From Ornithinimicrobium cryptoxanthini (lineage in GTDB: Bacteria; Actinomycetota; Actinomycetes; Actinomycetales; Dermatophilaceae), in NCBI RefSeq assembly GCF_023923205.1, contig NZ_CP099490.1, positions 1,922,001 through 1,986,000 on the forward strand: 64,000 nt of DNA, given 5' to 3'. Within the stretch, counting starts at the first letter, position 1. Each line of letters opens with the position of its first letter. Shown in pieces: positions 1 to 64,000 of this stretch. The position numbers and the translations under genes were made by a program. A model generated the notes under the pieces. That model worked only from the letters and a program-made list of their open reading frames with translations, did not search any database and was not told the DNA's origin.

Positions 1-477
1 GTCGCCGGTGCCCTGGCGGTCCTGGTGGCACTGGTCTCCAACGGCTGGGTGACCGCGTTGTGGGTGCTGGGCATCGTGCTGCTCGTCCAGCAGGTGGAGG
101 GCAATGTCCTGCAGCCCGTGCTGCAGAGCCGCACCATGCAGATGCACCCGGGCATCATCCTGCTCTCGGTCGCCGCCGGTGGCACATTGTTCGGCATCCC
201 GGGTGCGTTCCTGGCCGTCCCCATCGCAGCCTCGGCGATCGTGGCACTGCGCTACTTCTCCGAGCAGGTCGATCTGCGCACCGGCGACCTGCATCCAGGG
301 GATCTGACCCTGGCCACGCCAGAGGGGGTCATCACGGCCCAGGAAGGGGAGCGCGCCGCGAAGGAGCACCGACCGCAGGCGCCGGCAGACTCCGCAGACG
401 TGGCGGCTGCCCCCGCGAGCACCGCGACCGGGTCCAGCCCGCTCGGACGGCTGCGCCGCCGCTTGCGGCGTCGCTGA
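1..477 (+). CDS. AI-2E family transporter, C-terminal part (cut by window edge)
   Basis: The frame is open from base 1, so this is the last 158 residues of a longer gene that starts upstream. The visible part has hydrophobic helices, and the segment QQVEGNVLQPVLQS followed by a helix ending in GIPGAFLAVPIAA is typical of the C-terminal membrane region of the AI-2E/TqsA/PerM permease family (usually 350-400 residues). A polar, Ala/Arg-rich tail of about 70 residues follows and ends in an arginine cluster, so it is probably cytoplasmic. The family exports or conducts small molecules, and the substrate cannot be told from sequence. A GTG at 25 is internal, not the real start. A strong hairpin follows the stop codon. 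Confidence 0.8.
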   Translation, partial: VAGALAVLVALVSNGWVTALWVLGIVLLVQQVEGNVLQPVLQSRTMQMHPGIILLSVAAGGTLFGIPGAFLAVPIAASAIVALRYFSEQVDLRTGDLHPGDLTLATPEGVITAQEGERAAKEHRPQAPADSADVAAAPASTATGSSPLGRLRRRLRRR

Positions 478-537
478 GCCGCCAGCCCAGACGAGACACA
501 CCCGCGCGCGGCGCTGCTTCTGCACTCAGGACACACG

Positions 538-572
538 AGAGGGCCGCACCGACTGAGTCGGCGCGGCCCCTC
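538..572. terminator. Bidirectional hairpin terminator between convergent genes
   Basis: A GC-rich inverted repeat: the left arm starts GAGAGGGCCGC and the right arm ends GCGGCCCCTC, with complementary CCGACT/GAGTCGG at the apex and a few mismatches. It lies between the convergent ends of the permease (477) and CsbD (611), where one shared terminator is expected. There is no long T-tract on either side, as is common in high-GC actinobacteria. Confidence 0.7.
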
Positions 573-616
573 GTGGTCTGCGGACCACTACTTTCGTGGT
601 CTGCGGACCACTACTT
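572..616. repeat. Tandem duplication of a 23-bp palindromic unit
   Basis: Two near-identical head-to-tail units with a 23-bp period (572-594 and 595-616). Each contains the small hairpin GTGGTC-TGCG-GACCAC. The second unit runs into the 3' end of the CsbD gene and supplies its stop codon and last codons, so the duplication touches coding sequence. Confidence 0.85.
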
Positions 617-793
617 CGTGTTGTCGTCCCAGGCGTCCTTGAGCTTCTCGCCCTCCTGCTTGGTGTCAGCCTTGGCCTGGTCGACCATGCCCTCGGCCTG
701 CATGCTCTTGTCGTCCGTCGCGTCTCCGTAGGACTCCTTGGCCTTGCCCTTGGCCTCTTCGGCAGCGTTCTTGATCTTGTCGCCCATACCCAT
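611..793 (-). CDS. CsbD family stress-response protein
   Basis: A 60-residue hydrophilic protein beginning MGMGDKIKNAAEEAKGKAKE, the characteristic amphipathic Lys/Ala/Glu-rich start of CsbD-like proteins (Pfam CsbD). In Bacillus the family belongs to the sigma-B general stress regulon, and the molecular function is unknown. The start at 793 is chosen because GGAGG lies 6 nt upstream. A longer upstream extension is open but has unrelated composition. The last codons and the stop lie inside the tandem repeat at 572-616. It is transcribed divergently from rbpA. Confidence 0.9.
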   Translation of the reverse strand: MGMGDKIKNAAEEAKGKAKESYGDATDDKSMQAEGMVDQAKADTKQEGEKLKDAWDDNTK

Positions 794-1117
794 AACTAAC
801 CTCCAGGTCGGTGGTTCTCGGTCTCCACCACTGTCACTCGGGCGGAAGATCAGCGCAACCGCAGCGGCACCCCCCCTGCTCCCAAGACCCACCAGTGGGG
901 GGTGACCTGCGGATTGGCGCCCCAACCCCGAGAGTCGCTAAACTGTAGGGCTATCCCCTCCAAAGGTGCCTGCGAGGTCCGCATGCCGGACTGCGCCGCG
1001 TCCACGCGTGCGTTCTCCCCGGTGCCACCGGTGGGAACACGACGCTCGCCGCGAGCGTTGACACCAACAGTCCGCCAGATTGTTTAACCGTGTTCACCAA
1101 CACGATGGGAGTTCGAC
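794..1117. other. Divergent intergenic region csbD/rbpA
   Basis: 324 bp with no convincing gene. The right third holds the rbpA promoter elements (1034-1086) and its GGGAG Shine-Dalgarno sequence (1107-1111). The left part must contain the csbD promoter, but no clear -35/-10 pair is visible there. Confidence 0.6.
1034..1086 (+). promoter_or_regulatory. rbpA promoter region: sigma-R-like element overlapping a TTGACA box
   Basis: GGAAC at 1034-1038, then 18 nt, then GTT at 1057-1059. This fits the oxidative-stress ECF sigma-R/sigma-H consensus GGAAT-N16 to 19-GTT. Overlapping its -10, TTGACA (1058-1063) with a 17-nt spacer to TGTTTA (1081-1086) gives a possible housekeeping promoter. rbpA is a known sigma-R target in Streptomyces. 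The assignment here is inference from spacing and sequence. Confidence 0.55.
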
Positions 1118-1477
1118 ATGGCCGAGAGGTCCCTGCGAGGCACCAACCTGTCCTGGTTGTCCTTCGAGAGTGACGAGGGCGTCACCTTCTCCGAGCGTCA
1201 GATGGTCGCCTACACCTGCCCCGACGGTCACGTGACCGAGCTGCCCTTCTCCGTCGAGGCTGAGATCCCGGGCATCTGGGAGTGCCGCTGCGGCCTGAAC
1301 GGCAAGTTGAACGACGGCCCCGAGCCCGAGCTCAAGCCGGTCAAGGCCCCCCGCACCCACTGGGACATGCTGCTGGAGCGTCGCAGCGTCCCCGAGCTGG
1401 AAGAGCTGCTCGAGGAGCGCCTGGCGCTGCTGCGCGAAAAGCGTGGCGAGAAGCCCCGCCGTCAGCGCACCGCCTGA
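1118..1477 (+). CDS. rbpA: RNA polymerase-binding protein RbpA
   Basis: 119 residues that match RbpA over the full length: the unstructured N-terminal start MAERSLRGTNLSW, a core with a cysteine/histidine zinc-type pattern (C34 PDGH, then CRC near residue 58), and the C-terminal sigma-interaction domain with TPLE-like helices after THWDMLLERRS. RbpA is an actinobacterial transcription factor that binds the principal sigma subunit and RNA polymerase and stabilises open complexes. The ATG at 1118 has GGGAG 6 nt upstream. The gene stands alone between a stress-type promoter and a perfect hairpin terminator. Confidence 0.97.
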   Translation: MAERSLRGTNLSWLSFESDEGVTFSERQMVAYTCPDGHVTELPFSVEAEIPGIWECRCGLNGKLNDGPEPELKPVKAPRTHWDMLLERRSVPELEELLEERLALLREKRGEKPRRQRTA

Positions 1478-1492
1478 CCAGCACACACGACA

Positions 1493-1531
1493 GCACGAGG
1501 CCCACCCGGTTCAACCGGGTGGGCCTCGTGC
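1493..1531 (+). terminator. rbpA terminator
   Basis: A perfect inverted repeat with arms starting GCACGAGGCCCACCCGG and a tiny loop around TTCAA, 16 nt after the rbpA stop. It is followed by a short pyrimidine stretch (CTTCTC). It also faces the end of fxsA (1608) and could act in both directions. Confidence 0.85.
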
Positions 1532-1607
1532 TTCTCAGGCCGATCTCCCGACAAATTTGGTAGCGGTTTTGCTGGTCCATCCCGTCTTTTGATAGCGGTT
1601 TCGCGGC

Positions 1608-2288
1608 TTACTCGCGGGGCGGCGGGTCCTCAGAGACGATCTCTCCCTCAATGACGTCGGAGCCTCCCGGCCCTCTCGAACCCGGCCCAGAACCCGTCCC
1701 CGCACCGGAGCGGGACCTGGCTCCCCCGGCCCCTGGCATGGTCCCGGGCAGGACGGTCGCCACGCGGGCGCCCAGGACCACCTGGAGCAGTCTGCGACTC
1801 ACGCCGCGGGTGAACGGCAGGATCAGGAAGATGCCGAGCAGGTCGCTGACGAACCCGGGCAGCAGGAGGAGCAGACCGCCCACCAGGATCAGGCTGGCAT
1901 CAGCAAGCTCACGCCCGGGCATCCGCCCGGTGTCCACGGCGGTGCGCAGTGCCCGCCAGGTGCGCGAGCTCTCCCGGCGCACCAGGACGCTGCCGATGAC
2001 GACAAAGAGCAGCAGCAGCCCGATCGTCCACCACGGACCGATGGCCTGGCCCACCGCGATCAGCACCACGATCTCCAGGAGCACCAGCAGCATCACCCCG
2101 GCAAAGATCAGACGCAGTCTGCGGGGCGCTCGGCGGCGACCGGGCCGCGTGCTGGAGACCCGCCGGCGCCCCGAGGGGCCGCCACCGCCTGCAGACCCGG
2201 TCCTTCCTGATCCGGCCGCGCCAGGTCCGCTGCCCGAACCGCTGTCGTCCGGGCGGATCGGGCCGCTCAGTCCGTCAGTTCGCGCCAT
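1608..2288 (-). CDS. fxsA: FxsA family membrane protein
   Basis: 226 residues. After a long disordered Gly/Ser/Pro/Arg-rich N-terminus (about 85 residues), the FxsA core follows: paired hydrophobic helices (LRLIFAGVMLLVLLEI, WWTIGLLLLFVVIGS), the conserved RRESSRTWRALRTA segment, and GGLLLLLPGFVSDLLGI. E. coli FxsA influences phage F exclusion by sequestering PifA; the general role is unknown. ATG 2288 is chosen because it keeps the overlap with the upstream ppm gene to 22 nt. The 3' tail is again Gly/Ser-rich. It is probably the last gene of an lnt-ppm-fxsA unit. Confidence 0.85.
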   Translation of the reverse strand: MARTDGLSGPIRPDDSGSGSGPGAAGSGRTGSAGGGGPSGRRRVSSTRPGRRRAPRRLRLIFAGVMLLVLLEIVVLIAVGQAIGPWWTIGLLLLFVVIGSVLVRRESSRTWRALRTAVDTGRMPGRELADASLILVGGLLLLLPGFVSDLLGIFLILPFTRGVSRRLLQVVLGARVATVLPGTMPGAGGARSRSGAGTGSGPGSRGPGGSDVIEGEIVSEDPPPRE

Positions 2289-3094
2289 GTCCCGCCCGAT
2301 CCGATCCGGCCGACCGCCCGACGCGCTGCGGCGCCGACCTGCGCCCCACGACGGCTGATCCCCCACAGGGTCACCCGGCCCAGAGCCTCCTGCACGATGC
2401 GACGATCCATCTTGGAGGTGCCCACCTCACGCTCGACAAAGTCGATCGGCACCTCGACCACCCGCAGTCCGCGGTCGACCGCGCGCAACGTCAGGTCCAC
2501 CTGGAAGCAGTAGCCCTGGGAAGCGACTCCGTCGAGGTCCATCTGGCGCAACGCGTCCAGCCGATAGACCCGATAGCCGGCCGTCGCATCACGCACCGGG
2601 ATGCCCACCGCGGCGCGAGTGTAGGTGTTGGCACCGCGGCTGAGCAGGTCTCTCGAGCGTGGCCAGTTGTGGGTGGCCCCGCCAGGCACCCAGCGCGAGC
2701 CGATGACCAGCTCAGCCTCCTCGGCCGCAGCCAGCAGCGTGCCCAGCTGCTCCGGCAGGTGGGACCCGTCGGCATCCATCTCGACGACCGCGTCATACCC
2801 CTCGGCCGCCGCCCAGGCAAAGCCAGCGAGATAGGCAGGACCGAGCCCCTGCTTGCCCGCCCGGTGCAGCACCCGCACCTGCGGATCGGAGGAGGCCAGC
2901 TCGTCGGCGAGGGCGCCGGTGCCGTCCGGGCTGTTGTCATCCAGGACCAGGATGTCGACCTGCGGCTGGGCTGCGCGCACGCGCGCGACCACGCCGGGAA
3001 GGGAGTCCTTCTCGTTGTAGGTCGGGATGAGGACGACGACCCGTCCGAGGGGCTGCTTCATGGTGCTGGAGGACCTGCCTTGCTGAGGAGACAT
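2267..3094 (-). CDS. Polyprenol monophosphomannose synthase (GT2)
   Basis: 275 residues, a family 2 glycosyltransferase with VLIPTYNEKDSL, the nucleotide-binding LDDNSPDGTG and the catalytic EMDADGSH. Later motifs (GSRWVPGG, DATAGYRVYR, GYCFQVDLT, VEREVGTSKM) match dolichol/polyprenol-phosphate mannosyltransferases. It would move mannose from GDP-mannose to polyprenyl phosphate for extracytoplasmic glycosylation. It follows lnt by 11 nt. In mycobacteria the two activities are fused as Ppm1, but here they are separate genes. The start at 3094 is preferred for this spacing; an internal ATG at 3061 is an alternative. Confidence 0.92.
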   Translation of the reverse strand: MSPQQGRSSSTMKQPLGRVVVLIPTYNEKDSLPGVVARVRAAQPQVDILVLDDNSPDGTGALADELASSDPQVRVLHRAGKQGLGPAYLAGFAWAAAEGYDAVVEMDADGSHLPEQLGTLLAAAEEAELVIGSRWVPGGATHNWPRSRDLLSRGANTYTRAAVGIPVRDATAGYRVYRLDALRQMDLDGVASQGYCFQVDLTLRAVDRGLRVVEVPIDFVEREVGTSKMDRRIVQEALGRVTLWGISRRGAQVGAAARRAVGRIGSGGTWRELTD

Positions 3095-3105
3095 GTCCCA
3101 GCAGC

Positions 3106-4599
3106 CTAACGCCGGCGGCGGGTCAGAACCGCGCCGAGGATCATCGCGGCCAGCCCGGCGACGGCGATCCGCTCGGGCCACCAGCCCAACTCCGCCGCCA
3201 GGGTCAGGTCGGTCCGGCGCGGCACGGACCCGGAGATGATGTCCTGGGTGAAGAGCTCGGTCTTGTCATGCACCGACCCGTCCGGCATGACCAGGCCGCT
3301 GACCCCGACGGTGCTCACGTGCACCACCGCTCGGCCCAGCTCGACCGCCTTGACCCGGGAGGCGGCCAGCTGCTGCTCGGACTCGGCGGTGAAGCCGAAG
3401 GTCGCGTTGTTGGTCGGGACGAACAGGACCTCCGCGCCCAGCAGGACGTTTTCGCGCATCAGGTCATCCACCACGACCTCGAAGCAGATCGCGACGCCGA
3501 GCATGAGGTCACGACCTGCGAGCGGGACCGTCAGCACCCCGGGCTCGGTGCCGGCCACGAAGTCGCGGGCCACGAGGTCGACCTGGTCGCTGAAGAGCCG
3601 GAAGAAGTCCCGATAGGGGATGTACTCGCCGAACGGCACCGGTCGCTGCTTGACATAACGATCGACTACGCCCTCCCCCGGCAGATAGAGCAGGCTGGCG
3701 TTGGTGGAGTGGTCCTCCGGTTCCCGCAGGACAGCCCCCACGATCAGGGGCACGTCCAGCGCCGCGACCGCCTCGGCGATCGCCATGGCGGCGTCCTGGT
3801 TGCGCAGCGGATCGATGTCAGAGGCGTTCTCGGGCCACAGCACCAGCTCCGGTGCCGCCAGCTCCCCACGCTCGACCAGCTCCGCTGCGTGCAGCGTGGT
3901 GGAGACGTGCTTGTCCAGGACGGCGCGACGCTGTGCGTTGAACTCCAGGGTCATCTCCGGCACGTTGCCCTGCACGCCCAGGACCTGAAGGGGCTCACCG
4001 TCGATCGGACGTGGGATCGCCAGTGGGCCGACGAGCAGCACAGCCGCTGTCAGCCCGGCAGCCGGGGCCACCCAGCGGCTGGGTCCGCGCACGGCGCGTT
4101 CCAGGGCGAGTGCCCCCAGGGCTCCGACGAGGGCTGCGACAAAGGTGACACCGGGTGTGCCGAGCCATGACGCCACGGCCAGCAGGGGCGCGTCGGCCTG
4201 GCTGAAGCCCACCCGCGCCCAGGGGAACCCGCCAAAGGGGGTGGTGGACCGGGCGAGCTCGCTGACCACCCAGGCCAGGGCCACGGACAGGGGCCGCACC
4301 CCGTCCCGCTGGAGGTAGCCGCAGACGGCCCCCAGCCCCGCGACATACAGGGCCTCCAGCCCAGAGAGCGCCAGCCAGGGCAGGGCACCAACGAAGACGC
4401 CGGTCCAGGACAGCAGCGGCACGAGATAGGCCAGGCCGGCCGTCAGGCCGAGGGCCAGCCCGCGCCAGAGCCCGACCTGCGCGGTCGCCAGTGCCAGGGC
4501 ACCGATCCCGACGTAGGCCATCCACCACAGGTCGTGGGTGGGGAAGGCCAGCCACAGGCACAATCCTGCGGCGACGGACAGGACCAGGCGGAGCAGCAC
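3106..4599 (-). CDS. lnt: Apolipoprotein N-acyltransferase
   Basis: 497 residues with an N-terminal set of about six membrane helices (residues 1-195), a periplasmic-side nitrilase-fold domain (about 205-470) and a final helix. The expected catalytic triad is visible: E257 in WPENAS, K317 in RYVKQRPVPFGEYIP and C372 in VAICFE. Lnt adds the third acyl chain to lipoproteins; substrates in this window would include the solute-binding protein and the FKBP lipoprotein. It is co-directional with ppm and fxsA, with the first start 48 nt from the DAHP synthase end. Confidence 0.96.
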   Translation of the reverse strand: MLLRLVLSVAAGLCLWLAFPTHDLWWMAYVGIGALALATAQVGLWRGLALGLTAGLAYLVPLLSWTGVFVGALPWLALSGLEALYVAGLGAVCGYLQRDGVRPLSVALAWVVSELARSTTPFGGFPWARVGFSQADAPLLAVASWLGTPGVTFVAALVGALGALALERAVRGPSRWVAPAAGLTAAVLLVGPLAIPRPIDGEPLQVLGVQGNVPEMTLEFNAQRRAVLDKHVSTTLHAAELVERGELAAPELVLWPENASDIDPLRNQDAAMAIAEAVAALDVPLIVGAVLREPEDHSTNASLLYLPGEGVVDRYVKQRPVPFGEYIPYRDFFRLFSDQVDLVARDFVAGTEPGVLTVPLAGRDLMLGVAICFEVVVDDLMRENVLLGAEVLFVPTNNATFGFTAESEQQLAASRVKAVELGRAVVHVSTVGVSGLVMPDGSVHDKTELFTQDIISGSVPRRTDLTLAAELGWWPERIAVAGLAAMILGAVLTRRRR

Positions 4600-4647
4600 G
4601 AGGTCACCCTAGGTGACGGCGCTGCGAGGTCCGCTCCCCCGCCTGGT

Positions 4648-5751
4648 TCAGGAGCTCCGTCGGTCCCGCCGCTCGCGCGTGGCGGCGGCGAGGTCGCTCA
4701 GCACCTGCTCCGTGGTGGCCCACTCCATGCAGGAGTCGGTCACCGACTGACCATAGGTCAGACCGTGCGGTGCGGGCTCCTGCCGGCCGCCCACCAGGAA
4801 GCTCTCCAGCATCACCCCCGCGACCGTGTCGTCACCTGCCGCGACCTGGGCTGCGATCTCGCGGGCGACGACGGCCTGGCGGATGTGGTCCTTGCCGCTG
4901 TTGCCGTGGCTGGCGTCGACCACCAGGCGAGGAGTCAGTCCTGCCTTGACGAGCCGCTCACGGCTGCTGGCCACGGACGGGACGTCGTAGTTGGGGCCGG
5001 TGCGTCCGCCACGCAGGATGACGTGACCGTCGGGGTTGCCCTCGGTCTCCACCAGGGCGGCGCGGCCGGCGTCGTCGACCCCGAGGAAGGTCTGAGGGGC
5101 CGCGGAGGCCACGCAGGCGTCCACCGCGACCTGGACGCTGCCGTCCGACCCGTTCTTGAGCCCGACCGGCATGGACAGGCCTGAGACGAGCTGCCGGTGC
5201 ACCTGCGACTCGACCGTGCGGGCCCCGATCGCGCCATACGTCACGGTGTCCGCGATGTATTGCGGCGTCGTGGTCTCGAGGAACTCACACCCCGCGGGGA
5301 GACCCGCGGCCAGGACGTCCAGGAGCACCTTGCGGGCCAGCCTCAGTCCGCGCGGGATGTCATAGGTGCCGTCCAGGTCCGGGTCGTTGATCAGACCCTT
5401 CCAGCCGGTCGTGGTGCGCGGCTTCTCAAAATAGACCCGCATCACCACCACGAGGTCGTCGGCCAGCTGCTCGGCCAGCGCGGACAGGCGGTGGGCATAG
5501 GCGATCACGGCGACCGGGTCGTGCACCGAGCACGGGCCGACGATGACCACGAGCCGGTCGTCGACGCCGCGCAGCACGTCCTGCACGTCCTGGCGGGAGC
5601 GCGCGACCAGGTCGGCCAGCCCATCGGACAGCGGTTGCTCCGCGAGGATCTCCGCAGGGGTGGGCAGCGGCTCCATGCGTCGCACGCGCAGGTCGTTGGT
5701 CGTGACGTGCGTGCTGCTGGCCGCGGTGGCGTCCGGGTGGGGGCTCATCAT
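4648..5751 (-). CDS. aroF: 3-deoxy-7-phosphoheptulonate synthase, class I (AroF/G/H type)
   Basis: 367 residues. VGPCSVHDP, the PEP/E4P-binding KPRTTTGWKGLINDP, GLKNGSDGS, and VDASHGNSGK identify a class I DAHP synthase, the first step of the shikimate pathway. The start is one of two adjacent ATGs (5751 or 5748) with GAGG upstream. The upstream region contains a candidate aromatic leader peptide and attenuator hairpins, which suggests ribosome-mediated control by aromatic amino acids. The symbol aroF follows the leader-controlled corynebacterial enzyme; which effector inhibits this enzyme cannot be read from sequence. Confidence 0.95.
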   Translation of the reverse strand: MMSPHPDATAASSTHVTTNDLRVRRMEPLPTPAEILAEQPLSDGLADLVARSRQDVQDVLRGVDDRLVVIVGPCSVHDPVAVIAYAHRLSALAEQLADDLVVVMRVYFEKPRTTTGWKGLINDPDLDGTYDIPRGLRLARKVLLDVLAAGLPAGCEFLETTTPQYIADTVTYGAIGARTVESQVHRQLVSGLSMPVGLKNGSDGSVQVAVDACVASAAPQTFLGVDDAGRAALVETEGNPDGHVILRGGRTGPNYDVPSVASSRERLVKAGLTPRLVVDASHGNSGKDHIRQAVVAREIAAQVAAGDDTVAGVMLESFLVGGRQEPAPHGLTYGQSVTDSCMEWATTEQVLSDLAAATRERRDRRSS

Positions 5752-5819
5752 GGTCCTCTAGGTCTAGGAGGCGGGATCACCCTCGCTGCCGAAGCGTCCG
5801 CCCCACTGAGATGGCGAAA

Positions 5820-5899
5820 GGCGCGGACCGTGTGGTCCACGCCCTGGTCGGCTCCGGTGTGCGCGCGTCAGATGATCCTCGCGCCGGCCGGAGCCGACC
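5820..5899 (-). promoter_or_regulatory. Candidate aro attenuator hairpins
   Basis: On the minus strand two structures follow the leader codons. The first is a perfect 12-bp inverted repeat, GGTCGGCTCCGG (leader coding part, 5899-5888) with its complement at 5857-5846. The second is a 10-bp hairpin (5843-5834 with 5829-5820, one U-G wobble, 4-nt loop) followed by TTTCGCC, which looks like a terminator. The first arm lies just after the Tyr-Trp-Phe-Phe codons, so ribosome position could change folding. The exact antiterminator pairing was not resolved. Confidence 0.6.
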
Positions 5900-5930
5900 C
5901 AAAGAACCAATAGTCGCGAGCGGTGTGCAT
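5868..5930 (-). CDS. aro leader peptide (20 residues, DYWFF core)
   Basis: A 20-codon reading frame, ATG 5930 to TGA 5868, with the consecutive codons Asp-Tyr-Trp-Phe-Phe at positions 6-10. Four adjacent aromatic codons including Trp in so short a frame, directly upstream of a DAHP synthase and over an attenuator-like structure, are the signature of a leader peptide. A comparable leader is reported upstream of aroF in Corynebacterium. There is no Shine-Dalgarno sequence. A TACCCT hexamer ends 6 nt before the ATG, so the transcript probably starts at the ATG (leaderless). Confidence 0.75.
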   Translation of the reverse strand: MHTARDYWFFGSAPAGARII

Positions 5931-6329
5931 GGCTAGAGGGTACCTGGCTCCGGTGAGTGCTGTGAGTCAGGGTCCGTGCGCCGTTGGTGCCGATCCTCCC
6001 GCGACGGGTTGTCGCCGAAGTCACGTTGTCTACTGAGCGCACGGACCCTGACTTGTCCACAGTCATGCGTCCCGGCACCCTTGCGCGGTCGACACGTTGG
6101 CACGGGACGAGCAACCGGCGGTCCGGGCTACCAGGGTGGCCCCACCTCGCGATGAAACCTGTTGCGGACCTGGGAGCTAACTTAGCCTGCTGGCGCGTCC
6201 TGTCAAACCCCGAGTGACCTGCGGTTTTGCGCGTTCATGCAGGTCAGGTGGTGGTGCGCCACGTCACACTTTGCGACGAACGGCAGGCGGACCCCGGCGT
6301 GTCGCGGACGACACGCCGAGGGGACGTGT
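5931..6329. other. Intergenic region upstream of the aro leader
   Basis: 399 bp without a supported gene. It holds the probable aro leader -10 (TACCCT, 5942-5937), an 8-bp inverted repeat TGACCTGC/GCAGGTCA (6215-6222 and 6239-6246, 16-nt spacer) of unknown role, and the hairpin at 6295-6318 after the kam operon. Short open frames here lack coding character. Confidence 0.5.
6295..6318 (-). terminator. Putative terminator of the kal end of the kam operon
   Basis: A perfect 10-bp hairpin CGGCGTGTCG-CGGA-CGACACGCCG, 12 nt after the kal stop codon. No T-tract follows. Confidence 0.6.
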
Positions 6330-6722
6330 TCACCCGGCCGGCGGGACGACGACGACACCGCGCGCGGTCGTCGCCAGGAGGGGCGGATCCAGCAGATCCG
6401 CGGCCGACTCACCGCGCTGGCTGGTGCCGCGGGCGGTCACCCGCACCTCGAAGTCCATCTCTCGACTGCGCGACCCGACGCGCACGAGCGTGGCGGAGAT
6501 CTCCAGGCAGTCACCGGCGCGCACCGGGCCGAGGAACTGCACGTCGGAGTAGGACGCGAAGAGTCCTTCGTCGCCGTCCGTGCGGATGCACAGCTCAGTG
6601 GCGACGTCACCGAACAGAGCCAGGCTGTAGGCCCCGTCGACGAGGTTGCCGGCATAGTGCGCGTGACTGTAGGGGACATAGCGGGAGTGGACGACGCGGT
6701 CGCCGACGGTGGCCTGGCTCAC
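6330..6722 (-). CDS. kal: 3-aminobutyryl-CoA ammonia-lyase
   Basis: 130 residues with a hot-dog fold pattern. The N-terminal SHAHYAGNLVDGAYSL segment and the length match Kal of the lysine fermentation pathway, which eliminates ammonia from L-3-aminobutyryl-CoA to give crotonyl-CoA. It starts with GTG inside the stop of kamE (GTGA overlap) and is the last gene of the operon kdd-amidohydrolase-kamD-kamE-kal. Taken alone, the protein could be called only a generic hot-dog thioesterase or dehydratase; the genomic context makes Kal the best assignment. Confidence 0.88.
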   Translation of the reverse strand: MSQATVGDRVVHSRYVPYSHAHYAGNLVDGAYSLALFGDVATELCIRTDGDEGLFASYSDVQFLGPVRAGDCLEISATLVRVGSRSREMDFEVRVTARGTSQRGESAADLLDPPLLATTARGVVVVPPAG

Positions 6723-7525
6723 TGCTGCTCCTGTGGTGGCTTCGAGGACTTCTTGGGGTTCTGCGGTGGCCGGGACTTCCGGGACGCGACGGCGTGGACC
6801 AGATAGGAGGCCACCTCGGACGGTGTGGTGCCCTTGCCGAAGATGCGATCGACCCCCAGCTCCTGGGCCGTTCCCTCGGCGAAGCGCGGACCGCCCGCGA
6901 TCAGCAGCGGGACCTCGCCGCTCGGATAGGCCTCGCGGAAGGCGGCGGACATCGCCGTGGTGTTGTGGATGTGTGCGTCGCGCTGGGTGACGACCTGACT
7001 GATGAGGACCGCGTCCGCCTGCTCAGCGCGCGCGGCCTCCACGAGCTCAGGCACCAGCACCTGCGCGCCGAGGTTGACCACCCGGACCTCGGAGTAGGAC
7101 TCCAGCCCCTTCTCACCGGCAAAGCCCTTGATGTTGAGGATCGCGTCGATGCCCACCGTGTGGGCGTCGGTGCCGATGCAGGCGCCGACCACGACCAGCG
7201 GACGACGCAACGACTTCTTGATGGCCCCGTTGACCTCCTTGGCCGACAGCAGCGGGAAGTCCCGCTCAATGACCTCGACCTTGTCCAGCTCGACCAGATG
7301 GGTCACGCTGCCATAGACGACAAAGAAGGTGTGCTCACGGCCCATCGCCTTGGCGTGCACGAGCAGCGCCGGGGACAGGCCCATCTTCTCGGCCAGCTGC
7401 AAGGCCGCGCCCTCGGCCCGCTTGTCGTGCGGGATCGGCAGGGTGAACGAGACCTGGATCATGCCGTCACCGGTCATGTCGCCATAGGGGCGGATCACCG
7501 AGCCCTGCTCCTTTGCGCCGCTCAC
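6719..7525 (-). CDS. kamE: Lysine 5,6-aminomutase, beta subunit
   Basis: 268 residues. The C-terminal half is a B12-binding Rossmann domain with the DxHxxG motif (D120-A-H122-T-V-G125), whose His replaces the dimethylbenzimidazole ligand of cobalamin. Shortly after it, K133 in NIKG is the likely pyridoxal phosphate lysine, and the later LISQ and AGGPRF complete the domain. With KamD it shifts the 6-amino group of beta-lysine to C5. The GTG start (7525) overlaps the kamD stop as GTGA and has a strong GGAGGAGGG Shine-Dalgarno sequence. The C-terminal tail is Lys/Pro-rich. Confidence 0.95.
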   Translation of the reverse strand: MSGAKEQGSVIRPYGDMTGDGMIQVSFTLPIPHDKRAEGAALQLAEKMGLSPALLVHAKAMGREHTFFVVYGSVTHLVELDKVEVIERDFPLLSAKEVNGAIKKSLRRPLVVVGACIGTDAHTVGIDAILNIKGFAGEKGLESYSEVRVVNLGAQVLVPELVEAARAEQADAVLISQVVTQRDAHIHNTTAMSAAFREAYPSGEVPLLIAGGPRFAEGTAQELGVDRIFGKGTTPSEVASYLVHAVASRKSRPPQNPKKSSKPPQEQQ

Positions 7526-9111
7526 TGACCCTCCTCCAACAACGTGGTGGCCGGGTTGTCGTAGTCTGCGGCCTTCTGGGCCACGCCCTCCAACCCCTTG
7601 CCCCGGTCGGCGGGACGCTTCATGTGACCGAACGTGCCGACGGCGATCGCCTCGAGGAGTGGAGCCCATCCGTGCGTCGACGGCTCGACGTGGATCTGGT
7701 CCATCAACTCGATCGCCTCGCCCAGCACGTGCCGGGCCCTGGTCTGGATGAAACCGTCCCGCGGCGGGTGGAAGTCCTCGGCCAGCCCACCGGCCGCGTT
7801 CAGCACATAGCGGACGTTCTGCAGCGCGAGATCCCGGTCGGACAGGAACGGCGTGACGACCGCCTCGGTCATCATGCCGACCAGGAGGATCGACTGACCG
7901 GTCAGGACTCCCGCAAGGTTGAAGAACCCGTCGAGCAGGAAGCCCTTGAAGATGTCTCCGGTCATGTGCTTCGTCGGTGGCATCCACTTCAGCGGCGCGT
8001 CGGGGAAGAGGTGGCGTGCCAGCAGGGCGTGCGCCAGCTCCATCCGGAAGCTGTCCGGCAGGTCCGGGTTGATCTCGAAGGCGTGCCCGAGGCCGAGCTG
8101 CCAGTCCGCCAGCCCGGCCTCCTTGCCGAAGTACTCGTTCATCAGCTGGGAGACGGTGACCGTGTGGGCCGCCTCGACCGCGTCGGCGGTGGTGAGGTAG
8201 TTGTCCTCACCGGTGTTGATGATGATCCCGGCCCGGGCATGGATCTGCCGCGAGAACCGCTGGTCGACAAAGGTGCGGATCGGGTTGATGTCGCGGAAGA
8301 GGATGCCGTACATCGAGTCGTTCAACATCATGTCGAGACGCTCGAGGCCGGCCAGGGTGGCGATCTCGGGCATGCACAGGCCGGAGGCGTAGTTGACGAG
8401 CCGGATGTAGCGACCCAGCTCCTTGCCGACCTCGTCCAGCGCTGCCCGCATCAGGCGGAAGTTCTCCTGCGTGGCATAGGTCCCGGCGAAGCCCTCGCGG
8501 GTCGCGCCCTCCGGCACGTAGTCCAGCAGTGACTGCCCCGTCGAGCGGATGACCGCGATGATGTCGGCACCCTCCCGGGCGGCGGCCTGGGCCTGCGGGA
8601 TGTCCTCATAGATGTCACCGGTCGCCACGATCAGATAGATCCACGGGCGCTGCTTCGGGTCACCCAGCCTCGTGATCATCTTCTCGCGGGTGGCCCGTTG
8701 CCGGTCGATCTGCCGTATGCCGGGCCGCACCGCTGCCATCGCCGCCCGTCGGGCGCGGGTCAGCTCTGTCTTGGTCTCGGGGATCTGGAAGGTGACCGCG
8801 CCGGTGGAGGCCTTCTGGGCCAGGGTGAGCAGGTCCGGGGCCTCCTGGCGGCGCAACGCGTCCCACACGGGCGTGGTCACGCCGTGCTCGATGCCGACCT
8901 GGTCCCGGACGGCGTCGACCAGGTGGTTGACCCACGGCACCCGCTCGTGGTCGGCTCCCGACAGTCCCGCCAGGCGCAGCGTCGCCCGCTCGACCGAGAC
9001 GGTCGTGTGCGAGGTCGCCAGCTTCACGACAGGCTGACCGAGCCTCGCGGCGTGGCTGCGCGCGCGGCGGACCTCGGCGCGGTCGAGCTCCAGGACCTTG
9101 CGGGCACTCAC
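7522..9111 (-). CDS. kamD: Lysine 5,6-aminomutase, alpha subunit
   Basis: 529 residues, colinear with KamD TIM-barrel subunits, with characteristic segments IPETKTELTRARRAA, TGDIYEDIPQAQAAAREGAD, VIRSTGQSLLDYVPEG, and SGLCMPEIATLAGLERLD. It carries most of the active site of the adenosylcobalamin- and PLP-dependent mutase that converts L-beta-lysine to 3,5-diaminohexanoate. The GTG start overlaps the preceding amidohydrolase stop (GTGA), and its own stop overlaps kamE in the same way, fitting 1:1 synthesis. No cobalamin riboswitch was recognised in the region. Confidence 0.96.
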   Translation of the reverse strand: MSARKVLELDRAEVRRARSHAARLGQPVVKLATSHTTVSVERATLRLAGLSGADHERVPWVNHLVDAVRDQVGIEHGVTTPVWDALRRQEAPDLLTLAQKASTGAVTFQIPETKTELTRARRAAMAAVRPGIRQIDRQRATREKMITRLGDPKQRPWIYLIVATGDIYEDIPQAQAAAREGADIIAVIRSTGQSLLDYVPEGATREGFAGTYATQENFRLMRAALDEVGKELGRYIRLVNYASGLCMPEIATLAGLERLDMMLNDSMYGILFRDINPIRTFVDQRFSRQIHARAGIIINTGEDNYLTTADAVEAAHTVTVSQLMNEYFGKEAGLADWQLGLGHAFEINPDLPDSFRMELAHALLARHLFPDAPLKWMPPTKHMTGDIFKGFLLDGFFNLAGVLTGQSILLVGMMTEAVVTPFLSDRDLALQNVRYVLNAAGGLAEDFHPPRDGFIQTRARHVLGEAIELMDQIHVEPSTHGWAPLLEAIAVGTFGHMKRPADRGKGLEGVAQKAADYDNPATTLLEEGQ

Positions 9112-10709
9112 GTCAGTTCTCCTTGTCGGTCAAAGGTCACATGGCCGTCGACGACGGTCAGTCGGGCGGTCGGCAGGGGGCTCTGCGGGTCTGCCGCCAG
9201 GTCGGGCAGGCCGTCGCCCGTGCGCGGCAGGTCATCGTCCTGGTCCCAGACGACGTAGGACGCGGCCCGGCCCGGCGTCAGGGTCCCGCCGTCCCGCCCC
9301 GCCAGCTCGTAGCCGCCGCGAGTGTGGGCGGCGAAGGCTTCCGCGACGGTCAGCCGCTGGTCCGCGTTGTGGTGCCACACGGCATACATCACCGCCTGCC
9401 AGGGGTCCATCGACGTCACCGGGCTGTCCGAGCCCAGGGCCAGCCGGACTCCGGCGTCCACCATGGCGCGCAGCGGGACCGCGGCCAGGGCACGCTCCTC
9501 CCCCAGCCGTGCGGCATACATCCCCTCGGTGCCGCCCCAGAGTCCGTCGAAGGCGGGCTGCATGCTGGCCCAGATGCCGAGCTCGGCCATCGTCGCCAGC
9601 ACCTGGGCGTCAGGCAGCTCGACATGCTCCCAGCGGTGGCGCGCGGCCACCATCGCCTCGACCCCCACCACCTCCGCCGCCTGGCGGAACCCCTCGGCCA
9701 TGGTGTGCAGGGCGGCGTCGCCGATGACGTGACCACCGGCCTGCAGACCGGCGCGCGTGCAGGCGACGACGTGGGCGGCGATCTGCTCGGCGCTCAGGTA
9801 GCCGTAGCCGTGGCCGGGCTCATCGGCATACTCCTCAAGCAGGTGCGCGGTCCGCGACCCGAACGAGCCGTCGGCGCACAGATCGCCGGCCAGGCCCAGC
9901 ACCCCGAGGTAGCGGCCGAGCTCAGCGGCCTCCCCCACGTCGGCCGTCAACTGGCCCCAGTAGGCGACGGTCGCCGTGCGGGCAGGACGGCGCCCGGCCT
10001 CCAGCACGTGCTGCAGGTCGGTCCCGGAGGTGAGGTGGTCGGCGCCGGTCTCGTGGACCAGCCCGATGCCCTTCTCGGAGGCCGCGCGCAGCGCGAGGTC
10101 GAGGTAGTGCTCCCGGTCGCTGTCGGTCATCGCCGAGGTGAACGCGTTGGTGACGGCGGCGAAGGCATCGCGGGTGACCACCCCGCTGCCGTCCCACCCG
10201 TCCAACCCGCGGACCCGGGCCACCGCGGCCATCGCGGAGGACACGCTGGCGGAGTGGGCGTCGATCCGTGGCATATAGACGACGCCGCCGTAACACGCCC
10301 GGTCAAGCTCTGCTGCCGTGATCGGCCTTCCCTCGGCCCACTTGGTCTCGTCCCACGAGTGGGCATAGATCGGCCGTCCCCGCAGGTGCCGGGAGGCCGA
10401 CTCCACCAGTCGTAGCGCCTCCCCCACCGAGGTCGTGGCCGACAGGTCGATGCCGTCCAGCCCCTGACCCGTCATGGTCAGATGCACGTGGGCATCGCTG
10501 AACGCCGCGGTCACCAGGGCCCCGTCGAGGTCGACCACCTCGTCGGCGGCCCCCTCGTGCGCCCGCGCCTCCTGAGCGGAGCCGATCCAGGCGATCTGGC
10601 CGCCGCGGGACACCAGTGCGGTGGCACCGGGATGTCCGTGGATCTGTCCCCCGCGCAGGAGGATCGTCGGGACCGGGGGCGGAGCGGTGTGCTGCAGGTT
10701 GGTGGTCAC
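9108..10709 (-). CDS. YtcJ-like amidohydrolase (family 3) within the lysine cluster
   Basis: 533 residues of the metal-dependent amidohydrolase superfamily. Visible are the N-terminal beta-sandwich start (TILLRGGQIHG), the HxH metal pair in SDAHVHL, further histidines in VHETGAD, GGHVIGDAALH and HRWEHVELP, and the late aspartate in LGSDSPVTSMDPW. The closest general class is YtcJ-like (amidohydrolase 3). It is translationally linked on both sides (GTGA overlaps with kdd and kamD), so it is co-made with the lysine enzymes. No amidohydrolase step is known in the pathway and the Kce gene is missing here, so its role is open. Confidence 0.85.
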   Translation of the reverse strand: MTTNLQHTAPPPVPTILLRGGQIHGHPGATALVSRGGQIAWIGSAQEARAHEGAADEVVDLDGALVTAAFSDAHVHLTMTGQGLDGIDLSATTSVGEALRLVESASRHLRGRPIYAHSWDETKWAEGRPITAAELDRACYGGVVYMPRIDAHSASVSSAMAAVARVRGLDGWDGSGVVTRDAFAAVTNAFTSAMTDSDREHYLDLALRAASEKGIGLVHETGADHLTSGTDLQHVLEAGRRPARTATVAYWGQLTADVGEAAELGRYLGVLGLAGDLCADGSFGSRTAHLLEEYADEPGHGYGYLSAEQIAAHVVACTRAGLQAGGHVIGDAALHTMAEGFRQAAEVVGVEAMVAARHRWEHVELPDAQVLATMAELGIWASMQPAFDGLWGGTEGMYAARLGEERALAAVPLRAMVDAGVRLALGSDSPVTSMDPWQAVMYAVWHHNADQRLTVAEAFAAHTRGGYELAGRDGGTLTPGRAASYVVWDQDDDLPRTGDGLPDLAADPQSPLPTARLTVVDGHVTFDRQGELT

Positions 10710-11794
10710 GAGGTCCCAGTCTGCTCCCCCGCGAGGCGGGACTCGAACAGGGCACGCACGCCCGGGGTGTTGCGCAGCAGCTCGAGGGCGTAGTCGGCGT
10801 GCCCGGGGACATAGCCGTTGCCGATCATCATGCGGACATCCGCAGCCAGCCCCTCGGCACCCAGCGCCGCTGCGGCGAAGTTGGTAGCCATCGAGAAGAA
10901 GATGACGGTGCCTCCGGCGGCGGTGGACAGGATGGCGGGCTGCTCGCACCCGGGCACGTCGACGCACACGACCGTCACATCAGCGGGGCCTCCGGCCTGC
11001 TCGACCGCCGCGAGCAGACCCAGCGGGGAGCGCGCGTCGGCGATCACCACGGAGTCGGCCAGACCGGTGCCCTGGAGCAGGTCCGCCTCGCGCTGGAGCG
11101 GCACCACCGCGATGCGACGCGCCGCGCCGGCGTCCGCGGCGGCGGCCAGCGACAGGCTCCCGGACTTGCCGGCCCCACCGAGCACGGTCACGACCGGGTC
11201 CTGACCGGTGCGCGCACGGTGCTCGGTGACGACCCGGGAGACCAGCGCCGGGGCTCCGCAGACGTCCATCACCATCAGGGCGAGCTCGGCATCCAGGTCT
11301 TCGGGCAGCACCGCCGCGATGGAGCGACCAAACAGGATCGCGTGCCCCTTCGCCGGGACCCGCTCCCCCAGGCCGTCCCACGCCGCGAGCCCGTCGGTGA
11401 TCCGCAGCGGTGTCAGCGACAGCGAGACCAGCGTGGCGACGTGGTCTCCCGGCTGCAGCCCCAGCGTGCTGTCGGGCCCGACCTCGGCGACGCGGCCGAT
11501 CAGCATGCCACCCGACCCGGTCACCGGGTTCTGCATCTTGCCCCGGCTGGCCACGATCTCGAGGACCTCTGCGCGGACGGCGGCTCCGTCCACGGTGCCG
11601 TCCGAGCGGGTGTGTTTGCCCTCCATCTGGCGATAGGACGCCGCGTCGAGGTTGAGCACCTCGATGTCGATGCGCACCTCGTCGGCGCCGATCTGCGGGC
11701 TGTCATCCAGCCGCTGGGCAGCCTGCGGCAGGGTCAGTCCGCTGCCGACCGGTTCCAGGACCCGGTGCAGCCCGACGGGGCTGGTCGCAGTCAT
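10706..11794 (-). CDS. kdd: L-erythro-3,5-diaminohexanoate dehydrogenase
   Basis: 362 residues. The N-terminal LHRVLEPVGSGLTLPQAAQRLD and the nucleotide-binding VTVLGGAGKSGSLSL fit Kdd, which oxidises 3,5-diaminohexanoate to 5-amino-3-oxohexanoate with NAD+ and releases ammonia. The start at 11794 is chosen for GGGAGGA a few nt upstream; ATG 11806 lies within reach but has no such signal. It is the first gene of the minus-strand kam operon and is divergent from kamA across 82 bp. Confidence 0.93.
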   Translation of the reverse strand: MTATSPVGLHRVLEPVGSGLTLPQAAQRLDDSPQIGADEVRIDIEVLNLDAASYRQMEGKHTRSDGTVDGAAVRAEVLEIVASRGKMQNPVTGSGGMLIGRVAEVGPDSTLGLQPGDHVATLVSLSLTPLRITDGLAAWDGLGERVPAKGHAILFGRSIAAVLPEDLDAELALMVMDVCGAPALVSRVVTEHRARTGQDPVVTVLGGAGKSGSLSLAAAADAGAARRIAVVPLQREADLLQGTGLADSVVIADARSPLGLLAAVEQAGGPADVTVVCVDVPGCEQPAILSTAAGGTVIFFSMATNFAAAALGAEGLAADVRMMIGNGYVPGHADYALELLRNTPGVRALFESRLAGEQTGTS

Positions 11795-11876
11795 TCGTCC
11801 TCCCATGAGGCTTTGGCACAAGAAATCCTCCGGCGGGTGTTCGCTTTCACCGGAAGATATCCGTAGCATGCCACGT
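11795..11876. promoter_or_regulatory. Divergent kdd/kamA promoter region
   Basis: 82 bp separate the divergent starts. For kamA, TAGCAT (11864-11869) lies 7 nt before ATG 11877, the usual -10 position for a leaderless transcript. For kdd a Shine-Dalgarno GGGAGGA is present, and TATCTT on the minus strand is a possible -10. No clear operator was seen, although joint regulation from so short a region is likely. Confidence 0.5.
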
Positions 11877-13331
11877 ATGAGCAGTCTTATCGAGCAGCCC
11901 TACGACTACCAGCAGCGCGAACTGGTGGAACCTGACTGGACGCGCTTCCCGGGGTGGCGTGAGGTCACGGCCGAGCAGTGGGCCGACGTGCAGTGGCAGC
12001 GGGCCCACTGCGTCAAGAACATCAAGCAGCTGCGCGAGCTGATGGGTGACCTGCTGACCGAGGACTTCTATGCGGATCTGGAGCGGGACCAGGCCGAGCG
12101 CGCGACGATGTCGATGCTGGTGCCCCCGCAGATGCTCAACACGATGGTCTCGGAGATGACCTGGGCCGACGGTCGGATGCCGGCGGCCGGCGCGGAGTTC
12201 ACCGCCGCCTTCTATGCCGACGCGGTGCGCCACTACATGCTCCCGGTCTTCTCCGACCGGCGCACCGACTGGCCGTCGCACCCCTACTCCTCGCGCGACT
12301 CGCTGCACGAGCACGACATGTGGGTGGCCGAGGGTCTGACGCACCGCTACCCGACCAAGGTGCTCGCCGAGCTGCTCCCCACCTGCCCGCAGTACTGCGG
12401 CCACTGCACCCGCATGGATCTGGTGGGCAACTCCACCCCGCAGGTGACCAAGCTCAAGCTGGCCGGCAAGCCGATGGACCGGCACGAGGCGATCCTGGAC
12501 TACCTGCGTCGCACCCCGACCGTGCGCGATGTGGTGGTCTCCGGGGGCGACGTGGCCAATATGCCGTGGAAGAACCTCGAGTCCTTCATCGACCGGGTCC
12601 TGGACGTCGACAACATCCGCGACATCCGCCTGGCGACCAAGGCCCTGATGGGCCTGCCCCAGCACTGGCTCGCTCCGGACACCGTCGAGGGCGTGGCTCG
12701 CGTGGCCGCCAAGGCACGCACCCGTGGCGTCGGGCTGGCGATCCACACCCACGTCAACGCCGCCCAGTCCGTCACCCCGCTGGTTGCCGACGCCACCAAG
12801 GCGATGCTCGACGCCGGCATCCGCGACGTCCGCAACCAGGGAGTCCTCATGCGCGGCGTCAACGCCACCAGTGAGGACCTGCTGGACCTGTGCTTCGCCT
12901 TGGCCGACGGAGCTTCTATCACGCCCTACTACTTCTACATGTGCGACATGATCCCGTTCGCCGAGCACTGGCGGACCTCGCTGGCCGAGGCGCAGCACCT
13001 GCAGCACTCGATCATGGGCTACCTGCCCGGCTTTGCGACGCCGCGCATCGTGTGCGACGTACCCTTCGTCGGCAAGCGCTGGGTGCATCAGGTCGACAGC
13101 TACGACACCGAGCGCGGCATCTCATACTGGCGCAAGAACTACCGCACCTCCATCGAGGCCGCCGACGTTGACGTGACCAGTGCCGAGTACGTCTACTACG
13201 ACCCGATCTACACCCTGTCCTCCGAGGGCCAGAAGTGGTGGCACGACCACGGCGACGCCGCCACGACCCACGAGGCCGCCGCCGAGGCGGCCCGCAGCTC
13301 GCACGCAGCGTCGGTCGCGCAGCTGGACTAG
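11877..13331 (+). CDS. kamA: Lysine 2,3-aminomutase (radical SAM, KamA family)
   Basis: 484 residues. The radical SAM cluster motif C170-x3-C174-x2-C177 sits in CPQYCGHCTRMDLVG. It differs from the CSMYCRHCTRR form of clostridial enzymes but is the same Cx3Cx2C arrangement. Downstream VVSGGDVANMPW and DIRLATKALMGLP fit the KamA barrel. The enzyme uses SAM, a 4Fe-4S cluster and PLP to turn L-lysine into L-beta-lysine. ATG 11877 has a -10-like hexamer 7 nt upstream; ATG 11868 in frame would add three residues. Substrate lysine is inferred from the kamDE/kdd/kal context. Confidence 0.92.
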   Translation: MSSLIEQPYDYQQRELVEPDWTRFPGWREVTAEQWADVQWQRAHCVKNIKQLRELMGDLLTEDFYADLERDQAERATMSMLVPPQMLNTMVSEMTWADGRMPAAGAEFTAAFYADAVRHYMLPVFSDRRTDWPSHPYSSRDSLHEHDMWVAEGLTHRYPTKVLAELLPTCPQYCGHCTRMDLVGNSTPQVTKLKLAGKPMDRHEAILDYLRRTPTVRDVVVSGGDVANMPWKNLESFIDRVLDVDNIRDIRLATKALMGLPQHWLAPDTVEGVARVAAKARTRGVGLAIHTHVNAAQSVTPLVADATKAMLDAGIRDVRNQGVLMRGVNATSEDLLDLCFALADGASITPYYFYMCDMIPFAEHWRTSLAEAQHLQHSIMGYLPGFATPRIVCDVPFVGKRWVHQVDSYDTERGISYWRKNYRTSIEAADVDVTSAEYVYYDPIYTLSSEGQKWWHDHGDAATTHEAAAEAARSSHAASVAQLD

Positions 13332-13502
13332 GCGGCGCACCGGCTCGTCACAATGCGATCACGCAGAGATCACGACTATGCTCCGCTGGCGGCCTATCAG
13401 ACCCAGGGGTCGTATGGTGCGAAGAGATAGGCCGTCCTCCCCGGTCCTCGGGGTGGGCAACAGCAGCAGGTTCTGTGGGTTGGAACCGTCCAAGGAGGAA
13501 CG

Positions 13503-15179
13503 ATGAAGAGCAGGCGTATGACGGGACTCGCCGCGGTGGTCCTCGCGGGTTCCCTAGTGCTCACCGCGTGCAGCGGGGGCAACGGGGACGACGAGAGCAC
13601 TGACGGCGACGGCCCCGCGGACAACGGGACCGACGGCACATCGGAGACCAACGGCGGCGAGAGCGCTGCCACGACCGGGATCGTCACGGCCAACTCCAAC
13701 GAACCTCAGAACCCCCTGATCCCGACCAACACCAACGAGGTCGGTGGTGGCAAGATCCTCGACCTGATCTTCGAGGGCCTGGTCTACTACGACGCCGATG
13801 GGGCCGCCCACAACGCGGTGGCAGAGTCCATCGAGACCGAGGACAGCCAGAACTACACCATCACGCTCAAGGAGGGGCTGACCTTCTCCGACGGCTCCCC
13901 CGTCACCGCCGAGAGCTTCACCAAGGCATGGAACCAGGGAGCGCTGCTCAGCAACGGTCACCTGTCCAGCTACTTCTTCGAGCCCATCGAGGGCTTCAGC
14001 TATGACGAGGACTCCGACCTCACCGGTCTCGAGGTGGTCGACGAGACGACGTTCACGGTGGCGCTGCAGCAGCCCGAGGCGGACTTCCCGCTGCGACTGG
14101 GCTACTCCGCGTTCTTCCCGCTGCCCGAGTCCGCCTTCGAGGACCCCGACACCTTCGGTGAGAACCCGATCGGCAACGGCCCCTACATGCTTGACGGAGA
14201 GGGCGCCTGGGAGCACAACGTCGGCATCTCCCTCGTCCCGTCGGAGTCCTACCAGGGCGACCGGGTGGCCCAGAACGGCGGTGTCGACCTGAAGTTCTAC
14301 GAGACCCAGGACGCGGCCTACAACGACCTGCTGTCGGGCAACCTGGACGTGCTCGACGCGGTCCCCGACTCTGCCTTCGGCACCTTCGAGGACGAGCTGG
14401 GTGACCGTGCGGTCAACCAGCCGGCGGCGATCTTCCAGTCCTTCACCATCCCGATGGAGGCCGAGCACTTCTCCGGTGAGGAGGGCACGCTGCGCCGTCA
14501 GGCCCTGTCCCACGCGATCAACCGTGAGGAGATCACGCAGGCCATCTTCCAGGGCACCCGCACCCCGGCGGTCGACTTCACCTCACCGGTCATCGACGGG
14601 TGGTCGGACAGCATTCCGGGCGCCGAGGTCCTGCAGTATGACCCGGAGAAGGCCAAGGAGCTGTGGGACGAGGCCAATGCGATGTCGGAGTGGGAGGGCA
14701 CCTTCACGCTGGCCTACAACACCGACGGTGGCCACCAGGCCTGGGTCGACGCGACCGTGAACTCGATCCGCAACACGCTCGGCATCGAGGCGGAGGGCAA
14801 CCCCTACGCCGTCTTTGCCGACCTGCGCTCGGACGTCACGGCCCGCACCATCGAGGGCGCGTTCCGCACCGGTTGGCAGGCCGACTACCCCGGTCTGGGC
14901 AACTTCCTCGGCCCGCTCTACGGCACCGGCGCAGGGTCCAACGACGGTGACTACTCCAACGCCGAGTTCGACGACCTGCTGAGCCAGGCCGCCAGCGCCG
15001 GTTCGGTGGAGGAGTCCTCCACGCTCTACAACCAGGCACAGGAGATCCTCTTCCAGGATCTCCCGGTGATCCCACTGTGGTACTCCAACGTCACCGGTGG
15101 CAGCGCCGAGACGGTCGACAATGTGGCGTTCGGCTGGAACTCCGTGCCGATCTATCACGAGATCACCAAGTCCGAGTGA
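13503..15179 (+). CDS. Peptide ABC transporter substrate-binding lipoprotein (family 5)
   Basis: 558 residues with a lipoprotein signal peptide (positive start, hydrophobic core, lipobox L20-T-A-C23), a short Gly/Asp/Glu-rich linker and a complete solute-binding family 5 domain (LTFSDGSPVTAESFTKAW, NPIGNGPYML, GWQADYPGLGNFLGPLYG). It would capture di- or oligopeptides or similar cationic substrates outside the cell. The Shine-Dalgarno sequence AAGGAGGAACG is strong. It heads a transporter operon 171 bp after kamA on the same strand. A link to lysine use is suggested by position only. Confidence 0.93.
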   Translation: MKSRRMTGLAAVVLAGSLVLTACSGGNGDDESTDGDGPADNGTDGTSETNGGESAATTGIVTANSNEPQNPLIPTNTNEVGGGKILDLIFEGLVYYDADGAAHNAVAESIETEDSQNYTITLKEGLTFSDGSPVTAESFTKAWNQGALLSNGHLSSYFFEPIEGFSYDEDSDLTGLEVVDETTFTVALQQPEADFPLRLGYSAFFPLPESAFEDPDTFGENPIGNGPYMLDGEGAWEHNVGISLVPSESYQGDRVAQNGGVDLKFYETQDAAYNDLLSGNLDVLDAVPDSAFGTFEDELGDRAVNQPAAIFQSFTIPMEAEHFSGEEGTLRRQALSHAINREEITQAIFQGTRTPAVDFTSPVIDGWSDSIPGAEVLQYDPEKAKELWDEANAMSEWEGTFTLAYNTDGGHQAWVDATVNSIRNTLGIEAEGNPYAVFADLRSDVTARTIEGAFRTGWQADYPGLGNFLGPLYGTGAGSNDGDYSNAEFDDLLSQAASAGSVEESSTLYNQAQEILFQDLPVIPLWYSNVTGGSAETVDNVAFGWNSVPIYHEITKSE

Positions 15180-15204
15180 CCTCACCGCGCGACACGTGAG
15201 AGCA

Positions 15205-15234
15205 GGGGGCGGGGCCGAAGTGGTCCCGCCCCCT
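15205..15234 (+). terminator. Intra-operon hairpin after the solute-binding protein
   Basis: A strong GC hairpin, GGGGGCGGG...CCCGCCCCC with a short loop, between the binding protein and the first permease. In ABC operons such structures usually stabilise the upstream mRNA or reduce read-through, so that the binding protein is made in excess. Confidence 0.65.
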
Positions 15235-15314
15235 CGCCCGTGTCTTCGCGAGACTCGGCTGCCCGTGGTCGACACGGGTGGGCCCAGACCCAGACCGACT
15301 AGGAGGACGACCGG

Positions 15315-16241
15315 ATGCTGCGGTATATCGGGCGCAGACTCTTGCAGGTGATCCCGGTGTTCCTCGGGGCCACCCTGCTGATCTACTTCATGGTGTATGC
15401 GATGCCCGGCGACCCGGTTGCGGCGCTGGGCGGCGAACGTGGACTGCCCGAGGCGGTCCAGGAGCAGATCCGTGAGCGTTACAACCTGGACAAGCCGTTC
15501 ATCGTCCAGTACCTGCTCTATCTCAAAGGCATCCTGACCTTCGACTTCGGGATCACCTTCTCAGGCCGCGAGGTGATTGACGTCATCCGCGAGGCCTTCC
15601 CGGTGACGATCAAGCTGGCGTTCATGGCCATCGTCTTCGAGGCCGTCCTGGGAGTTGCCGCCGGTCTGGTCGCGGGGCTGCGTCGTGGCGGGATCTTCGA
15701 CGCCACGGTGCTCGTCGTCAGCCTGCTGGTGATCGCGGTGCCGACCTTCGTCATCGGTTTCGTGCTGCAGTACTTCGTCGGGGTCGAGCTGGGCTGGCTG
15801 CCCACCACCGCGTCGAGCGACTCCACCTTCCGAGACCTGCTGATGCCCGCTATCGTGCTGGGCGCCGTCTCCTTCGCCTACGTCCTGAGACTGACCCGCA
15901 CCTCGGTGGCCGAGAACCTGACGGCTGACTATGTCCGCACCGCCGCGGCCAAGGGCCTGTCCCGCAACCGGGTGATCAGCGTGCACGTCCTGCGCAACTC
16001 GCTGATCCCCGTGGTCACCTTCCTCGGAGCCGACCTCGGAGCGTTGATGGGCGGTGCGATCGTCACCGAGGGGATCTTCAACATCAAGGGCGTCGGTGGC
16101 ACCCTCTATCGCGCGATCCTGCAGGGAGAGTCCGCGACGGTCGTCTCACTGACGACCGTGCTGGTGCTGGTCTACATCGTGGCCAATCTCTTCGTCGACC
16201 TCCTCTATGCCGCACTCGACCCGAGGATCCGTTATGTCTGA
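15315..16241 (+). CDS. Peptide ABC transporter permease (DppB/OppB type)
   Basis: 308 residues with six predicted membrane helices. It begins MLRYIGRRLLQVIPVFLG, typical of DppB-type permeases, and has the EAA loop in the TRTSVAENLTADYVRTAAAKGL region that contacts the ATPase. GAGGAGGA is the Shine-Dalgarno region upstream of ATG. The following permease gene begins 8 nt before this stop, so translation is coupled. Confidence 0.95.
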   Translation: MLRYIGRRLLQVIPVFLGATLLIYFMVYAMPGDPVAALGGERGLPEAVQEQIRERYNLDKPFIVQYLLYLKGILTFDFGITFSGREVIDVIREAFPVTIKLAFMAIVFEAVLGVAAGLVAGLRRGGIFDATVLVVSLLVIAVPTFVIGFVLQYFVGVELGWLPTTASSDSTFRDLLMPAIVLGAVSFAYVLRLTRTSVAENLTADYVRTAAAKGLSRNRVISVHVLRNSLIPVVTFLGADLGALMGGAIVTEGIFNIKGVGGTLYRAILQGESATVVSLTTVLVLVYIVANLFVDLLYAALDPRIRYV

Positions 16242-17220
16242 ACACTTCGGCACGGGCCGGGAGAGCGGCCCGGAGCCGGACGCGGCCCGGCGACACCAGG
16301 AGCACTTCTTCGCCGAGATGGACGAGACCGGCCTCGGCGCCGTCGATGCGGTCCAGGACACCGGGGCCCCCTCTTCCCTGTGGTCTGAGGCGTGGCACAA
16401 GCTGCGTCGCCGCCCCCTCTTCTGGGTCTCGACCCTGATCATCACCGCGGTGATGGTGCTGGCACTCTTCCCGTCCTGGTTCACGTCCGTGGATCCTCGC
16501 TTCTGCGAGCTGTCCAACTCCCTGGGTGAGCGCGCGCCCGGCCACCCGTTCGGGTTCGACCGGCAGGGCTGCGACATCTTCTCGCGCACGATGTATGGCG
16601 CTCGCGCGTCCGTCCTCGTCGGCGTGCTCACCACCGTCGCGGTCGTCGTGATCGGGGTGACCGTCGGGGCCATCGCCGGCTTCGTGGGTGGTTGGGCAGA
16701 CACGCTGCTCTCGCGGGTCACCGACATTTTCTTCGCCATCCCGCTGGTCCTGGCCGCCATCGTCGTGATGCAGGTCTTCTCCGACAGCCGCTCCATGTGG
16801 ACGGTCATCGCCGTGCTGGGTGTCTTCGGGTGGCCGCCCATCGCCCGGATCACCCGTGGGACGGTGATGAGCATCAAGAACAACGACTACATCACGGCTG
16901 CGACGGCGCTGGGTGTGAGCAGGTTCAGCACGCTCATGCGCCACATCCTGCCCAACGCCGCCGCACCGATCATCGTCTATGCCACGGTCGCCCTCGGCAC
17001 GTTCATCGTGGCCGAGGCGACGCTCAGCTTCCTAGGCATCGGGTTGCCGCCGTCGGTGACCTCATGGGGAGGCGACATATCCAAGGCACAGGCGTCCCTG
17101 CGTTCCAACGCCACGGTGCTGTTCTATCCCGCCGGCGCGCTGGCCACGACCGTGCTCGGCTTCATCATGTTGGGCGACGTCGTGCGCGACGCCCTCGACC
17201 CCAAGGTGCGCAACCGATGA
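16234..17220 (+). CDS. Peptide ABC transporter permease (DppC/OppC type)
   Basis: 328 residues. A 70-residue polar N-terminus precedes the first helix (LFWVSTLIITAVMVLALF), followed by the DppC-type external loop with HPFGFDRQGCDIFSR and an EAA motif in ARITRGTVMSIKNNDYITAATALG. The start at 16234 has GAGG upstream and overlaps the preceding gene. The stop overlaps the ATPase start as ATGA. Confidence 0.95.
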   Translation: MSEHFGTGRESGPEPDAARRHQEHFFAEMDETGLGAVDAVQDTGAPSSLWSEAWHKLRRRPLFWVSTLIITAVMVLALFPSWFTSVDPRFCELSNSLGERAPGHPFGFDRQGCDIFSRTMYGARASVLVGVLTTVAVVVIGVTVGAIAGFVGGWADTLLSRVTDIFFAIPLVLAAIVVMQVFSDSRSMWTVIAVLGVFGWPPIARITRGTVMSIKNNDYITAATALGVSRFSTLMRHILPNAAAPIIVYATVALGTFIVAEATLSFLGIGLPPSVTSWGGDISKAQASLRSNATVLFYPAGALATTVLGFIMLGDVVRDALDPKVRNR

Positions 17221-18959
17221 CCGACCCCCAGAACCCGACCAGCGGCGCGAGCCCCGCACCCGAGGCGGAGGGCCAGACCCCGCTCCTGGAGATCAGGGAC
17301 CTCGAGGTCGCCTTCCGCTCGTCGACGGGCATGGTGCCCGCGGTGCGCGGCGCCAATCTGACCGTCTATCCGGGGCAGTCTGTCGCCATCGTCGGTGAGT
17401 CCGGTTCGGGCAAGTCGACGACTGCGCACGCCATCATCGACCTGCTGCCCGGCACCGGCCGGGTGACCGGCGGCTCAATCAAGTTCGCCGGCAAGGAGCT
17501 GACCTCTGCGTCGCGCAAGGACATCGAGCACCTGCGTGGCCGGGAGATCGGACTGGTCCCCCAGGACCCGATGTCCAACCTCAACCCGGTGTGGAAGATC
17601 GGCTTCCAGGTCAAGGAGGCCCTGATAGCCAACGGTGTCGCCAAGGGCAGCGACATCGCCAAGGAGGTCGAGGCGGTGCTCTCCCGGGCTGGGTTGCCGG
17701 ACGCGGCACGCCGCTCGAAGCAATACCCCCACGAGTTCTCCGGAGGCATGCGCCAGCGTGCCCTGATCGGCATCGGTCTCGCGGGACGGCCGCGGTTGCT
17801 GATCGCGGACGAGCCGACATCGGCACTGGACGTGACCGTGCAGCGTCAGATCCTGGACCACCTCGAGGAGCTCACCAGCGAGCAGAACGCCGCGGTCCTG
17901 TTCATCACCCACGACCTCGGACTCGCCGCCGAGCGCGCCGAGCACCTCGTGGTCATGCACCGCGGACGGGTGGTCGAGTCGGGGCCGTCCCGACAGATCC
18001 TGAGCAGCCCCCAGCACCCCTACACCCAGCGTCTGGTGGCCTCCGCGCCGTCGCTGGCCTCCCGACGGATCCAGTCGGCCCACGAGCGAGGGGTCGAGTC
18101 CGACGAGCTGCTCGTCGAGGACGAGGCGTCGACCGCGTCCAACATCGTGGAGGTCGAGCAGCTGACCAAGGTGTTCAGCCTTCGGGGTGGGCCCGTTGGT
18201 GCCAGTCGTGAGTTCAAGGCGGTCGACGACGTCTCGTTCGTCATCCCGCGCGGTTCGACGATGGCCCTGGTCGGCGAGTCCGGTTCGGGCAAGTCCACGG
18301 TCGCCAACATCATCCTCAACCTGCTGGAACCCACCGAGGGCAAGGTGCTGTTCGAGGGCACCGAGGTCGGTGCGCTGAGCCGTCGGCAGCTGTTCGACTT
18401 CCGCCGCCAGGTGCAACCGATCTTCCAGAACCCCTATGGCTCCCTGGACCCGATGTACTCCATCTTCCGCACCATCGTCGAACCCCTGCGGGTGCACCGG
18501 ATCGGCGACGCGAAGTCCCGCTCCAAGCGGGTCGCGGAGCTCCTTGACCTCGTGTCACTGCCCACCTCCACCATGCGCCGCTATCCCAACGAGCTCTCGG
18601 GTGGGCAGCGTCAGCGCGTCGCGATCGCGAGGGCGCTCGCGCTGGAGCCCAAGGTCGTCGTCTGCGACGAGGCGGTCTCCGCCCTCGATGTGCTGGTCCA
18701 GGCCCAGGTGCTGAGCCTGCTCCATGACCTCCAGCACGAGCTCGGCCTGACCTATCTGTTCATCACCCACGACCTTGCGGTCGTCCGGCAGATCGCCGAC
18801 ACCGTCGCCGTCATGCAGAGCGGGCGCATCGTCGAGCAGGCGGGCACGGCCGAGGTCTTCGACAACCCGCGTGAGGAATACACCCGGGAGCTGCTCGAGG
18901 CCATCCCGGGTGCCAGTCTCGACATCGGCTATCAGGCGCCGAAGGTGCAGGACGCCTGA
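17217..18959 (+). CDS. Fused dipeptide ABC transporter ATPase (DppD-DppF)
   Basis: 580 residues with two complete ABC ATPase domains in one chain. Domain 1 (about 20-300) has GESGSGKSTT, FSGGMRQRA and LLIADEPTSALD. Domain 2 (about 315-575) has GESGSGKSTV, LSGGQRQRV and VVVCDEAVSALD. In many species these are separate proteins; the fusion is common in actinobacteria. In domain 2 the Walker B/D-loop reads CDEAVSALD rather than the usual CDEPVSALD. The start overlaps the permease stop (ATGA). It completes a full importer with the preceding three genes. Confidence 0.95.
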   Translation: MTDPQNPTSGASPAPEAEGQTPLLEIRDLEVAFRSSTGMVPAVRGANLTVYPGQSVAIVGESGSGKSTTAHAIIDLLPGTGRVTGGSIKFAGKELTSASRKDIEHLRGREIGLVPQDPMSNLNPVWKIGFQVKEALIANGVAKGSDIAKEVEAVLSRAGLPDAARRSKQYPHEFSGGMRQRALIGIGLAGRPRLLIADEPTSALDVTVQRQILDHLEELTSEQNAAVLFITHDLGLAAERAEHLVVMHRGRVVESGPSRQILSSPQHPYTQRLVASAPSLASRRIQSAHERGVESDELLVEDEASTASNIVEVEQLTKVFSLRGGPVGASREFKAVDDVSFVIPRGSTMALVGESGSGKSTVANIILNLLEPTEGKVLFEGTEVGALSRRQLFDFRRQVQPIFQNPYGSLDPMYSIFRTIVEPLRVHRIGDAKSRSKRVAELLDLVSLPTSTMRRYPNELSGGQRQRVAIARALALEPKVVVCDEAVSALDVLVQAQVLSLLHDLQHELGLTYLFITHDLAVVRQIADTVAVMQSGRIVEQAGTAEVFDNPREEYTRELLEAIPGASLDIGYQAPKVQDA

Positions 18960-18964
18960 GCGCC

Positions 18965-19459
18965 GTGGCCAGGGCAGGGTCGAAGTCGGCCGGTGGCACC
19001 CCTGCCACGGTCCTGCTGGAGCGGGCCGGTGTGCCGTTCACGGTCCGGGCCTATGACCACGACCCTGCCGCGGCCTCCTACGGGTTGGAGGCCGCTCAGG
19101 CCTTGGGGGTGGACCCGGCCCGCGTCCTGAAGACTCTCCTCGTCGAGACGGACGCCGGACTCGGCGTGGGGATCGTCCCCGTCGCCCGTCAGCTCGACCT
19201 CAAGGCGGTCGCCGCCGCGCTGGGCCAGAAGAAGGCGGTGATGGCCGACCCGACGGTGGCCGAACGGACGACGGGCTATGTCGTCGGTGGCATCAGTCCT
19301 CTGGGACAGAGGAAGTCCCTGCCCACCGTGCTTGACTCCACGGCAACGCAGTTCGCGACCGTGCTCGTGTCTGGGGGCAAACGCGGCCTCGACCTCGAGC
19401 TGGCCCCCCAGGACCTCATTGCGCTCACCCGCGCCACCCTGGCGCCCATCGCCAGGTGA
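18965..19459 (+). CDS. ybaK: YbaK/EbsC-type aminoacyl-tRNA deacylase
   Basis: 164 residues matching the YbaK editing domain (GVPFTVRAYDHDPAAASYGLEAAQALG, LKAVAAALGQKKAVMADP, GYVVGGISPLGQRKSLPTVLD). YbaK hydrolyses mischarged Cys-tRNA(Pro). It begins with GTG 5 nt after the ATPase stop, so it may be read through from the transporter operon, although the functions are unrelated. Confidence 0.92.
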   Translation: MARAGSKSAGGTPATVLLERAGVPFTVRAYDHDPAAASYGLEAAQALGVDPARVLKTLLVETDAGLGVGIVPVARQLDLKAVAAALGQKKAVMADPTVAERTTGYVVGGISPLGQRKSLPTVLDSTATQFATVLVSGGKRGLDLELAPQDLIALTRATLAPIAR

Positions 19460-19467
19460 CGCCCAGA

Positions 19468-19483
19468 AGGGCTAGCTAGCCCT
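19468..19483. terminator. Palindromic bidirectional terminator ybaK/lrp
   Basis: A perfect 16-bp palindrome AGGGCTAGCTAGCCCT between the convergent ends of ybaK (19459) and the Lrp gene (19476). It includes the Lrp stop codon. Short, without a T-tract. Confidence 0.5.
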
Positions 19484-19928
19484 CGGTCGGCAGCCTGACC
19501 GGACGGCCCTCCCACGGGGTGGACAACACGACCGTGGTGCTGCTCGCACAGTTGGCGGCGACCCGGATGTCGGCCAGGAGCTGCTCGAGGTCCGACGGCT
19601 TGGCGAGCCGGACCTGGATCACATAGTTCTCCCGCCCGGCGACGGACCAGCACGAGTCGATCTCCGGCAGGTGCTCGAGCCGCTCCGGGATGTCGTCGGG
19701 CGCCGCCGGGTCAAACGGCGTCAGCGCGATCAGCGCGGTCAGCGGCAGGCCAACCTTCTCGAAGTCGATCTCGGCGCGGTAGCCGGTGATCACGCCGCGC
19801 TCCTCGAGCCGCTTGACCCGTTGGTGCACAGCCGACGTGGACAGCCCCACCGCCCGACCCAGGTCGGCGAAGCTCATCCGGCCATCCGCAGCGAGCAGTC
19901 CGACGATCTGGCGGTCAACAGCTTCCAT
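19476..19928 (-). CDS. Lrp/AsnC family transcriptional regulator
   Basis: 150 residues: an N-terminal winged helix-turn-helix (MEAVDRQIVGLLAADGRMSFADLGRAVGLSTSAVHQRVKRLEERGVI in outline, residues 1-47) and a C-terminal RAM/AsnC ligand-binding domain with the SVAGRENYVIQVRL strand. Such regulators respond to amino acids and often control neighbouring transport or catabolic genes. It is near the kam and peptide-transport genes but is convergent to them, so regulation of those genes is only a guess. ATG 19928 has TAGGCT 8 nt upstream; longer upstream starts lack support. Confidence 0.92.
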   Translation of the reverse strand: MEAVDRQIVGLLAADGRMSFADLGRAVGLSTSAVHQRVKRLEERGVITGYRAEIDFEKVGLPLTALIALTPFDPAAPDDIPERLEHLPEIDSCWSVAGRENYVIQVRLAKPSDLEQLLADIRVAANCASSTTVVLSTPWEGRPVRLPTEG

Positions 19929-19949
19929 GACCGCATAGCCTAGTGACCC

Positions 19950-20897
19950 ATGACCCCGCAGATCAGCCCAGGCCAGCGCCTCCTCCTGCTGGACGCCGCG
20001 AGTCTCTACTTCCGCGCCTTCTTCGGCGTCAAGGACGCGGCCCCCGCGCCGGACGGGACTCCCACCAACGCCGTGCGCGGGATGCTGGACTTCACCGCGA
20101 CGCTCATCAACCGGTTCCACCCCACACGCCTGGTCGCCTGCTGGGACGACGACTGGCGGCCCGCCTTCCGGACCGCCGCGATCCCGTCATACAAGGCACA
20201 CCGTCTGGTCGAGGGGGCCACCGGCAACGTGGAGGAGGTCCCCGACGCGCTGCAGGTGCAGGTGCCGCTGATCCGCACGGCGCTGGAGGCCTTCGGCTTC
20301 CCCGTTCTGGGCTCTCCCGGTTTTGAGGCTGACGACGTCATCGGGACGCTCACGCACCGGCACACGGGGGTGCTGCCCGTGACAATCGTGACCGGCGACC
20401 GCGACCTCTTCCAGCTCGTCGACGACGAGCACGACATCAGCGTCGCCTACACGGCCCGCTCCGGTGTGCGGGACGCTGAGGTGATCCGGCAGGCCGACCT
20501 CCAGGCACGGTATGGCGTGCCCTCCGGGGCCGCCTATGCCGACATGTCGATCATGCGCGGCGACACCAGCGACGGTCTGCCCGGGGTCGCCGGGATCGGC
20601 GACAAGACGGCGGCGGCCCTGATCGCCACCTATGGCTCGCTCGCCGGCGTGCGCGAGGCCCTGGCCGCAGGTGACCCGGCGATCAAGGGTGCGCGGCGCA
20701 AGAACCTGGAAGCCGCCTCGGACTACCTCGACGTCGCCCCCGGCGTGGTCCTGGTCGCCCGGGACGCGGCCCTGCCTGATCGTGCGCTGACACTGCCCCG
20801 TGAGCTTGCCGACCCGGGCACGCTGCTGCAGTTTGTCGAGGCCTACGGCATCTCCGGACCGGTCTCCCGGCTCCTGGCCGCCCTCAACCTGAGCTGA
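19950..20897 (+). CDS. 5'-3' exonuclease (PIN/FEN type)
   Basis: 315 residues resembling the N-terminal 5'-nuclease domain of DNA polymerase I as a stand-alone protein: LLLLDAASLYFRAFFG, the acidic metal ligands in GFEADDVIG and TGDRDLFQLV, and the helix-hairpin-helix in GDTSDGLPGVAGIGDKTAAALI. It would remove flaps or RNA primers or act in repair. It is divergent from the Lrp gene with only 21 bp between the starts, so promoters overlap. Confidence 0.93.
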   Translation: MTPQISPGQRLLLLDAASLYFRAFFGVKDAAPAPDGTPTNAVRGMLDFTATLINRFHPTRLVACWDDDWRPAFRTAAIPSYKAHRLVEGATGNVEEVPDALQVQVPLIRTALEAFGFPVLGSPGFEADDVIGTLTHRHTGVLPVTIVTGDRDLFQLVDDEHDISVAYTARSGVRDAEVIRQADLQARYGVPSGAAYADMSIMRGDTSDGLPGVAGIGDKTAAALIATYGSLAGVREALAAGDPAIKGARRKNLEAASDYLDVAPGVVLVARDAALPDRALTLPRELADPGTLLQFVEAYGISGPVSRLLAALNLS

Positions 20898-20931
20898 AGG
20901 TCGAGCCGAACGGTCAGCTGCGAGTTGCGCG

Positions 20932-21480
20932 TCAGCCCCGACCCCGCGCACGTCGCGGCTCATTGGGCGGCCACTCTCCGTCGTCCGATCCGTCGTCGCC
21001 GGCAAACAGCAGGTTCTGCAGCTGGACCTGCACGTCCTCGACGCGGGGCACGTCGTGCAGCTCCATGCCCGCCTTGTCCGTGGCGTCCGAGACGATGAGC
21101 GTGCCGCATCCCAGGATCCGGTCGAGCACACCCTTCTCGATGCCGATGTCGTTGATCCGGTGCAGCGGGATGTCCCGGCCGATCTTGGTCAGGATGCCGG
21201 AGCGGTGGCTCAACCGGCGATTGGTGATGACATAGCGCTCGGTCGACCAGCGCAGGATCGGCACGAGCACGAACCAGGCGGCGATCAGGGCCGCCAGGAC
21301 CGCGCCGGCGATGGTGACCCAGTTGCCATAGGACAGGTCCCGGGTGAACCACCACACGGCCCACAGCAGGGCGAGCAGGAAGAGGGCTAACGCGATCGGC
21401 CCAGCCAGTGCCTTCCAGTGCGTGCGGATGCTGAGCACGACTGATTCGCCGTCGCCGAGGTGCTTCTCCTTCAGAGCCAT
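20932..21480 (-). CDS. PH-domain (YdbS-like) membrane protein
   Basis: 182 residues with two membrane helices (about 25-45 and 55-75) followed by a bacterial PH domain (RWSTERYVITNRRLSHRSG, KIGRDIPLHRINDIGIEKG, ILGCGTLIVSDATDKAGMELHDV) and a short charged tail. The family (bPH2) is widespread; molecular function is unknown. It is convergent with the exonuclease gene. Confidence 0.88.
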   Translation of the reverse strand: MALKEKHLGDGESVVLSIRTHWKALAGPIALALFLLALLWAVWWFTRDLSYGNWVTIAGAVLAALIAAWFVLVPILRWSTERYVITNRRLSHRSGILTKIGRDIPLHRINDIGIEKGVLDRILGCGTLIVSDATDKAGMELHDVPRVEDVQVQLQNLLFAGDDGSDDGEWPPNEPRRARGRG

Positions 21481-21551
21481 GGTGGCATCCTGCCACCAAC
21501 ACCACTGCCGGCGCGATGGTTGGCCGCGACGGCGCCGTGGGTGCTGCGCGC

Positions 21552-24524
21552 TCAGTCCATCCGGTCCGCTGCGACGACGCCTCGCAGCATCGCGTCGGTG
21601 GCGCGGCGGGCCGTGGCCGACACCGGCCCGTCAGCCGCCTGCGCGATCTGCCCCAGCAGGTCCACCACCTGCTTGCTGCGCCGCACGAAGTCGCCCGCAG
21701 AGAGCTCGCTGTCGCGCAGCACCTCGTCCAGCGCCCGGCCCGACGCCCAGCGGTGGATCATCCACGCGATCCCCGGGTCCAGCTCGCCGGTCAGCGGCAA
21801 CCGGTGGTCGGCCTCCCGGTCGGTCAGCTGCGACCAGATGGCGACCATTTCGTGGAAGGCCTCCTCCACCTCGGTCGTCGGCCAGCGCGGCGACGGGCTC
21901 TCGTCGCTGCCGCGTGGCTCGTGGATCAGGGTGGAGACCACGGCCGCCAGACCGGCCGCGTCTAGACGCTGCCACGTGCCCTGGGTGATGGCCTGGGCCG
22001 CCACCAGGTCCTTCTCGGTGTAGATCCTGCGCAGGCTCGCGCCCGCGTCGGTCACCTGCTGACCGTCCTCGGTGAGATAGCCGAGCTCGCTGAGCAGCGT
22101 GCAGATCCGGTCAAAGGTCTTGGCCACGGTGTTGGTCCGCCCGCTCACCCGCCGTTGCAGATCGTCGGTGTCGCGCCGCAGCTTCCACCACCGCTCCGCC
22201 CACCGCGCGTGGTCCTCACGGTCCGGGCACTGGTGACACGGGTGTGCTCGCAACCGGCTGCGCAGCTCATCAGGGTCCGTATGCCGTGTCGCACCACTGC
22301 CCTCCCCCGCACCTGAGGCCCGGGTCTGCTCAGGCTCACCCTGGTGCCCCCGCACACGCTGGCCCGCCGCCTCCGTGCTGGGCCACTGGCTGGGCGGTGG
22401 TTCGAAGGGCACCTGGGCCCGCAGCGTGGCTGCCAGGTCCTTGCGGGAGCGCACGTTGCGCGGGTTGAATCCCCTGGGGATCGCCACGCGGGCGACCGGG
22501 ATCACCGGGTCCTGCAGGTCGTGCACGGTCAGCCGGCGCAGCTGGGCGTCGGAGTCCAAGATGCTCGGCTCCGGTGAGCGGCCGGGCTTGGACGGCACGG
22601 TCAGCACGATGGCCATCCCCTTGCGACGCCCCTGCGGCAGGCTGAGGACGTCCCCGGGGGACAGTTCCTCAAGGCTCACCGCGATCTCGGCCCGGAGGGA
22701 GGCCGAGCGACGGCGGGCGGCGGTCTTCTCGGCATCACTGAGCTCGCGGCGCAGGCGCGCGTACTCCCGGAAGTCACCCAGCTCGCAGTGCATCGACTCG
22801 GCGTAGCCGGCCATCGCCTCCTCGTTGCGACGCACCTGACTCGCCAGTCCCACGACTGCGCGGTCCGCCTGGAACTGGGCGAAGGAGGACTGGAGCAGCT
22901 CGTGGGCGACCTCGCGACCGAACTGGGCCACGAGGTTGACCGCCATGTTGTAGGTGGGCCGAAAGGAGGATCTGAGGGGATAGGTCCGCGTGGAGGCCAG
23001 CCCTGCGACGTCGATCGGGTCCAGGCCGCGGCGGTGCAGCACGACCGCGTGACCCTCGATGTCGATCCCTCGCCGTCCGGCGCGTCCGGTGAGCTGGGTG
23101 TATTCGGCCGGGGTGACCGGAGCGTGCTCCTCCCCGTTGAACTTCACCAGCTTCTCCAGGACCACGGTGCGAGCGGGCATGTTGATGCCCAGCGCCAGCG
23201 TCTCCGTGGCAAAGACGGCCTTGATCCGCCCCGCGGTGAACAGCTCCTCGACGATCTCCCGAAAGAGCGGGAGCATGCCCGCGTGATGTGCGGCAAACCC
23301 GCGGCTGAGCCCCTCGACGAAGTCGTGATAGCCGAGCACGGGCAGGTCACGTTCGTCGACCTCGGCCACCCGCTCCTCGACGAGGCGGCGGATCCGCTCG
23401 CCCTCCTGGGGCGGCACCAGGCGGGTCCCGCGGCTGAGCAGCTGGGTGACCGCCCCCTCGCAGCCAGCCCGGCTGAAGATGAAGGTGATCGCCGGCAGGA
23501 GCCCCTCCCGGTCCAGCCGGTCGATCACCTCGGAGCGGCTGGCCGTCCCTCCGGGCAGGCTTCCGGCACCCCCGTGGCCGCGTGTGTGGTCCGCGTCGTC
23601 GCCGCCGGGTCGGCCGTCGCCGCGCCGCCGGTCATAGCCACCACCGCTGCGCTCGGCCCGCCCGCGACCAGACCGCCCCCGGTCGTCCCGGCCGTGCGGG
23701 CGCCCACGACGACCGCGCGGGCCCCCCGCGTCGTCGCGGCGCCAGCGGGCGTCGCGCTGCGTGCTCATGATCCGGCTGATCAGCTCGGGGTTGATGCTGG
23801 TCTGCTGAGCCGGCCCGGAGGGATCGACGACCAGGCCGTCGCCCTCGTGGACGAACAGGTCCATCAGGTCCTTGCCGACCATCATGTGCTGCCAGAGCGG
23901 CACCGGCCGGACCTCGGAGACGATCACCTCCATGTTGCCGCGCACCGTGCGCAACCAGTCGCCGAACTCCTCGGCGTTGCTGACCGTCGCGGACAACGAG
24001 ATGACCTGCACCGACTCGGGCAGGTGGATGATCACCTCCTCCCAGACCGCACCACGGAAGCGGTCTGCGAGGTAGTGCACCTCGTCCATCACCACGAAGC
24101 CCAGGCCGGCCAGGGTGTGCGACCCGGCATACATCATGTTGCGCAGCACCTCGGTGGTCATGACGACCACGGGAGCCTCGCCGTTGACGGACGCGTCGCC
24201 GGTCAGCAGGCCGACCTTGTCGGATCCATGCTGGGCGACGAGGTCGTGGTATTTCTGGTTGCTCAGCGCCTTGATGGGGGTGGTGTAGAACGCCTTGCGC
24301 CCGGTCTCGAGTGCGAGAGCCACGGCGAACTCCCCCACGATCGTCTTGCCGGCTCCGGTCGGGGCCGCCACGAGCACGCCCTGCCCCGCGTCCACCGCCG
24401 AGATCGCCGCGAGCTGGAAGTCGTCGAGCGGGAAGTCGAGCCGTGCCGTGAACCGCCCGACCGCCCCCCTGTCTCGCGTGTTCCGCTCGCGGGCAGCGGC
24501 ATACCGCTCAGCAGGAGAGGACAT
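21552..24524 (-). CDS. helY: Ski2/Mtr4-like superfamily 2 RNA helicase HelY
   Basis: 990 residues. Motif I APTGAGKT (54-61), Ia TTPIKALSNQKY, DEVH box (147-150), SAT (178-180) and motif VI QLTGRAGRRGID (about 477-488) define a Ski2-type helicase, with the C-terminal arch/helical DSHCT-like region (Cys/His pattern HPCHQCPDREDHARW near 740). Between the two RecA domains (about 256-329) is an extra Arg/Gly/Asp-rich stretch with RGR and GRG repeats. The ATG at 24524 has TAGCCT 6 nt upstream, suggesting a leaderless transcript. It lies downstream of the pafBC-tatAC group as in other actinobacteria. Confidence 0.94.
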   Translation of the reverse strand: MSSPAERYAAARERNTRDRGAVGRFTARLDFPLDDFQLAAISAVDAGQGVLVAAPTGAGKTIVGEFAVALALETGRKAFYTTPIKALSNQKYHDLVAQHGSDKVGLLTGDASVNGEAPVVVMTTEVLRNMMYAGSHTLAGLGFVVMDEVHYLADRFRGAVWEEVIIHLPESVQVISLSATVSNAEEFGDWLRTVRGNMEVIVSEVRPVPLWQHMMVGKDLMDLFVHEGDGLVVDPSGPAQQTSINPELISRIMSTQRDARWRRDDAGGPRGRRGRPHGRDDRGRSGRGRAERSGGGYDRRRGDGRPGGDDADHTRGHGGAGSLPGGTASRSEVIDRLDREGLLPAITFIFSRAGCEGAVTQLLSRGTRLVPPQEGERIRRLVEERVAEVDERDLPVLGYHDFVEGLSRGFAAHHAGMLPLFREIVEELFTAGRIKAVFATETLALGINMPARTVVLEKLVKFNGEEHAPVTPAEYTQLTGRAGRRGIDIEGHAVVLHRRGLDPIDVAGLASTRTYPLRSSFRPTYNMAVNLVAQFGREVAHELLQSSFAQFQADRAVVGLASQVRRNEEAMAGYAESMHCELGDFREYARLRRELSDAEKTAARRRSASLRAEIAVSLEELSPGDVLSLPQGRRKGMAIVLTVPSKPGRSPEPSILDSDAQLRRLTVHDLQDPVIPVARVAIPRGFNPRNVRSRKDLAATLRAQVPFEPPPSQWPSTEAAGQRVRGHQGEPEQTRASGAGEGSGATRHTDPDELRSRLRAHPCHQCPDREDHARWAERWWKLRRDTDDLQRRVSGRTNTVAKTFDRICTLLSELGYLTEDGQQVTDAGASLRRIYTEKDLVAAQAITQGTWQRLDAAGLAAVVSTLIHEPRGSDESPSPRWPTTEVEEAFHEMVAIWSQLTDREADHRLPLTGELDPGIAWMIHRWASGRALDEVLRDSELSAGDFVRRSKQVVDLLGQIAQAADGPVSATARRATDAMLRGVVAADRMD

Positions 24525-24580
24525 GGCCCCAGGCTACGCGGTCCCCCCACCCATTTTCGTAGTGGTTCTGCGGGTCCCCC

Positions 24581-24667
24581 TCGTCGGCCCGAGCGTTCAC
24601 CTGCACGCTGCGGCCGGGATGCGTCCGCGTGTCGTCGGCCCGAGCGTTCACCTGCACTGTGCGGCCG
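24581..24667. repeat. Two 36-bp direct repeats in the helY-dagK gap
   Basis: Copies at 24581-24616 and 24632-24667 are identical over the first 26 bp (starting TCGTCGGCCCGAGCG) and over the last 8, differing at two positions, with a 15-bp spacer. The period is 51 bp. They lie in the 163-bp gap upstream of helY and downstream of dagK. The function is unknown. Confidence 0.85.
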
Positions 24668-24687
24668 ACGCTAGTACGAAGAGGCAC

Positions 24688-25569
24688 TCAGCCCGCCGGG
24701 ACCAGGACGTCGATCGCGCCGGGCACGACGCTGCAGTCGACCGGCAGCGGGCACAGAGCCTCCCCATCGCCGTGCGCCACGAGCTCCGGCCCGGCCACGC
24801 TGACCCGGCGCGCCCGCTCGATCCGCACGGGCGGATGGTTGCTGTGCCGCCCGGAGAAGACCCCGGCAAGCAGCCGCACGGCCGAGGTGGCACCGACCGG
24901 CTCGATGATGATGACGTCAAGCAGCCCGTCGCCAGGATCCGCGTCGGGCGCGATGCGCATGCCGCCGCCATAGACCGGCATGTTGCACACGGCCACGACC
25001 AGGGCGTCCAGCTCCAGCACCTGGTCGTCCAGCTCGAGGCGATAGGCCATCGGCCGCAGCCTGACGAGCTCGGGCAGCACGGCGACGGTGTAGGACTGGG
25101 CTCCCAGCCAGCGGGGCAGGGTCGCGGCGCGGGCCGCGATGAGCGCGTCCAGGCCGCACGGCACCGAGCCGACCACGTGCCGGTCGAGCGGGTCCACGTG
25201 GATCAGGTCGATGCTCCGGCGGGTGCCGGAGAGCAGGGTGGCGACGGCCGCGTCGATCCTGAGAGGTATGCCGAGCGAGCGCGCGTTGTCGTTGCCCGTG
25301 CCCGACGGCACGATGCCCAGGGCCGTGCCGCTGCCGACCACCTGTCCTGCGGCGATCTGCACGACACCGTCGCCACCGACCGCGACAAGGGCCTCGACGC
25401 CGTCCCGCACCGCCCCCTGGCACGCTTCCCGCGCCTGCTCGACGGTGGCTGCCACGAGCTCGTGGACCTGCTGGCCGGCGGCCCGCAGCTGCTCGACCAC
25501 CTGTTCACCCACAGCACCGGCCCCCCGGCGGCCGGATCGTGGGCCGTGCAGCACGGCATACCTCGTCAT
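24688..25569 (-). CDS. Diacylglycerol/lipid kinase (YegS/DagK family)
   Basis: 293 residues with the DAGK catalytic domain: VAVGGDGVVQIAAG, GIVPSGTGNDNARSLGIP, and the C-terminal NMPVYGGGMRIAPDADPGDGLLDV. It would phosphorylate diacylglycerol or a related lipid at the inner membrane face. It lies between tatC and helY on the same strand, with a gap of 43 bp to tatC. Confidence 0.93.
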   Translation of the reverse strand: MTRYAVLHGPRSGRRGAGAVGEQVVEQLRAAGQQVHELVAATVEQAREACQGAVRDGVEALVAVGGDGVVQIAAGQVVGSGTALGIVPSGTGNDNARSLGIPLRIDAAVATLLSGTRRSIDLIHVDPLDRHVVGSVPCGLDALIAARAATLPRWLGAQSYTVAVLPELVRLRPMAYRLELDDQVLELDALVVAVCNMPVYGGGMRIAPDADPGDGLLDVIIIEPVGATSAVRLLAGVFSGRHSNHPPVRIERARRVSVAGPELVAHGDGEALCPLPVDCSVVPGAIDVLVPAG

Positions 25570-25612
25570 GGGTTGATTGTGCCCCAGCGCCTCGCGCAGC
25601 GGGGCACGCCAC

Positions 25613-26431
25613 TCACAAGGGGCTGGCCTCGTCCGGTGACAGGTCCTTCCAGGCGGTCGTCGGATCCTTCTTGGCGCGTCGTCGCTCCATGACCACCGAG
25701 ACGCCGATGGCGCCCCAATAGAGGATGTAGACGGGGATGGACAGGGCGATCATCGTCCAGGCGCTGGGGTCGGGCGTCACGAACGCCGCGAAGATCAGGA
25801 TGATCATCAGGGCGACCCGCCAGCCTTTGATCATCACGCGGGCCGACAGGATCTTGAGCTGGTTCAGACCCACCAGCGCCACCGGCATCAGGAAGGCCAG
25901 GCCGAACGCGAGGATGAAATAGAGCACGAAGTTGAGATAGGTCATCGCGTCCTGCAGGTTCGCCGCACCCTCAGGGGTGAACGACAGCAGGATGGCCACC
26001 GTGCGTGGGATCGCCCACGCGGCCAGGGCGGCACCGGCGAGGAACAGAGGCACGGCCGCACAGAAGTAGGCCAGCGCGATCCGGCGTTCCTTCTTGGTCA
26101 GCCCGGGCATCAGAAAGCCCCAGATCTGCCAGATCCAGATCGGGCTCGATAGCACGATGCCGACGAAGATCGCGACCTTCAGCTGCACCGAGAAGGGTTG
26201 GGTGATGCTCGCGCCGAAGTTGATGTTGACGATCTCGCGACCGCTGGCGTCGCGCACGTCCTTGAGCGGCTGGATCAGCAGCCCGATCAGGTCAGCGTAG
26301 ACATACCACCCGACGACGGATAGGACCAGGACGCCGAGGCTGGCGATGACGACCCGGTTGCGCAGCTCCCGGAAGTGGTCCGCGAGAGACATCCGTCCCT
26401 CGGGATCTCGGGAACGGCGACGAAGTGCCAC
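25613..26431 (-). CDS. tatC: Sec-independent protein translocase TatC
   Basis: 272 residues with six membrane helices and the TatC signatures MSLADHFRELRNRV at the N-terminus and the conserved FGLAFLMPVAL helix. TatC recognises twin-arginine signal peptides. It is 17 nt downstream of tatA on the same strand; no separate tatB is seen here, the usual minimal or actinobacterial arrangement with tatB elsewhere. Confidence 0.96.
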   Translation of the reverse strand: MALRRRSRDPEGRMSLADHFRELRNRVVIASLGVLVLSVVGWYVYADLIGLLIQPLKDVRDASGREIVNINFGASITQPFSVQLKVAIFVGIVLSSPIWIWQIWGFLMPGLTKKERRIALAYFCAAVPLFLAGAALAAWAIPRTVAILLSFTPEGAANLQDAMTYLNFVLYFILAFGLAFLMPVALVGLNQLKILSARVMIKGWRVALMIILIFAAFVTPDPSAWTMIALSIPVYILYWGAIGVSVVMERRRAKKDPTTAWKDLSPDEASPL

Positions 26432-26448
26432 AGGTGCAGCGGTGACCG

Positions 26449-26859
26449 TCAGGCGCGCGGGTTGTTCGAACGCCCGTCGTCGCCGCGCAGCCCGTCACGG
26501 AACTCGTCGCGCACGTGGGCACCACGGTCGCGCACATCGTCGGCTGTGTCGCGGGCGCGGTCCTTGAGGTCATCGGCGCGATCCCGCAGACCGACGCGGT
26601 CACGGTCCTCACGGTCCCGGTCACGCACGTCACCATCGGTATGCCGATCGGCCCGGTAGTCGTCGCGGTAGCGGTCAGCCGTCTCCCCCGGGACCGTGTC
26701 GCGGCTGGCCGCGCTGGGCTCCTTCATCTGGTCGACCTCGGACTTGAAGATCCGCATCGACTGCCCCAGGCTGCGCGCCATGTTGGGCAGGCTCTTCCAG
26801 CCGAACAGCAGGATGAGCACGATGATCAGGGCACCGATTTGCCAGGCCGACGGCTTCAT
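26449..26859 (-). CDS. tatA: Sec-independent protein translocase TatA with long charged tail
   Basis: 136 residues. The first 45 are canonical TatA: a single membrane helix (IGALIIVLILLFGWKSLPNMARS), the FGxxxLP hinge in variant form and an amphipathic helix with LGQSMRIFKSEV. The tail (about 61-128) is almost wholly Arg and Asp with a few other polar residues, a polyampholyte that is longer and more regular than in most TatA proteins. A GAGAGAGGT Shine-Dalgarno region precedes ATG 26859. Confidence 0.95.
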   Translation of the reverse strand: MKPSAWQIGALIIVLILLFGWKSLPNMARSLGQSMRIFKSEVDQMKEPSAASRDTVPGETADRYRDDYRADRHTDGDVRDRDREDRDRVGLRDRADDLKDRARDTADDVRDRGAHVRDEFRDGLRGDDGRSNNPRA

Positions 26860-26888
26860 GCGAGGGGACCTCTCTCACGGGGCGGTGA

Positions 26889-26904
26889 CTGCACGCCTGT
26901 GCAG
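26889..26904 (-). terminator. Small hairpin between pafC and tatA
   Basis: CTGCAC-GCCT-GTGCAG, a 6-bp stem in the 59-bp gap between the pafC stop and the tatA start. Weak; it could be a partial attenuator between the two functions. Confidence 0.3.
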
Positions 26905-26918
26905 CCCCGTTAACGTCC

Positions 26919-27890
26919 TCAGTGTAACGGGTAGAACTGCAGAGCCAGGTCCGCTCCGGCCCGGGTTTCTGCCGCGAGCTCCGGCGGGCTCGTGACGGTC
27001 CCCGCACCTCCCAGACGCCACACCAGACGCTGCACCCAGGCGGGATCAGCAGCACGCAGGGTGACGCGCAGCGACCCGTCGTCGCGCCGCTCGACGGACT
27101 CCATCGGGAAGTTCTCGGCCACCCACGCGGCCCGGGGCGCGAGCTCCAGCTCGACCAGCACATCCTGCGGTGACCCCTGGAACGCGGTGCTGCCCGTCGC
27201 GCGGGGTCGGGCGCGTTCGGGTGGGGTCCCGTCCTCGTCCAGGACCGCCAGGTCCTCGATCCGGTCGAGGCGGAAGAGTCGCACGTCCTGGGCGCGGTGG
27301 CACCAACCCTCGAGATACCAGCGACCCTCCAGCGAGACGACCCGCATCGGGTCCACGTCACGCTCAGTCGTCTCATCGCGGGTCGCGTTGTAGTGGCGCA
27401 GGTGGACCCTGTGCGGTCCCGCCAGCGCCTCACGGATCTGCTCCAGCCGCTGCTGCTCGCTCTCCCCCACCTCTAGGCTCACGCTCACCTGTCCGGCGGC
27501 AACGCCCCCGGCTTCCGCCGCATCCTCCAGCTTGGCCAGGGCCCGCTCGATGGCGTCGCTGGCACCCACCCCCGGAGTCGCGGCCAGCGCGCGCAACGCC
27601 ACGATCAGCGCCAGGGCCTCGTCCCGGCCCAGCCGCAGGGGGCGCGCGATCTCCTTGGCGTTGCCGACATGGACCCGGCCGTCCTCCCAGCTGGCCTCGA
27701 TCAGGTCGTCGGGGTAGTGCCCCGGTGTCCCACAGACAAAGAGCAGCTGCAGGTCGTCGACGATCTGCTCCTGGGAGACGCCGAGATCCCGGGCCGCCTC
27801 CTCGATGTCCACGCCCTGGCGGTTCAGCAGCCAGGGCACCATCGTCAGCAGCCGTGACAGCCGCTGCGTCGCGGTCTCCGGGACGGACAT
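26919..27890 (-). CDS. pafC: WYL-domain transcriptional regulator PafC
   Basis: 323 residues: an N-terminal helix-turn-helix (MVPWLLNRQGVDIEEAARDLGVSQEQIVDDL in outline) and a WYL domain with the RWYLEGWCHRAQDVRLFRLDRI signature. PafBC activates the DNA-damage response in mycobacteria. The ATG shares its first A with the last base of the pafB stop (TGATG), so the two subunits are made together. A different upstream start is open but overlaps pafB far more. Confidence 0.95.
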   Translation of the reverse strand: MSVPETATQRLSRLLTMVPWLLNRQGVDIEEAARDLGVSQEQIVDDLQLLFVCGTPGHYPDDLIEASWEDGRVHVGNAKEIARPLRLGRDEALALIVALRALAATPGVGASDAIERALAKLEDAAEAGGVAAGQVSVSLEVGESEQQRLEQIREALAGPHRVHLRHYNATRDETTERDVDPMRVVSLEGRWYLEGWCHRAQDVRLFRLDRIEDLAVLDEDGTPPERARPRATGSTAFQGSPQDVLVELELAPRAAWVAENFPMESVERRDDGSLRVTLRAADPAWVQRLVWRLGGAGTVTSPPELAAETRAGADLALQFYPLH

Positions 27891-28882
27891 CAGCCCACCG
27901 TCCCCCGGTGCGCGGCTGCGACCGCCTCCAGGCTGCGGCGCACCCCGGTCACCAGCTCCTCGGGAGCAAGAGCCACGGCGTCCGGCCCGAGGCCGGCGAT
28001 CTCCTCGATCAGGGGCCACGGGGCGCCCATCTCCAGCTCGACGACGTCCCAGCCCTGCGGCCCACGCTCGTCAAGCACCTGCCCGCGTCGGCGCACCCGG
28101 TGACCGGCGCCGGGCCGCACGGCCACGCGTGCCGACCGCTCGCCCGGCTGCTCGTCGGCCGTCGTGATCATCGCTCGCGGGTCGTGGTCCTTGGGCACCT
28201 GATAGGCACCCGGCCGGCCGGTGATCTTCAGGTCGCCATCGATCCGGTCCAGCCGGAAGACCCGAGGGGCGTCCCGGTCCAGGTCGTGGCCCGTCAGATA
28301 CCAACGACCGTGCCACGAGGTCAGCGCCCACGGCTGCAGGTGTCGCTGCGCCGGTGACCCGGCGGTGCCCCGGCGATAGCTGAACGACACCTCGCGGCTG
28401 GCCAGCACGGCGGCGCGGGCCGCCTCGAAGGCCGGCTCGTTGGTGTGCAGCAACGGTTCGATGCCGGCGACGGAGGACTCGTCGCGAGTCAGCCCGGTCG
28501 ACTCGAGCTTGCGCAGCGCCTGTGCGGCGGGGCCCGCCAGGCTGGCCTGCGACCACGCGCGCGAGGCGACGCCGATCACGGCCAGCTCGTCGGGCTCGAA
28601 GGCGATCTCGGGCAGGGAGTACTCACGGCGGTCGATGCGATAGCCGGTCTCGTCGTCGAAGAGCGGGTCGACCACCTCGGTGCGCAGCGGGATCCCGAGC
28701 AGTCGCAGCTCGTCCTTGTCGCGCTCAAACATGCGGTCGAAGGCCTCGTCGGTGCTCTCGGCATACTGCGGCACCGCCGTGCGGATCCGGCTCTTGCTCA
28801 TCGGTTGGCGGGTGTAGAGCAGCGCGATGACCAGGTTCAGGAGCCGTTCCGTCTTCGCGGCGGCGGGACTGGGACGAACCAT
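27890..28882 (-). CDS. pafB: WYL-domain transcriptional regulator PafB
   Basis: 330 residues with an N-terminal winged helix-turn-helix (KTERLLNLVIALLYTRQPMSKSRIR) and a WYL domain (RWYLTGHDLDRDAPRVFRLDRI). With PafC it forms the heterodimeric activator of RecA-independent DNA damage genes, named for its position next to pafA. The start at 28882 is chosen because TAGCGT lies exactly 7 nt upstream and no Shine-Dalgarno sequence is present; an upstream ATG at 28927 would add 15 residues. Confidence 0.95.
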   Translation of the reverse strand: MVRPSPAAAKTERLLNLVIALLYTRQPMSKSRIRTAVPQYAESTDEAFDRMFERDKDELRLLGIPLRTEVVDPLFDDETGYRIDRREYSLPEIAFEPDELAVIGVASRAWSQASLAGPAAQALRKLESTGLTRDESSVAGIEPLLHTNEPAFEAARAAVLASREVSFSYRRGTAGSPAQRHLQPWALTSWHGRWYLTGHDLDRDAPRVFRLDRIDGDLKITGRPGAYQVPKDHDPRAMITTADEQPGERSARVAVRPGAGHRVRRRGQVLDERGPQGWDVVELEMGAPWPLIEEIAGLGPDAVALAPEELVTGVRRSLEAVAAAHRGTVG

Positions 28883-28978
28883 GGCGATGACGCTACCTGA
28901 CACTCGCCCGTGACCCGGCGTCGGCACGGCGGGTCTGTGCGGGCGCCGACCTGCTCGCGGCCGGACGCTGCGGATCGG

Positions 28979-30151
28979 TCAGCACAGGAGCGACGCGGCG
29001 TGGCGTCCGGCCGCGGCCGCCGTCAGGAAGGCCGCAGGGTCGTCGCGCAGACCCCGTCCCATCGTCGACAGGCGCACCGGCGAGTCGGCCAGGGCACGGT
29101 CCAGCCCGGTCAGGTCGATGTCGTGCCGGGTCAGGTGGGGGCCGGCCTCGACCAGCTCGTCTGCCTGGCGCAGCACCTCGTCGGCCAGGGCGTCGTCGAT
29201 GCCGCAGTGCCCCCGCAGCAGTGGGACCGGCACGTCTGCGGGGCGGTTGAGGAGCCGGGCGTATGCCGTGCGGCTGTGGTGCGAGATGCCGCGGTGCCGT
29301 TGCCTGGGGTCGGCCCCGGAGACGCGGAGGGTGGCGACCCCGGCGCCACCGAGGACGGCTGCCGCGTTGAGGGCCTCACCGGCGGAGACTCCGGAGAACC
29401 CCCAGGTGGACCCCGTCCCCAGGTTGCCCGGCCCCTGGGCCACGATCACGGCGTCCGCGCGGACCACATGGCGGGCGGCCAGCAGTCCGGAGAAGACGTT
29501 GACCGCCTCCAGGTCACCACCGTAGGCCTGCCCGCAGCTGATCACCGAGGCCAACCAGCCGTCCTCGCGCAGGCTGGCGCAGGCCCGGGAGAAGGCGGCG
29601 GGCAGCGCTCCACCGTCGGTCATGAGGTAGGCCACGACCACGCCGGGCGCGCGCTCGCGCAGGCCGGCCAGGACCGCGGGGATGCTCGAGTGCAGGTCTG
29701 CGACGACGACCGGCAGTCCGGCCAGGTCGGCGGCCCCGTCGAGGGCGCTGTGGTGCGGGCTGTCCTGCTCGTCGACGCCGAAGACCATCGTCTGCAGCGG
29801 GGTGTAGCGCGCCTTGACCAGATGCCCGGCGCCGGCGGGGTCTGCAGCGTCGTCGCCAGCGTCGGCGGGCAACCGGTCCGGCAGCGCCACGACCATCGCC
29901 ACTCCCCCGGTGCCGAGCTCGTTGTCGAGGGCGTTGGTGTTGAGCAGCACCCGGTCGCCGACCACCGGCTCACCGGTCACGGAGCGATAGGCCAGCGCAC
30001 GCACGATGGGACCTGGCTCTGGGGCTTGCGACTCCCCCCGCGGGTCCCGCGTCGCGTGATCTCCCACCGAGATCACCTGCACGTCCACCTCGACAGCGTC
30101 CCCCCAGTGGGCGCGCTCGCGCACGACCTTGCCCTCGCGCCACCGGATCAC
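28979..30151 (-). CDS. DUF3866 family protein
   Basis: 390 residues, matching the actinobacterial DUF3866 family often found next to pafBC. Segments include MIRWREGKVV, VGDRVLLNTNALDNELGTGG, HLVKARYTPLQTMVFGV, VAYLMTDGGALPAAFS and GQAYGGDLEAVNVFSGLLAA. There is no signal peptide or membrane helix. The function is unknown; the conserved position suggests a link to the Pup system or PafBC. GTG 30151 has TAGGGT 6 nt upstream (leaderless type). Confidence 0.85.
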   Translation of the reverse strand: MIRWREGKVVRERAHWGDAVEVDVQVISVGDHATRDPRGESQAPEPGPIVRALAYRSVTGEPVVGDRVLLNTNALDNELGTGGVAMVVALPDRLPADAGDDAADPAGAGHLVKARYTPLQTMVFGVDEQDSPHHSALDGAADLAGLPVVVADLHSSIPAVLAGLRERAPGVVVAYLMTDGGALPAAFSRACASLREDGWLASVISCGQAYGGDLEAVNVFSGLLAARHVVRADAVIVAQGPGNLGTGSTWGFSGVSAGEALNAAAVLGGAGVATLRVSGADPRQRHRGISHHSRTAYARLLNRPADVPVPLLRGHCGIDDALADEVLRQADELVEAGPHLTRHDIDLTGLDRALADSPVRLSTMGRGLRDDPAAFLTAAAAGRHAASLLC

Positions 30152-30186
30152 AGACCGACCCTAGGTCAGATCGACCCTCAACCTGA

Positions 30187-30235
30187 GAAGGTGCCGCTCA
30201 ACCCGACAAGAAAAGTCGGGTCAAGCGGCACCTTC
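30187..30235 (-). terminator. Strong hairpin terminator after the FKBP gene
   Basis: A long two-part inverted repeat with arms GAAGGTGCCGCT and AGCGGCACCTTC plus an inner CCCGAC/GTCGGG pair and an A-rich loop. It is downstream of the small FKBP gene and would end the Pup-region transcript on the minus strand. Confidence 0.85.
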
Positions 30236-30313
30236 TGGGGTCCAGCACCGGATGTGCCTCCGGGCGCGGGTGACACGCCTGGTGCGTTCACCCGGCGTCT
30301 GCGACGGGTCGCG

Positions 30314-30691
30314 TCAGCGCACGCCCTCGAGGTCGACGACGAAGATCAGCGTCTCGCCACCCTTGATCGCGCCACCGGCGCCGCGGTCGCCGTAGCCCAG
30401 GTGCGGCGGGATGGTGATCTTGCGGCGTCCTCCGACCTTCATGCCGAGCAGGCCCTGGTCCCAGCCCTGGATGACCTGTCCGACACCGACCTGGAAGTCC
30501 AGCGGGGCGCCACGGTTCCAGGAGGCGTCGAACTCCTCGCCGGTGGACCAGGCCACGCCGACGTAGTGGGCGGACACGACGGAGCCGGTGGTGGCCTCAG
30601 CCCCGCCACCGACCTCGATGTCCTCGATGATGAGGTCGGCCGGCGGGGTGTCGCCGGGGAACTCGACCTCGGGCTTGGTCTTGTCACTCAT
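30314..30691 (-). CDS. FKBP-type peptidyl-prolyl isomerase (cytoplasmic)
   Basis: 125 residues with one complete FKBP domain (residues 33-125): VSAHYVGVAWSTGEEFDASW, GQVIQGWDQGLLGMKVGGRRKITIPPHLGYGDRGAG and IFVVDLEGV. There is no signal peptide. It would accelerate proline isomerisation in the cytoplasm. The start at 30691 has GGAAGGAAA upstream; a longer open frame upstream has no coding support. A secreted FKBP homologue is encoded just upstream. Confidence 0.95.
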   Translation of the reverse strand: MSDKTKPEVEFPGDTPPADLIIEDIEVGGGAEATTGSVVSAHYVGVAWSTGEEFDASWNRGAPLDFQVGVGQVIQGWDQGLLGMKVGGRRKITIPPHLGYGDRGAGGAIKGGETLIFVVDLEGVR

Positions 30692-30758
30692 GCGCGGTTT
30701 CCTTCCGTGCGGTTGCTGCGGCCGGGTGGCCCCAGTGGGTGAACTGTGGGGTCGGGAA

Positions 30759-31772
30759 CTACTGGGCCGCCAGGATGTCGACGACGAAGACCAGGGTCTC
30801 GTCCTTGAGCTCATAACCCGGGCCATCCTCCTGGGCCGCGCCATAGCCCATGGCCGGCGGGATGACGAGCAGCACGCGTGAGCCGACGGTCTGGCCGACC
30901 AGGCCCTCGTCCCAGCCCTGGATGACCTGGCCGGCGCCGATCACGGTCTCGAACGCCTCGCGGCCCTCCTGCAGGGAGGTGTCGAACAGCTCGCCGTCAG
31001 ACCACTGGACCCCGGTGTATTGCATCCGCACCTGCTGGCCGGCCTGGATCTCGGCGCCCTCGCCCTTGATCAGCGGCTGGACCACGAGCTCGGACGGGGG
31101 CTCCTCGCCCTCGGGGATGGTGATCGTCGCGGGACTGGTGCCGTCGGCCTCGACGGTGGGGAGACCCTCGACGGGCTCGACCGCTTCACCCTCGGCCTGG
31201 GTCAGCGGGGTGGTCGCCTTGACCACCTCGACATAAAAGATGACGGTGTCGTTGGGTCCGATCCCGAGCTGGGCGTTGCCGGCCGCGCCGAACGCGTCCT
31301 GCGGCGACATGGCCAGGATCATCGACTGCCCCGGCTTGGTGCCGACCAGGCCGTTGAGGAAGCCCGGCAGCAAGTTGGGGTTGGACAGCGACATGACGAC
31401 CGTCTCGTCGGTGGGGAAGGTCGACAGGATCTCCTCGCCGGTGGTGCCGTTGACAGCGAGGTATCGCAGCTCTACGTCCTGCTCCGCCGTGGTGGTCTCG
31501 CCCTCGCCCGCCTCGATCTCCTGGACGGAGGTCTCCGCGACGGACAGCGGGGTCTTGGCGAGCTCAAGAGCCGGGACCGTCGAACCCTCGACGTCGGCCT
31601 CGGTCAGGGTCACGTCCTCGACGGTGCCGTTGGGAGCGATCGAGGTCGCCGCCGCGTCGTCACCGGCAGCGGTCTGGCTGGCGTTGTCAGCGTCACCGTC
31701 CGAGCCGCAGGCGGACAGGAAGATGAGGGGGGCCACGGCGAGGCCGAGCAGCCGGAACTTGGGAGAGCGCAC
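30759..31772 (-). CDS. Lipoprotein with two FKBP-type domains
   Basis: 337 residues. A signal peptide with lipobox LSAC (C22) directs it to the outer face of the membrane. Two FKBP-like regions follow: a degenerate one at about 90-190 and a better one at about 235-337 (QQVRMQYTGVQWSDGELFDTS, GQVIQGWDEGLVGQTVGSRVLLVIPPAMGYG). The linker sequences are Glu/Asp/Thr-rich. It probably folds exported proteins. The start is GTG with AAGGA upstream, and the gene is 67 nt from the smaller FKBP gene. Confidence 0.92.
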   Translation of the reverse strand: MRSPKFRLLGLAVAPLIFLSACGSDGDADNASQTAAGDDAAATSIAPNGTVEDVTLTEADVEGSTVPALELAKTPLSVAETSVQEIEAGEGETTTAEQDVELRYLAVNGTTGEEILSTFPTDETVVMSLSNPNLLPGFLNGLVGTKPGQSMILAMSPQDAFGAAGNAQLGIGPNDTVIFYVEVVKATTPLTQAEGEAVEPVEGLPTVEADGTSPATITIPEGEEPPSELVVQPLIKGEGAEIQAGQQVRMQYTGVQWSDGELFDTSLQEGREAFETVIGAGQVIQGWDEGLVGQTVGSRVLLVIPPAMGYGAAQEDGPGYELKDETLVFVVDILAAQ

Positions 31773-31860
31773 GCGCCATCCTTGTCTGGAGAGGGATTGT
31801 TGGACGGTTAAGACTAACCCGGCGACCCTGGGTGATTGCTGGGTGCGCGCCGGTGTTCTC

Positions 31861-33240
31861 TCAGTGCCGGCCGTCCTCGATCGAGGCGATCAGCTCATCG
31901 ATCCGGTCGTCCTGGCTGACGAACGGGTCCTTGCACAGGACCGTGCGCTGGGTGGAGTCGTTGAGCTTGAGATGGACCCAGTCGACGCTGAAGTCGCGCC
32001 GGTGCTCCTGGGCGGCCCGCACGAAGTCTCCCCGCAGCTTGGCCCGCGTGGTCTGCGGAGGCGTGCTGCCGGCGGTGGTGATCTGCTCGGGTGTCACCAC
32101 CTCGGCCGCTCCCCCACGACGGGAGACGATGTTGAACAGTCCCCGGGTCGGGTGGATGTCGTGCCAGGCCAGGTCCAGCTGTTGCAGCCTCGGGTCGCTC
32201 ATCGGCAGACCGGACCGGTCGGCATACCTCTGCAGTGTGTGCCACTTGAGCACCCACTCGATCTCGGTCTCCACCAGCGACAGGTCCTGGGCCTCGAAGG
32301 CCTTCAGGCTGCGCTCCCACAGCTCCAGCACCTGCCGGTAGGGCTCGCGCTGGGCCAGTCCGGCACGCTCGGCGTGGTCCCGGGCCCGGGTGAAGTAGTC
32401 GACCTGCATCTGCGCGGCCGTGATCCGCCCGCCGTTGGTCAGCGAGAGCTCCTGTCGGCCGGTCAGGTCCCGGCTGACCTCGCGGATCGCGCTGATCGGG
32501 CTGAGCAGGGCGTGGTCGGGGAAGACCACGCCTGCCTCCAGCGCCTTGAGCACCAAATCGGTGCTGCCGAGCTTGAGCAGGGTCGTGGTCTGGCTCATCG
32601 TGGAGTCGCCCACGATCACGTGCAGGCGACGGAACCGCTCGGCGTCCGCGTGCGGCTCGTCGCGGGTGTTGATGATCGGGCGGGACCGGGTCGTGGCCGA
32701 GCTCAGACCGTCCCAGATGTGGTCAGCGCGCTGACTGATCTGGTAGGTGGCCTGGCTGGCCGAGACGTTGAGGCGCCCGGCTCCGCTGATGATCTGCCGG
32801 GTGATCAGGAACGGGATCAGCACATCCGTGACCCTGCTCAGCTCACCTCGCCGACCGATGAGGTAGTTCTCGTGACAGCCGTAGGAGTTGCCGCGGGAGT
32901 CCACGTTGTTCTTGATCACATAGACCCGGGCCTCGATCCCCTCCTCGGCCATCCGGGTCTCGGCGTCCAGGGCCAGGTCACACAAGATCGCCTCGCCCGC
33001 CTTGTCGTGGGCGATCAGGTCATAGAGGTCGTCGCACTCAGCCGTGGCGTATTCCGGGTGGGAACCGACGTCGAGATAGAGGCGCGAGCCGTTGGCCAGG
33101 AAGACGTTGCTGGAGCGGCCCCAACTGACGACCTTGCGGAAGAGATAGCGTGCGACCTCGTCAGGGGCCAGGCGTCGCTCGCCCGGGAAGGCACAGGTCA
33201 CCCCGAACTCGGTCTCGATCCCGAAGATCCGCCGGTCCAT
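31861..33240 (-). CDS. pafA: Proteasome accessory factor PafA (Pup ligase)
   Basis: 459 residues. It has [14 protein letters not shown] (Mg/ATP-binding acidic residues), the catalytic Asp D57 in [14 protein letters not shown], and [18 protein letters not shown]. PafA joins the C-terminal glutamate of deamidated Pup to lysines of target proteins. It starts directly after the prcA stop (ATG next to TAG), so it is translationally coupled. It lacks the extra N-terminal loop seen in Dop. Confidence 0.97.
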
Positions 33241-34140
33241 CTAGTCCTCGCGCTGGGTCTGTGGGTTGGTGGTGTCCTGCTCTCCGTCGGAGCCGTCCGC
33301 CTTGGTGTCGTCCGCCGTGGTGTCGCCAGCCCTGGTGTCGGCCGGCGCGTCGGTGGCGTCGGGGTCGACCGCCGCCAGGTCCTGGGTCAGGGTGTCGTGC
33401 AGCCCGGGGCGGGGGTCGTCCTGGGTCGGGACGTCCTGCGTGGCGCTGGCCTCGTCGAGCAGGGCGTCCAGCAGTGGTCCGCCCAGCCGGCGGAAGGTCC
33501 GCCTCGGACGGCGCCGGTCGAGCACCGCGACCTCGAGGTCGTCGGCGGCCAGGTCACGGGGGTCCTCCTCGTCGCGTGCCGCGAGGACCTCCACCGCGAC
33601 CCGGAGCACCTCGGCCAGTGGCAGATCGGGTGCCCACCGCTCCCGCAGCGCAGTGGCGATGGGCTCGCTGACCCCACCCATCGCGACGAACCCGCGCTCC
33701 TCGGTCACCGACCCGTCGTAGGTGAGGCGATAGATCTGGTCGGTCTGCTGCGAGGAGCCCACCTGCGCCACGGCGATCTCCACCTCGTAGGGCTTGGACT
33801 CCTGGGTGAAGATCGTGCCGAGCGTCTGGGTGTAGGCGTTGGCAAGCCCTCTGGCTGTCACGTCGCGACGGTCGTAGGAGTAGCCGCGCATGTCGGCGTA
33901 GCGGATGCCTGCCACCCGGAGGTTTTCGAACTCGTTGTATTTGCCCGCACCGGCGAAGCCGATCCGGTCATAGAGCTCGGAGACCTTGTGGAGCGTGCGT
34001 GAGGGGTTCTCGGCCACGAACGCGATGCCGGTGGCATAGCTGGCCACGACCACCGAGCGGCCGCGGGCGATGCCCTTGCGAGCGAAGTCCGCCCGGTCCT
34101 TCATCAGCTGTTCGGGCGAGACATACATCGGCATCGTCAT
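33241..34140 (-). CDS. prcA: 20S proteasome alpha subunit
   Basis: 299 residues, with the alpha-subunit fold through [26 protein letters not shown] and [30 protein letters not shown]. The last 70 residues form a long Asp/Thr/Ala-rich tail, longer than usual for PrcA. The alpha ring gates the chamber and docks ARC. It overlaps prcB by ATGA. Confidence 0.96.
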
Positions 34141-34964
34141 CGGGCACCTCCTGGGTTGCCGCGCCGCCCGGCCACCACGGCCTGGGTCAGCTCCTCGAGC
34201 CGTTCGTCATCGACGAACCGGACCCCGGCCTCGGTCACCACGGCGCAGGTCGGCCAGATCCGGCGGCCCAGGTCCGGCCCGCCGGTGGCGGAGTCGTCGT
34301 CCGCCGCGTCAAACAGCGCCTCGATCGCCACCGAGAGCCCCTGCTCCTCGGGCATGTCGTCGTGCCAGAGCTTCTTGAGCGCCCCGCGGGCGAACAGCGA
34401 CCCCGATCCCACGCTGTGGTGGCGCTGCTCCTCATAACACCCACCGGTCACGTCGTAGGAGAAGATCCGTCCCCGCCTGTCCTCCAGGTCGTAGCCCACC
34501 AGGACCGGCAGCACGCTCAGCCCCCGCATCGCATTGGCCAGGTTGCCCCGGATCATTGCTGCCAGCCGGTTGGCCTTGCCCTCCAGGGACAGCAGGGTGC
34601 CCTCGATCTTCTCGTAGTGCTCGAGCTCGACCTGGAACAGCTTGATGATCTCGATGGCCATGCCCGCAGAACCCGCGATGCCGACGGCCGAGTAGTCGTC
34701 GGCAGCAAAGACCTTCTCCATGTCACGATTGGCGATGAAGGTGCCCATCGTGGCCCGTCGGTCGCCCGCGAGCAGCACGCCACCAGCGAAGGACAGGGCC
34801 ACGATCGTGGTGCCGTGGGGTGCCTCGACCACACCCTCTCCCCCGGCTCTCAGGCCGGCTCCGGGCAGCAGCTCGGGAGCGCGCGTCGCCAGGAACTCCG
34901 TGAAGGAGCTGCCGCGCGGCGTGCGGAACTCCAGCGACAAGCCGTGGCCCTGGTCGGCACTCAC
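34137..34964 (-). CDS. prcB: 20S proteasome beta subunit
   Basis: 275 residues. A propeptide of 51 residues precedes HGTTIVAL, so the catalytic threonine is T52, freed by autoprocessing. GDRRATMG and [16 protein letters not shown] are conserved. It starts with GTG inside the pup stop (GTGA), and its stop overlaps the prcA start (ATGA), giving tightly coupled pup-prcB-prcA-pafA. Confidence 0.97.
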
Positions 34965-35155
34965 TGGCCGCCCTTCTGCACAAACCCGTGCACGAACTCC
35001 TCGGCGTTGGTCTCGAGCACCCCGTCGATCTCATCGAGCAGGTCGTCCACCTCGGCCGTGCGGTCGCTGTCCTGTTGATGCGTCACCGGCGCTGCGGGCG
35101 GCGGGGTGTCCTCGTCCTCGCGCCGCTGTGGGCGCTTCTGCTCCTGACCGGCCAT
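34961..35155 (-). CDS. pup: Prokaryotic ubiquitin-like protein Pup
   Basis: 64 residues, disordered N-terminal part and a C-terminal helical region [30 protein letters not shown] in outline. It ends in GGQ, so Dop must deamidate the last Gln to Glu before PafA can ligate it. ATG 35155 is the only start giving the family length; an upstream open frame has no coding support. It is 56 nt after dop. Confidence 0.98.
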
Positions 35156-35211
35156 GGCTGCCTCCTGTGACCACCGACTGCGGGTGGCCTCGACGAGTGG
35201 TATCCCCGACC

Positions 35212-36726
35212 CTAACCCTCTGGGCTGACAAGGTGGGCCAACAGGTCTTCGACGCCCTCGACAGAGTCCAGCAGGGCACCGATGTCGGCGCGCGAGCCCA
35301 GCTCCGGCTCGGGCAGCTGCACCCGCCGCAGGCCCCGCTGACCGGTCGCCGGCTCGAAGACCACCGAGTCCCAGGAGGCGGCTCGCACCTGCCCCGTGAA
35401 CCGGCTGACGCACTGGCCCCGAAACCAGGCCCGGGTCCCCTCAGGAGGATTGATGACGGCGGCCGCGACCTCGTCGGGAGTCACGAGGTTGGTCAGTCGC
35501 CCCGAGGCCCGCATCCGCGCCGCCAACCCGCGGGCCGGGTCGATGTCGGACCACTGGATGTCGATGGCGGCCAGGCGGGGGTCATCCCACTGCAGACCGT
35601 CCCGCCGGCGATAGCCCTCCAGCACCGCGAGCTTGGTGGCCCAGTCCACCCTCCCGGCGCAGCGCAGAGGGTCGATCGCCAGGTCGCCGGTGACGCCGTC
35701 CCAGAGGTCGAGCACCTCACGGGTGTCGGCGTCGGCCGCGTCCCCGACGTGGGCCTCGATCGCCTCCCGATAGACCGCCAGGATGTCCAGGGCGCTCATG
35801 GTGCGCCCGTCGACCAGCTCGACCGTATGCCGCAGGCTGGGGTCGTGGGAGATCTCCCGGATGGCGGTGACCGGGTCAGCCAGCTCGAGCTCGGGGGCCA
35901 GGCCGGCCTCGATCAGCCCCAGCACCAGGCTGGTGCTGCCCATCTTGAGCAGGTTGGCGACGTCGCACAGGTTGGCATCGCCGACGATCACGTGGAGCCG
36001 CCGATGCTTCTCCCCCGTAGCGTGGGGCTCGTCGCGGGTGTTGACGATCGGGCGCTTCAGGGTGGTCTCCAGGCCGATCGAGGCCTCCATGTAGTCGGCG
36101 CGCTGGCTGATCTGGAAGCCGGGCTCCTGCGAGAACTGACCGATCCCGACCCGGCCCGCGCCGCACATCACCTGTCTTGCCACGAAGAAGGGCAGCAGGC
36201 CGGCGGCGATCGCCAGGAACGGCACCTGTCGCGGCACCAGGTAGTTCTCGTGGGTGCCGTAGGAGGCGCCCTTGCCGTCCACGTTGTTCTTGTAGAGACG
36301 GACCTGCTCACCGCCCTGGGCCAGCGTGTGCACCGCCTGGAGCATGAGCTCCTCACCGGCGCGGTCCCACACGACGATCTGGCGTGGGGTGAGGACCTCG
36401 GGCGAGGAGTACTCCGGGTGGGCGTGGTCGACATAGAGGCGCGCCCCGTTGGACAGCACCGAGTTGGCGGTCGCGGGGTCGTCCAGGTCGGTCAGCTGAC
36501 TCAGGTCAGCCAGAGCCCGGGCCATCTCATATCCCCGTGCGTCCCGCAGCGGCGTCTCGTCGGCGTAGTCCCAGCCCGCACCGCTCTGCAGCGCCCTGCC
36601 GGGTCCGGCGCCACTGGCATAGGCACGCACCACCAGGCCGGACAGGTGCACGGCACTGGCGTGGGGGTCCCCGGGCCGGGTGAGGCCGAACTCGGTCTCG
36701 ATGCCCATCACGCGTCGCACTCGCAT
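35212..36726 (-). CDS. dop: Deamidase/depupylase Dop
   Basis: 504 residues homologous to PafA (GIETEFG; D100 in ARLYVDHAHPEYSS; KNNVDGKGASYGTHENYL). The extra Gly-rich loop at about 38-75, which PafA lacks, is the Dop-loop. Dop converts the Gln of Pup to Glu and removes Pup from substrates. ATG 36726 has TAGGGT exactly 6 nt upstream and no Shine-Dalgarno sequence, which marks the likely leaderless promoter of the dop-pup-prcBA-pafA run. Confidence 0.97.
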   Translation of the reverse strand: MRVRRVMGIETEFGLTRPGDPHASAVHLSGLVVRAYASGAGPGRALQSGAGWDYADETPLRDARGYEMARALADLSQLTDLDDPATANSVLSNGARLYVDHAHPEYSSPEVLTPRQIVVWDRAGEELMLQAVHTLAQGGEQVRLYKNNVDGKGASYGTHENYLVPRQVPFLAIAAGLLPFFVARQVMCGAGRVGIGQFSQEPGFQISQRADYMEASIGLETTLKRPIVNTRDEPHATGEKHRRLHVIVGDANLCDVANLLKMGSTSLVLGLIEAGLAPELELADPVTAIREISHDPSLRHTVELVDGRTMSALDILAVYREAIEAHVGDAADADTREVLDLWDGVTGDLAIDPLRCAGRVDWATKLAVLEGYRRRDGLQWDDPRLAAIDIQWSDIDPARGLAARMRASGRLTNLVTPDEVAAAVINPPEGTRAWFRGQCVSRFTGQVRAASWDSVVFEPATGQRGLRRVQLPEPELGSRADIGALLDSVEGVEDLLAHLVSPEG

Positions 36727-36783
36727 GGCACGACCCTAATGGGGCGCTGCTGGGCCCGACCCCTGACAGTCGGCCGCTGGCCC

Positions 36784-37359
36784 TCAGACGTCCTGGGCCG
36801 ACCCGGCCACCATGCGATCCAGGACCTGCTGGACCAGCGCGCCATACTCGCTGACCACCACCTCCAGGTCGGTGCCGTCCGGATCGAGCAGGCGGATCGA
36901 GCGCGTCCCGGCCGCCAGACCGACCATGAGACAGGCCAGCTGGTCCGCCTGCCGGCGCACCAGGTCGTGGACCGGGTCGTCGGCACGGTCTGCGAGGTGC
37001 TCAAAACGACTGAGGAAGCGCTCCCGGAAGTCGCTGCGGGCACTCGCGCGGTCGGGGGCGTCCGCGATCAGATAGAGCGCCCGCAACCACGGCTCGGCGC
37101 CGTCCTCCTCGCGCCGGTTGAGCATGCGCCTGACCAGGACCTCACCCAGGCCTTCCAGAGGTATGTCGCGGGGCAGCGGTTCTGGCTCCAGCGGTGTGGC
37201 GTCGGCATGCAGCTGCTCCTTTGAACCCCCCACCTTCATCACCATCGCCGGCGACACCCCCGCGGCGATGGCGATCTCCCGGATCGTGACGGCACCGTAG
37301 CCACGCTCACCGAACAGCTGGCGGGCGGCCTGCAGGACGACGTCGCGAGTGTCCGTCAC
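36784..37359 (-). CDS. TetR family transcriptional regulator
   Basis: 191 residues with an N-terminal helix-turn-helix (VVLQAARQLFGERGYGAVTIREIAIAAGVSPAMVMKVGGSKEQL in outline) and a variable ligand domain. The GTG start overlaps the MFS transporter stop (GTGA), so the repressor is translated from the exporter transcript. The likely operator is the palindrome at 39434-39451 upstream of the exporter. The ligand is unknown. Confidence 0.93.
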   Translation of the reverse strand: MTDTRDVVLQAARQLFGERGYGAVTIREIAIAAGVSPAMVMKVGGSKEQLHADATPLEPEPLPRDIPLEGLGEVLVRRMLNRREEDGAEPWLRALYLIADAPDRASARSDFRERFLSRFEHLADRADDPVHDLVRRQADQLACLMVGLAAGTRSIRLLDPDGTDLEVVVSEYGALVQQVLDRMVAGSAQDV

Positions 37360-39398
37360 CGGACCGCCGTCTCTTCGACCGGCCGTGAGCGGTGGGGCGG
37401 GATGCCGGTGACGATGTCGATGTCGAGGGTGGCCGACGTCGATCCGACCTGGACCGCGCGCGAGCGGGTCCGGCCGGTGGGGTGGTCCACCACGGTGAGC
37501 ACGTAGCGGCCCGGCGGTGGCAGGTGGAGCTCGTAGCCACCGGTGTCGTCGGCGTGCCCCGTGGCGACATACTCCCCGGAGTGCCGGATCAGCGAGATCA
37601 TGACCGCGGGCAGCGGCTCCCCGGAGTCGGTCACGTGACCGGTCAGCCGCAGGCGCCGGTTCATCCGGATCTGGTCCAGGTCGGAGTCACCGAGGTTCTC
37701 CAGCCCTGACATCGGTCCCCATCCGTCGGCGCTGACCACCACAAGATAGCGGCCGACCTCCGGCAGCGCCAGCACATAGCGTCCGCTGTTGTCGGTGCGA
37801 CCCCAGTCCACGTGTCGCCCGTCGGGGTGCAGCACGGTGACCACGGCCTGCTTGATCGGACGGTCGTGGTCATCGGTGATCAGGCCGCCGACGACGACCT
37901 CGTTCTCGGCCTCGGGCTGCTTGACGTCGTGGCGCTCCGAGCGCTGCACCTCACCTGCCGCCCGAGAGCTCTGCGCGACCGGTCGGGGCCGGGCGATGAA
38001 GGCGGCGATGAACGCGCCCAGCAGTGCCGCACCGGCACCCAGCCAGAAGACCAGCTGGTAGGCGGCGAAGCGCGGGACGTTCGGCATCCCGTCGACGGCC
38101 ATGGCGGCGAAGACCGCCGCCACCACGGCGCTGGCGGTGGAGGTGCCGATGGCCCGCAGCAACGTGTTCAGACCGTTGGCGGAGGCGGTCTCAGTGATCG
38201 GGACGGCGCGCATGATCAGGGTCGGCATGGCCGCAAACGCGAGAGCGGTGCCGAGCGAGGAGATGCCGGAGGCGATCATCACCTCAAGGACGGAGTTGTG
38301 CAGGAAGGCGCGGAGCACGAAGCCCACGGCGATGACGACCGCCCCGCCGATGATGACCGCCCGCGGGCCGTAGACCCGGATCAGCCATGCGGCGACCGGA
38401 GCCATGGCGACCATCAGGATGCCCGCCGGGAGCATGACCAGCCCGGTGTCGATCACCGACAGCCCGAAGCCATAGCCGGTCTCGACCGGCATTTGCACCT
38501 GCTGGGCGCTGGTCAGGAAGTTGGTGAACATCGCGAACCCGATGAGGATCGATGCGACGTTGGTGAGCAGCACCGTGCGGCGCATCGAGGTGCGGATGTC
38601 GACGAGGGGCTGCCCGAGGCGCAGCTCGAGCGGGATCCAGGCGGTGAGCACGAGCAGTGCCAGGAGGATCAGGGTGATCGTCTTGCGGTCGGTCCAGCCC
38701 CAGCTGCCCGCCTTGGACACGGCCAGCAGGAAGCTGGTGAGCGCGATCGACAGCAGCAGCGCACCGGGATAGTCGAAGCGGCCGAGGGTGCGCACCGTCG
38801 ACTCCGGCACGACGGCCCAGACGAGGCCGAGCATCAGGACGGCGAAACCGCCCGAGACGACGAAGAGCATCTGCCAGTCGAAGTTCTGATAGATCACGCC
38901 GGCCAACGGCATGCCCACTGCCCCGCCGATCCCCAGCGTGGCGCTCATCAGCGCGACGCCCGAGCCGACCCGCTCCGCGGGCAGGTGGTCTCGCATGATG
39001 CTGATGCCCACCGGGACCAGGCAGGTCCCGATGCCGGTGAGACCGCGCGCCACGATCACGAGGAAGAGCGAGTCACTCAGGGCGCCCAGCACCGAGCCGA
39101 TGATGACCGACACCAGGCACAGCAGGAGCATGAGGCGCTTGCCGAACATGTCGGCCAGGCGAGACACGATCGGGGTCCCGACGGCGCCGGTCAGCAGGGT
39201 GATCGTCACCAGCCATGAGGCGTTGTCGGAGGTGGTGTCCAGGATCTCGGGAAAATCGGGCAGCAGCGGGAGCACGAGGGTCTGCTGCAACGAGACGAGC
39301 GTGCCGCACAGGGCGAGCACCACGATGATCAGGCCGGTGGGGAGGGACTTGGTGTCTGCCCCTGCGTTCGGGCGGTCGATGACGGCGGACCTGGGCAC
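37356..39398 (-). CDS. DHA2-type MFS exporter with C-terminal carboxypeptidase-regulatory-like domains
   Basis: 680 residues. The first 468 are a 14-helix drug:H+ antiporter of the EmrB/QacA (DHA2) type, including the RGLTGIGTCLVPVG motif C-like region. Residues 469-680 are soluble, with two Ig-like carboxypeptidase-regulatory domains (about 502-575 and 584-660) that each contain a NSGRYVL or TGGYELHL strand with a preceding Asp-rich turn. Such extensions are rare in MFS proteins. The GTG start has AGGAG upstream. It is co-transcribed with the TetR gene. Confidence 0.9.
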   Translation of the reverse strand: MPRSAVIDRPNAGADTKSLPTGLIIVVLALCGTLVSLQQTLVLPLLPDFPEILDTTSDNASWLVTITLLTGAVGTPIVSRLADMFGKRLMLLLCLVSVIIGSVLGALSDSLFLVIVARGLTGIGTCLVPVGISIMRDHLPAERVGSGVALMSATLGIGGAVGMPLAGVIYQNFDWQMLFVVSGGFAVLMLGLVWAVVPESTVRTLGRFDYPGALLLSIALTSFLLAVSKAGSWGWTDRKTITLILLALLVLTAWIPLELRLGQPLVDIRTSMRRTVLLTNVASILIGFAMFTNFLTSAQQVQMPVETGYGFGLSVIDTGLVMLPAGILMVAMAPVAAWLIRVYGPRAVIIGGAVVIAVGFVLRAFLHNSVLEVMIASGISSLGTALAFAAMPTLIMRAVPITETASANGLNTLLRAIGTSTASAVVAAVFAAMAVDGMPNVPRFAAYQLVFWLGAGAALLGAFIAAFIARPRPVAQSSRAAGEVQRSERHDVKQPEAENEVVVGGLITDDHDRPIKQAVVTVLHPDGRHVDWGRTDNSGRYVLALPEVGRYLVVVSADGWGPMSGLENLGDSDLDQIRMNRRLRLTGHVTDSGEPLPAVMISLIRHSGEYVATGHADDTGGYELHLPPPGRYVLTVVDHPTGRTRSRAVQVGSTSATLDIDIVTGIPPHRSRPVEETAVR

Positions 39399-39433
39399 GC
39401 TGCTCCTGCGGAGGGGTGAGTGATGGAGTGGCC

Positions 39434-39451
39434 GGTGAACAAGTGTTCACC
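39434..39451. promoter_or_regulatory. Candidate TetR operator upstream of the MFS gene
   Basis: An 18-bp near-perfect palindrome GGTGAACA-AG-TGTTCACC, 35 nt before the MFS start codon. Size and symmetry are typical for TetR-family operators, and the cognate regulator is the second gene of the transcript. Confidence 0.7.
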
Positions 39452-39517
39452 GACCGCGGCAGTCTAGCCCGTGCCCTGTGGCGTCCAGGCCACGTCCGGC
39501 CAGGGACCGCCCTCCCG

Positions 39518-40924
39518 TCAGTCCATGTCCTCCAGCTCACGACCCTTGGTCTCCGGCACCCACTTGAGGACGAAGAAGAACGACAGCAGAGCAAAGAGGG
39601 TGTAGAACCCGTAGGCAAACCCCAGCCCCACGTCCGCCATGACGGGGAAGCTCGTGGAGATCGCGAAGTTGGCCAGCCACTGCGCCGCCGCCGCGACGCC
39701 CAGCGCGGTCGCGCGGATGGCGTTGTTGAACATCTCGCCGAGCAGCACCCAGACGCCGGGGCCCCAGGACATCCCGAAGAACACCACGAAGGCGTTGGCG
39801 GCCACGAGCGCCACCAGCGCCATCGAGTCGCTGAGCTCGGGTGCTCCGTCCACGACGGGGGCGCTGGCAAAGGCCCAGGCCATCGTCCCCAGCGACAGGA
39901 ACATTCCGGCCGAACCGATCAGCAGCAGGACCCGTCGGCCGATCTTGTCGATGAGCGCGATCGCCACCACCGTCACGACGATGTTGGTCACCGACGTCAG
40001 GACCGTCTGGGTGAGCGCGTCATCCTCGGTGAAGCCGACGGCCTGCCACAACGTCGAGGAGTAGTAGAAGATCACGTTGATGCCGACGAACTGCTGGAAG
40101 ACCGACAACGCGATCCCGATCCAGACGATGGGCAGCACCTTGCCTGCGGAGTTCCTCAGATCACGCAAGGAGGCCCGAGCATCCCGTCGCACCGTGCGTT
40201 GGATCTCCGAGATGCGCTCGGGGATGCCGCGCAACATGACCCGTCCCAGGACGTTCTTGGCCTCGTCCACCTTGCCTCTTGCCACCAGATAGCGCGGCGA
40301 CTCCGGGATGGTCAGCGCCAGGACGCCGTAGGCGACGGCGGGGATCACCTCGGCCCAGAACATCCAGCGCCACGCCGTGCTACCCCAGAGCGACTCGCCC
40401 GAGCCCCCCGCGACGCCGGCGATGAAGTAGTCCGACAGGAGCGCGACAAAGATGCCGAGCACGATGGCCATCTGCTGCAGGGACCCCAGCCGGCCGCGGA
40501 TGGAGGCGGGCGAGACCTCAGCGATGTAGGCCGGCGCGATGACGGAGGCGGCGCCGACACCCAGGCCGCCGACCACGCGCCATACGATCATGTCCCACGC
40601 ACCGAAGGCCAGCCCGGACCCGATGGCGGAGATGGTGAACAGGACCGAGGCCAGGAGCATCACCTTGATCCGACCGACCCGTTCGGCGAGCTGCCCTGCG
40701 AGGTAGGCGCCGGCGACGCACCCGAGCAGCGCAGAGCTCACCACGAATCCGGTCAGCGCCGAGCCCATCTCGAAGTCCTCGCGCATGGCGTTGACGGCGC
40801 CGTTGATCACGGCTGTGTCGAAGCCGAAGAGGAACCCGCCCAGGGCTGCCACCGAGGTGAGCAGGATCGCCTGACTCAGGACGTAGTCCTTCTGCGTGGT
40901 CTGCTGATGACTCTCGTCCGCCAT
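39518..40924 (-). CDS. MFS sugar porter (SP family)
   Basis: 468 residues with 12 membrane helices and the sugar-porter signatures GGFLFGFDTAVING, RVGGRI-like loop AERVGRIKV, PAYIAEVSPASIRGRLGS, PESPRYL and the late PETKGRELE. It probably imports hexose or pentose by proton symport. GAGGAGG lies upstream of ATG 40924. It is divergent from the LytS-type kinase gene. Confidence 0.95.
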   Translation of the reverse strand: MADESHQQTTQKDYVLSQAILLTSVAALGGFLFGFDTAVINGAVNAMREDFEMGSALTGFVVSSALLGCVAGAYLAGQLAERVGRIKVMLLASVLFTISAIGSGLAFGAWDMIVWRVVGGLGVGAASVIAPAYIAEVSPASIRGRLGSLQQMAIVLGIFVALLSDYFIAGVAGGSGESLWGSTAWRWMFWAEVIPAVAYGVLALTIPESPRYLVARGKVDEAKNVLGRVMLRGIPERISEIQRTVRRDARASLRDLRNSAGKVLPIVWIGIALSVFQQFVGINVIFYYSSTLWQAVGFTEDDALTQTVLTSVTNIVVTVVAIALIDKIGRRVLLLIGSAGMFLSLGTMAWAFASAPVVDGAPELSDSMALVALVAANAFVVFFGMSWGPGVWVLLGEMFNNAIRATALGVAAAAQWLANFAISTSFPVMADVGLGFAYGFYTLFALLSFFFVLKWVPETKGRELEDMD

Positions 40925-41039
40925 GGCGGGCCTCCTCGTCGGCCGGACCCGATGCCCACATCAGGGTTGTCTCGCCCCAGTGTCACCACGCGATCGCCAC
41001 CCACGCGAGACGAACGGCCATCCCCCTAGGGTGAGCGCT

Positions 41040-42221
41040 ATGGACACCCTGCTCGCCGTCGTGGTCGGCGTCCTCATCATCGTCGCGGGGGCCGTCCTGC
41101 TCACCTGGTTCGTCCGCTCCCGGCTCGTGCTGGGCACCCCCGAGGACCAGGCGACCTATCGGGTCCTGCACCTGAGCAGCCTGGCGACGGCCGAGCTGCG
41201 CGCCGGGCTGAGCACCGGGTCAGGTCGCGCGGCTCGGCACCTGCGCTCCCTTCTCGGCACGCCCGCTGTCGCGCTCACCGACGGCACTGCCACGGTCGCG
41301 TGGGACGGCACCGGCGAGAGCCTGCACGCACCACACACGCTCGAGCACGCCCAGGAGAGCTTGCGCAACGGCTCGACGGTCGTGCTGGGACCATCGATAG
41401 TCGCCTGTCCGGACCCCGACTGCCTGGTCCGCCATGCGATCACCGCGGCCCTGACCTCGGAGGATCACGTCGTCGGCACGCTGACCACCTACACGACAGC
41501 TCGGCCGTCGGCGCGACTGGTGCGGGCGGTCGAGGAGGTGGCCCTCTTCGTCAGCGGGCAGCTCGAGCTGGGTGAGCTGGACCGCTCGCGCGCCAAGCTC
41601 GCCGAGGCCGAGATCCGCGCGCTGCGGGCCCAGATCAGTCCGCACTTCATCTACAACTCCCTCGGTGCCATCGCCTCCTACGTGCGCACCGACCCCGAGC
41701 ACGCCCGTGAGCTGCTGCTCGAGTTCGCCGATTTCACGCGCTACTCCTTCCGCCGGCACGGGGAGTTCACCACGCTGGCCGAGGAGCTGCGCTCGATCGA
41801 GCGCTACCTGACGCTGGAGCGGGCCCGGTTCGGTGACCGGCTGCAGGTGACCCTGCGCGTCTCCCCCGAGGTGCTTCCCGTCGTCGTGCCGTTCCTGTGC
41901 CTGCAGCCCCTCGTGGAGAATGCCGTCCGGCACGGTCTCGAGGACAGGCGGGGGCGGGGTCACATCACGATCGTCGCCGAGGACGCCGGCAACGAGGCGA
42001 GCATCAGCGTCGAGGACGACGGGGTGGGCATCGATCCGGAGACCGTCCTGCAGTCGCTCACGGGCGAGGGTGGTGACCACGTGGGGCTGGGCAACGTCGA
42101 CGAGCGCCTGCGCAGCGTCTTCGGCGACGAGCACGGGCTGGTCGTCGAGACGGCACCCGGCGCGGGCACCAAGGTGAGCCTGCGGGTGCCGAAGTACGCC
42201 CCGGGAGTCCACGCGAGCTGA
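41040..42221 (+). CDS. LytS-type sensor histidine kinase
   Basis: 393 residues. One N-terminal membrane helix (about 5-24), a GAF-like region (about 45-175), then the His_kinase domain with H202 in AQISPHFIYNSLGAI and an HATPase domain (LVENAVRHG, DDGVGID, VGLGNVDERL). This is the LytS/YpdA-type architecture, signalling to a LytTR regulator encoded next. TAGGGT lies 7 nt before ATG 41040, without a Shine-Dalgarno sequence. The adjacent acetate-type symporters suggest a small carboxylate signal, by inference. Confidence 0.92.
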   Translation: MDTLLAVVVGVLIIVAGAVLLTWFVRSRLVLGTPEDQATYRVLHLSSLATAELRAGLSTGSGRAARHLRSLLGTPAVALTDGTATVAWDGTGESLHAPHTLEHAQESLRNGSTVVLGPSIVACPDPDCLVRHAITAALTSEDHVVGTLTTYTTARPSARLVRAVEEVALFVSGQLELGELDRSRAKLAEAEIRALRAQISPHFIYNSLGAIASYVRTDPEHARELLLEFADFTRYSFRRHGEFTTLAEELRSIERYLTLERARFGDRLQVTLRVSPEVLPVVVPFLCLQPLVENAVRHGLEDRRGRGHITIVAEDAGNEASISVEDDGVGIDPETVLQSLTGEGGDHVGLGNVDERLRSVFGDEHGLVVETAPGAGTKVSLRVPKYAPGVHAS

Positions 42222-42263
42222 GGGCGGCTCGACCCCCCGTGCGGACCGGACTACCCTGCCTGT

Positions 42264-42989
42264 ATGCCGTGTGCCCTCGCCGTCGACGACGAACCTCCCG
42301 CACTGCGCGAGCTGGCCCACCTGCTCTCCCGCGACCCGCGGATCGGCACCGTACTCACCGCGTCCGACGGGGCGGGTGCGCTGCGGCTGCTCGAGCAGGA
42401 GGACGTCAACATCGTCTTCCTGGACATCCGGATGCCGGGGCTGTCCGGCCTGGAGCTGGCCCGGGTGCTGGCCAGGTTCCGACGCCCCCCGGCGATCGTC
42501 TTCGTCACCGCCTACGAGGACCACGCCGTGGACGCCTTCGACGTGCAGGCGGTTGACTACGTGATGAAGCCCTATCGTCCGGCGCGCCTGGCTGCCGCCC
42601 TGGGTCGGGCTCTCGAGCAGGTAGCTGATGGCGACGCGGCAGAGTCCGAGGTGCAGGACGAGTCGATCCCGGTCGAGCTCGGGGGGGTCACGCGTTTCGT
42701 GAGACGACGGGACATCCTCTTCGTCACGGCCCAAGGCGACTACGCCCGGCTGCACACGGCGCTGGGCAGTCACCTGGTCCGCATGCCGCTGGCCTCGCTG
42801 GAGAAACGGTGGGCGGAGGCGGGGTTCGTGCGGATCCACCGCAGCCACCTGGTGGCGCTGCCCCACGTCGAGGAGATCAGGTCGGACGGCGGCCGCTACT
42901 CGGTCGTAGTCGGTGGGCGGGACCTGACGGTCAGTCGCCGGCACACCCGCGAGCTGCGGGACCTCCTGGTGAAGCGAGCCAACGGATGA
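42264..42989 (+). CDS. LytTR family response regulator
   Basis: 241 residues: a receiver domain (phosphoacceptor D54 in VFLDIRMPG; acidic pair in AVDDEPP; K in MKPYRP) and a LytTR DNA-binding domain (about 135-235, FVRIHRSHLVAL). It follows the kinase by 42 nt, with TACCCT 6 nt before its ATG. It probably activates the downstream symporter operons. Confidence 0.95.
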   Translation: MPCALAVDDEPPALRELAHLLSRDPRIGTVLTASDGAGALRLLEQEDVNIVFLDIRMPGLSGLELARVLARFRRPPAIVFVTAYEDHAVDAFDVQAVDYVMKPYRPARLAAALGRALEQVADGDAAESEVQDESIPVELGGVTRFVRRRDILFVTAQGDYARLHTALGSHLVRMPLASLEKRWAEAGFVRIHRSHLVALPHVEEIRSDGGRYSVVVGGRDLTVSRRHTRELRDLLVKRANG

Positions 42990-43005
42990 GGCAGGACCAG
43001 AGGCG

Positions 43006-43368
43006 ATGAGTGAACGGGTCACCGTCACCCACCCCAGCCGTCAGCGGCCCCGTGTCCGGCCGGCCCCGTTGCTGCGGGAGATCGACGAGCAGACCGGTCT
43101 GGGCGAGGTCTACATATCCTCCCTGATCCGCTCTCAGCTCAGGTTGAGCCTGGCCGTCATCGCGGTCTCCCTGGGCGTGCTGGCCGCGTTGCCCGGCGTC
43201 TTCCACCTGTTCCCCGAGGTGGCCGACATCCAGGTGCTCGGCCTGACGCTGCCGTGGCTGATCCTGGGCGTCGTGGTCTATCCCGCGCTGCTGGGCGCCG
43301 CCTGGTTCTACGCCTACAACGCTGAGCGGGTGGAGCGGGACTTCGTGGACCTCGTCGACCGACCATGA
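43006..43368 (+). CDS. DUF485 family membrane protein
   Basis: 120 residues with two membrane helices (about 48-70 and 82-104) and a charged N-terminus, as in DUF485 proteins that accompany acetate symporters (like YjcH with ActP). It starts 16 nt after the response regulator and overlaps the symporter start by ATGA, so it is probably a small subunit or assembly partner. Confidence 0.85.
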   Translation: MSERVTVTHPSRQRPRVRPAPLLREIDEQTGLGEVYISSLIRSQLRLSLAVIAVSLGVLAALPGVFHLFPEVADIQVLGLTLPWLILGVVVYPALLGAAWFYAYNAERVERDFVDLVDRP

Positions 43369-45122
43369 GTCCAACGCTCGGCATGGCCGCGATCGCGGTC
43401 ACGGCGATCGTCACCGTCCTGGTGGGTGTGATCGGCGTCCGGGCGGCCCGGACGACCAGCGACTTCTATGTCGCCTCCCGCTCGGTCACGCCCTGGTGGA
43501 ACGCCTCAGCCATCGGCGGTGAGTATCTGTCCGCCGCCTCGTTCCTGGGGGTGGCCGGACTGGTCCTGGCCTACGGCGCCGACATGCTCTGGTTCCCGGT
43601 CGGCTACACCGCGGGCTATCTGGTGCTTCTCGTGCTGGTGGCCGCACCGCTGCGCCGGTCGGGGGCCTACACCCTGCCGGACTTCGCCGAGGCCCGGTTG
43701 GAGTCGTTGACCGCCCGGCGCACCGCCAGTGTCCTGGTCGTCACCATCGGTTGGCTCTATCTGCTTCCCCAGTTCCAGGCCGCCGGCCTGACCGTGCGGA
43801 CTGTGACGGGCGCGCCGCGCTGGGTCGGACCGGTGGTGGTGGCCGTGGTCGTCCTCATCGGCGTGGTCTCGGGCGGGATGCGCAGCATCACCTTCGTCCA
43901 GGCGTTCCAGTACTGGCTCAAGCTCACGGCCCTGGCCGTCCCAGCGGTCTTCATCATCCTCATCTGGCAGTCGCAGGGCAGCCCGGCCATCAACCAGGAG
44001 GGTCCGCCGACGTTCGCGGAGAGCACCGTCGTCGACATCGGCACGGACGTGTCCGTCGAGGTCACCGATGAGGTCGAGGTCGTGGTCCAGGGTGTCCTGA
44101 ACGGCCAGGCGCAGGAGGGGACCGTCCGACTAGCTCCTGGCCACCACGCACTCTCGCGCGGGACCGAGGTGACCTTCCCCGCTGGCGCGGTGATCCCCCA
44201 CGCCGACGCCCTCAGACCACTGGCCGGCGAGGACTGGCTCCTGCCCCTGCAGTCCTCCAGCCAGCACCCGCTCTATTCCACCTACTCCCTCATCCTGGCC
44301 CTCTTCTTCGGCACGATGGGCCTGCCCCACGTGCTCGTGCGCTTCTACACCAACCCCGACGGTCGGGCCGCCCGGCGCACCACGGTCACTGTCCTCGGCC
44401 TGCTGGGCATCTTCTATCTCCTGCCCACCGTGTATGGCGTGCTCGGGCGGCTCTACACCCCCGACCTCCTGCTCACCGGCCGCACCGACGCCGTGGTGCT
44501 GCTGCTGCCCGGCCGTCTGATCGACGGGCTGGCCGGGGACCTGCTGTCCGCGCTGGTCACCGCCGGAGCCTTCGCCGCGTTCCTGTCCACCTCCTCGGGC
44601 CTGACCATCTCCGTGGCGGGCGTCCTGTCGCAGGACCTGATCGGACGCCGCGTGCCCAACCCGGTCCGCGCCTTCCGGCTCAGCGCGCTGTTGGCTCTCG
44701 TGGTGCCGATCGCCCTCGCGCTGGCGAGTCCCTCGCTGGGCATCGCCGATGTCGTGGGCCTAGCCTTCGCCGTCGCTGCGTCGAGCTTCTGTCCCCTGTT
44801 GATCCTGGGCATCTGGTGGCGCAGGCTCACCGACGTCGGCGCCATCGCCGGGCTCATCACCGGCGGTGGACTCTCGACGCTGTCGGTCCTGGCCACCCTG
44901 CTGTGGGCGCCCTCCACCGGTTGGTGGGCCGCTGCCCTGGCCCAGCCCGCGGCCTGGACCATGCCGATCGCGTTCCTGATGATGGTCCTGGTCTCCCTGG
45001 TCACCCCGCGTCGGATCGCGGCCGGGGTGGGGCGCACCATGATCCGGCTGCACACACCGGAGAGCGTGGACCTGGATCGCGGGGACTGGGACCCCGAGGA
45101 CCGCTGGCGGACCCGCACCTAG
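43365..45122 (+). CDS. Cation/acetate-type symporter (SSS family)
   Basis: 585 residues with about 13 membrane helices. ASAIGGEYLSAASFLG, SGGMRSITFVQAFQYWLK and GTMGLPHVLVRFYTNPD are characteristic of ActP-like sodium/solute symporters. Residues about 200-290 form a large external loop rich in Val/Glu/Asp, larger than in E. coli ActP. The likely substrate is acetate or another short monocarboxylate. ATGA overlap with the DUF485 gene. Confidence 0.92.
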   Translation: MSPTLGMAAIAVTAIVTVLVGVIGVRAARTTSDFYVASRSVTPWWNASAIGGEYLSAASFLGVAGLVLAYGADMLWFPVGYTAGYLVLLVLVAAPLRRSGAYTLPDFAEARLESLTARRTASVLVVTIGWLYLLPQFQAAGLTVRTVTGAPRWVGPVVVAVVVLIGVVSGGMRSITFVQAFQYWLKLTALAVPAVFIILIWQSQGSPAINQEGPPTFAESTVVDIGTDVSVEVTDEVEVVVQGVLNGQAQEGTVRLAPGHHALSRGTEVTFPAGAVIPHADALRPLAGEDWLLPLQSSSQHPLYSTYSLILALFFGTMGLPHVLVRFYTNPDGRAARRTTVTVLGLLGIFYLLPTVYGVLGRLYTPDLLLTGRTDAVVLLLPGRLIDGLAGDLLSALVTAGAFAAFLSTSSGLTISVAGVLSQDLIGRRVPNPVRAFRLSALLALVVPIALALASPSLGIADVVGLAFAVAASSFCPLLILGIWWRRLTDVGAIAGLITGGGLSTLSVLATLLWAPSTGWWAAALAQPAAWTMPIAFLMMVLVSLVTPRRIAAGVGRTMIRLHTPESVDLDRGDWDPEDRWRTRT

Positions 45123-45310
45123 ACCCCAGCCCGGCCCGCACCTGGCCCGCTGCCGCGCGATGGATGGGGGTGAACTGCGACGAGACCCACGACCGCTCGT
45201 CCCGTCGATGACGCCGTTGGGCGCACGGCATACGGCCGCACAGCGACGGGTCGCGTCACTGACCGCACCTGACCGTCGGAATCCTGCCATCACGGTGTTC
45301 ACATCCCTAG

Positions 45311-45326
45311 CGTGACTCCAGTCACA
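45311..45326. promoter_or_regulatory. Crp/GlxR-like binding site
   Basis: CGTGA-CTCCAG-TCACA matches TGTGA-N6-TCACA at nine of ten positions and also contains the symmetric GTGACT/AGTCAC. It lies 30 nt before the micro-ORF and 65 nt before the DUF4212 gene. GlxR controls acetate and carboxylate uptake in corynebacteria. Confidence 0.6.
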
Positions 45327-45355
45327 ACGCCGTGATCTTTCGAGGTGAGGAGACC

Positions 45356-45391
45356 ATGTCCATGACCACCGCAACTGTCGAGGAGTCCTGA
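45356..45391 (+). CDS. Micro-ORF of 11 codons before the DUF4212 gene
   Basis: ATG TCC ATG start, 11 residues (MSMTTATVEES) and TGA. A good Shine-Dalgarno AGGAG precedes it. Its stop overlaps the DUF4212 start as TGATG, and the Shine-Dalgarno of DUF4212 (GAGGAG) is formed by its own last Glu codons. It may be a translational-coupling leader; a coding function is doubtful. Confidence 0.5.
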   Translation: MSMTTATVEES

Positions 45392-45669
45392 TGGATACCG
45401 CCCAGCGCGACAAGTACTGGAAGCGAAATCTTCGCCTGATGGCGATCCTGCTCACGATCTGGGCCCTGGTCTCCTATGGCGCCGGGATCATCTTCGTGGA
45501 GCAGCTCAACAAGATCCAGATCATGGAGATCCCCCTCGGCTTCTGGTTCGCCCAGCAGGGCGCGATCATCACGTTCCTGATCCTCATCGCCATCTATGTG
45601 TGGCGGATGGACAAGCTCGACGCTGAGTTCGGCATCACCGAGTACGAGGACGAGGTGCGCCACTCATGA
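45391..45669 (+). CDS. DUF4212 symporter small subunit
   Basis: 92 residues with two membrane helices (about 14-36 and 52-72) and the typical DUF4212 start (QRDKYWKRNLRLMAILLTIWALVSYG) and GFWFAQQGAI. The family is the small partner of VC_2705-type sodium/solute symporters. It overlaps the symporter by ATGA and is preceded by the Crp-like site. Confidence 0.93.
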   Translation: MDTAQRDKYWKRNLRLMAILLTIWALVSYGAGIIFVEQLNKIQIMEIPLGFWFAQQGAIITFLILIAIYVWRMDKLDAEFGITEYEDEVRHS

Positions 45670-47396
45670 GCAGCGTGCAACTGTGGACCCTCGTCTTCGT
45701 GGTCCTGAGCTTCGGCCTCTACATCTACATCGCCTACGCCAGCCGGGTGAACACCACCGCCGGCTTCTATGTCGCCGGTGGCGGCATCCCCGCACCGGCC
45801 AACGGTGCCGCGATCGCCGCCGACTGGATGAGTGCCGCGTCCTTCATCTCGATGGCCGGCATCATCGCCCTCTCGGGCAACGGCTACGGCGCTTCGGTCT
45901 ACCTGATGGGGTGGACCGGCGGTTATGTGCTGCTCGCCATGCTGCTGGCGCCCTACCTGCGCAAGTTCGGCAAATACACGGTGCCGGACTTCGTCGGTGA
46001 CCGCTACTCCGAGTCGGCTCGTCTGATCGCTGTGGTCTGCGCGATCGTCGTGTCGTTCGTCTACGTGGCGGGGCAGATGTCCGGTGTCGGTGTGGTCTTC
46101 CAGCGCTTCCTCGGCGTGGACACCACGGTGGGTGTCATCATCGGCATGGTCATCGTCTTCCTGTATGCCGTGCTCGGCGGCATGAAGGGCATCACCTGGA
46201 CCCAGGTGGCGCAGTACTCGGTGCTGATCGTCGCCTACCTGATCCCGGCGGTCGCGATCTCCCAGAAGCTCACCGGCATCCCGGTGCCCCAGATCGGGTT
46301 CGGCCAGATCATGGACGAGCTCAACGGTCTGCAGGCCGATCTCGGTTTTGCTGAATACACCGCGGCGTTCACCTCGACCAACATGCTCAACATGTTGCTG
46401 ATCACGGCGGCGCTGATGTTCGGCACCGCGGGTCTGCCGCACGTGATCGTGCGGTTCTACACCGCCAAGAGCGTGCGCGCGGCGCGGTTCTCAGCCCTGT
46501 GGGCCCTCTTCTTCATCTCGCTGCTCTATCTGACGGCTCCGGCCATCGGCGCGTTCAGCAAGCTGAACATCCTGCGGCAGCTTCCGGGCACCGAGGAGGC
46601 GTCGGCCCCGGCGTGGTATCAGTCGTGGAAGGAGGTCGGCCTGATCGAGTTCACGGACAAGAACGGCGATGGACTGATCAACTTCACCGCGGCCACGGAC
46701 GCCGCCAACGAGCTGCTGATCAACAACGACATCGTCGTCCTAGCCACCCCGGAGATCGCGGGGCTGCCGGCACCGATCGTTGGTCTGGTGGCGGCCGGCG
46801 GCCTGGCCGCAGCACTGTCCACAGCCTCTGGACTGCTCCTGGTGATCTCCTCGTCGGTCGCCAACGACGTCTACTACAAGAGGATCAACCCGCAGGCCAC
46901 CGAGGCCCGCCAGCTGTTGGTGGGTCGGATCGCGATGGGCGGCGCCATCGTCGTCGCCGGCTACCTGGGCATCAACCCTCCCGGGTTCGTCGCACAGGTG
47001 GTCGCCCTGGCCTTCGGGCTCGGTGCCGCCAGCTTCTTCCCGATCCTCGTGCTGGGGATCTTCTGGAAGAAGTGCACCGCGGCAGGAGCCACGGCCGGCA
47101 TGATTGCCGGTCTGGGCACGACGTTGGCCTACCAGCTGTGGACGATCGACATCTATGGCGGCAGCGACGGTCTCTTCGGCATCAACGAGACCGCGTTCGG
47201 CACCATCGGCATGCTGATCAACTTCGCCGTGACGATCACCGTCTCGCAGTTCACGACCAAGCCGACGGAGGCGATGCAGCAGCTGGTCGAGGACATCCGC
47301 TACCCCGGTCGCAGCGAGCTGGTTGCCGCGCACGCCGCGGGAGAACTCGACGACGACCTGCTGCACGGCGAACACCGCGACGGTGAGCACTCGTGA
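45666..47396 (+). CDS. Sodium/solute symporter, large subunit (VC_2705 type)
   Basis: 576 residues with about 13 membrane helices. GGIPAPANGAAIAADWMSAASFISMAG, VLGGMKGITWTQVAQY, GTAGLPHVIVRFYTAKSVRAARFS and SSVANDVYYKRINP identify the VC_2705 subfamily that pairs with DUF4212. The substrate is probably acetate or a similar carboxylate. The next gene overlaps by GTGA. Confidence 0.94.
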   Translation: MSSVQLWTLVFVVLSFGLYIYIAYASRVNTTAGFYVAGGGIPAPANGAAIAADWMSAASFISMAGIIALSGNGYGASVYLMGWTGGYVLLAMLLAPYLRKFGKYTVPDFVGDRYSESARLIAVVCAIVVSFVYVAGQMSGVGVVFQRFLGVDTTVGVIIGMVIVFLYAVLGGMKGITWTQVAQYSVLIVAYLIPAVAISQKLTGIPVPQIGFGQIMDELNGLQADLGFAEYTAAFTSTNMLNMLLITAALMFGTAGLPHVIVRFYTAKSVRAARFSALWALFFISLLYLTAPAIGAFSKLNILRQLPGTEEASAPAWYQSWKEVGLIEFTDKNGDGLINFTAATDAANELLINNDIVVLATPEIAGLPAPIVGLVAAGGLAAALSTASGLLLVISSSVANDVYYKRINPQATEARQLLVGRIAMGGAIVVAGYLGINPPGFVAQVVALAFGLGAASFFPILVLGIFWKKCTAAGATAGMIAGLGTTLAYQLWTIDIYGGSDGLFGINETAFGTIGMLINFAVTITVSQFTTKPTEAMQQLVEDIRYPGRSELVAAHAAGELDDDLLHGEHRDGEHS

Positions 47397-47818
47397 CTGC
47401 TGTGGCTGAGCGCAAGGCCGCGGCACCGGGCCAACGCGTGCGCGGGCGCAAGATGCCCGGGCAGAAGCGGATGCTGGGAGCCAGCGTGATGATCCTGGTT
47501 GGGGCTTTCCTGCCCTGGCTCTACACCCCGCTGGGCAACTTTACCGGCATGAACGGCCCGGGCCTGTGGACCGCCACCGTGGGCATGCTGGCCCTGGCCG
47601 GCGCGCTGGTGCCGCTCCGGAGGCTGGCGATAGGTCAGGCGCTGATTGCGGCGGCCGTCGCCGTTGTCATCCCGGTGTGGCAGTTCTGGCACATGTTCAG
47701 CCTGGTCGGCTTCGCGGGCTGGATGCCGGGCCCTGGTCTGCTGCTCACCGCGGTGGGTGGCCTGCTGTGCGGCATCGCCGCCTGGGAGCTCCTGAACCTG
47801 GAGGTGGCCAAGGGCTGA
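47393..47818 (+). CDS. Small membrane protein, symporter-linked
   Basis: 141 residues with a basic N-terminus (RKAAAPGQRVRGRKMPGQKR) and four membrane helices. No recognised domain. The GTG start overlaps the symporter stop (GTGA), so it is co-translated with it and is the last gene of the operon, before a strong terminator. Possibly an accessory subunit. Confidence 0.7.
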   Translation: MTAVAERKAAAPGQRVRGRKMPGQKRMLGASVMILVGAFLPWLYTPLGNFTGMNGPGLWTATVGMLALAGALVPLRRLAIGQALIAAAVAVVIPVWQFWHMFSLVGFAGWMPGPGLLLTAVGGLLCGIAAWELLNLEVAKG

Positions 47819-47839
47819 TGCAGCCAGCCCACGTCTGAA

Positions 47840-47881
47840 GGGACGGGGTATGCCGACGCTCCAGTCGGCATACCCCGTCCC
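47840..47881 (+). terminator. Terminator of the symporter operon
   Basis: A perfect 18-bp stem GGGACGGGGTATGCCGAC with a GCTCCA loop and exact complement, 21 nt after the stop codon. Confidence 0.88.
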
Positions 47882-47964
47882 GTGCGTGAGCCTCGCCGGC
47901 CCCGCCCCGCCGCTCTTGAGTCCCGCTATCCGGCTGCCCGTCCCGCCCGTGCTCCACCCCAGAC

Positions 47965-48056
47965 CGTCTTGCAGCGCTTTCAACGTCTTGGAGCGCCGGA
48001 GTCGTCTTGGAGCCGACTGCAGTCGGCTCTATGAACGCCAAGGCGCTGTAAGACGT
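47965..48056. repeat. Three 19-bp-period repeats with inverted copy in the arc 3' region
   Basis: CGTCTTGSAGC occurs at 47965, 47984 and 48003, spaced exactly 19 bp, with varying remainder. An inverted copy, GCGCTGTAAGACG, is at 48044-48056 and pairs with the first unit with one mismatch. Between them is a perfect hairpin GAGCCGACT-GC-AGTCGGCTC (48010-48029). It lies in the 295-bp gap between the convergent symporter operon and arc and holds no gene. Confidence 0.7.
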
Positions 48057-48113
48057 CGCTGCGCGGCGACCGGGTACGGGTCTCAGCGGTCAACGGTGGC
48101 GGTCAACGGTTGC

Positions 48114-49784
48114 TCAGAGGTACTGGCCGGTGTTGCCGCGCTCTAGGCTGCGACCCGGCGACGTGCCGTCCTTGCCCGAGATCAGGGTGCGGATATAGAC
48201 GATCCGCTCGCCCTTCTTGCCGGAGATGCGCGCCCAGTCGTCGGGGTTGGTGGTGTTGGGCAGGTCCTCGTTCTCCTTGAACTCATCGACGCACGACTGC
48301 AGCAGGTGGTCCACCCGCAGGCCGTGCGACCCGGAGACGAGCAGGTCCTTGATCGCCATCTTCTTGGCGCGGTCCACGATGTTGTTGATCATGGCGCCGG
48401 AGTTGAAGTCCTTGAAATAGAGGACCTCCTTGTCCCCGCCCGCATAGGTCACCTCGAGGAACTTGTTGGCGTCGATCTGCGAATACATCCGCTCGACGAC
48501 CGCCGCGATCATCGCCTCGACCGTGGCCTCACGGTCTCCGCCGTGCGCAGCCACGTCGTCCGCGTGGAGCGGGATCGCGGAGGTGAGGTACTTGCTGAAG
48601 ATGTCCCTGGCGCCCTCGGCGTCCGGCCGCTCGATCTTGATCTTGACGTCCAGGCGCCCCGGACGCAGGATCGCCGGGTCGATCATGTCCTCGCGGTTCG
48701 AGGCCCCGATCACAATGACGTTGTCCAGGCGCTCCACTCCGTCGATCTCGGCGAGCAGCTGGGGCACGATCGTGGTCTCGACATCGCTGGACACGCCGGA
48801 TCCGCGGGTGCGGAACAGCGACTCCATCTCGTCGAAGAAGACCACCACCGGTGTGCCTTCGCTGGACTTCTCGCGGGCACGCTGGAAGATCGTGCGGATG
48901 TGCCGCTCGGTCTCCCCGACATACTTGTTGAGCAGCTCGGGGCCCTTGATGTTGAGGAAATAGCTGCTCGCGTCCTTGCGGCCCGCACGCTCTGCCGAGT
49001 GACGGGCCAGCGACGCGGCGACCGCCTTGGCGATGAGCGTCTTGCCGCAGCCGGGCGGGCCATAGAGCAGGACGCCCTTGGGCGGACGCAGGTGGTGCTC
49101 CAGATAGAGCTCGGTGTGCAGGAAGGGCAGCTCGACCGAGTCCTTGATCATCTCGATCTGGTGCGCCAGCCCACCGATGTCCTCATAGGAGATGTCGGGC
49201 ACCTCCTCCAGCACCAGGTCGCTGACCTCCGACTTGGCGATCCGCTCATAGACAAAGCCCGACCTGCCGTCCATGAGCAGCCCGTCGCCGGCCCGGAAGG
49301 GCGGCTGCAGGGAGCCGGCAGCACGGCACACCCGCTCCTCATCGCCGCGCACCAGCACCAGGATCCGCCCGTCCTCGAGCAGCTCCTTGACCATCACGAC
49401 CTCGCCGGTCCGCTCGAACTCGGCGACCCCCACGATGGTCTGGGCGTCGTTGAGCAGCACCTCGCGACCAGCCACCAGGTCACGGGCCGGGACGTCCGAG
49501 ATTGCCCGGACCTTGAGCTTGCGCCCGACGTGAGAGATCTCGACGGTCCCGTCGTCGTGGCGCTGCAGGACCGTGGCATAGCTCAGCGGCGGCTCGCCCA
49601 TGGAGTCCAGGTCCTCGCGCAACCGCACGATCTGCGAGCGGGCGTCACGCAGGGTGTCCGTGAGCTTCTGGTTCTGGGCGGTCACGGTGCCCAGGCGCGT
49701 CTCAAGGTGTAGCACGCGCTGTTCGAGCAGGTGGTTGCGGGAAAGACCGGCGCCTCCGGGCCGGTCCGGGAACTCTTCGGGCAC
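48114..49784 (-). CDS. arc: Proteasome-associated AAA ATPase ARC/Mpa
   Basis: 556 residues: an N-terminal coiled coil (about 18-62), two OB-like domains, then an AAA module with Walker A GPPGCGKT (242-249) and Walker B FFDEMES (D318-E319), and the C-terminal GQYL tail that opens the proteasome gate. ARC unfolds pupylated proteins. GTG 49784 has AAGGAGG upstream. Here it is 11 kb from dop, although it acts with the same system. Confidence 0.97.
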
Positions 49785-49815
49785 GGACGCCTCCTTAAGA
49801 GCGGGTCACTCCAGC

Positions 49816-50868
49816 CTAGTCGCCATCGGCCGTGGGATCGGCACCGCTGACCCGGTCGACCTCGCGGTGCAGGTCACGCACGGTGCGCCTGACCCGCTTG
49901 TCGGAGACGACCCGCTCACCGACGTCCTCGGGGGTCCACTCCTCCTGCGGCGGGGTGTAGTCGTCGCCGTAGGCACCGTGCGCGGGGCGGGTGCGCCGCA
50001 CCGGAGCTGAGGTGTCGGGCGCCAACCGTCGGGTGGTGATCAGGAAGCCGGTGTGCCCGTGCATCCGGTGCTCCGGGCGCACGGACAGACCCTCCAGGTG
50101 CCAGCCGCGGACCATCGACTCCCACGCCTGGGGCTCGGTCCAGCCTCCGTCGTCGCGGGCCGCCTCCGCGACCCGCGACAGCTGGGTGGCCGTCGCGACA
50201 TAGCAGATGAGCACGCCACCGGGCGCGAGGGCCTCCCCGACGACATCCAGGCACTCCCACGGCGCGAGCATGTCCAGCACCACCCGGTCGATCGTGCCTG
50301 CCTCCACGGTCTGCGGGAGCGACTCCACCAGATCCCCGACCGTGACGGTCCATGCGGGGTGGTCGGCCCCGAAGAAGATCCGGGCGTTGGCCCGCGCGAT
50401 CTCGGCGAAGTCCTCGCGCCGCTCAAAGCTGAACAGCGCTCCCCCGTCACCCACAGCGCGCAGCAGCGACAGGCTCAGCGCGCCTGAACCGACACCAGCC
50501 TCGACGACCCGCGCGCCGGGGAAGATATCGGCCATCGTGACGATCTGACCGGCGTCCTTGGGATAGACGACCTGGGCCCCGCGCGGCATGGACAGGACAT
50601 AGTCGGACAGCAGCGGCCGCAGGGCGAGGTAGCTCGAGCCCGAGCTGTGCGGGATCACCGAGCCGTCCGGCATACCGATCAGGTCGTCGTGCTTGATGTG
50701 GCCGCGGTGGGTGTGGAACTGCTTGCCGGCCTCCAGCGCGATGGTGTGCAGCCGCCCCCGTGGGTCAGTTAGCTGCACCCGGTCCCCCACCTGGAACGGC
50801 CCACGACGCAGTATGGCGCCAGTCGGGGTCGGCTGGTCGGGCTGCGGTTCGTTCTGAGGCTCAGTCAC
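49816..50868 (-). CDS. trmI: tRNA (adenine-58-N1)-methyltransferase TrmI
   Basis: 350 residues. The N-terminal domain has FQVGDRVQLTDPRGRLHTIAL, then DIFPGARVVEAGVGSGALSLSLLRAVG (AdoMet-binding) and DRVVLDMLAPWECLDVVGEAL. It makes m1A58 in tRNA. GTG 50868 has TAGACT 8 nt upstream. It lies upstream of arc on the same strand, with a 31-nt gap, as is common in actinobacteria. Confidence 0.95.
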   Translation of the reverse strand: MTEPQNEPQPDQPTPTGAILRRGPFQVGDRVQLTDPRGRLHTIALEAGKQFHTHRGHIKHDDLIGMPDGSVIPHSSGSSYLALRPLLSDYVLSMPRGAQVVYPKDAGQIVTMADIFPGARVVEAGVGSGALSLSLLRAVGDGGALFSFERREDFAEIARANARIFFGADHPAWTVTVGDLVESLPQTVEAGTIDRVVLDMLAPWECLDVVGEALAPGGVLICYVATATQLSRVAEAARDDGGWTEPQAWESMVRGWHLEGLSVRPEHRMHGHTGFLITTRRLAPDTSAPVRRTRPAHGAYGDDYTPPQEEWTPEDVGERVVSDKRVRRTVRDLHREVDRVSGADPTADGD

Positions 50869-50898
50869 AGCGGGAGAGTCTAGGCGTCCACGCCCAGA

Positions 50899-51996
50899 TC
50901 ACAGGTCCTGCGCACGCACCACACCGTGCACCATCCCGTCGGCACCACGCACAGCGATCATCGCCAGCTTGTCCGTCTGCATGGCGACCACCACGTTGGT
51001 CAGGTCGTCGGCGGGCGTCCCGGTGACCACCCAGGACGCGGGCAGGTGCTGCAGCACGGAGGCGATTGTCGTGCTCTCCCACAGCTCTTGCGGCACGGTC
51101 CGCAGCGCCGCCGGGTCGAGGATGCCGAGCGGCCGACCGCCCGCGTCGGTGCCCAGGACGAGCTGGCCCGCGGGCGGAGGCAGGTGCGACAACGGGGCGT
51201 CAGCCGGGACCGTCGTCACCTGCGTGAGGTAGTCCTTCACCCGGACCGCCTCCAGGCTCCGGCGGGCGTGCCCGACCTTGATCGCCTCGCTCGCCCCGAA
51301 CCACAGGAAACCCCCGAGCAGGACGAGCCACACGATGCTGGTCAGGCTCGGTTCGCCCCCGGCGAGCAACGGCCGCCCGATCAGCCACCAGGCCACGGCG
51401 AGGACCATCAGACGGCCCGCCCAGCCAGCGGCGATCATCCCTTGACCCCGGCTGCCGGTCAGCTTCCAGACCAGCGAGTCCACGAGGAAGCCGCCGTCCA
51501 GGGGCAGGCCCGGCAGCAGGTTGAAGGCTGCGACGAAGGCGTTGGCATAGGTGAAGCCGGCCGCGAGCAGGAAGCTGATGCCGCTCTGGGACTGTGACAG
51601 CCACAACCATCCGAGCAGCGCCAGCGCGCCGTTGGCCAGCGGCCCGGCGATGGCGACCAGCGCACTGCGTCCCGGGGTGCTGTCGCGGCTGTCGTAGGCG
51701 GTGTGCCCGCCCCAGAAGTCGGCGACGACCCGGTTGACGGAGTAGCCGCAGGCCTGGCCCATGAAGGCGTGCGCCGCCTCGTGCACCAGGACCGAGATGA
51801 GCAGGAGTATGGCGAACAGTCCGGCGACCGCGTAGGCCCAGGGGCCGAGCTCGGGCAGGGTGCCCTGCACCACCGGACCGAAGACGAGGATGATCACTCC
51901 GGCGACCAGGAACCAGCTGCGCCCGATGTAGACGGGGGCTCCTGCGAGGCGGCCGACGCGCCACCCAGGGCTGCGCGTGCTGGTCGCCTCGGTCAT
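50899..51996 (-). CDS. Site-2 protease family (M50) membrane metalloprotease
   Basis: 365 residues with several membrane helices, the zinc motif H72-E-A-A-H76 and a later NLLPGLPLDGG (third ligand Asp), then two CBS domains in the C-terminal cytoplasmic part (about 240-365). The family cleaves membrane-bound regulators. TAGGCT lies 6 nt before ATG 51996. Divergent from the RecB-like gene across 93 bp. Confidence 0.93.
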   Translation of the reverse strand: MTEATSTRSPGWRVGRLAGAPVYIGRSWFLVAGVIILVFGPVVQGTLPELGPWAYAVAGLFAILLLISVLVHEAAHAFMGQACGYSVNRVVADFWGGHTAYDSRDSTPGRSALVAIAGPLANGALALLGWLWLSQSQSGISFLLAAGFTYANAFVAAFNLLPGLPLDGGFLVDSLVWKLTGSRGQGMIAAGWAGRLMVLAVAWWLIGRPLLAGGEPSLTSIVWLVLLGGFLWFGASEAIKVGHARRSLEAVRVKDYLTQVTTVPADAPLSHLPPPAGQLVLGTDAGGRPLGILDPAALRTVPQELWESTTIASVLQHLPASWVVTGTPADDLTNVVVAMQTDKLAMIAVRGADGMVHGVVRAQDL

Positions 51997-52089
51997 GGTC
52001 GCAGCCTAATCGCCTGGACCGACACCTCCCGCCGCTCCGGTGTGGACGCGATGGTCAGGGTGTCGGTCGCGGTCCGTATCGTGCCTGAC

Positions 52090-52998
52090 ATGACGCCAGC
52101 ACTGTCGCCCAGCCGGGCCTCGGACTTCATGCAGTGCCCGCTGCTCTATCGCTTCCGGGTCATCGACCGGCTCCCCGAGCCTCCGAGTGCTGCCGCCGCG
52201 CGTGGGACGCTGGTCCACGCTGCCCTCGAACGGATCTTTGACCTGCCGGCCGCAGAGCGCACTCCGGAGGCCACGATCGGGCTGCTCGCCTCTGAGTGGG
52301 CCCGGCTGGTCGAGGAGGAACCAGACCTGGCGGGGCTGGTGCTGCCTGCGGATGAGGTCGGCAACGACGAAGGGGACGGTCCCGACGCGACCGAGGATGC
52401 CGACACGTCTGTCCACACCCAGGCCTGGCTGGACGCCGCTGCCGCGTTCGTGCGCACCTGGTTCACCCTGGAGGACCCGACCCGCCTGGAGCCTGCCGAG
52501 CGCGAGCTCTATGTCGAGGCCGAGGTTGACGGACTGGTGATGCGCGGTTATGTCGACCGGCTCGACGTGGCGGCAGACGGTCGACTCCGGGTCGTCGACT
52601 ACAAGACCGGTCGGGCGCCCTCCGAGCTGTGGGAGGGCAAGGCGCTCTTCCAGATGAAGTTCTATGCCCTCGTGCTCTGGCGCACCAGGGGCGTGGTGCC
52701 GACGCTGCTGCAGCTGGTCTATCTGCGCGACGGCCAGGTGCTTCGCTATGCCCCGGACGAGCAGGACCTGCGAGCGACAGAGCGCAAGATCCAGGCTCTG
52801 TGGCGGGCGATCGAGCTGGCGGCCGAGACCGGTGACTGGAGGCCCCGTCCCGGACGGCTGTGCAGCTGGTGCCACCACAAGCCGATCTGTCCGGCCTGGG
52901 GCGGCACTCCCCCGCCGCTGCCCGAGGATGCGGGTCAGCGGGCGCTCGACCCACGAGCCACCGGCCGGTCCCAGCCCGCCGACGACGTCGTGGACTGA
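52090..52998 (+). CDS. RecB/Cas4-like PD-(D/E)XK nuclease
   Basis: 302 residues. D170 in VVDYKTG is the nuclease motif and the Cys residues C16, C258, C261 and C267 have the C-(n)-Cx2Cx5C spacing of a 4Fe-4S cluster as in Cas4/AddB. It has no helicase domain. TATCGT lies 7 nt upstream of ATG 52090. A role in DNA repair is likely; context near the Pup genes is frequent in this order. Confidence 0.92.
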   Translation: MTPALSPSRASDFMQCPLLYRFRVIDRLPEPPSAAAARGTLVHAALERIFDLPAAERTPEATIGLLASEWARLVEEEPDLAGLVLPADEVGNDEGDGPDATEDADTSVHTQAWLDAAAAFVRTWFTLEDPTRLEPAERELYVEAEVDGLVMRGYVDRLDVAADGRLRVVDYKTGRAPSELWEGKALFQMKFYALVLWRTRGVVPTLLQLVYLRDGQVLRYAPDEQDLRATERKIQALWRAIELAAETGDWRPRPGRLCSWCHHKPICPAWGGTPPPLPEDAGQRALDPRATGRSQPADDVVD

Positions 52999-53007
52999 GA
53001 CCGCTGC

Positions 53008-53706
53008 CTAACGGACCTCGGCCGAGGCTGAGGCGCGCACCTCGGCGGCCAGGGCGGCGAGATCCTGCAACGTGACCCCGTGCAGGGTCGGCACGCTCAG
53101 CACCCCGGCGAGATCCGGGATCGGCACGACGTGCGGGATCCCGATCGTGGGGACCCCCGCCGCGACCGCTGACCGGACCCCGGTCCCTGAGTCCTCCAGT
53201 GCCACACAGTCGACCGGCTGCACGCCGAGCCGTTCCGCCGCGAGCAGGTAGGGCTCGGGGGCCGGCTTGCCGTGGGTGACCTGGTCACCGGTCACCACCG
53301 CGCTGAACGTGCCCGCCGGCAGGCTCTCCAGCAACACGTCCGCCAGCGGCGCCCACGACATGGTCACCAGCGCGCACGGCACCTCGGCGGCCACGCACTC
53401 CTGCAACAGTTCCTGGGCACCTGGACGCCAGGGCAGGTGCGCACGGGTGCGGGCGACAACGCCCATCAGGAGCCGGTCGACGACCTCCTCCGGTGTCCCT
53501 GTCACCGGGGTGCGCGCCAGGATGATCTCTGCCGAGCGGATCAGGTCGTTGCCGACCAGGTCCTCAGCGTCCTCACGGGTCCAGGTCCCACCGGCCTCCG
53601 CGATCAGCTCACCCTCCTCGGCCATCCAGTAGGGCTCGGTGTCGATGAGCGTGCCGTCCATGTCCCAGAGCACCGCTGCGGGCACGGGCGGCGGTGGAGT
53701 AGTCAC
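53008..53706 (-). CDS. HAD superfamily hydrolase (beta-phosphoglucomutase type)
   Basis: 232 residues with motif I VLWDMDGTLIDTEPYW, motif II VTMSWA and motif III GKPAPEPYLLAA / CVALEDSGTG. A phosphatase or mutase for a small sugar phosphate or phosphoglycolate is probable. GTG 53706 is preceded by TAGGAT 6 nt upstream. It converges on the RecB-like gene with a 9-bp gap. Confidence 0.92.
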   Translation of the reverse strand: MTTPPPPVPAAVLWDMDGTLIDTEPYWMAEEGELIAEAGGTWTREDAEDLVGNDLIRSAEIILARTPVTGTPEEVVDRLLMGVVARTRAHLPWRPGAQELLQECVAAEVPCALVTMSWAPLADVLLESLPAGTFSAVVTGDQVTHGKPAPEPYLLAAERLGVQPVDCVALEDSGTGVRSAVAAGVPTIGIPHVVPIPDLAGVLSVPTLHGVTLQDLAALAAEVRASASAEVR

Positions 53707-53847
53707 GCAGCGATCCTAACGAGCCACGGAACCTGGCTACCCACACGGTGGCACACGAGCGTCGAGACCCCAGACCATCTGCGCCTGCGCGGGAAATGCG
53801 CCTCCAACTCGTAGGCTGGCGGCTACCTGTCCAACCGGAGGCTGATC

Positions 53848-54699
53848 ATGATCGACGTGCGCGAGATGCCCGAGCTGAACGACCCGATCGTCATCGCGGC
53901 GTTCGAGGGATGGAATGACGCCGGTGAGGCCGCGACCACGGCCGTCGAGCACCTCGTGCACGCCTGGGACGCCCAGATCGTCGCGGCCCTGGACCCTGAG
54001 GAGTTCTACGACTTCCAGGTCAACCGCCCTCACGTGAGCATCGTCAACGGAGAGCGCCAGCTGACCTGGCCGACCACGAGGATCCTGCTGGCCCGCGACA
54101 CCCCGCTGGGCTGCGACGTGCTCCTGATCCTGGGGATCGAGCCCTCGACCCGATGGCGCACCTATGTCGACGAACTGCTCACCCTGGCCTCCGACAACGG
54201 CGCGACGCTGCTCGTCACGCTCGGGGCACTGTTGGCGGACGTCCCGCACAGCAGGCCCATCCCGGTGTCGGTGACCTCCGAGGACGCCGAGCTGCGCGAG
54301 GTGCATGACGTCGAGCGGAGCAGCTACGAGGGACCCAGCGGCATCGTCGGAGTGCTGATGGACCAGGCCCACCAGCGGGACCTGCCCGGCCTGTCCGTCT
54401 GGGCCGCCGTGCCGCACTACGCCGGTGGTCCTCCGTCCCCGAAGGCGAGCCTGGCACTGGTGAGCCGGCTGGAGGAGCTGCTCGGCTGCGTCGTCGACGA
54501 GGGCGACCTGACCGAGGCGTCCCGGGCCTGGGAGCGTGGTGTCGACGAGCTGGCCGCCTCTGACGACGAGGTCAAGGAGTATGTCGAGGCGCTCGAGCAG
54601 GCGCAGGACACCGTGGACCTGCCGGAGGCCAGTGGCGACGCGATCGCTCGTGAGTTTGAGAAGTATCTGCGCCGACGCGGCGGGCCCGACGCCGGCTGA
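53848..54699 (+). CDS. PAC2 family protein
   Basis: 283 residues with the PAC2 signature IVIAAFEGWNDAGEAATTAVEHL and IEPSTRWRTYVDELL. In archaea and eukaryotes, PAC2 relatives are proteasome assembly chaperones; in actinobacteria the function is unknown, although genes near the Pup region are suggestive. GGAGG lies upstream of ATG 53848. Confidence 0.92.
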   Translation: MIDVREMPELNDPIVIAAFEGWNDAGEAATTAVEHLVHAWDAQIVAALDPEEFYDFQVNRPHVSIVNGERQLTWPTTRILLARDTPLGCDVLLILGIEPSTRWRTYVDELLTLASDNGATLLVTLGALLADVPHSRPIPVSVTSEDAELREVHDVERSSYEGPSGIVGVLMDQAHQRDLPGLSVWAAVPHYAGGPPSPKASLALVSRLEELLGCVVDEGDLTEASRAWERGVDELAASDDEVKEYVEALEQAQDTVDLPEASGDAIAREFEKYLRRRGGPDAG

Positions 54700-54726
54700 C
54701 TCACGCCACTGACGCAAGCCGCTGGC

Positions 54727-55992
54727 TCAGAGGCGCACGCCGAGCAACGCGTCCACCGCGGCGGCGAGCGCGGCCCGGTCCCCGGGCGCCCCGACCCGGA
54801 CCCACTCGTCCACGGCCAGCAGCGCAGCAGGTGAGTCCAGGTCGGCGGCCAGCGCGGTCCGGATCTCCGCCACGACGGGTGACTCCTGTGCCTCCATCCC
54901 CGTGGCAGCCGCGGACACCGCCGACCGCCAGTTGGCGAGCCGCTCGACCGCGGTCTGCAGGATCTCGTCCGTCCAGTCCCACGGGGTGCCGTAGTGCTTG
55001 CTCAGCAGGGCCAGCCGGATCGCCATCGGGTCGACCCCGCCGCGACGCAGCGCGGACACCAGCACCAGGTTGCCCTTGGACTTGCTCATCTTCTCGCCGT
55101 CCAGCCCGACCATCGCCTGGTGGACATAGACCGACGCGAAACGCTCCCCGGTGAGCGCCCGAGCCTGCACGGCGCTCATCTCGTGGTGCGGGAAGATCAG
55201 GTCGGTGCCGCCGCCCTGCATGACAAACGTGGGGCCCAGATAGCGCAGCGCGATGGTCGTGCACTCGATGTGCCACCCCGGCCGACCGGGGCCGAGATCG
55301 TCTCCGTCCCAGTGCGGTTCGCCCGCGCGGTGGCCGCGCCACAGCAGCGGGTCGAGCCGGTCGCGCTTGCCGGGCCGGTCGGGGTCCCCGCCCCGCTCGC
55401 CGAAGACCTCCATCATCTGGTCGCGGCTCCAGCCCGACACCTCGGGGAACGTCGGTTGGGTGGCCAGGTCCAGGTAGTAGTCGTGTCCGACAGCGTCGGT
55501 CCCGGCATCGCCACCGGCTGCCTCATCCACGGGCAGGGCGTATGCCGTGCCGTCGGCAAGCAGCTGCCGCACCGCGGTCACATCGTCAGGGATCCCCTCG
55601 ACCGCCCCCACGTAGTGCTGCGGCGCGATCACGTTGAGCGCCTCCATGTCCTCGTGGAAGAGGGCGATCTGGTCGGCGGCCAGATCCTGCCAGGCCAACC
55701 CGTCACGCTCGGCACGCTCCAGGAGCGGCTCGTCCACGTCGGTGACGTTCTGCACATAGGTCACGTCCAGGCCGGCGTCGCGCCACACCCGGACCACGAG
55801 GTCGAAAGTCACATAGGTGGCGGCGTGCCCCATGTGGGTGGCGTCATAGGGCGTGATCCCACAGACATAGAGCCCGGCTCTGCCCGAGGCCGGGTGCACC
55901 ACCTGCGCCAAGCCGGTGGCGGTGTCGTGGACCGTGAGGGGGCCACCTTGTCCGGGGGCGTCAGGCACTGGTGCAGTTGTCCACGTCTTCAC
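54727..55992 (-). CDS. mshC: Cysteine:GlcN-Ins ligase MshC (mycothiol synthesis)
   Basis: 421 residues of class I cysteinyl-tRNA-synthetase type without the anticodon domain, as in MshC. C44 in [10 protein letters not shown], the HIGH-like THMGH (52-56), and KMSKS (301-305). It attaches Cys to GlcN-inositol in mycothiol synthesis. GTG 55992 is chosen for family length, with TAGGCT 8 nt upstream. A longer open frame upstream overlaps the next gene without coding support. Confidence 0.96.
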
Positions 55993-56053
55993 GGTTCGTG
56001 AGCCTAACGCCAGTGCCGTGACAGGTTGACCAGTGGGGCCGAGCCGGGCAGGC

Positions 56054-56896
56054 TCACCAGAGCGGCCACGGCAGCGGGTAGCGCCCCGTCGGCAGAGCAG
56101 GGAAGACCGGGTCGGCCAGCAGCTGATCGACCCGTGCGCGCAGTGCGACCAGCTCTGCGGCGCTGACCAGTCCGCCCGTGTCATCGCCGGGGAGGTCACC
56201 AACGGGCTCCGTAAGACGGGTGGCGAGCCCGGCGCCCGCCGCCAGCTCGACCCGCAGCCGTCCTAGCCGCGCCAGGTCCTCCTCAGGCAGCGGCTGCCCG
56301 GCCCAGCCCCACAGGACCGTGCGCAGCTTGTCATCGAGGTGCAGCGTCAGCCCGTGGTCGAAGCCCCAGAGGTGACCGTCGGCGTCACGGACCAGGTGGG
56401 CACCCTTGCGGTCGGCGTTGTTGAGCACCACGTCCAGCACCGCCAGAGATGCCAGGTCGGCCGTGTCGGCGTGGCACACGGTCACGGGCGAGCCGTCCGC
56501 CGCCTCGCCCTGCACCAGCGGCAGCCAGCCGTCAGGGACCGCGCCGTCGGGGAAGGCCTCGAGCAGTCCGGCACCGGGGCCCCAGCCGGTGGACTCCCAG
56601 TCGATCCACCGCTGCACCGAACCCGGGCCCAGCGGGCCGTCCCGCAGCACGGTCTGCGGGATCAGGTCCCAGCCGCCGACCGAGCTGATCAGATAGGCCG
56701 CCACCTCTCGCCGGCCAAGGGTGCGAGCGGGGAAGTCGCGCAGGGGTGCCTCCCCGCGGATCGGCTTGTAGAGCGCGCGCTCCCCCGTCGGCTCCCCTGC
56801 CGCGTCGGTGAGCAGCACCCGTGCGGTGAGGTTCGACGCGTCGGTCAGGACCCCCTCCACCTGCAGCTCTGCCGTGGTCAGGGTGCGCCCGCTCAC
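56054..56896 (-). CDS. SCO1664 family kinase-like protein
   Basis: 280 residues with a phosphatidylinositol-3/4-kinase-like fold: [55 protein letters not shown] and [10 protein letters not shown] (catalytic-type HxD/N and DxG variants). Its substrate is unknown. It is 25 nt after DUF3090 and part of a mshC-linked actinobacterial cluster. GTG 56896 with GGGGG upstream. Confidence 0.88.
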
Positions 56897-56921
56897 GCCA
56901 CCCCCGCGTCGCTCGCGCGGG

Positions 56922-57461
56922 TCACCGGCGATAGCCGTTGGCCCGTGGGCAGATGTGACCCTCCGGGTCGAGCGGCCCCCCGCAGAACGGGCAGTTGGGC
57001 CGGCCGCCCTCGACCGCCGACGCGCAGCGCTCGGCAAACGCGCGCGCCATCGCTGGGGTGAGGACCACGCGGATGCTCTCGAGCAGGGCCATCTCCTCCT
57101 CGCTGGCGACCTCGTCATCCTCCTCGGGCACCGCTGACTCGTGTGCCTCGATGATGACCCGTCGCCGGGCGGGCTCCCAGGCCAGGCTGAGACTCTGCAC
57201 GCGGAAGTCGTCCTCGATCGGCGTGTCCAGCGGGGCGTTGTCAATCAGGCCGGCCGTCGCCTCGGGCGCTCCCTCGGCCCCCGCGATCTGGTCCAGCAGG
57301 TCTGCCACGCGCTCGCCGAGGACCTTGACCTGCTCCTTCTCCAACGAGACCGTCGAGCGCCGCCCATGGGCGGAGGCCTGGAGGAAGAAGGTCCGTTGGC
57401 CAGGGGGCCCCACCGAGGCGGCGATGAACCGCTCGGGTGGGTCGAACTCGTGCAGTGGCAT
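56922..57461 (-). CDS. DUF3090 family protein
   Basis: 179 residues. Starts MPLHEFDPPERFIAASVGPPG, which is typical of DUF3090, and ends with a zinc-ribbon-like CPFCGGPLDPEGHICPR. Function unknown; it is regularly next to the SCO1664 gene. TAGGGT lies 7 nt before ATG 57461 and includes the stop codon of the upstream phosphatase gene. Confidence 0.9.
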   Translation of the reverse strand: MPLHEFDPPERFIAASVGPPGQRTFFLQASAHGRRSTVSLEKEQVKVLGERVADLLDQIAGAEGAPEATAGLIDNAPLDTPIEDDFRVQSLSLAWEPARRRVIIEAHESAVPEEDDEVASEEEMALLESIRVVLTPAMARAFAERCASAVEGGRPNCPFCGGPLDPEGHICPRANGYRR

Positions 57462-57471
57462 GAGATCGACC

Positions 57472-58203
57472 CTAATCGCTTCCGGCGCCACCGCCCACGG
57501 CCGCATCGCCGTCTGCGCCTGGGGCGGCCTTCGTCAGCGACCGGGACAGACCGGTCAGGTCGATGTCGTCGGACCCGGTGTCGTTGACGCGGAGCACGAA
57601 CGGATGGGTGGGCGCGTGCCGCACGATCGAGACGGAGGCTGGGTCGATCACGATGCGCTGGAAGCGGTCGAGCGGGCTCCCCAGCGCCGCTCCGACCAGC
57701 GCCTTGATGACGTCACCGTGGCTGACTGCGGCCCACACCGCACCCGGGCCGTGCTCCTCCTCGATCCGGGCGTCCCACCTGCTGATCGCGGCAGTCGCGC
57801 GATCGAGCATCTCGGCGATGGACTCGGACCGGAAGTCGTCGTGCGGGGGGAAGCGCACCGAGCTCGGCCGCTCCTGGACGTCGCGCCACAGCGGCTCCTG
57901 GGCCAGCTCGCTGAGGGGGCGACCGGTCCAGGCGCCGTAGTGGCACTCCCCGAGCTGTTCATCCGTATGCCGTGCTGGCGGCTCGCCCTGCTGCTCCCCG
58001 GCGATCGCGTCGGCGGTCTGGACGCAACGTTGCAGGGGGCTGCTCACCACGGCCACCAGTGGGGTGGGGGCAAGGCGCCGACCGACCCGCCCGACCTGCT
58101 CGCTGCCGCGCTCGTCCAGGCCCACGCCCGGCGTCCAGCCCGCCAGGACGCCGTCCACGTTCGCGGCGGTGCGGCCGTGCCGCACCAGCACGAGGATCGC
58201 CAT
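57472..58203 (-). CDS. Histidine phosphatase family protein (MSMEG_4193 type)
   Basis: 243 residues with LVRHGRTAANVDG (catalytic RHG), CHYGAWTGRP and the later SHGDVIKAL. It acts on a phosphorylated small molecule. It starts 1 nt overlapping the LLM gene stop (TGATG). The C-terminal tail is disordered. Confidence 0.92.
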   Translation of the reverse strand: MAILVLVRHGRTAANVDGVLAGWTPGVGLDERGSEQVGRVGRRLAPTPLVAVVSSPLQRCVQTADAIAGEQQGEPPARHTDEQLGECHYGAWTGRPLSELAQEPLWRDVQERPSSVRFPPHDDFRSESIAEMLDRATAAISRWDARIEEEHGPGAVWAAVSHGDVIKALVGAALGSPLDRFQRIVIDPASVSIVRHAPTHPFVLRVNDTGSDDIDLTGLSRSLTKAAPGADGDAAVGGGAGSD

Positions 58204-59249
58204 CAGAGCAGCCCGGCCTGCTCAGCTGCAGCCACACCCGTCTCCAGCGCGCCGACCCGTTCCTCCAGCGTGTCGCCATAGGGCGCGAAGGTGACGGTCG
58301 TGACTCCCGCATCCGCATAACGCTGGAGGCGCTCGGCGAGCCGTCCCTGCGGGCCCAGGAGGCTGGTGTCGTCGATGAACTGCTGCGGGACAGCCGCTGC
58401 GGCGTCGCGGTGGCGGCCGGCCAGATAGAGGTCCTGCACCTGCGCGGCAGCCTCCGCATAGCCCATCCGCACGGCCAGTGCGTTGTAGAAGTTCTGGGTG
58501 CGCGAGCCCATGCCCCCGACATAGAGGGAGGCATAGCCGCGGACCGCGTCGGCCGCGGCCGAGACATCGTCATTGACACTGAGCGGCACCGTGGCGTCCA
58601 CCGCGAAGGCCCGCTCCGGCTCGGCCGAACGGGAGCGCCCGTCCTCGATCTGAGCCATCTGCTCACCGGCGAGGTCGGGGTTGAAGAAGATCGCCAACCA
58701 CCCGTCGGCGATCTCGCCGGTCAGTTCCAGGTTCTTGGGCCCGACCGCGGCGAGATAGATCGGCACCTGGTGCTCCGAGGGGGCCGCCGAGCTGCGCAGC
58801 GCCTTGCCCGGACCGTCGGGCAGCGGCAGCTCGAAGTGGTTGCCGTGGAACTCCACCCGCTGCCGGGCCAGCGCCATCCGGACGATCTCGACATACTCCC
58901 TGGTGCGTTCTAGGGGCTTGGCGAAGCGCACTCCGTGCCAGCCCTCCGAGACCTGGGGGCCACTGACGCCCAGGCCAAGGTCGAACCGGCCGTTTGACAA
59001 CGAGCTGAGCCCGGCGGCGGTCATCGCGGTCATCGCCGGGGTGCGGCCGGGGATCTGCAGCACCCCTGCTCCCAGCCGGATGCGCGAGGTCTGCGCCCCG
59101 ATCCACGACAGGACCGTCACGGCGTCGACGCCGTAGGCCTCCGAGGCCCACACCACGTGGACACCCAGCTCCTCAGCGCGGCGCACCAGCGCCAGGTGGT
59201 CCTGGTCCTGGCCGATCCCCCACCAGCCACAGCTCAGCCCAAGACGCAC
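58203..59249 (-). CDS. LLM class F420-dependent oxidoreductase
   Basis: 348 residues with a luciferase-like barrel: MRLGLSCGWWG, WASEAYGVDAVTVLSWIGAQT, RLGAGVLQIPGRTPAMTAMTAAGL, FDLGLGVSGPQVSEGWHGV. It probably uses coenzyme F420; the substrate is unknown. The adjacent genes (phosphatase, DUF3090, SCO1664) occur with it in actinobacteria. Confidence 0.93.
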   Translation of the reverse strand: MRLGLSCGWWGIGQDQDHLALVRRAEELGVHVVWASEAYGVDAVTVLSWIGAQTSRIRLGAGVLQIPGRTPAMTAMTAAGLSSLSNGRFDLGLGVSGPQVSEGWHGVRFAKPLERTREYVEIVRMALARQRVEFHGNHFELPLPDGPGKALRSSAAPSEHQVPIYLAAVGPKNLELTGEIADGWLAIFFNPDLAGEQMAQIEDGRSRSAEPERAFAVDATVPLSVNDDVSAAADAVRGYASLYVGGMGSRTQNFYNALAVRMGYAEAAAQVQDLYLAGRHRDAAAAVPQQFIDDTSLLGPQGRLAERLQRYADAGVTTVTFAPYGDTLEERVGALETGVAAAEQAGLL

Positions 59250-59252
59250 CGC

Positions 59253-59654
59253 TCAGCCCCGTCCGCCGCCATCGGAGTCGTCATCACCGTCGTCGTCGCC
59301 GTCAGCTTCATCGTCGTCGTCACCGTCGAGGTCGTAGTCCTCGTCATCGAGCCCGACATAGCCGCCGCTGCGTGTCCCCTCGGCGATGTCGTCGTCCAGG
59401 TCGTCATCATCGTCGTCGTCGAGCAGGTCGTCATCGGCGACCTCCTCGTCCTCCTCGGAGTAGACGTCGAGCGGTGTGACCTCGCCGTAGGCATCCAGCA
59501 GTGCGTCGTCATAGGCGACAAAGGCGTCGGCGACCTTGTTGTAGGCCGTGATGACAGCAGGGTCGTCCTCCCCCCGGCGGACAGCCGACAGTTCGAGATG
59601 GGTCTCGAGCGCGGCGATGAAGGTGGACAGCGCAGCGCGCGGGTCAGACGTCAT
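59253..59654 (-). CDS. Acidic protein with Asp-rich tail
   Basis: 133 residues. The N-terminal 65 residues form a helical region (ALSTFIAALETHLELSAV, VADAFVAYDDALLDAYGE). The remaining 68 are mostly Asp with Gly and Glu, giving an extreme negative charge. In actinobacterial genomes such genes are annotated as a hypothetical or primosomal protein. TACGGT lies 6 nt before ATG 59654. It is 3 nt before the LLM gene. Confidence 0.75.
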   Translation of the reverse strand: MTSDPRAALSTFIAALETHLELSAVRRGEDDPAVITAYNKVADAFVAYDDALLDAYGEVTPLDVYSEEDEEVADDDLLDDDDDDDLDDDIAEGTRSGGYVGLDDEDYDLDGDDDDEADGDDDGDDDSDGGGRG

Positions 59655-59811
59655 GGTGTGACCGTAGCGAATTTCGGCCGGTCGCGCGCCCAGATTGACC
59701 CGGCGGTGGTGCCCGCTCCGCCCCCACGGCACCCGTGCGGGCGCGTTCCTCGTGCGGCGCGCCGGTCGCCGCAGTTGATTTCTGGCGCCAGCGTGCGCAG
59801 TATCTGTCTCA

Positions 59812-59997
59812 ATGGCCGACTACGAGTACCTCATGCTGAGCTTCAGCCGCGGCCAGTCGCGTGCCGAGGTGCGCCAGTCCCTGGCCGAGCACGCGGAATA
59901 CGGCCACTGGGACCTGCTGCGGGTCAGCCTCTATGTCGGTGGGGTCCGCAAGGTGGTCCTGCGCCGCCGGATCATCCGGGTCCAGCGCACGGCCTGA
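59812..59997 (+). CDS. DUF5703 family small protein
   Basis: 61 residues starting MADYEYLMLSFSRGQSRAEVRQSLAEHAEYGHWDLLRVSLYVGGVRKVVLRRRI in outline, matching the actinobacterial DUF5703 family. Function unknown. Alone, between divergent units. Confidence 0.85.
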   Translation: MADYEYLMLSFSRGQSRAEVRQSLAEHAEYGHWDLLRVSLYVGGVRKVVLRRRIIRVQRTA

Positions 59998-60035
59998 CTG
60001 CGTCGGTATGCCGCGACGCCGGTCTCCCTGCACCC

Positions 60036-61373
60036 TCAGCAGTCGTCGATCAACCGCTGCAGCACCCGGGTGCCGAAGGTCAGCGCGTCCACCGGGACGC
60101 GCTCGTCGATGCCGTGGAACATCCCGACGAAGTCCAGGTCCGGGGGCAGCATCAGGGGCGCGAAGCCGTAGCCGGTGATGCCCAGCCGGGAGAGGTGCTT
60201 GTTGTCCGTGCCCCCCGAGAGGCAGTAGGGCAGCACATGCGCCCCCGGGTCCTCCTTGAGCAGAGCCCGCTTCATCGACTCGACCAGCTCGCCGCTGGTG
60301 GGCGATTCCAGAGCGATGTCCTTGTGCAGGATCTCGACCTCGACGTGCTCGCCGGCCAGCTCGCGGATGGTGTCGAGCAGCTCGTCCTCATGACCGGGCA
60401 GGAAGCGGCAGTCCAGCGACGCGGAGGCCGTCTGCGGGATGACGTTGTGCTTGTAGCCGGAGTCCAGCATCGTGAAGTTGGAGGTGTCGCGCAGTGTGCC
60501 CTCCACGAAGCCGCGGGCACCCCCGAGACGGGCCAGGATCGACTCGGCGTCCTCGTCGTCCCAGGTCGCGCCGGTGATGCCGGCGATCCCGTCGAAGAGC
60601 TCACGGACCGAGGCGATGTAGGTGCGGGGCCAGGGGTGGGCGCTGATCCGGTTGATGGCGCCTGCCAGCCGGACCAGGGCGTTCTCGTCGTTGGGGACCG
60701 ACCCGTGGCCCGCGCGGCCGTGCCCGTGCAGCCGGATCCAGGCGATGCCCTTCTCGGCCGTCTGCAGCAGATAGGCCCGCTCCGGAGCACCAGTTGCCTT
60801 GCCGTCCAGCGTGATCGAGAAGCCGCCGACCTCACTGATGGCGTCGGTGCACCCCTCGAACCACTCCGGGTGCTTCTCGACCACGTGGCCGGCGCCCTTG
60901 AGTCCGCCGGCCTCCTCATCGGCGAAGAAGGCCCAGATGATGTCGCGCGGCGGCTGCTGCCCGGTGCGTGCCAGGTGCCGCACGTTGGCGAGCAGCATCG
61001 CGTCCATGTCCTTCATGTCGACCGCGCCCCGTCCCCAGATGCAGCCGTCCTTCTCCTCCGCGGCAAACGGGTCGACCTGCCAGTCCTCCGCGGCCGCCGG
61101 GACCACGTCCAGGTGACCGTGCAGCACCAGACCAGGGCGGCTGGAGTCACGCCCAGGGGTGCGCACCACCACGCTGGCCCGCCCCGGCTCGGACTCGGTC
61201 AGCTGCGGGTCCAGGCCCACCTCGGTCAGCTTCTCCATGACGTATTCCGCAGCTGCACGCTCCCCCGGCCCGCTGCCGTCGCCATAGTTGCTGGTGTCGA
61301 TCCGGATCAGGTCCTTGCAGATCTGGACGACCTCGTCCTGGGCCGACGGGACGGTGGTGGCATCGATGCTCAT
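60036..61373 (-). CDS. M20/M28 family zinc peptidase
   Basis: 445 residues. GLVLHGHLDVVPA (first zinc ligands), GAVDMKDMDAMLLANV, FADEEAGG and the late GGTDNKHLS with metal ligands define an M20 dipeptidase/deacylase (ArgE/DapE/ACY1 family). Cytosolic, no signal peptide. TAGCCT lies 7 nt before ATG 61373. The longer upstream frame has no coding support. Confidence 0.94.
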   Translation of the reverse strand: MSIDATTVPSAQDEVVQICKDLIRIDTSNYGDGSGPGERAAAEYVMEKLTEVGLDPQLTESEPGRASVVVRTPGRDSSRPGLVLHGHLDVVPAAAEDWQVDPFAAEEKDGCIWGRGAVDMKDMDAMLLANVRHLARTGQQPPRDIIWAFFADEEAGGLKGAGHVVEKHPEWFEGCTDAISEVGGFSITLDGKATGAPERAYLLQTAEKGIAWIRLHGHGRAGHGSVPNDENALVRLAGAINRISAHPWPRTYIASVRELFDGIAGITGATWDDEDAESILARLGGARGFVEGTLRDTSNFTMLDSGYKHNVIPQTASASLDCRFLPGHEDELLDTIRELAGEHVEVEILHKDIALESPTSGELVESMKRALLKEDPGAHVLPYCLSGGTDNKHLSRLGITGYGFAPLMLPPDLDFVGMFHGIDERVPVDALTFGTRVLQRLIDDC

Positions 61374-61520
61374 GACGATCAGGCTAACCCCGAGGTATGA
61401 CGAGGGGCCAGGCCCCCTGCCCCTCGCCATACGGCATCTCAGGTGGCCATCGTGCTGTTCGGCGTCGGCGGGCTCTTCGCCGCAGACTATGGGAACACGG
61501 GTCAGGAACGAGGTGACGAC

Positions 61521-62366
61521 ATGACAGACCAGCCCGCCAGACAGGCCGACGTCCCTGCCAGGGGCGTCGAGGGTGAGCTGCACCGGGATCGCCAGCTTGG
61601 TGGTCGCGACCTCACCCACTGGGCAACGCCCCCGGGACGGTGGCTCGCCGGGCTGGTGGAGCGGGTGGGTGTGGCCCTTGGTGCCCGACAGACCCTCGTG
61701 CTGATCCTGGCCGTCGGGGCCACGGTGGCCGCCACCATGTCCTGGCTCGCGTCGGAGACCTATGAGGCAGTCACTGAGTCCGAGGGAGTGGCGTTGTGGG
61801 ACCAGCCGCTGCTGGACACCATGCTCACGCTCCGGTCGCCAGGGCTGGACACCTTCGTCACCGGCTTCACCAATGTCGGTGGGGTGATCGGCATGCCCGT
61901 GCTGGCGCTGAGCCTCACGGCGTTCCTCACGGTGCGACGACAGTCGTGGACGCCGGTGCTCCTGGTCGCTGCTGCGGCCACCGGCTCATTGCTGATGACC
62001 ATCGTCGGCAAGAACCTCATCGGCCGCAGCCGGCCGCCGCTGAGCAGCGCGGTGCCTCCCTTCGAGCACACCGCCTCCTTCCCCTCCGGGCACTCCCTCA
62101 ACGCCCTGGTCGTCGCCGGGGTGATCGCCTATCTCGTCGTGCTGCGCCAGAAGTCTGCTCGGGCCCGGGTCCTTACCGTCTCCGTGGCCGCTCTCTTCGC
62201 GTTCGCGATGGGGATGAGCCGGGTCTTCCTGGGCCACCACTGGTTCACCGACGTGCTCGCCGCCTGGGTGCTCGGGCTGGGTTGGCTCACGGTCGTCATC
62301 ACCGCCCACCGTCTCTATCTCACGACCCGACTACGCACCCGCGAGACGATCGTGGACGCGTCATAG
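61521..62366 (+). CDS. PAP2 family membrane phosphatase
   Basis: 281 residues with six membrane helices. The three PAP2 motifs are present: KNLIGRSRPP, PSGHSLN and SRVFLGHHWFTD. It would dephosphorylate a lipid phosphate (for example phosphatidic acid or undecaprenyl pyrophosphate). GAGGTGA precedes ATG 61521. Confidence 0.95.
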   Translation: MTDQPARQADVPARGVEGELHRDRQLGGRDLTHWATPPGRWLAGLVERVGVALGARQTLVLILAVGATVAATMSWLASETYEAVTESEGVALWDQPLLDTMLTLRSPGLDTFVTGFTNVGGVIGMPVLALSLTAFLTVRRQSWTPVLLVAAAATGSLLMTIVGKNLIGRSRPPLSSAVPPFEHTASFPSGHSLNALVVAGVIAYLVVLRQKSARARVLTVSVAALFAFAMGMSRVFLGHHWFTDVLAAWVLGLGWLTVVITAHRLYLTTRLRTRETIVDAS

Positions 62367-62495
62367 CGGCCGACGTCATTCCCCAGGATGAGACGGCGGC
62401 CGACTTGCGGACGATGACAGCGCTCGGCGGATCTGGTTCAGTCGTTCGTGGGGGTCCGGAAACCAGTTCCGGCCACGACACAGGAGCGCAGACAG

Positions 62496-62963
62496 ATGAC
62501 GATCGACGCCATGCAGACGACCATGACCGAGCAGGAGCGGATGGAGCTCGTGGACCGACACGCCTCGGCCGAGATGGTCCAGGACTGGGACGGCACGTGG
62601 GACACCCTCGACCCGGAGGGCTCCTACGACTACTTCCCGCTGGGCATCCGGATCTCTGGCCGCGAGGCGATGCAGGAGCACTGGCGCCGGCTCTTCGGCA
62701 ACCCGGCGCTGAAGGACATCGCCGACACCGTCCTCACGCGCTGGAGCCGGGAGGAGGACGTCGTCCTGGTGACCCAAGCGCCGGTGAGCATGCCCGACGG
62801 CACCGTGCGCTACTCCGTGAGCACGGCGCTGTTCAGCTTCCGCGGCGACAAGGTCTTCCGCGAGAGCGTCTTCGCCGACGACCTGCTCCAGCCGCTGCTG
62901 GAGCAGATGTTTGACGAGGAGTTCATGCAGCTGCCTGGGGTCAGCCGACTCAGCCAGTTCTGA
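62496..62963 (+). CDS. SnoaL-like/NTF2 family protein
   Basis: 155 residues with a predicted cone-shaped NTF2/SnoaL-like fold (LVDRHASAEMVQDWDGTWDTL, LFGNPALKDIADTV, FSFRGDKVFRESVFADD). It may be a polyketide-type cyclase or an unknown-function member. AGGAG precedes ATG 62496. No linked pathway genes. Confidence 0.85.
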   Translation: MTIDAMQTTMTEQERMELVDRHASAEMVQDWDGTWDTLDPEGSYDYFPLGIRISGREAMQEHWRRLFGNPALKDIADTVLTRWSREEDVVLVTQAPVSMPDGTVRYSVSTALFSFRGDKVFRESVFADDLLQPLLEQMFDEEFMQLPGVSRLSQF

Positions 62964-63046
62964 GCATCGCTGACGCGAGGACGCAGCGCTCCCCAGTCGT
63001 CACGGCAAGGATGCCCGGGCGTAGTCACTTCGTTGGGGACTGTCGG

Positions 63047-63745
63047 CTACGGGTGCATCACTGGCTCGTTGAACGGGTACGGGAAGAACCCGACGTGGCC
63101 GTAGAACAGCGTGAGGCCGAGGAAGATCCACATCATTCCAAAGAACCACGTGAACACAGTAAACGCGCGCCCCGCCAGCCTGTTCGTCAACGCGAACGGG
63201 GAGAGCAGAGCAGCGATGCCGGTGCCGACATACATAGCGAAGACCGTGAGCGGCTCGATCATCGAGCCGGATAGAAGGCGGGCGATCGGCTCGACATCCG
63301 GCGGGCGCCATTGGCCGAAGTGCAGACCGGCGATGCCGAACATGATCAGTCCAAATCCCCCGACGGCCGCGACGTAGAGGAGCGGACGCAGCGTCGCGAC
63401 GAGATCCAGAGGGCGCAGACCCTGGTCTGCCTTTTCTTCCGCACGGATGATGGCGATTCCCGCGATCAGGGTGAGCAGCCCGTAGAACGCGGCTGGTTCG
63501 CCAAATGTGACGTTATCAACGGCGCAGCAGAACGTATCCTCGATCTGCTCGAGGGGCCACGTCAGTGTCATGTGCATGCCCGTGACGCCCAGGAATGCCC
63601 CGAGGAAGACGAACGCCCACCCGAATCCGGAGATCGGCCGACCATGGGGGGTCGCAGCGGAGCGCACGAAGAGTGGGATCAGGATCATGATGATGCCCAC
63701 GACCAGACCCATCGTGGTGTTGTAGGTGATGCCTTGCAACAACAT
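63047..63745 (-). CDS. DUF981 family membrane protein
   Basis: 232 residues with about six membrane helices and the TFGEPAAFYGLL and WFFGMMWIFLGLTLFYGHVGF segments typical of DUF981. Function unknown. The base composition is nearer 55% GC, lower than the rest of the window. It follows the next gene by 4 nt and is probably co-transcribed. Confidence 0.85.
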   Translation of the reverse strand: MLLQGITYNTTMGLVVGIIMILIPLFVRSAATPHGRPISGFGWAFVFLGAFLGVTGMHMTLTWPLEQIEDTFCCAVDNVTFGEPAAFYGLLTLIAGIAIIRAEEKADQGLRPLDLVATLRPLLYVAAVGGFGLIMFGIAGLHFGQWRPPDVEPIARLLSGSMIEPLTVFAMYVGTGIAALLSPFALTNRLAGRAFTVFTWFFGMMWIFLGLTLFYGHVGFFPYPFNEPVMHP

Positions 63746-63749
63746 GGCC

Positions 63750-64000
63750 CTAGACGCTCTCTGCCAACAGCGTCTGGCGGATGGACATCAGCGCGACGGA
63801 CCCGGAGAAGGAAAGGACCCAGATCAGGGCTCCCACATCCTCGCCTGTCGTGCCGTCGACGAGCAGCCACACCGCGTAGCCGACGACCACGCCGATTGCG
63901 ATGACTGCCCAGCTAAGTTTCACGAGTTGGGGGGCCCACTTGTTCACAACCTCGTCGTCTACCTCGACGGATTGAAAGGTGCCCTTCTTACTGCTAGCCA
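63750..64000 (-). CDS. Small membrane protein, cut or nearly cut by window edge
   Basis: The frame is open to base 64000. The visible 83 codons contain two membrane helices (WAVIAIGVVVGYAVWLLV and VGALIWVLSFSGSVALM). An in-frame GTG at 63947 is possible, but the sequence before it (ASSKKGTFQSV...) also reads as protein and the start is probably an ATG just beyond the edge. No known domain. Low-GC like DUF981. Confidence 0.7.
   Translation of the reverse strand, partial: ASSKKGTFQSVEVDDEVVNKWAPQLVKLSWAVIAIGVVVGYAVWLLVDGTTGEDVGALIWVLSFSGSVALMSIRQTLLAESV

Follow-up and report, generated by a model that had tools for sequence, protein, structure and literature searches.

Two questions are raised by this locus: how can a gene cluster for lysine breakdown operate without a gene for the 3-keto-5-aminohexanoate cleavage enzyme Kce, and what is the contribution of the amidohydrolase encoded in its midst? 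The window, which is the whole stretch of 64,000 nucleotides that was analyzed, spans positions 1922001-1986000 of a single-contig genome of 3.77 Mb. Within it, the minus strand carries kdd, kamD, kamE, and kal, together with a gene between kdd and kamD that encodes a YtcJ-like amidohydrolase, here called AmdH (Table 1). Each junction within the order kdd-AmdH-kamD-kamE-kal is an overlap of four bases. The coupling of AmdH to both of its neighbors, as the initial annotation described, is evident from the GTGA at 10709-10706, which is common to the KDD stop and the AmdH start, and from the overlap of the AmdH stop with the KamD start at 9111-9108. The KamD stop overlaps the GTG start of KamE at 7525-7522, and the ends of the open reading frames place the KamE/KAL overlap at 6722-6719. 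Because kamA is on the opposite (plus) strand, it lies outside the kdd-kal transcript. Its start, an ATG at 11868 or 11877, is 73 or 82 bases from the divergent start of kdd, and the gap between the two genes is possibly a control region that they share. A long minus-strand open reading frame at 11847-13088 was taken as a shadow of kamA and set aside. The same gene arrangement recurs in other genomes, so it is not due to chance, and the cluster is confirmed as a real lysine-breakdown gene cluster.

Table 1. Features of the kam locus and of the neighboring lnt-ppm genes, in window positions.
Feature	Position	Strand	Evidence
ppm-like glycosyltransferase adjoining lnt	2267..3181	-	glycosyltransferase models, none over cut-off; synteny
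lnt, apolipoprotein N-acyltransferase	3106..4599	-	TIGR00546 248.9 bits (cut-off 132.9); synteny
kal, 3-aminobutyryl-CoA ammonia lyase	6330..6722	-	NF052388 184 bits (cut-off 160)
kamE (with KamD, lysine 5,6-aminomutase)	6719..7525	-	NF052385 339 bits (cut-off 280); GTG start; motif
kamD (with KamE, lysine 5,6-aminomutase)	7522..9111	-	NF052384 691 bits (cut-off 600)
AmdH, YtcJ-like amidohydrolase, 533 aa	9108..10709	-	PF07969 227.5 bits; overlaps; orthology
kdd, 3,5-diaminohexanoate dehydrogenase, 362 aa from ATG at 11794	10706..11794	-	NF052381 241 bits (cut-off 200)
Gap between divergent kdd and kamA starts	11795..11867	.	sequence
kamA, lysine 2,3-aminomutase-like radical SAM enzyme	11868 (or 11877)..13331	+	TIGR03820/TIGR00238 best, below cut-off; CPQYCGHC motif

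The curated NCBIfam cut-offs served as the criterion for KAL, KamE, KamD, and KDD, and all four enzymes score above them. For KamA, the best models are TIGR03820 (lysine 2,3-aminomutase), at 151.7 bits against a cut-off of 525.4, and TIGR00238, at 145.8 bits, whose cut-off is also not passed. The CxxxCxxC motif is present in KamA as CPQYCGHC, and a Pfam search of the kamA frame returned no family. The closest named KamD among the matches listed belongs to Ornithinimicrobium pekingense (85%). A KamA-like protein, Kdd, KamD, KamE, and Kal were found together at 66 of 80 named loci, and KamD exceeds its cut-off in 61 of the 296 genomes sampled from the class. The initial annotation had considered the pathway unusual in an actinobacterium; these 61 genomes rule out rarity, and the Kam pathway is common in actinobacteria.

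The kam set had been described as complete except for Kce, a statement that holds for the cluster, which lacks kce, but not for the genome, which carries a Kce-like gene elsewhere. A whole-genome family search returned a sole BKACE (PF05853) match at G000:C1:576022-576822 (300 bits), outside the window and 1.35 Mb from the kam cluster, directly after a gene that we take to be ygfZ-like. By sequence, the nearest solved structure to the encoded protein is 2y7d, deposited as Kce (E 3e-59), and the top NCBIfam model is likewise Kce (NF052387). Although NF052387 is its best match, the protein scores 270.6 bits, below the curated cut-off of 382, and we therefore describe it as predicted to work like Kce rather than file it as that equivalog. 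We aligned 78 BKACE proteins, consisting of 58 near-type sequences at least 61% identical to the BKACE of the window's genome (57 from kam+ genomes and one from the kamD- genome G015) and 20 others that are at most 38% identical. The Glu at chain position 20 of 2y7d, which we take to be the Glu14 of Kce that binds the substrate amine, is kept in 58 of 58 near-type sequences versus none of the 20 others. The HxH motif and a further Glu, presumably the metal ligands of Kce, are kept in both sets. The genome thus contains a kce candidate that is unlinked to the kam cluster and probably encodes Kce.

The suggestion that Kce might be encoded elsewhere is also supported by the distribution of this gene, which tracks kamD. 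Counted by genomes, which are not independent events, a near-type Kce (defined in the class as 54% or more identical to the query, fragments included) occurs in 59 of 61 kamD+ genomes versus 5 of 235 others in the class sample (Fisher p 1.4e-53), and in 19 of 21 KamD+ genomes versus 1 of 128 others in the order sample of 149 genomes. The two KamD+ genomes of the order that lack it are 73% and 62% complete, and those of the class are G220, which is 80% complete, and G439. Two of the five kamD- class genomes that have a near-type Kce (G300 and G347) contain fragments of KamD that score under the cut-off. From the 80 named kam loci we also took 50 named kam+ genomes, the 30 left out all being MAG or uncultured records. 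An intact near-type Kce is present in 48 of these genomes, three of which were matched to checked loci because their coordinates are identical; one of the remaining genomes has the gene in two separated pieces, and the other has none. No BKACE was found within the stretch examined around any of the 80 named kam loci, so an unlinked kce is the rule in that set. Linked arrangements were seen at L346, where a near-type Kce gene adjoins kdd in a kal-kamE-kamD-kdd cluster, and at L345, where a Kce-like gene (54% identity) follows kdd and kal. Because the remote Kce-like gene is present, the pathway looks complete.

We also investigated the kinship of AmdH. Its nearest solved relative by sequence is 3icj, an uncharacterized metal-dependent hydrolase (E 1.2e-32), and database names for hydrolases of this type are mostly "amidohydrolase" among the 120 listed of 8000 candidates scored. 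Two papers describe SgELA, SmELA, ScELA, and SamELA as epsilon-lysine acylases of Streptomyces, EC 3.5.1.17 (PMC10699109, PMC11511702). In the first, SmELA is classed as YtcJ-like, SgELA is specific for N-epsilon-acetyl-lysine, and the metal residues of SgELA are given as H76, H78, H330, H365, and D431, with H177 in addition (PMC10699109). As a stand-in for SgELA we used the Streptomyces protein P0011, which was identified by its primer-encoded ends and residue numbers, not by accession: it starts with MSQSTA and ends with QTVYVRPNE, in agreement with a hand translation of the SgELA primers, and it carries H76, H78, H177, H330, H365, and D431 at the published numbers. An AmdH orthologue beside ppm at L328, in a genome whose protein matches are Streptomyces, has the same residue numbers as SgELA. 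The last 24 bases of this gene exactly match the 24-base end built from the SgELA reverse primers, and its start is one base off the forward primer. Orthologues at L325-L327 and L329, from the same genus, share these motifs, but their residue numbers are shifted. When a single mismatch is allowed, the 24-base end occurs in 12 genomes out of 295 from the genus, among which only the site in G235 was checked as belonging to this gene, from the start of the gene.

AmdH and P0011 are 46% identical over nearly their whole length (E 2e-128), a level of identity that does not fix substrate specificity. In the alignment, H74, H76, H327, H362, and D428 of AmdH correspond to the five metal ligands of SgELA. 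The H177 of SgELA is not matched, as AmdH has another residue there; P0007 and P0008, which are near P0011, have Arg at this position, which makes H177 doubtful as a defining feature of the acylases. In a tree of 82 rows, left after 18 rows of near relatives were dropped, a supported branch separates AmdH and P0011 from nine paralogues. In a tree without P0011, from which two short rows were dropped, 70 AmdH orthologues form one group versus the nine paralogues (100/100). Taken together, the alignment and trees support AmdH as an orthologue of an SgELA-like protein, and its metal site is conserved. We call AmdH an orthologue of an epsilon-lysine acylase, not itself such an acylase, and the function is a predicted one. 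The initial annotation was right to single out the amidohydrolase.

Because AmdH is kin to enzymes that hydrolyze acylated lysine, it probably supplies the pathway with lysine instead of taking over one of its steps. We think it reasonably likely that the genome encodes a complete "fermentation"-type lysine degradation whose genes lie at two loci and which has a putative lysine-releasing enzyme at its head. According to this model, AmdH would hydrolyze N-epsilon-acyl-L-lysine, such as acetyl-lysine from turned-over protein, to yield free lysine, which is the substrate of KamA. KamA, followed by KamDE, would rearrange lysine, Kdd would oxidize the product, the unlinked Kce would cleave the Kdd product with acetyl-CoA, and Kal would deaminate the resulting C4 product. 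The steps follow the scheme of lysine fermentation, kamA, kamDE, kdd, kce, and kal, as set out in PMC3149608. The activities of the pathway enzymes and the substrate of AmdH are predictions, and the operon position of AmdH may reflect a role in lysine supply. A more specific reading, which we offer tentatively and consider on the unlikely side, is that an actinobacterial kam operon that includes an epsilon-lysine acylase gene would represent salvage of N-epsilon-acylated lysine from protein turnover.

The main rival to a role in lysine supply is that AmdH, as a hydrolase of acyl-lysine or of other N-acyl compounds, belongs to an old AmdH-lnt-ppm neighborhood and is a passenger without a role in the lysine pathway, the kam genes having come to surround it or having been lost from around it. 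We regard this as a genuine possibility, if not the expected one. The gene beside lnt is a glycosyltransferase gene that we take to be ppm; in the window its real start may give a shorter gene. At kam-free AmdH loci, lnt and/or ppm are found on the same strand in 36 of 40 cases (17 of 20 in the order and 19 of 20 in the class), which is not a random sample because the loci were selected by score or by hand: those of the order are the 20 with the highest scores among 37 (one more, G016, which has KamD fragments, was passed over), and those of the class were hand-picked from 111 to cover many families. At L342, one of the four misses, the contig ends 0.4 kb after AmdH. At kam+ loci, AmdH is separated from lnt-ppm by kamDE-kal, and lnt or ppm is found on the same strand at 74 of the 80 named kam loci, many of them without AmdH. 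With such a neighborhood, position alone could explain why AmdH is embedded. Sampling is uneven for distinguishing kam insertion into the neighborhood from kam loss.

The distribution of AmdH bears on both readings. In the class, where presence was scored at E <=1e-70, AmdH occurs in 33 of 61 kamD+ versus 111 of 235 other genomes (p 0.39), a count that treats the diverged AmdH of G034 and G080 as absent though both lie inside the orthologue group on the tree, and that otherwise would be 35 of 61. This independence from kamD fits a passenger and fits an optional feeder enzyme equally well. In the order, where an identity of roughly 40% or higher counted as presence, AmdH is enriched in kamD+ genomes (16 of 21 versus 38 of 128, p 1e-4), which argues against a passenger. 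The 28 of 61 kamD+ class genomes without a clear AmdH orthologue, all of which have a near-type Kce, indicate that AmdH is not obligatory; similarly, no AmdH was found within the stretch examined at 37 of the 66 named loci that carry the five kam genes together, which favors the passenger reading. However, where both genes are present AmdH usually abuts kamD, lying within 700 bp on the same strand in 30 of 36 cases among named loci and in 19 of 24 among unnamed ones, and in the window it overlaps its neighbors on both sides.

Phylogeny likewise gives evidence in both directions. Kam-linked AmdH rows do not form one clade on either tree, and when 50 kam-linked rows were compared with 20 kam-free ones, none of the alignment columns told the two sets apart at an 80% threshold; both results are as expected for a passenger, and we rejected the idea of a kam-specific AmdH subfamily on these grounds. 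The kam label is nevertheless clustered, with 4 changes on the AmdH tree versus a shuffled mean of 23.6, and 8 versus 27.3 when more kam-free rows are added. Such clustering speaks against a passenger, though it is as expected if the label follows families, and related rows alone can cause it. The characterized kin of AmdH acts on acyl-lysine, which also favors a role in lysine supply.

Two further alternatives, both raised in the initial annotation, fare far worse. Amidohydrolases are able to open cyclic amides, and lactams of 3,5-diaminohexanoate or 5-amino-3-oxohexanoate are chemically plausible, so AmdH might open a lactam that forms spontaneously from either compound. We consider this very improbable, as the same orthologue is kept without kamD, no column distinguishes the two sets, and opening of a cyclic by-product is not needed. 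Least credible, and almost certainly wrong, is the idea that AmdH replaces or modifies the cleavage step, which is prompted by its location between kdd and kamD in a cluster without kce. The initial annotation had listed two outcomes that would count against it, and both were observed: the genome-wide search located a Kce-like gene away from the cluster, and AmdH orthologues occur apart from kam genes, in 111 of 235 kamD- class genomes. The Kce-like gene accompanies kamD in the class with two exceptions, neither of which is among the 28 kamD+ genomes that lack a clear AmdH, and the characterized kin of AmdH hydrolyzes an amide.

The pathway itself is already known, and we did not find in print an epsilon-lysine acylase orthologue inside a kam operon. 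With most subscription journals outside the search, we found no literature that combines a lysine acylase with an aminomutase, and none on the Kam route in aerobic actinobacteria as judged by title or abstract start among the matches listed. Searches for an amidohydrolase with lnt and polyprenol and for lysine fermentation in Tetrasphaera also found none. The unlinked kce candidate would explain why a step of the pathway seems to be absent in many actinobacteria, and it is a strong candidate for the Kce gene of this group, one that the curated model misses. If the salvage reading is true, epsilon-lysine acylases, which are treated as biocatalysts in PMC10699109 and PMC11511702, would gain a physiological partner. 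Deacylation of lysine would then be coupled to a "fermentation" route in a group that is not known to ferment lysine. For a widespread hydrolase, the analysis supplies a testable function, and the Kam route may have acyl-lysine as a physiological substrate in addition to free lysine.

Compared with known Kce, the Kce-like protein of this genome is 39% identical and keeps the metal ligands and the Glu that presumably binds the amine; it differs in scoring below the curated cut-off, and its gene follows one that we take to be ygfZ-like. Comparison with 3icj, for which no function is given, transfers little to AmdH. Relative to lysine fermentation as described in PMC3149608, four enzymes pass their cut-offs, KamA- and Kce-like proteins are present, and the same order of reactions is likely; here, in contrast, kce is unlinked, KamA and Kce diverge from the curated models, an amidohydrolase lies inside the operon, and the hosts are actinobacteria. 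AmdH is of the same YtcJ-like kind as the Streptomyces acylases, falls into one orthologue group with an SgELA-like protein, and matches the five metal ligands of SgELA, and the Streptomyces orthologues at L325-L329 also adjoin ppm. It differs in sequence, at 46% identity to the SgELA-like protein, in lacking the counterpart of H177, and in being embedded in a kam operon.

The interval between kdd and kamD, which in the window holds the YtcJ-like amidohydrolase gene (AmdH), carries another gene in four loci (L028, L036, L039 and L045, from Knoellia locipacati, Phycicoccus elongatus and two MAGs). From its sequence we take the product to be phosphate acetyltransferase-like, and a gene of this kind at that place would fit the formation of acetate. 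The AmdH proteins encoded in the same interval of L198 (G080) and L199 (G034) are strongly diverged, with 33-39% identity, and form long branches in the tree that still lie within the orthologue group.

Other genes surround the kam genes in the window (see table). Neither the binding protein nor the first permease of the transporter encoded after kamA had a match among the compared loci, and a DAHP synthase gene between kal and lnt was not seen in the loci compared with the window.

Features in the window and in two further loci
Feature	Locus	Position	Strand	Remarks
RbpA-like protein gene	window	about 1118-1477	+	adjoins fxsA-ppm-lnt
DAHP synthase	window	4648-5751	-	TIGR00034, 484.9 bits; between kal and lnt
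Oligopeptide-type transporter genes	window	13503-17220		after kamA; binding protein PF00496; two permeases by eye
kdd-kal-kce run	L345 (G466)	6066-8315		
kamA, kdd-kamD, kamE	L344	about 5500-18800		

Elsewhere, the near-type Kce gene, which encodes a BKACE protein close to the window genome's own, is split in Phycicoccus elongatus Lp2 (G160; L235 and L236), with about 0.69 Mb separating its two parts. The piece encoding residues 5-161 adjoins a ygfZ-like gene and that encoding residues 157-273 lies at the other place, which reflects either an assembly fault or a rearrangement through the gene. The kdd-kal-kce run of L345 is the lower half of the pathway with the aminomutases absent, and the KamD scan of the class sample found no match in that genome. 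Among near-complete genomes of the sample, only G439 (locus L344) has KamD over the cut-off and lacks a near-type Kce. This genome belongs to one genus with G235, Streptomyces going by protein matches. In L344, kdd-kamD is a single 930-aa reading frame, and the kam genes neighbor those for an NRPS-type adenylation enzyme, a luciferase-like monooxygenase, a PLP aminotransferase, an ATP-grasp protein and an MFS transporter; these kam genes may supply a natural-product building block.
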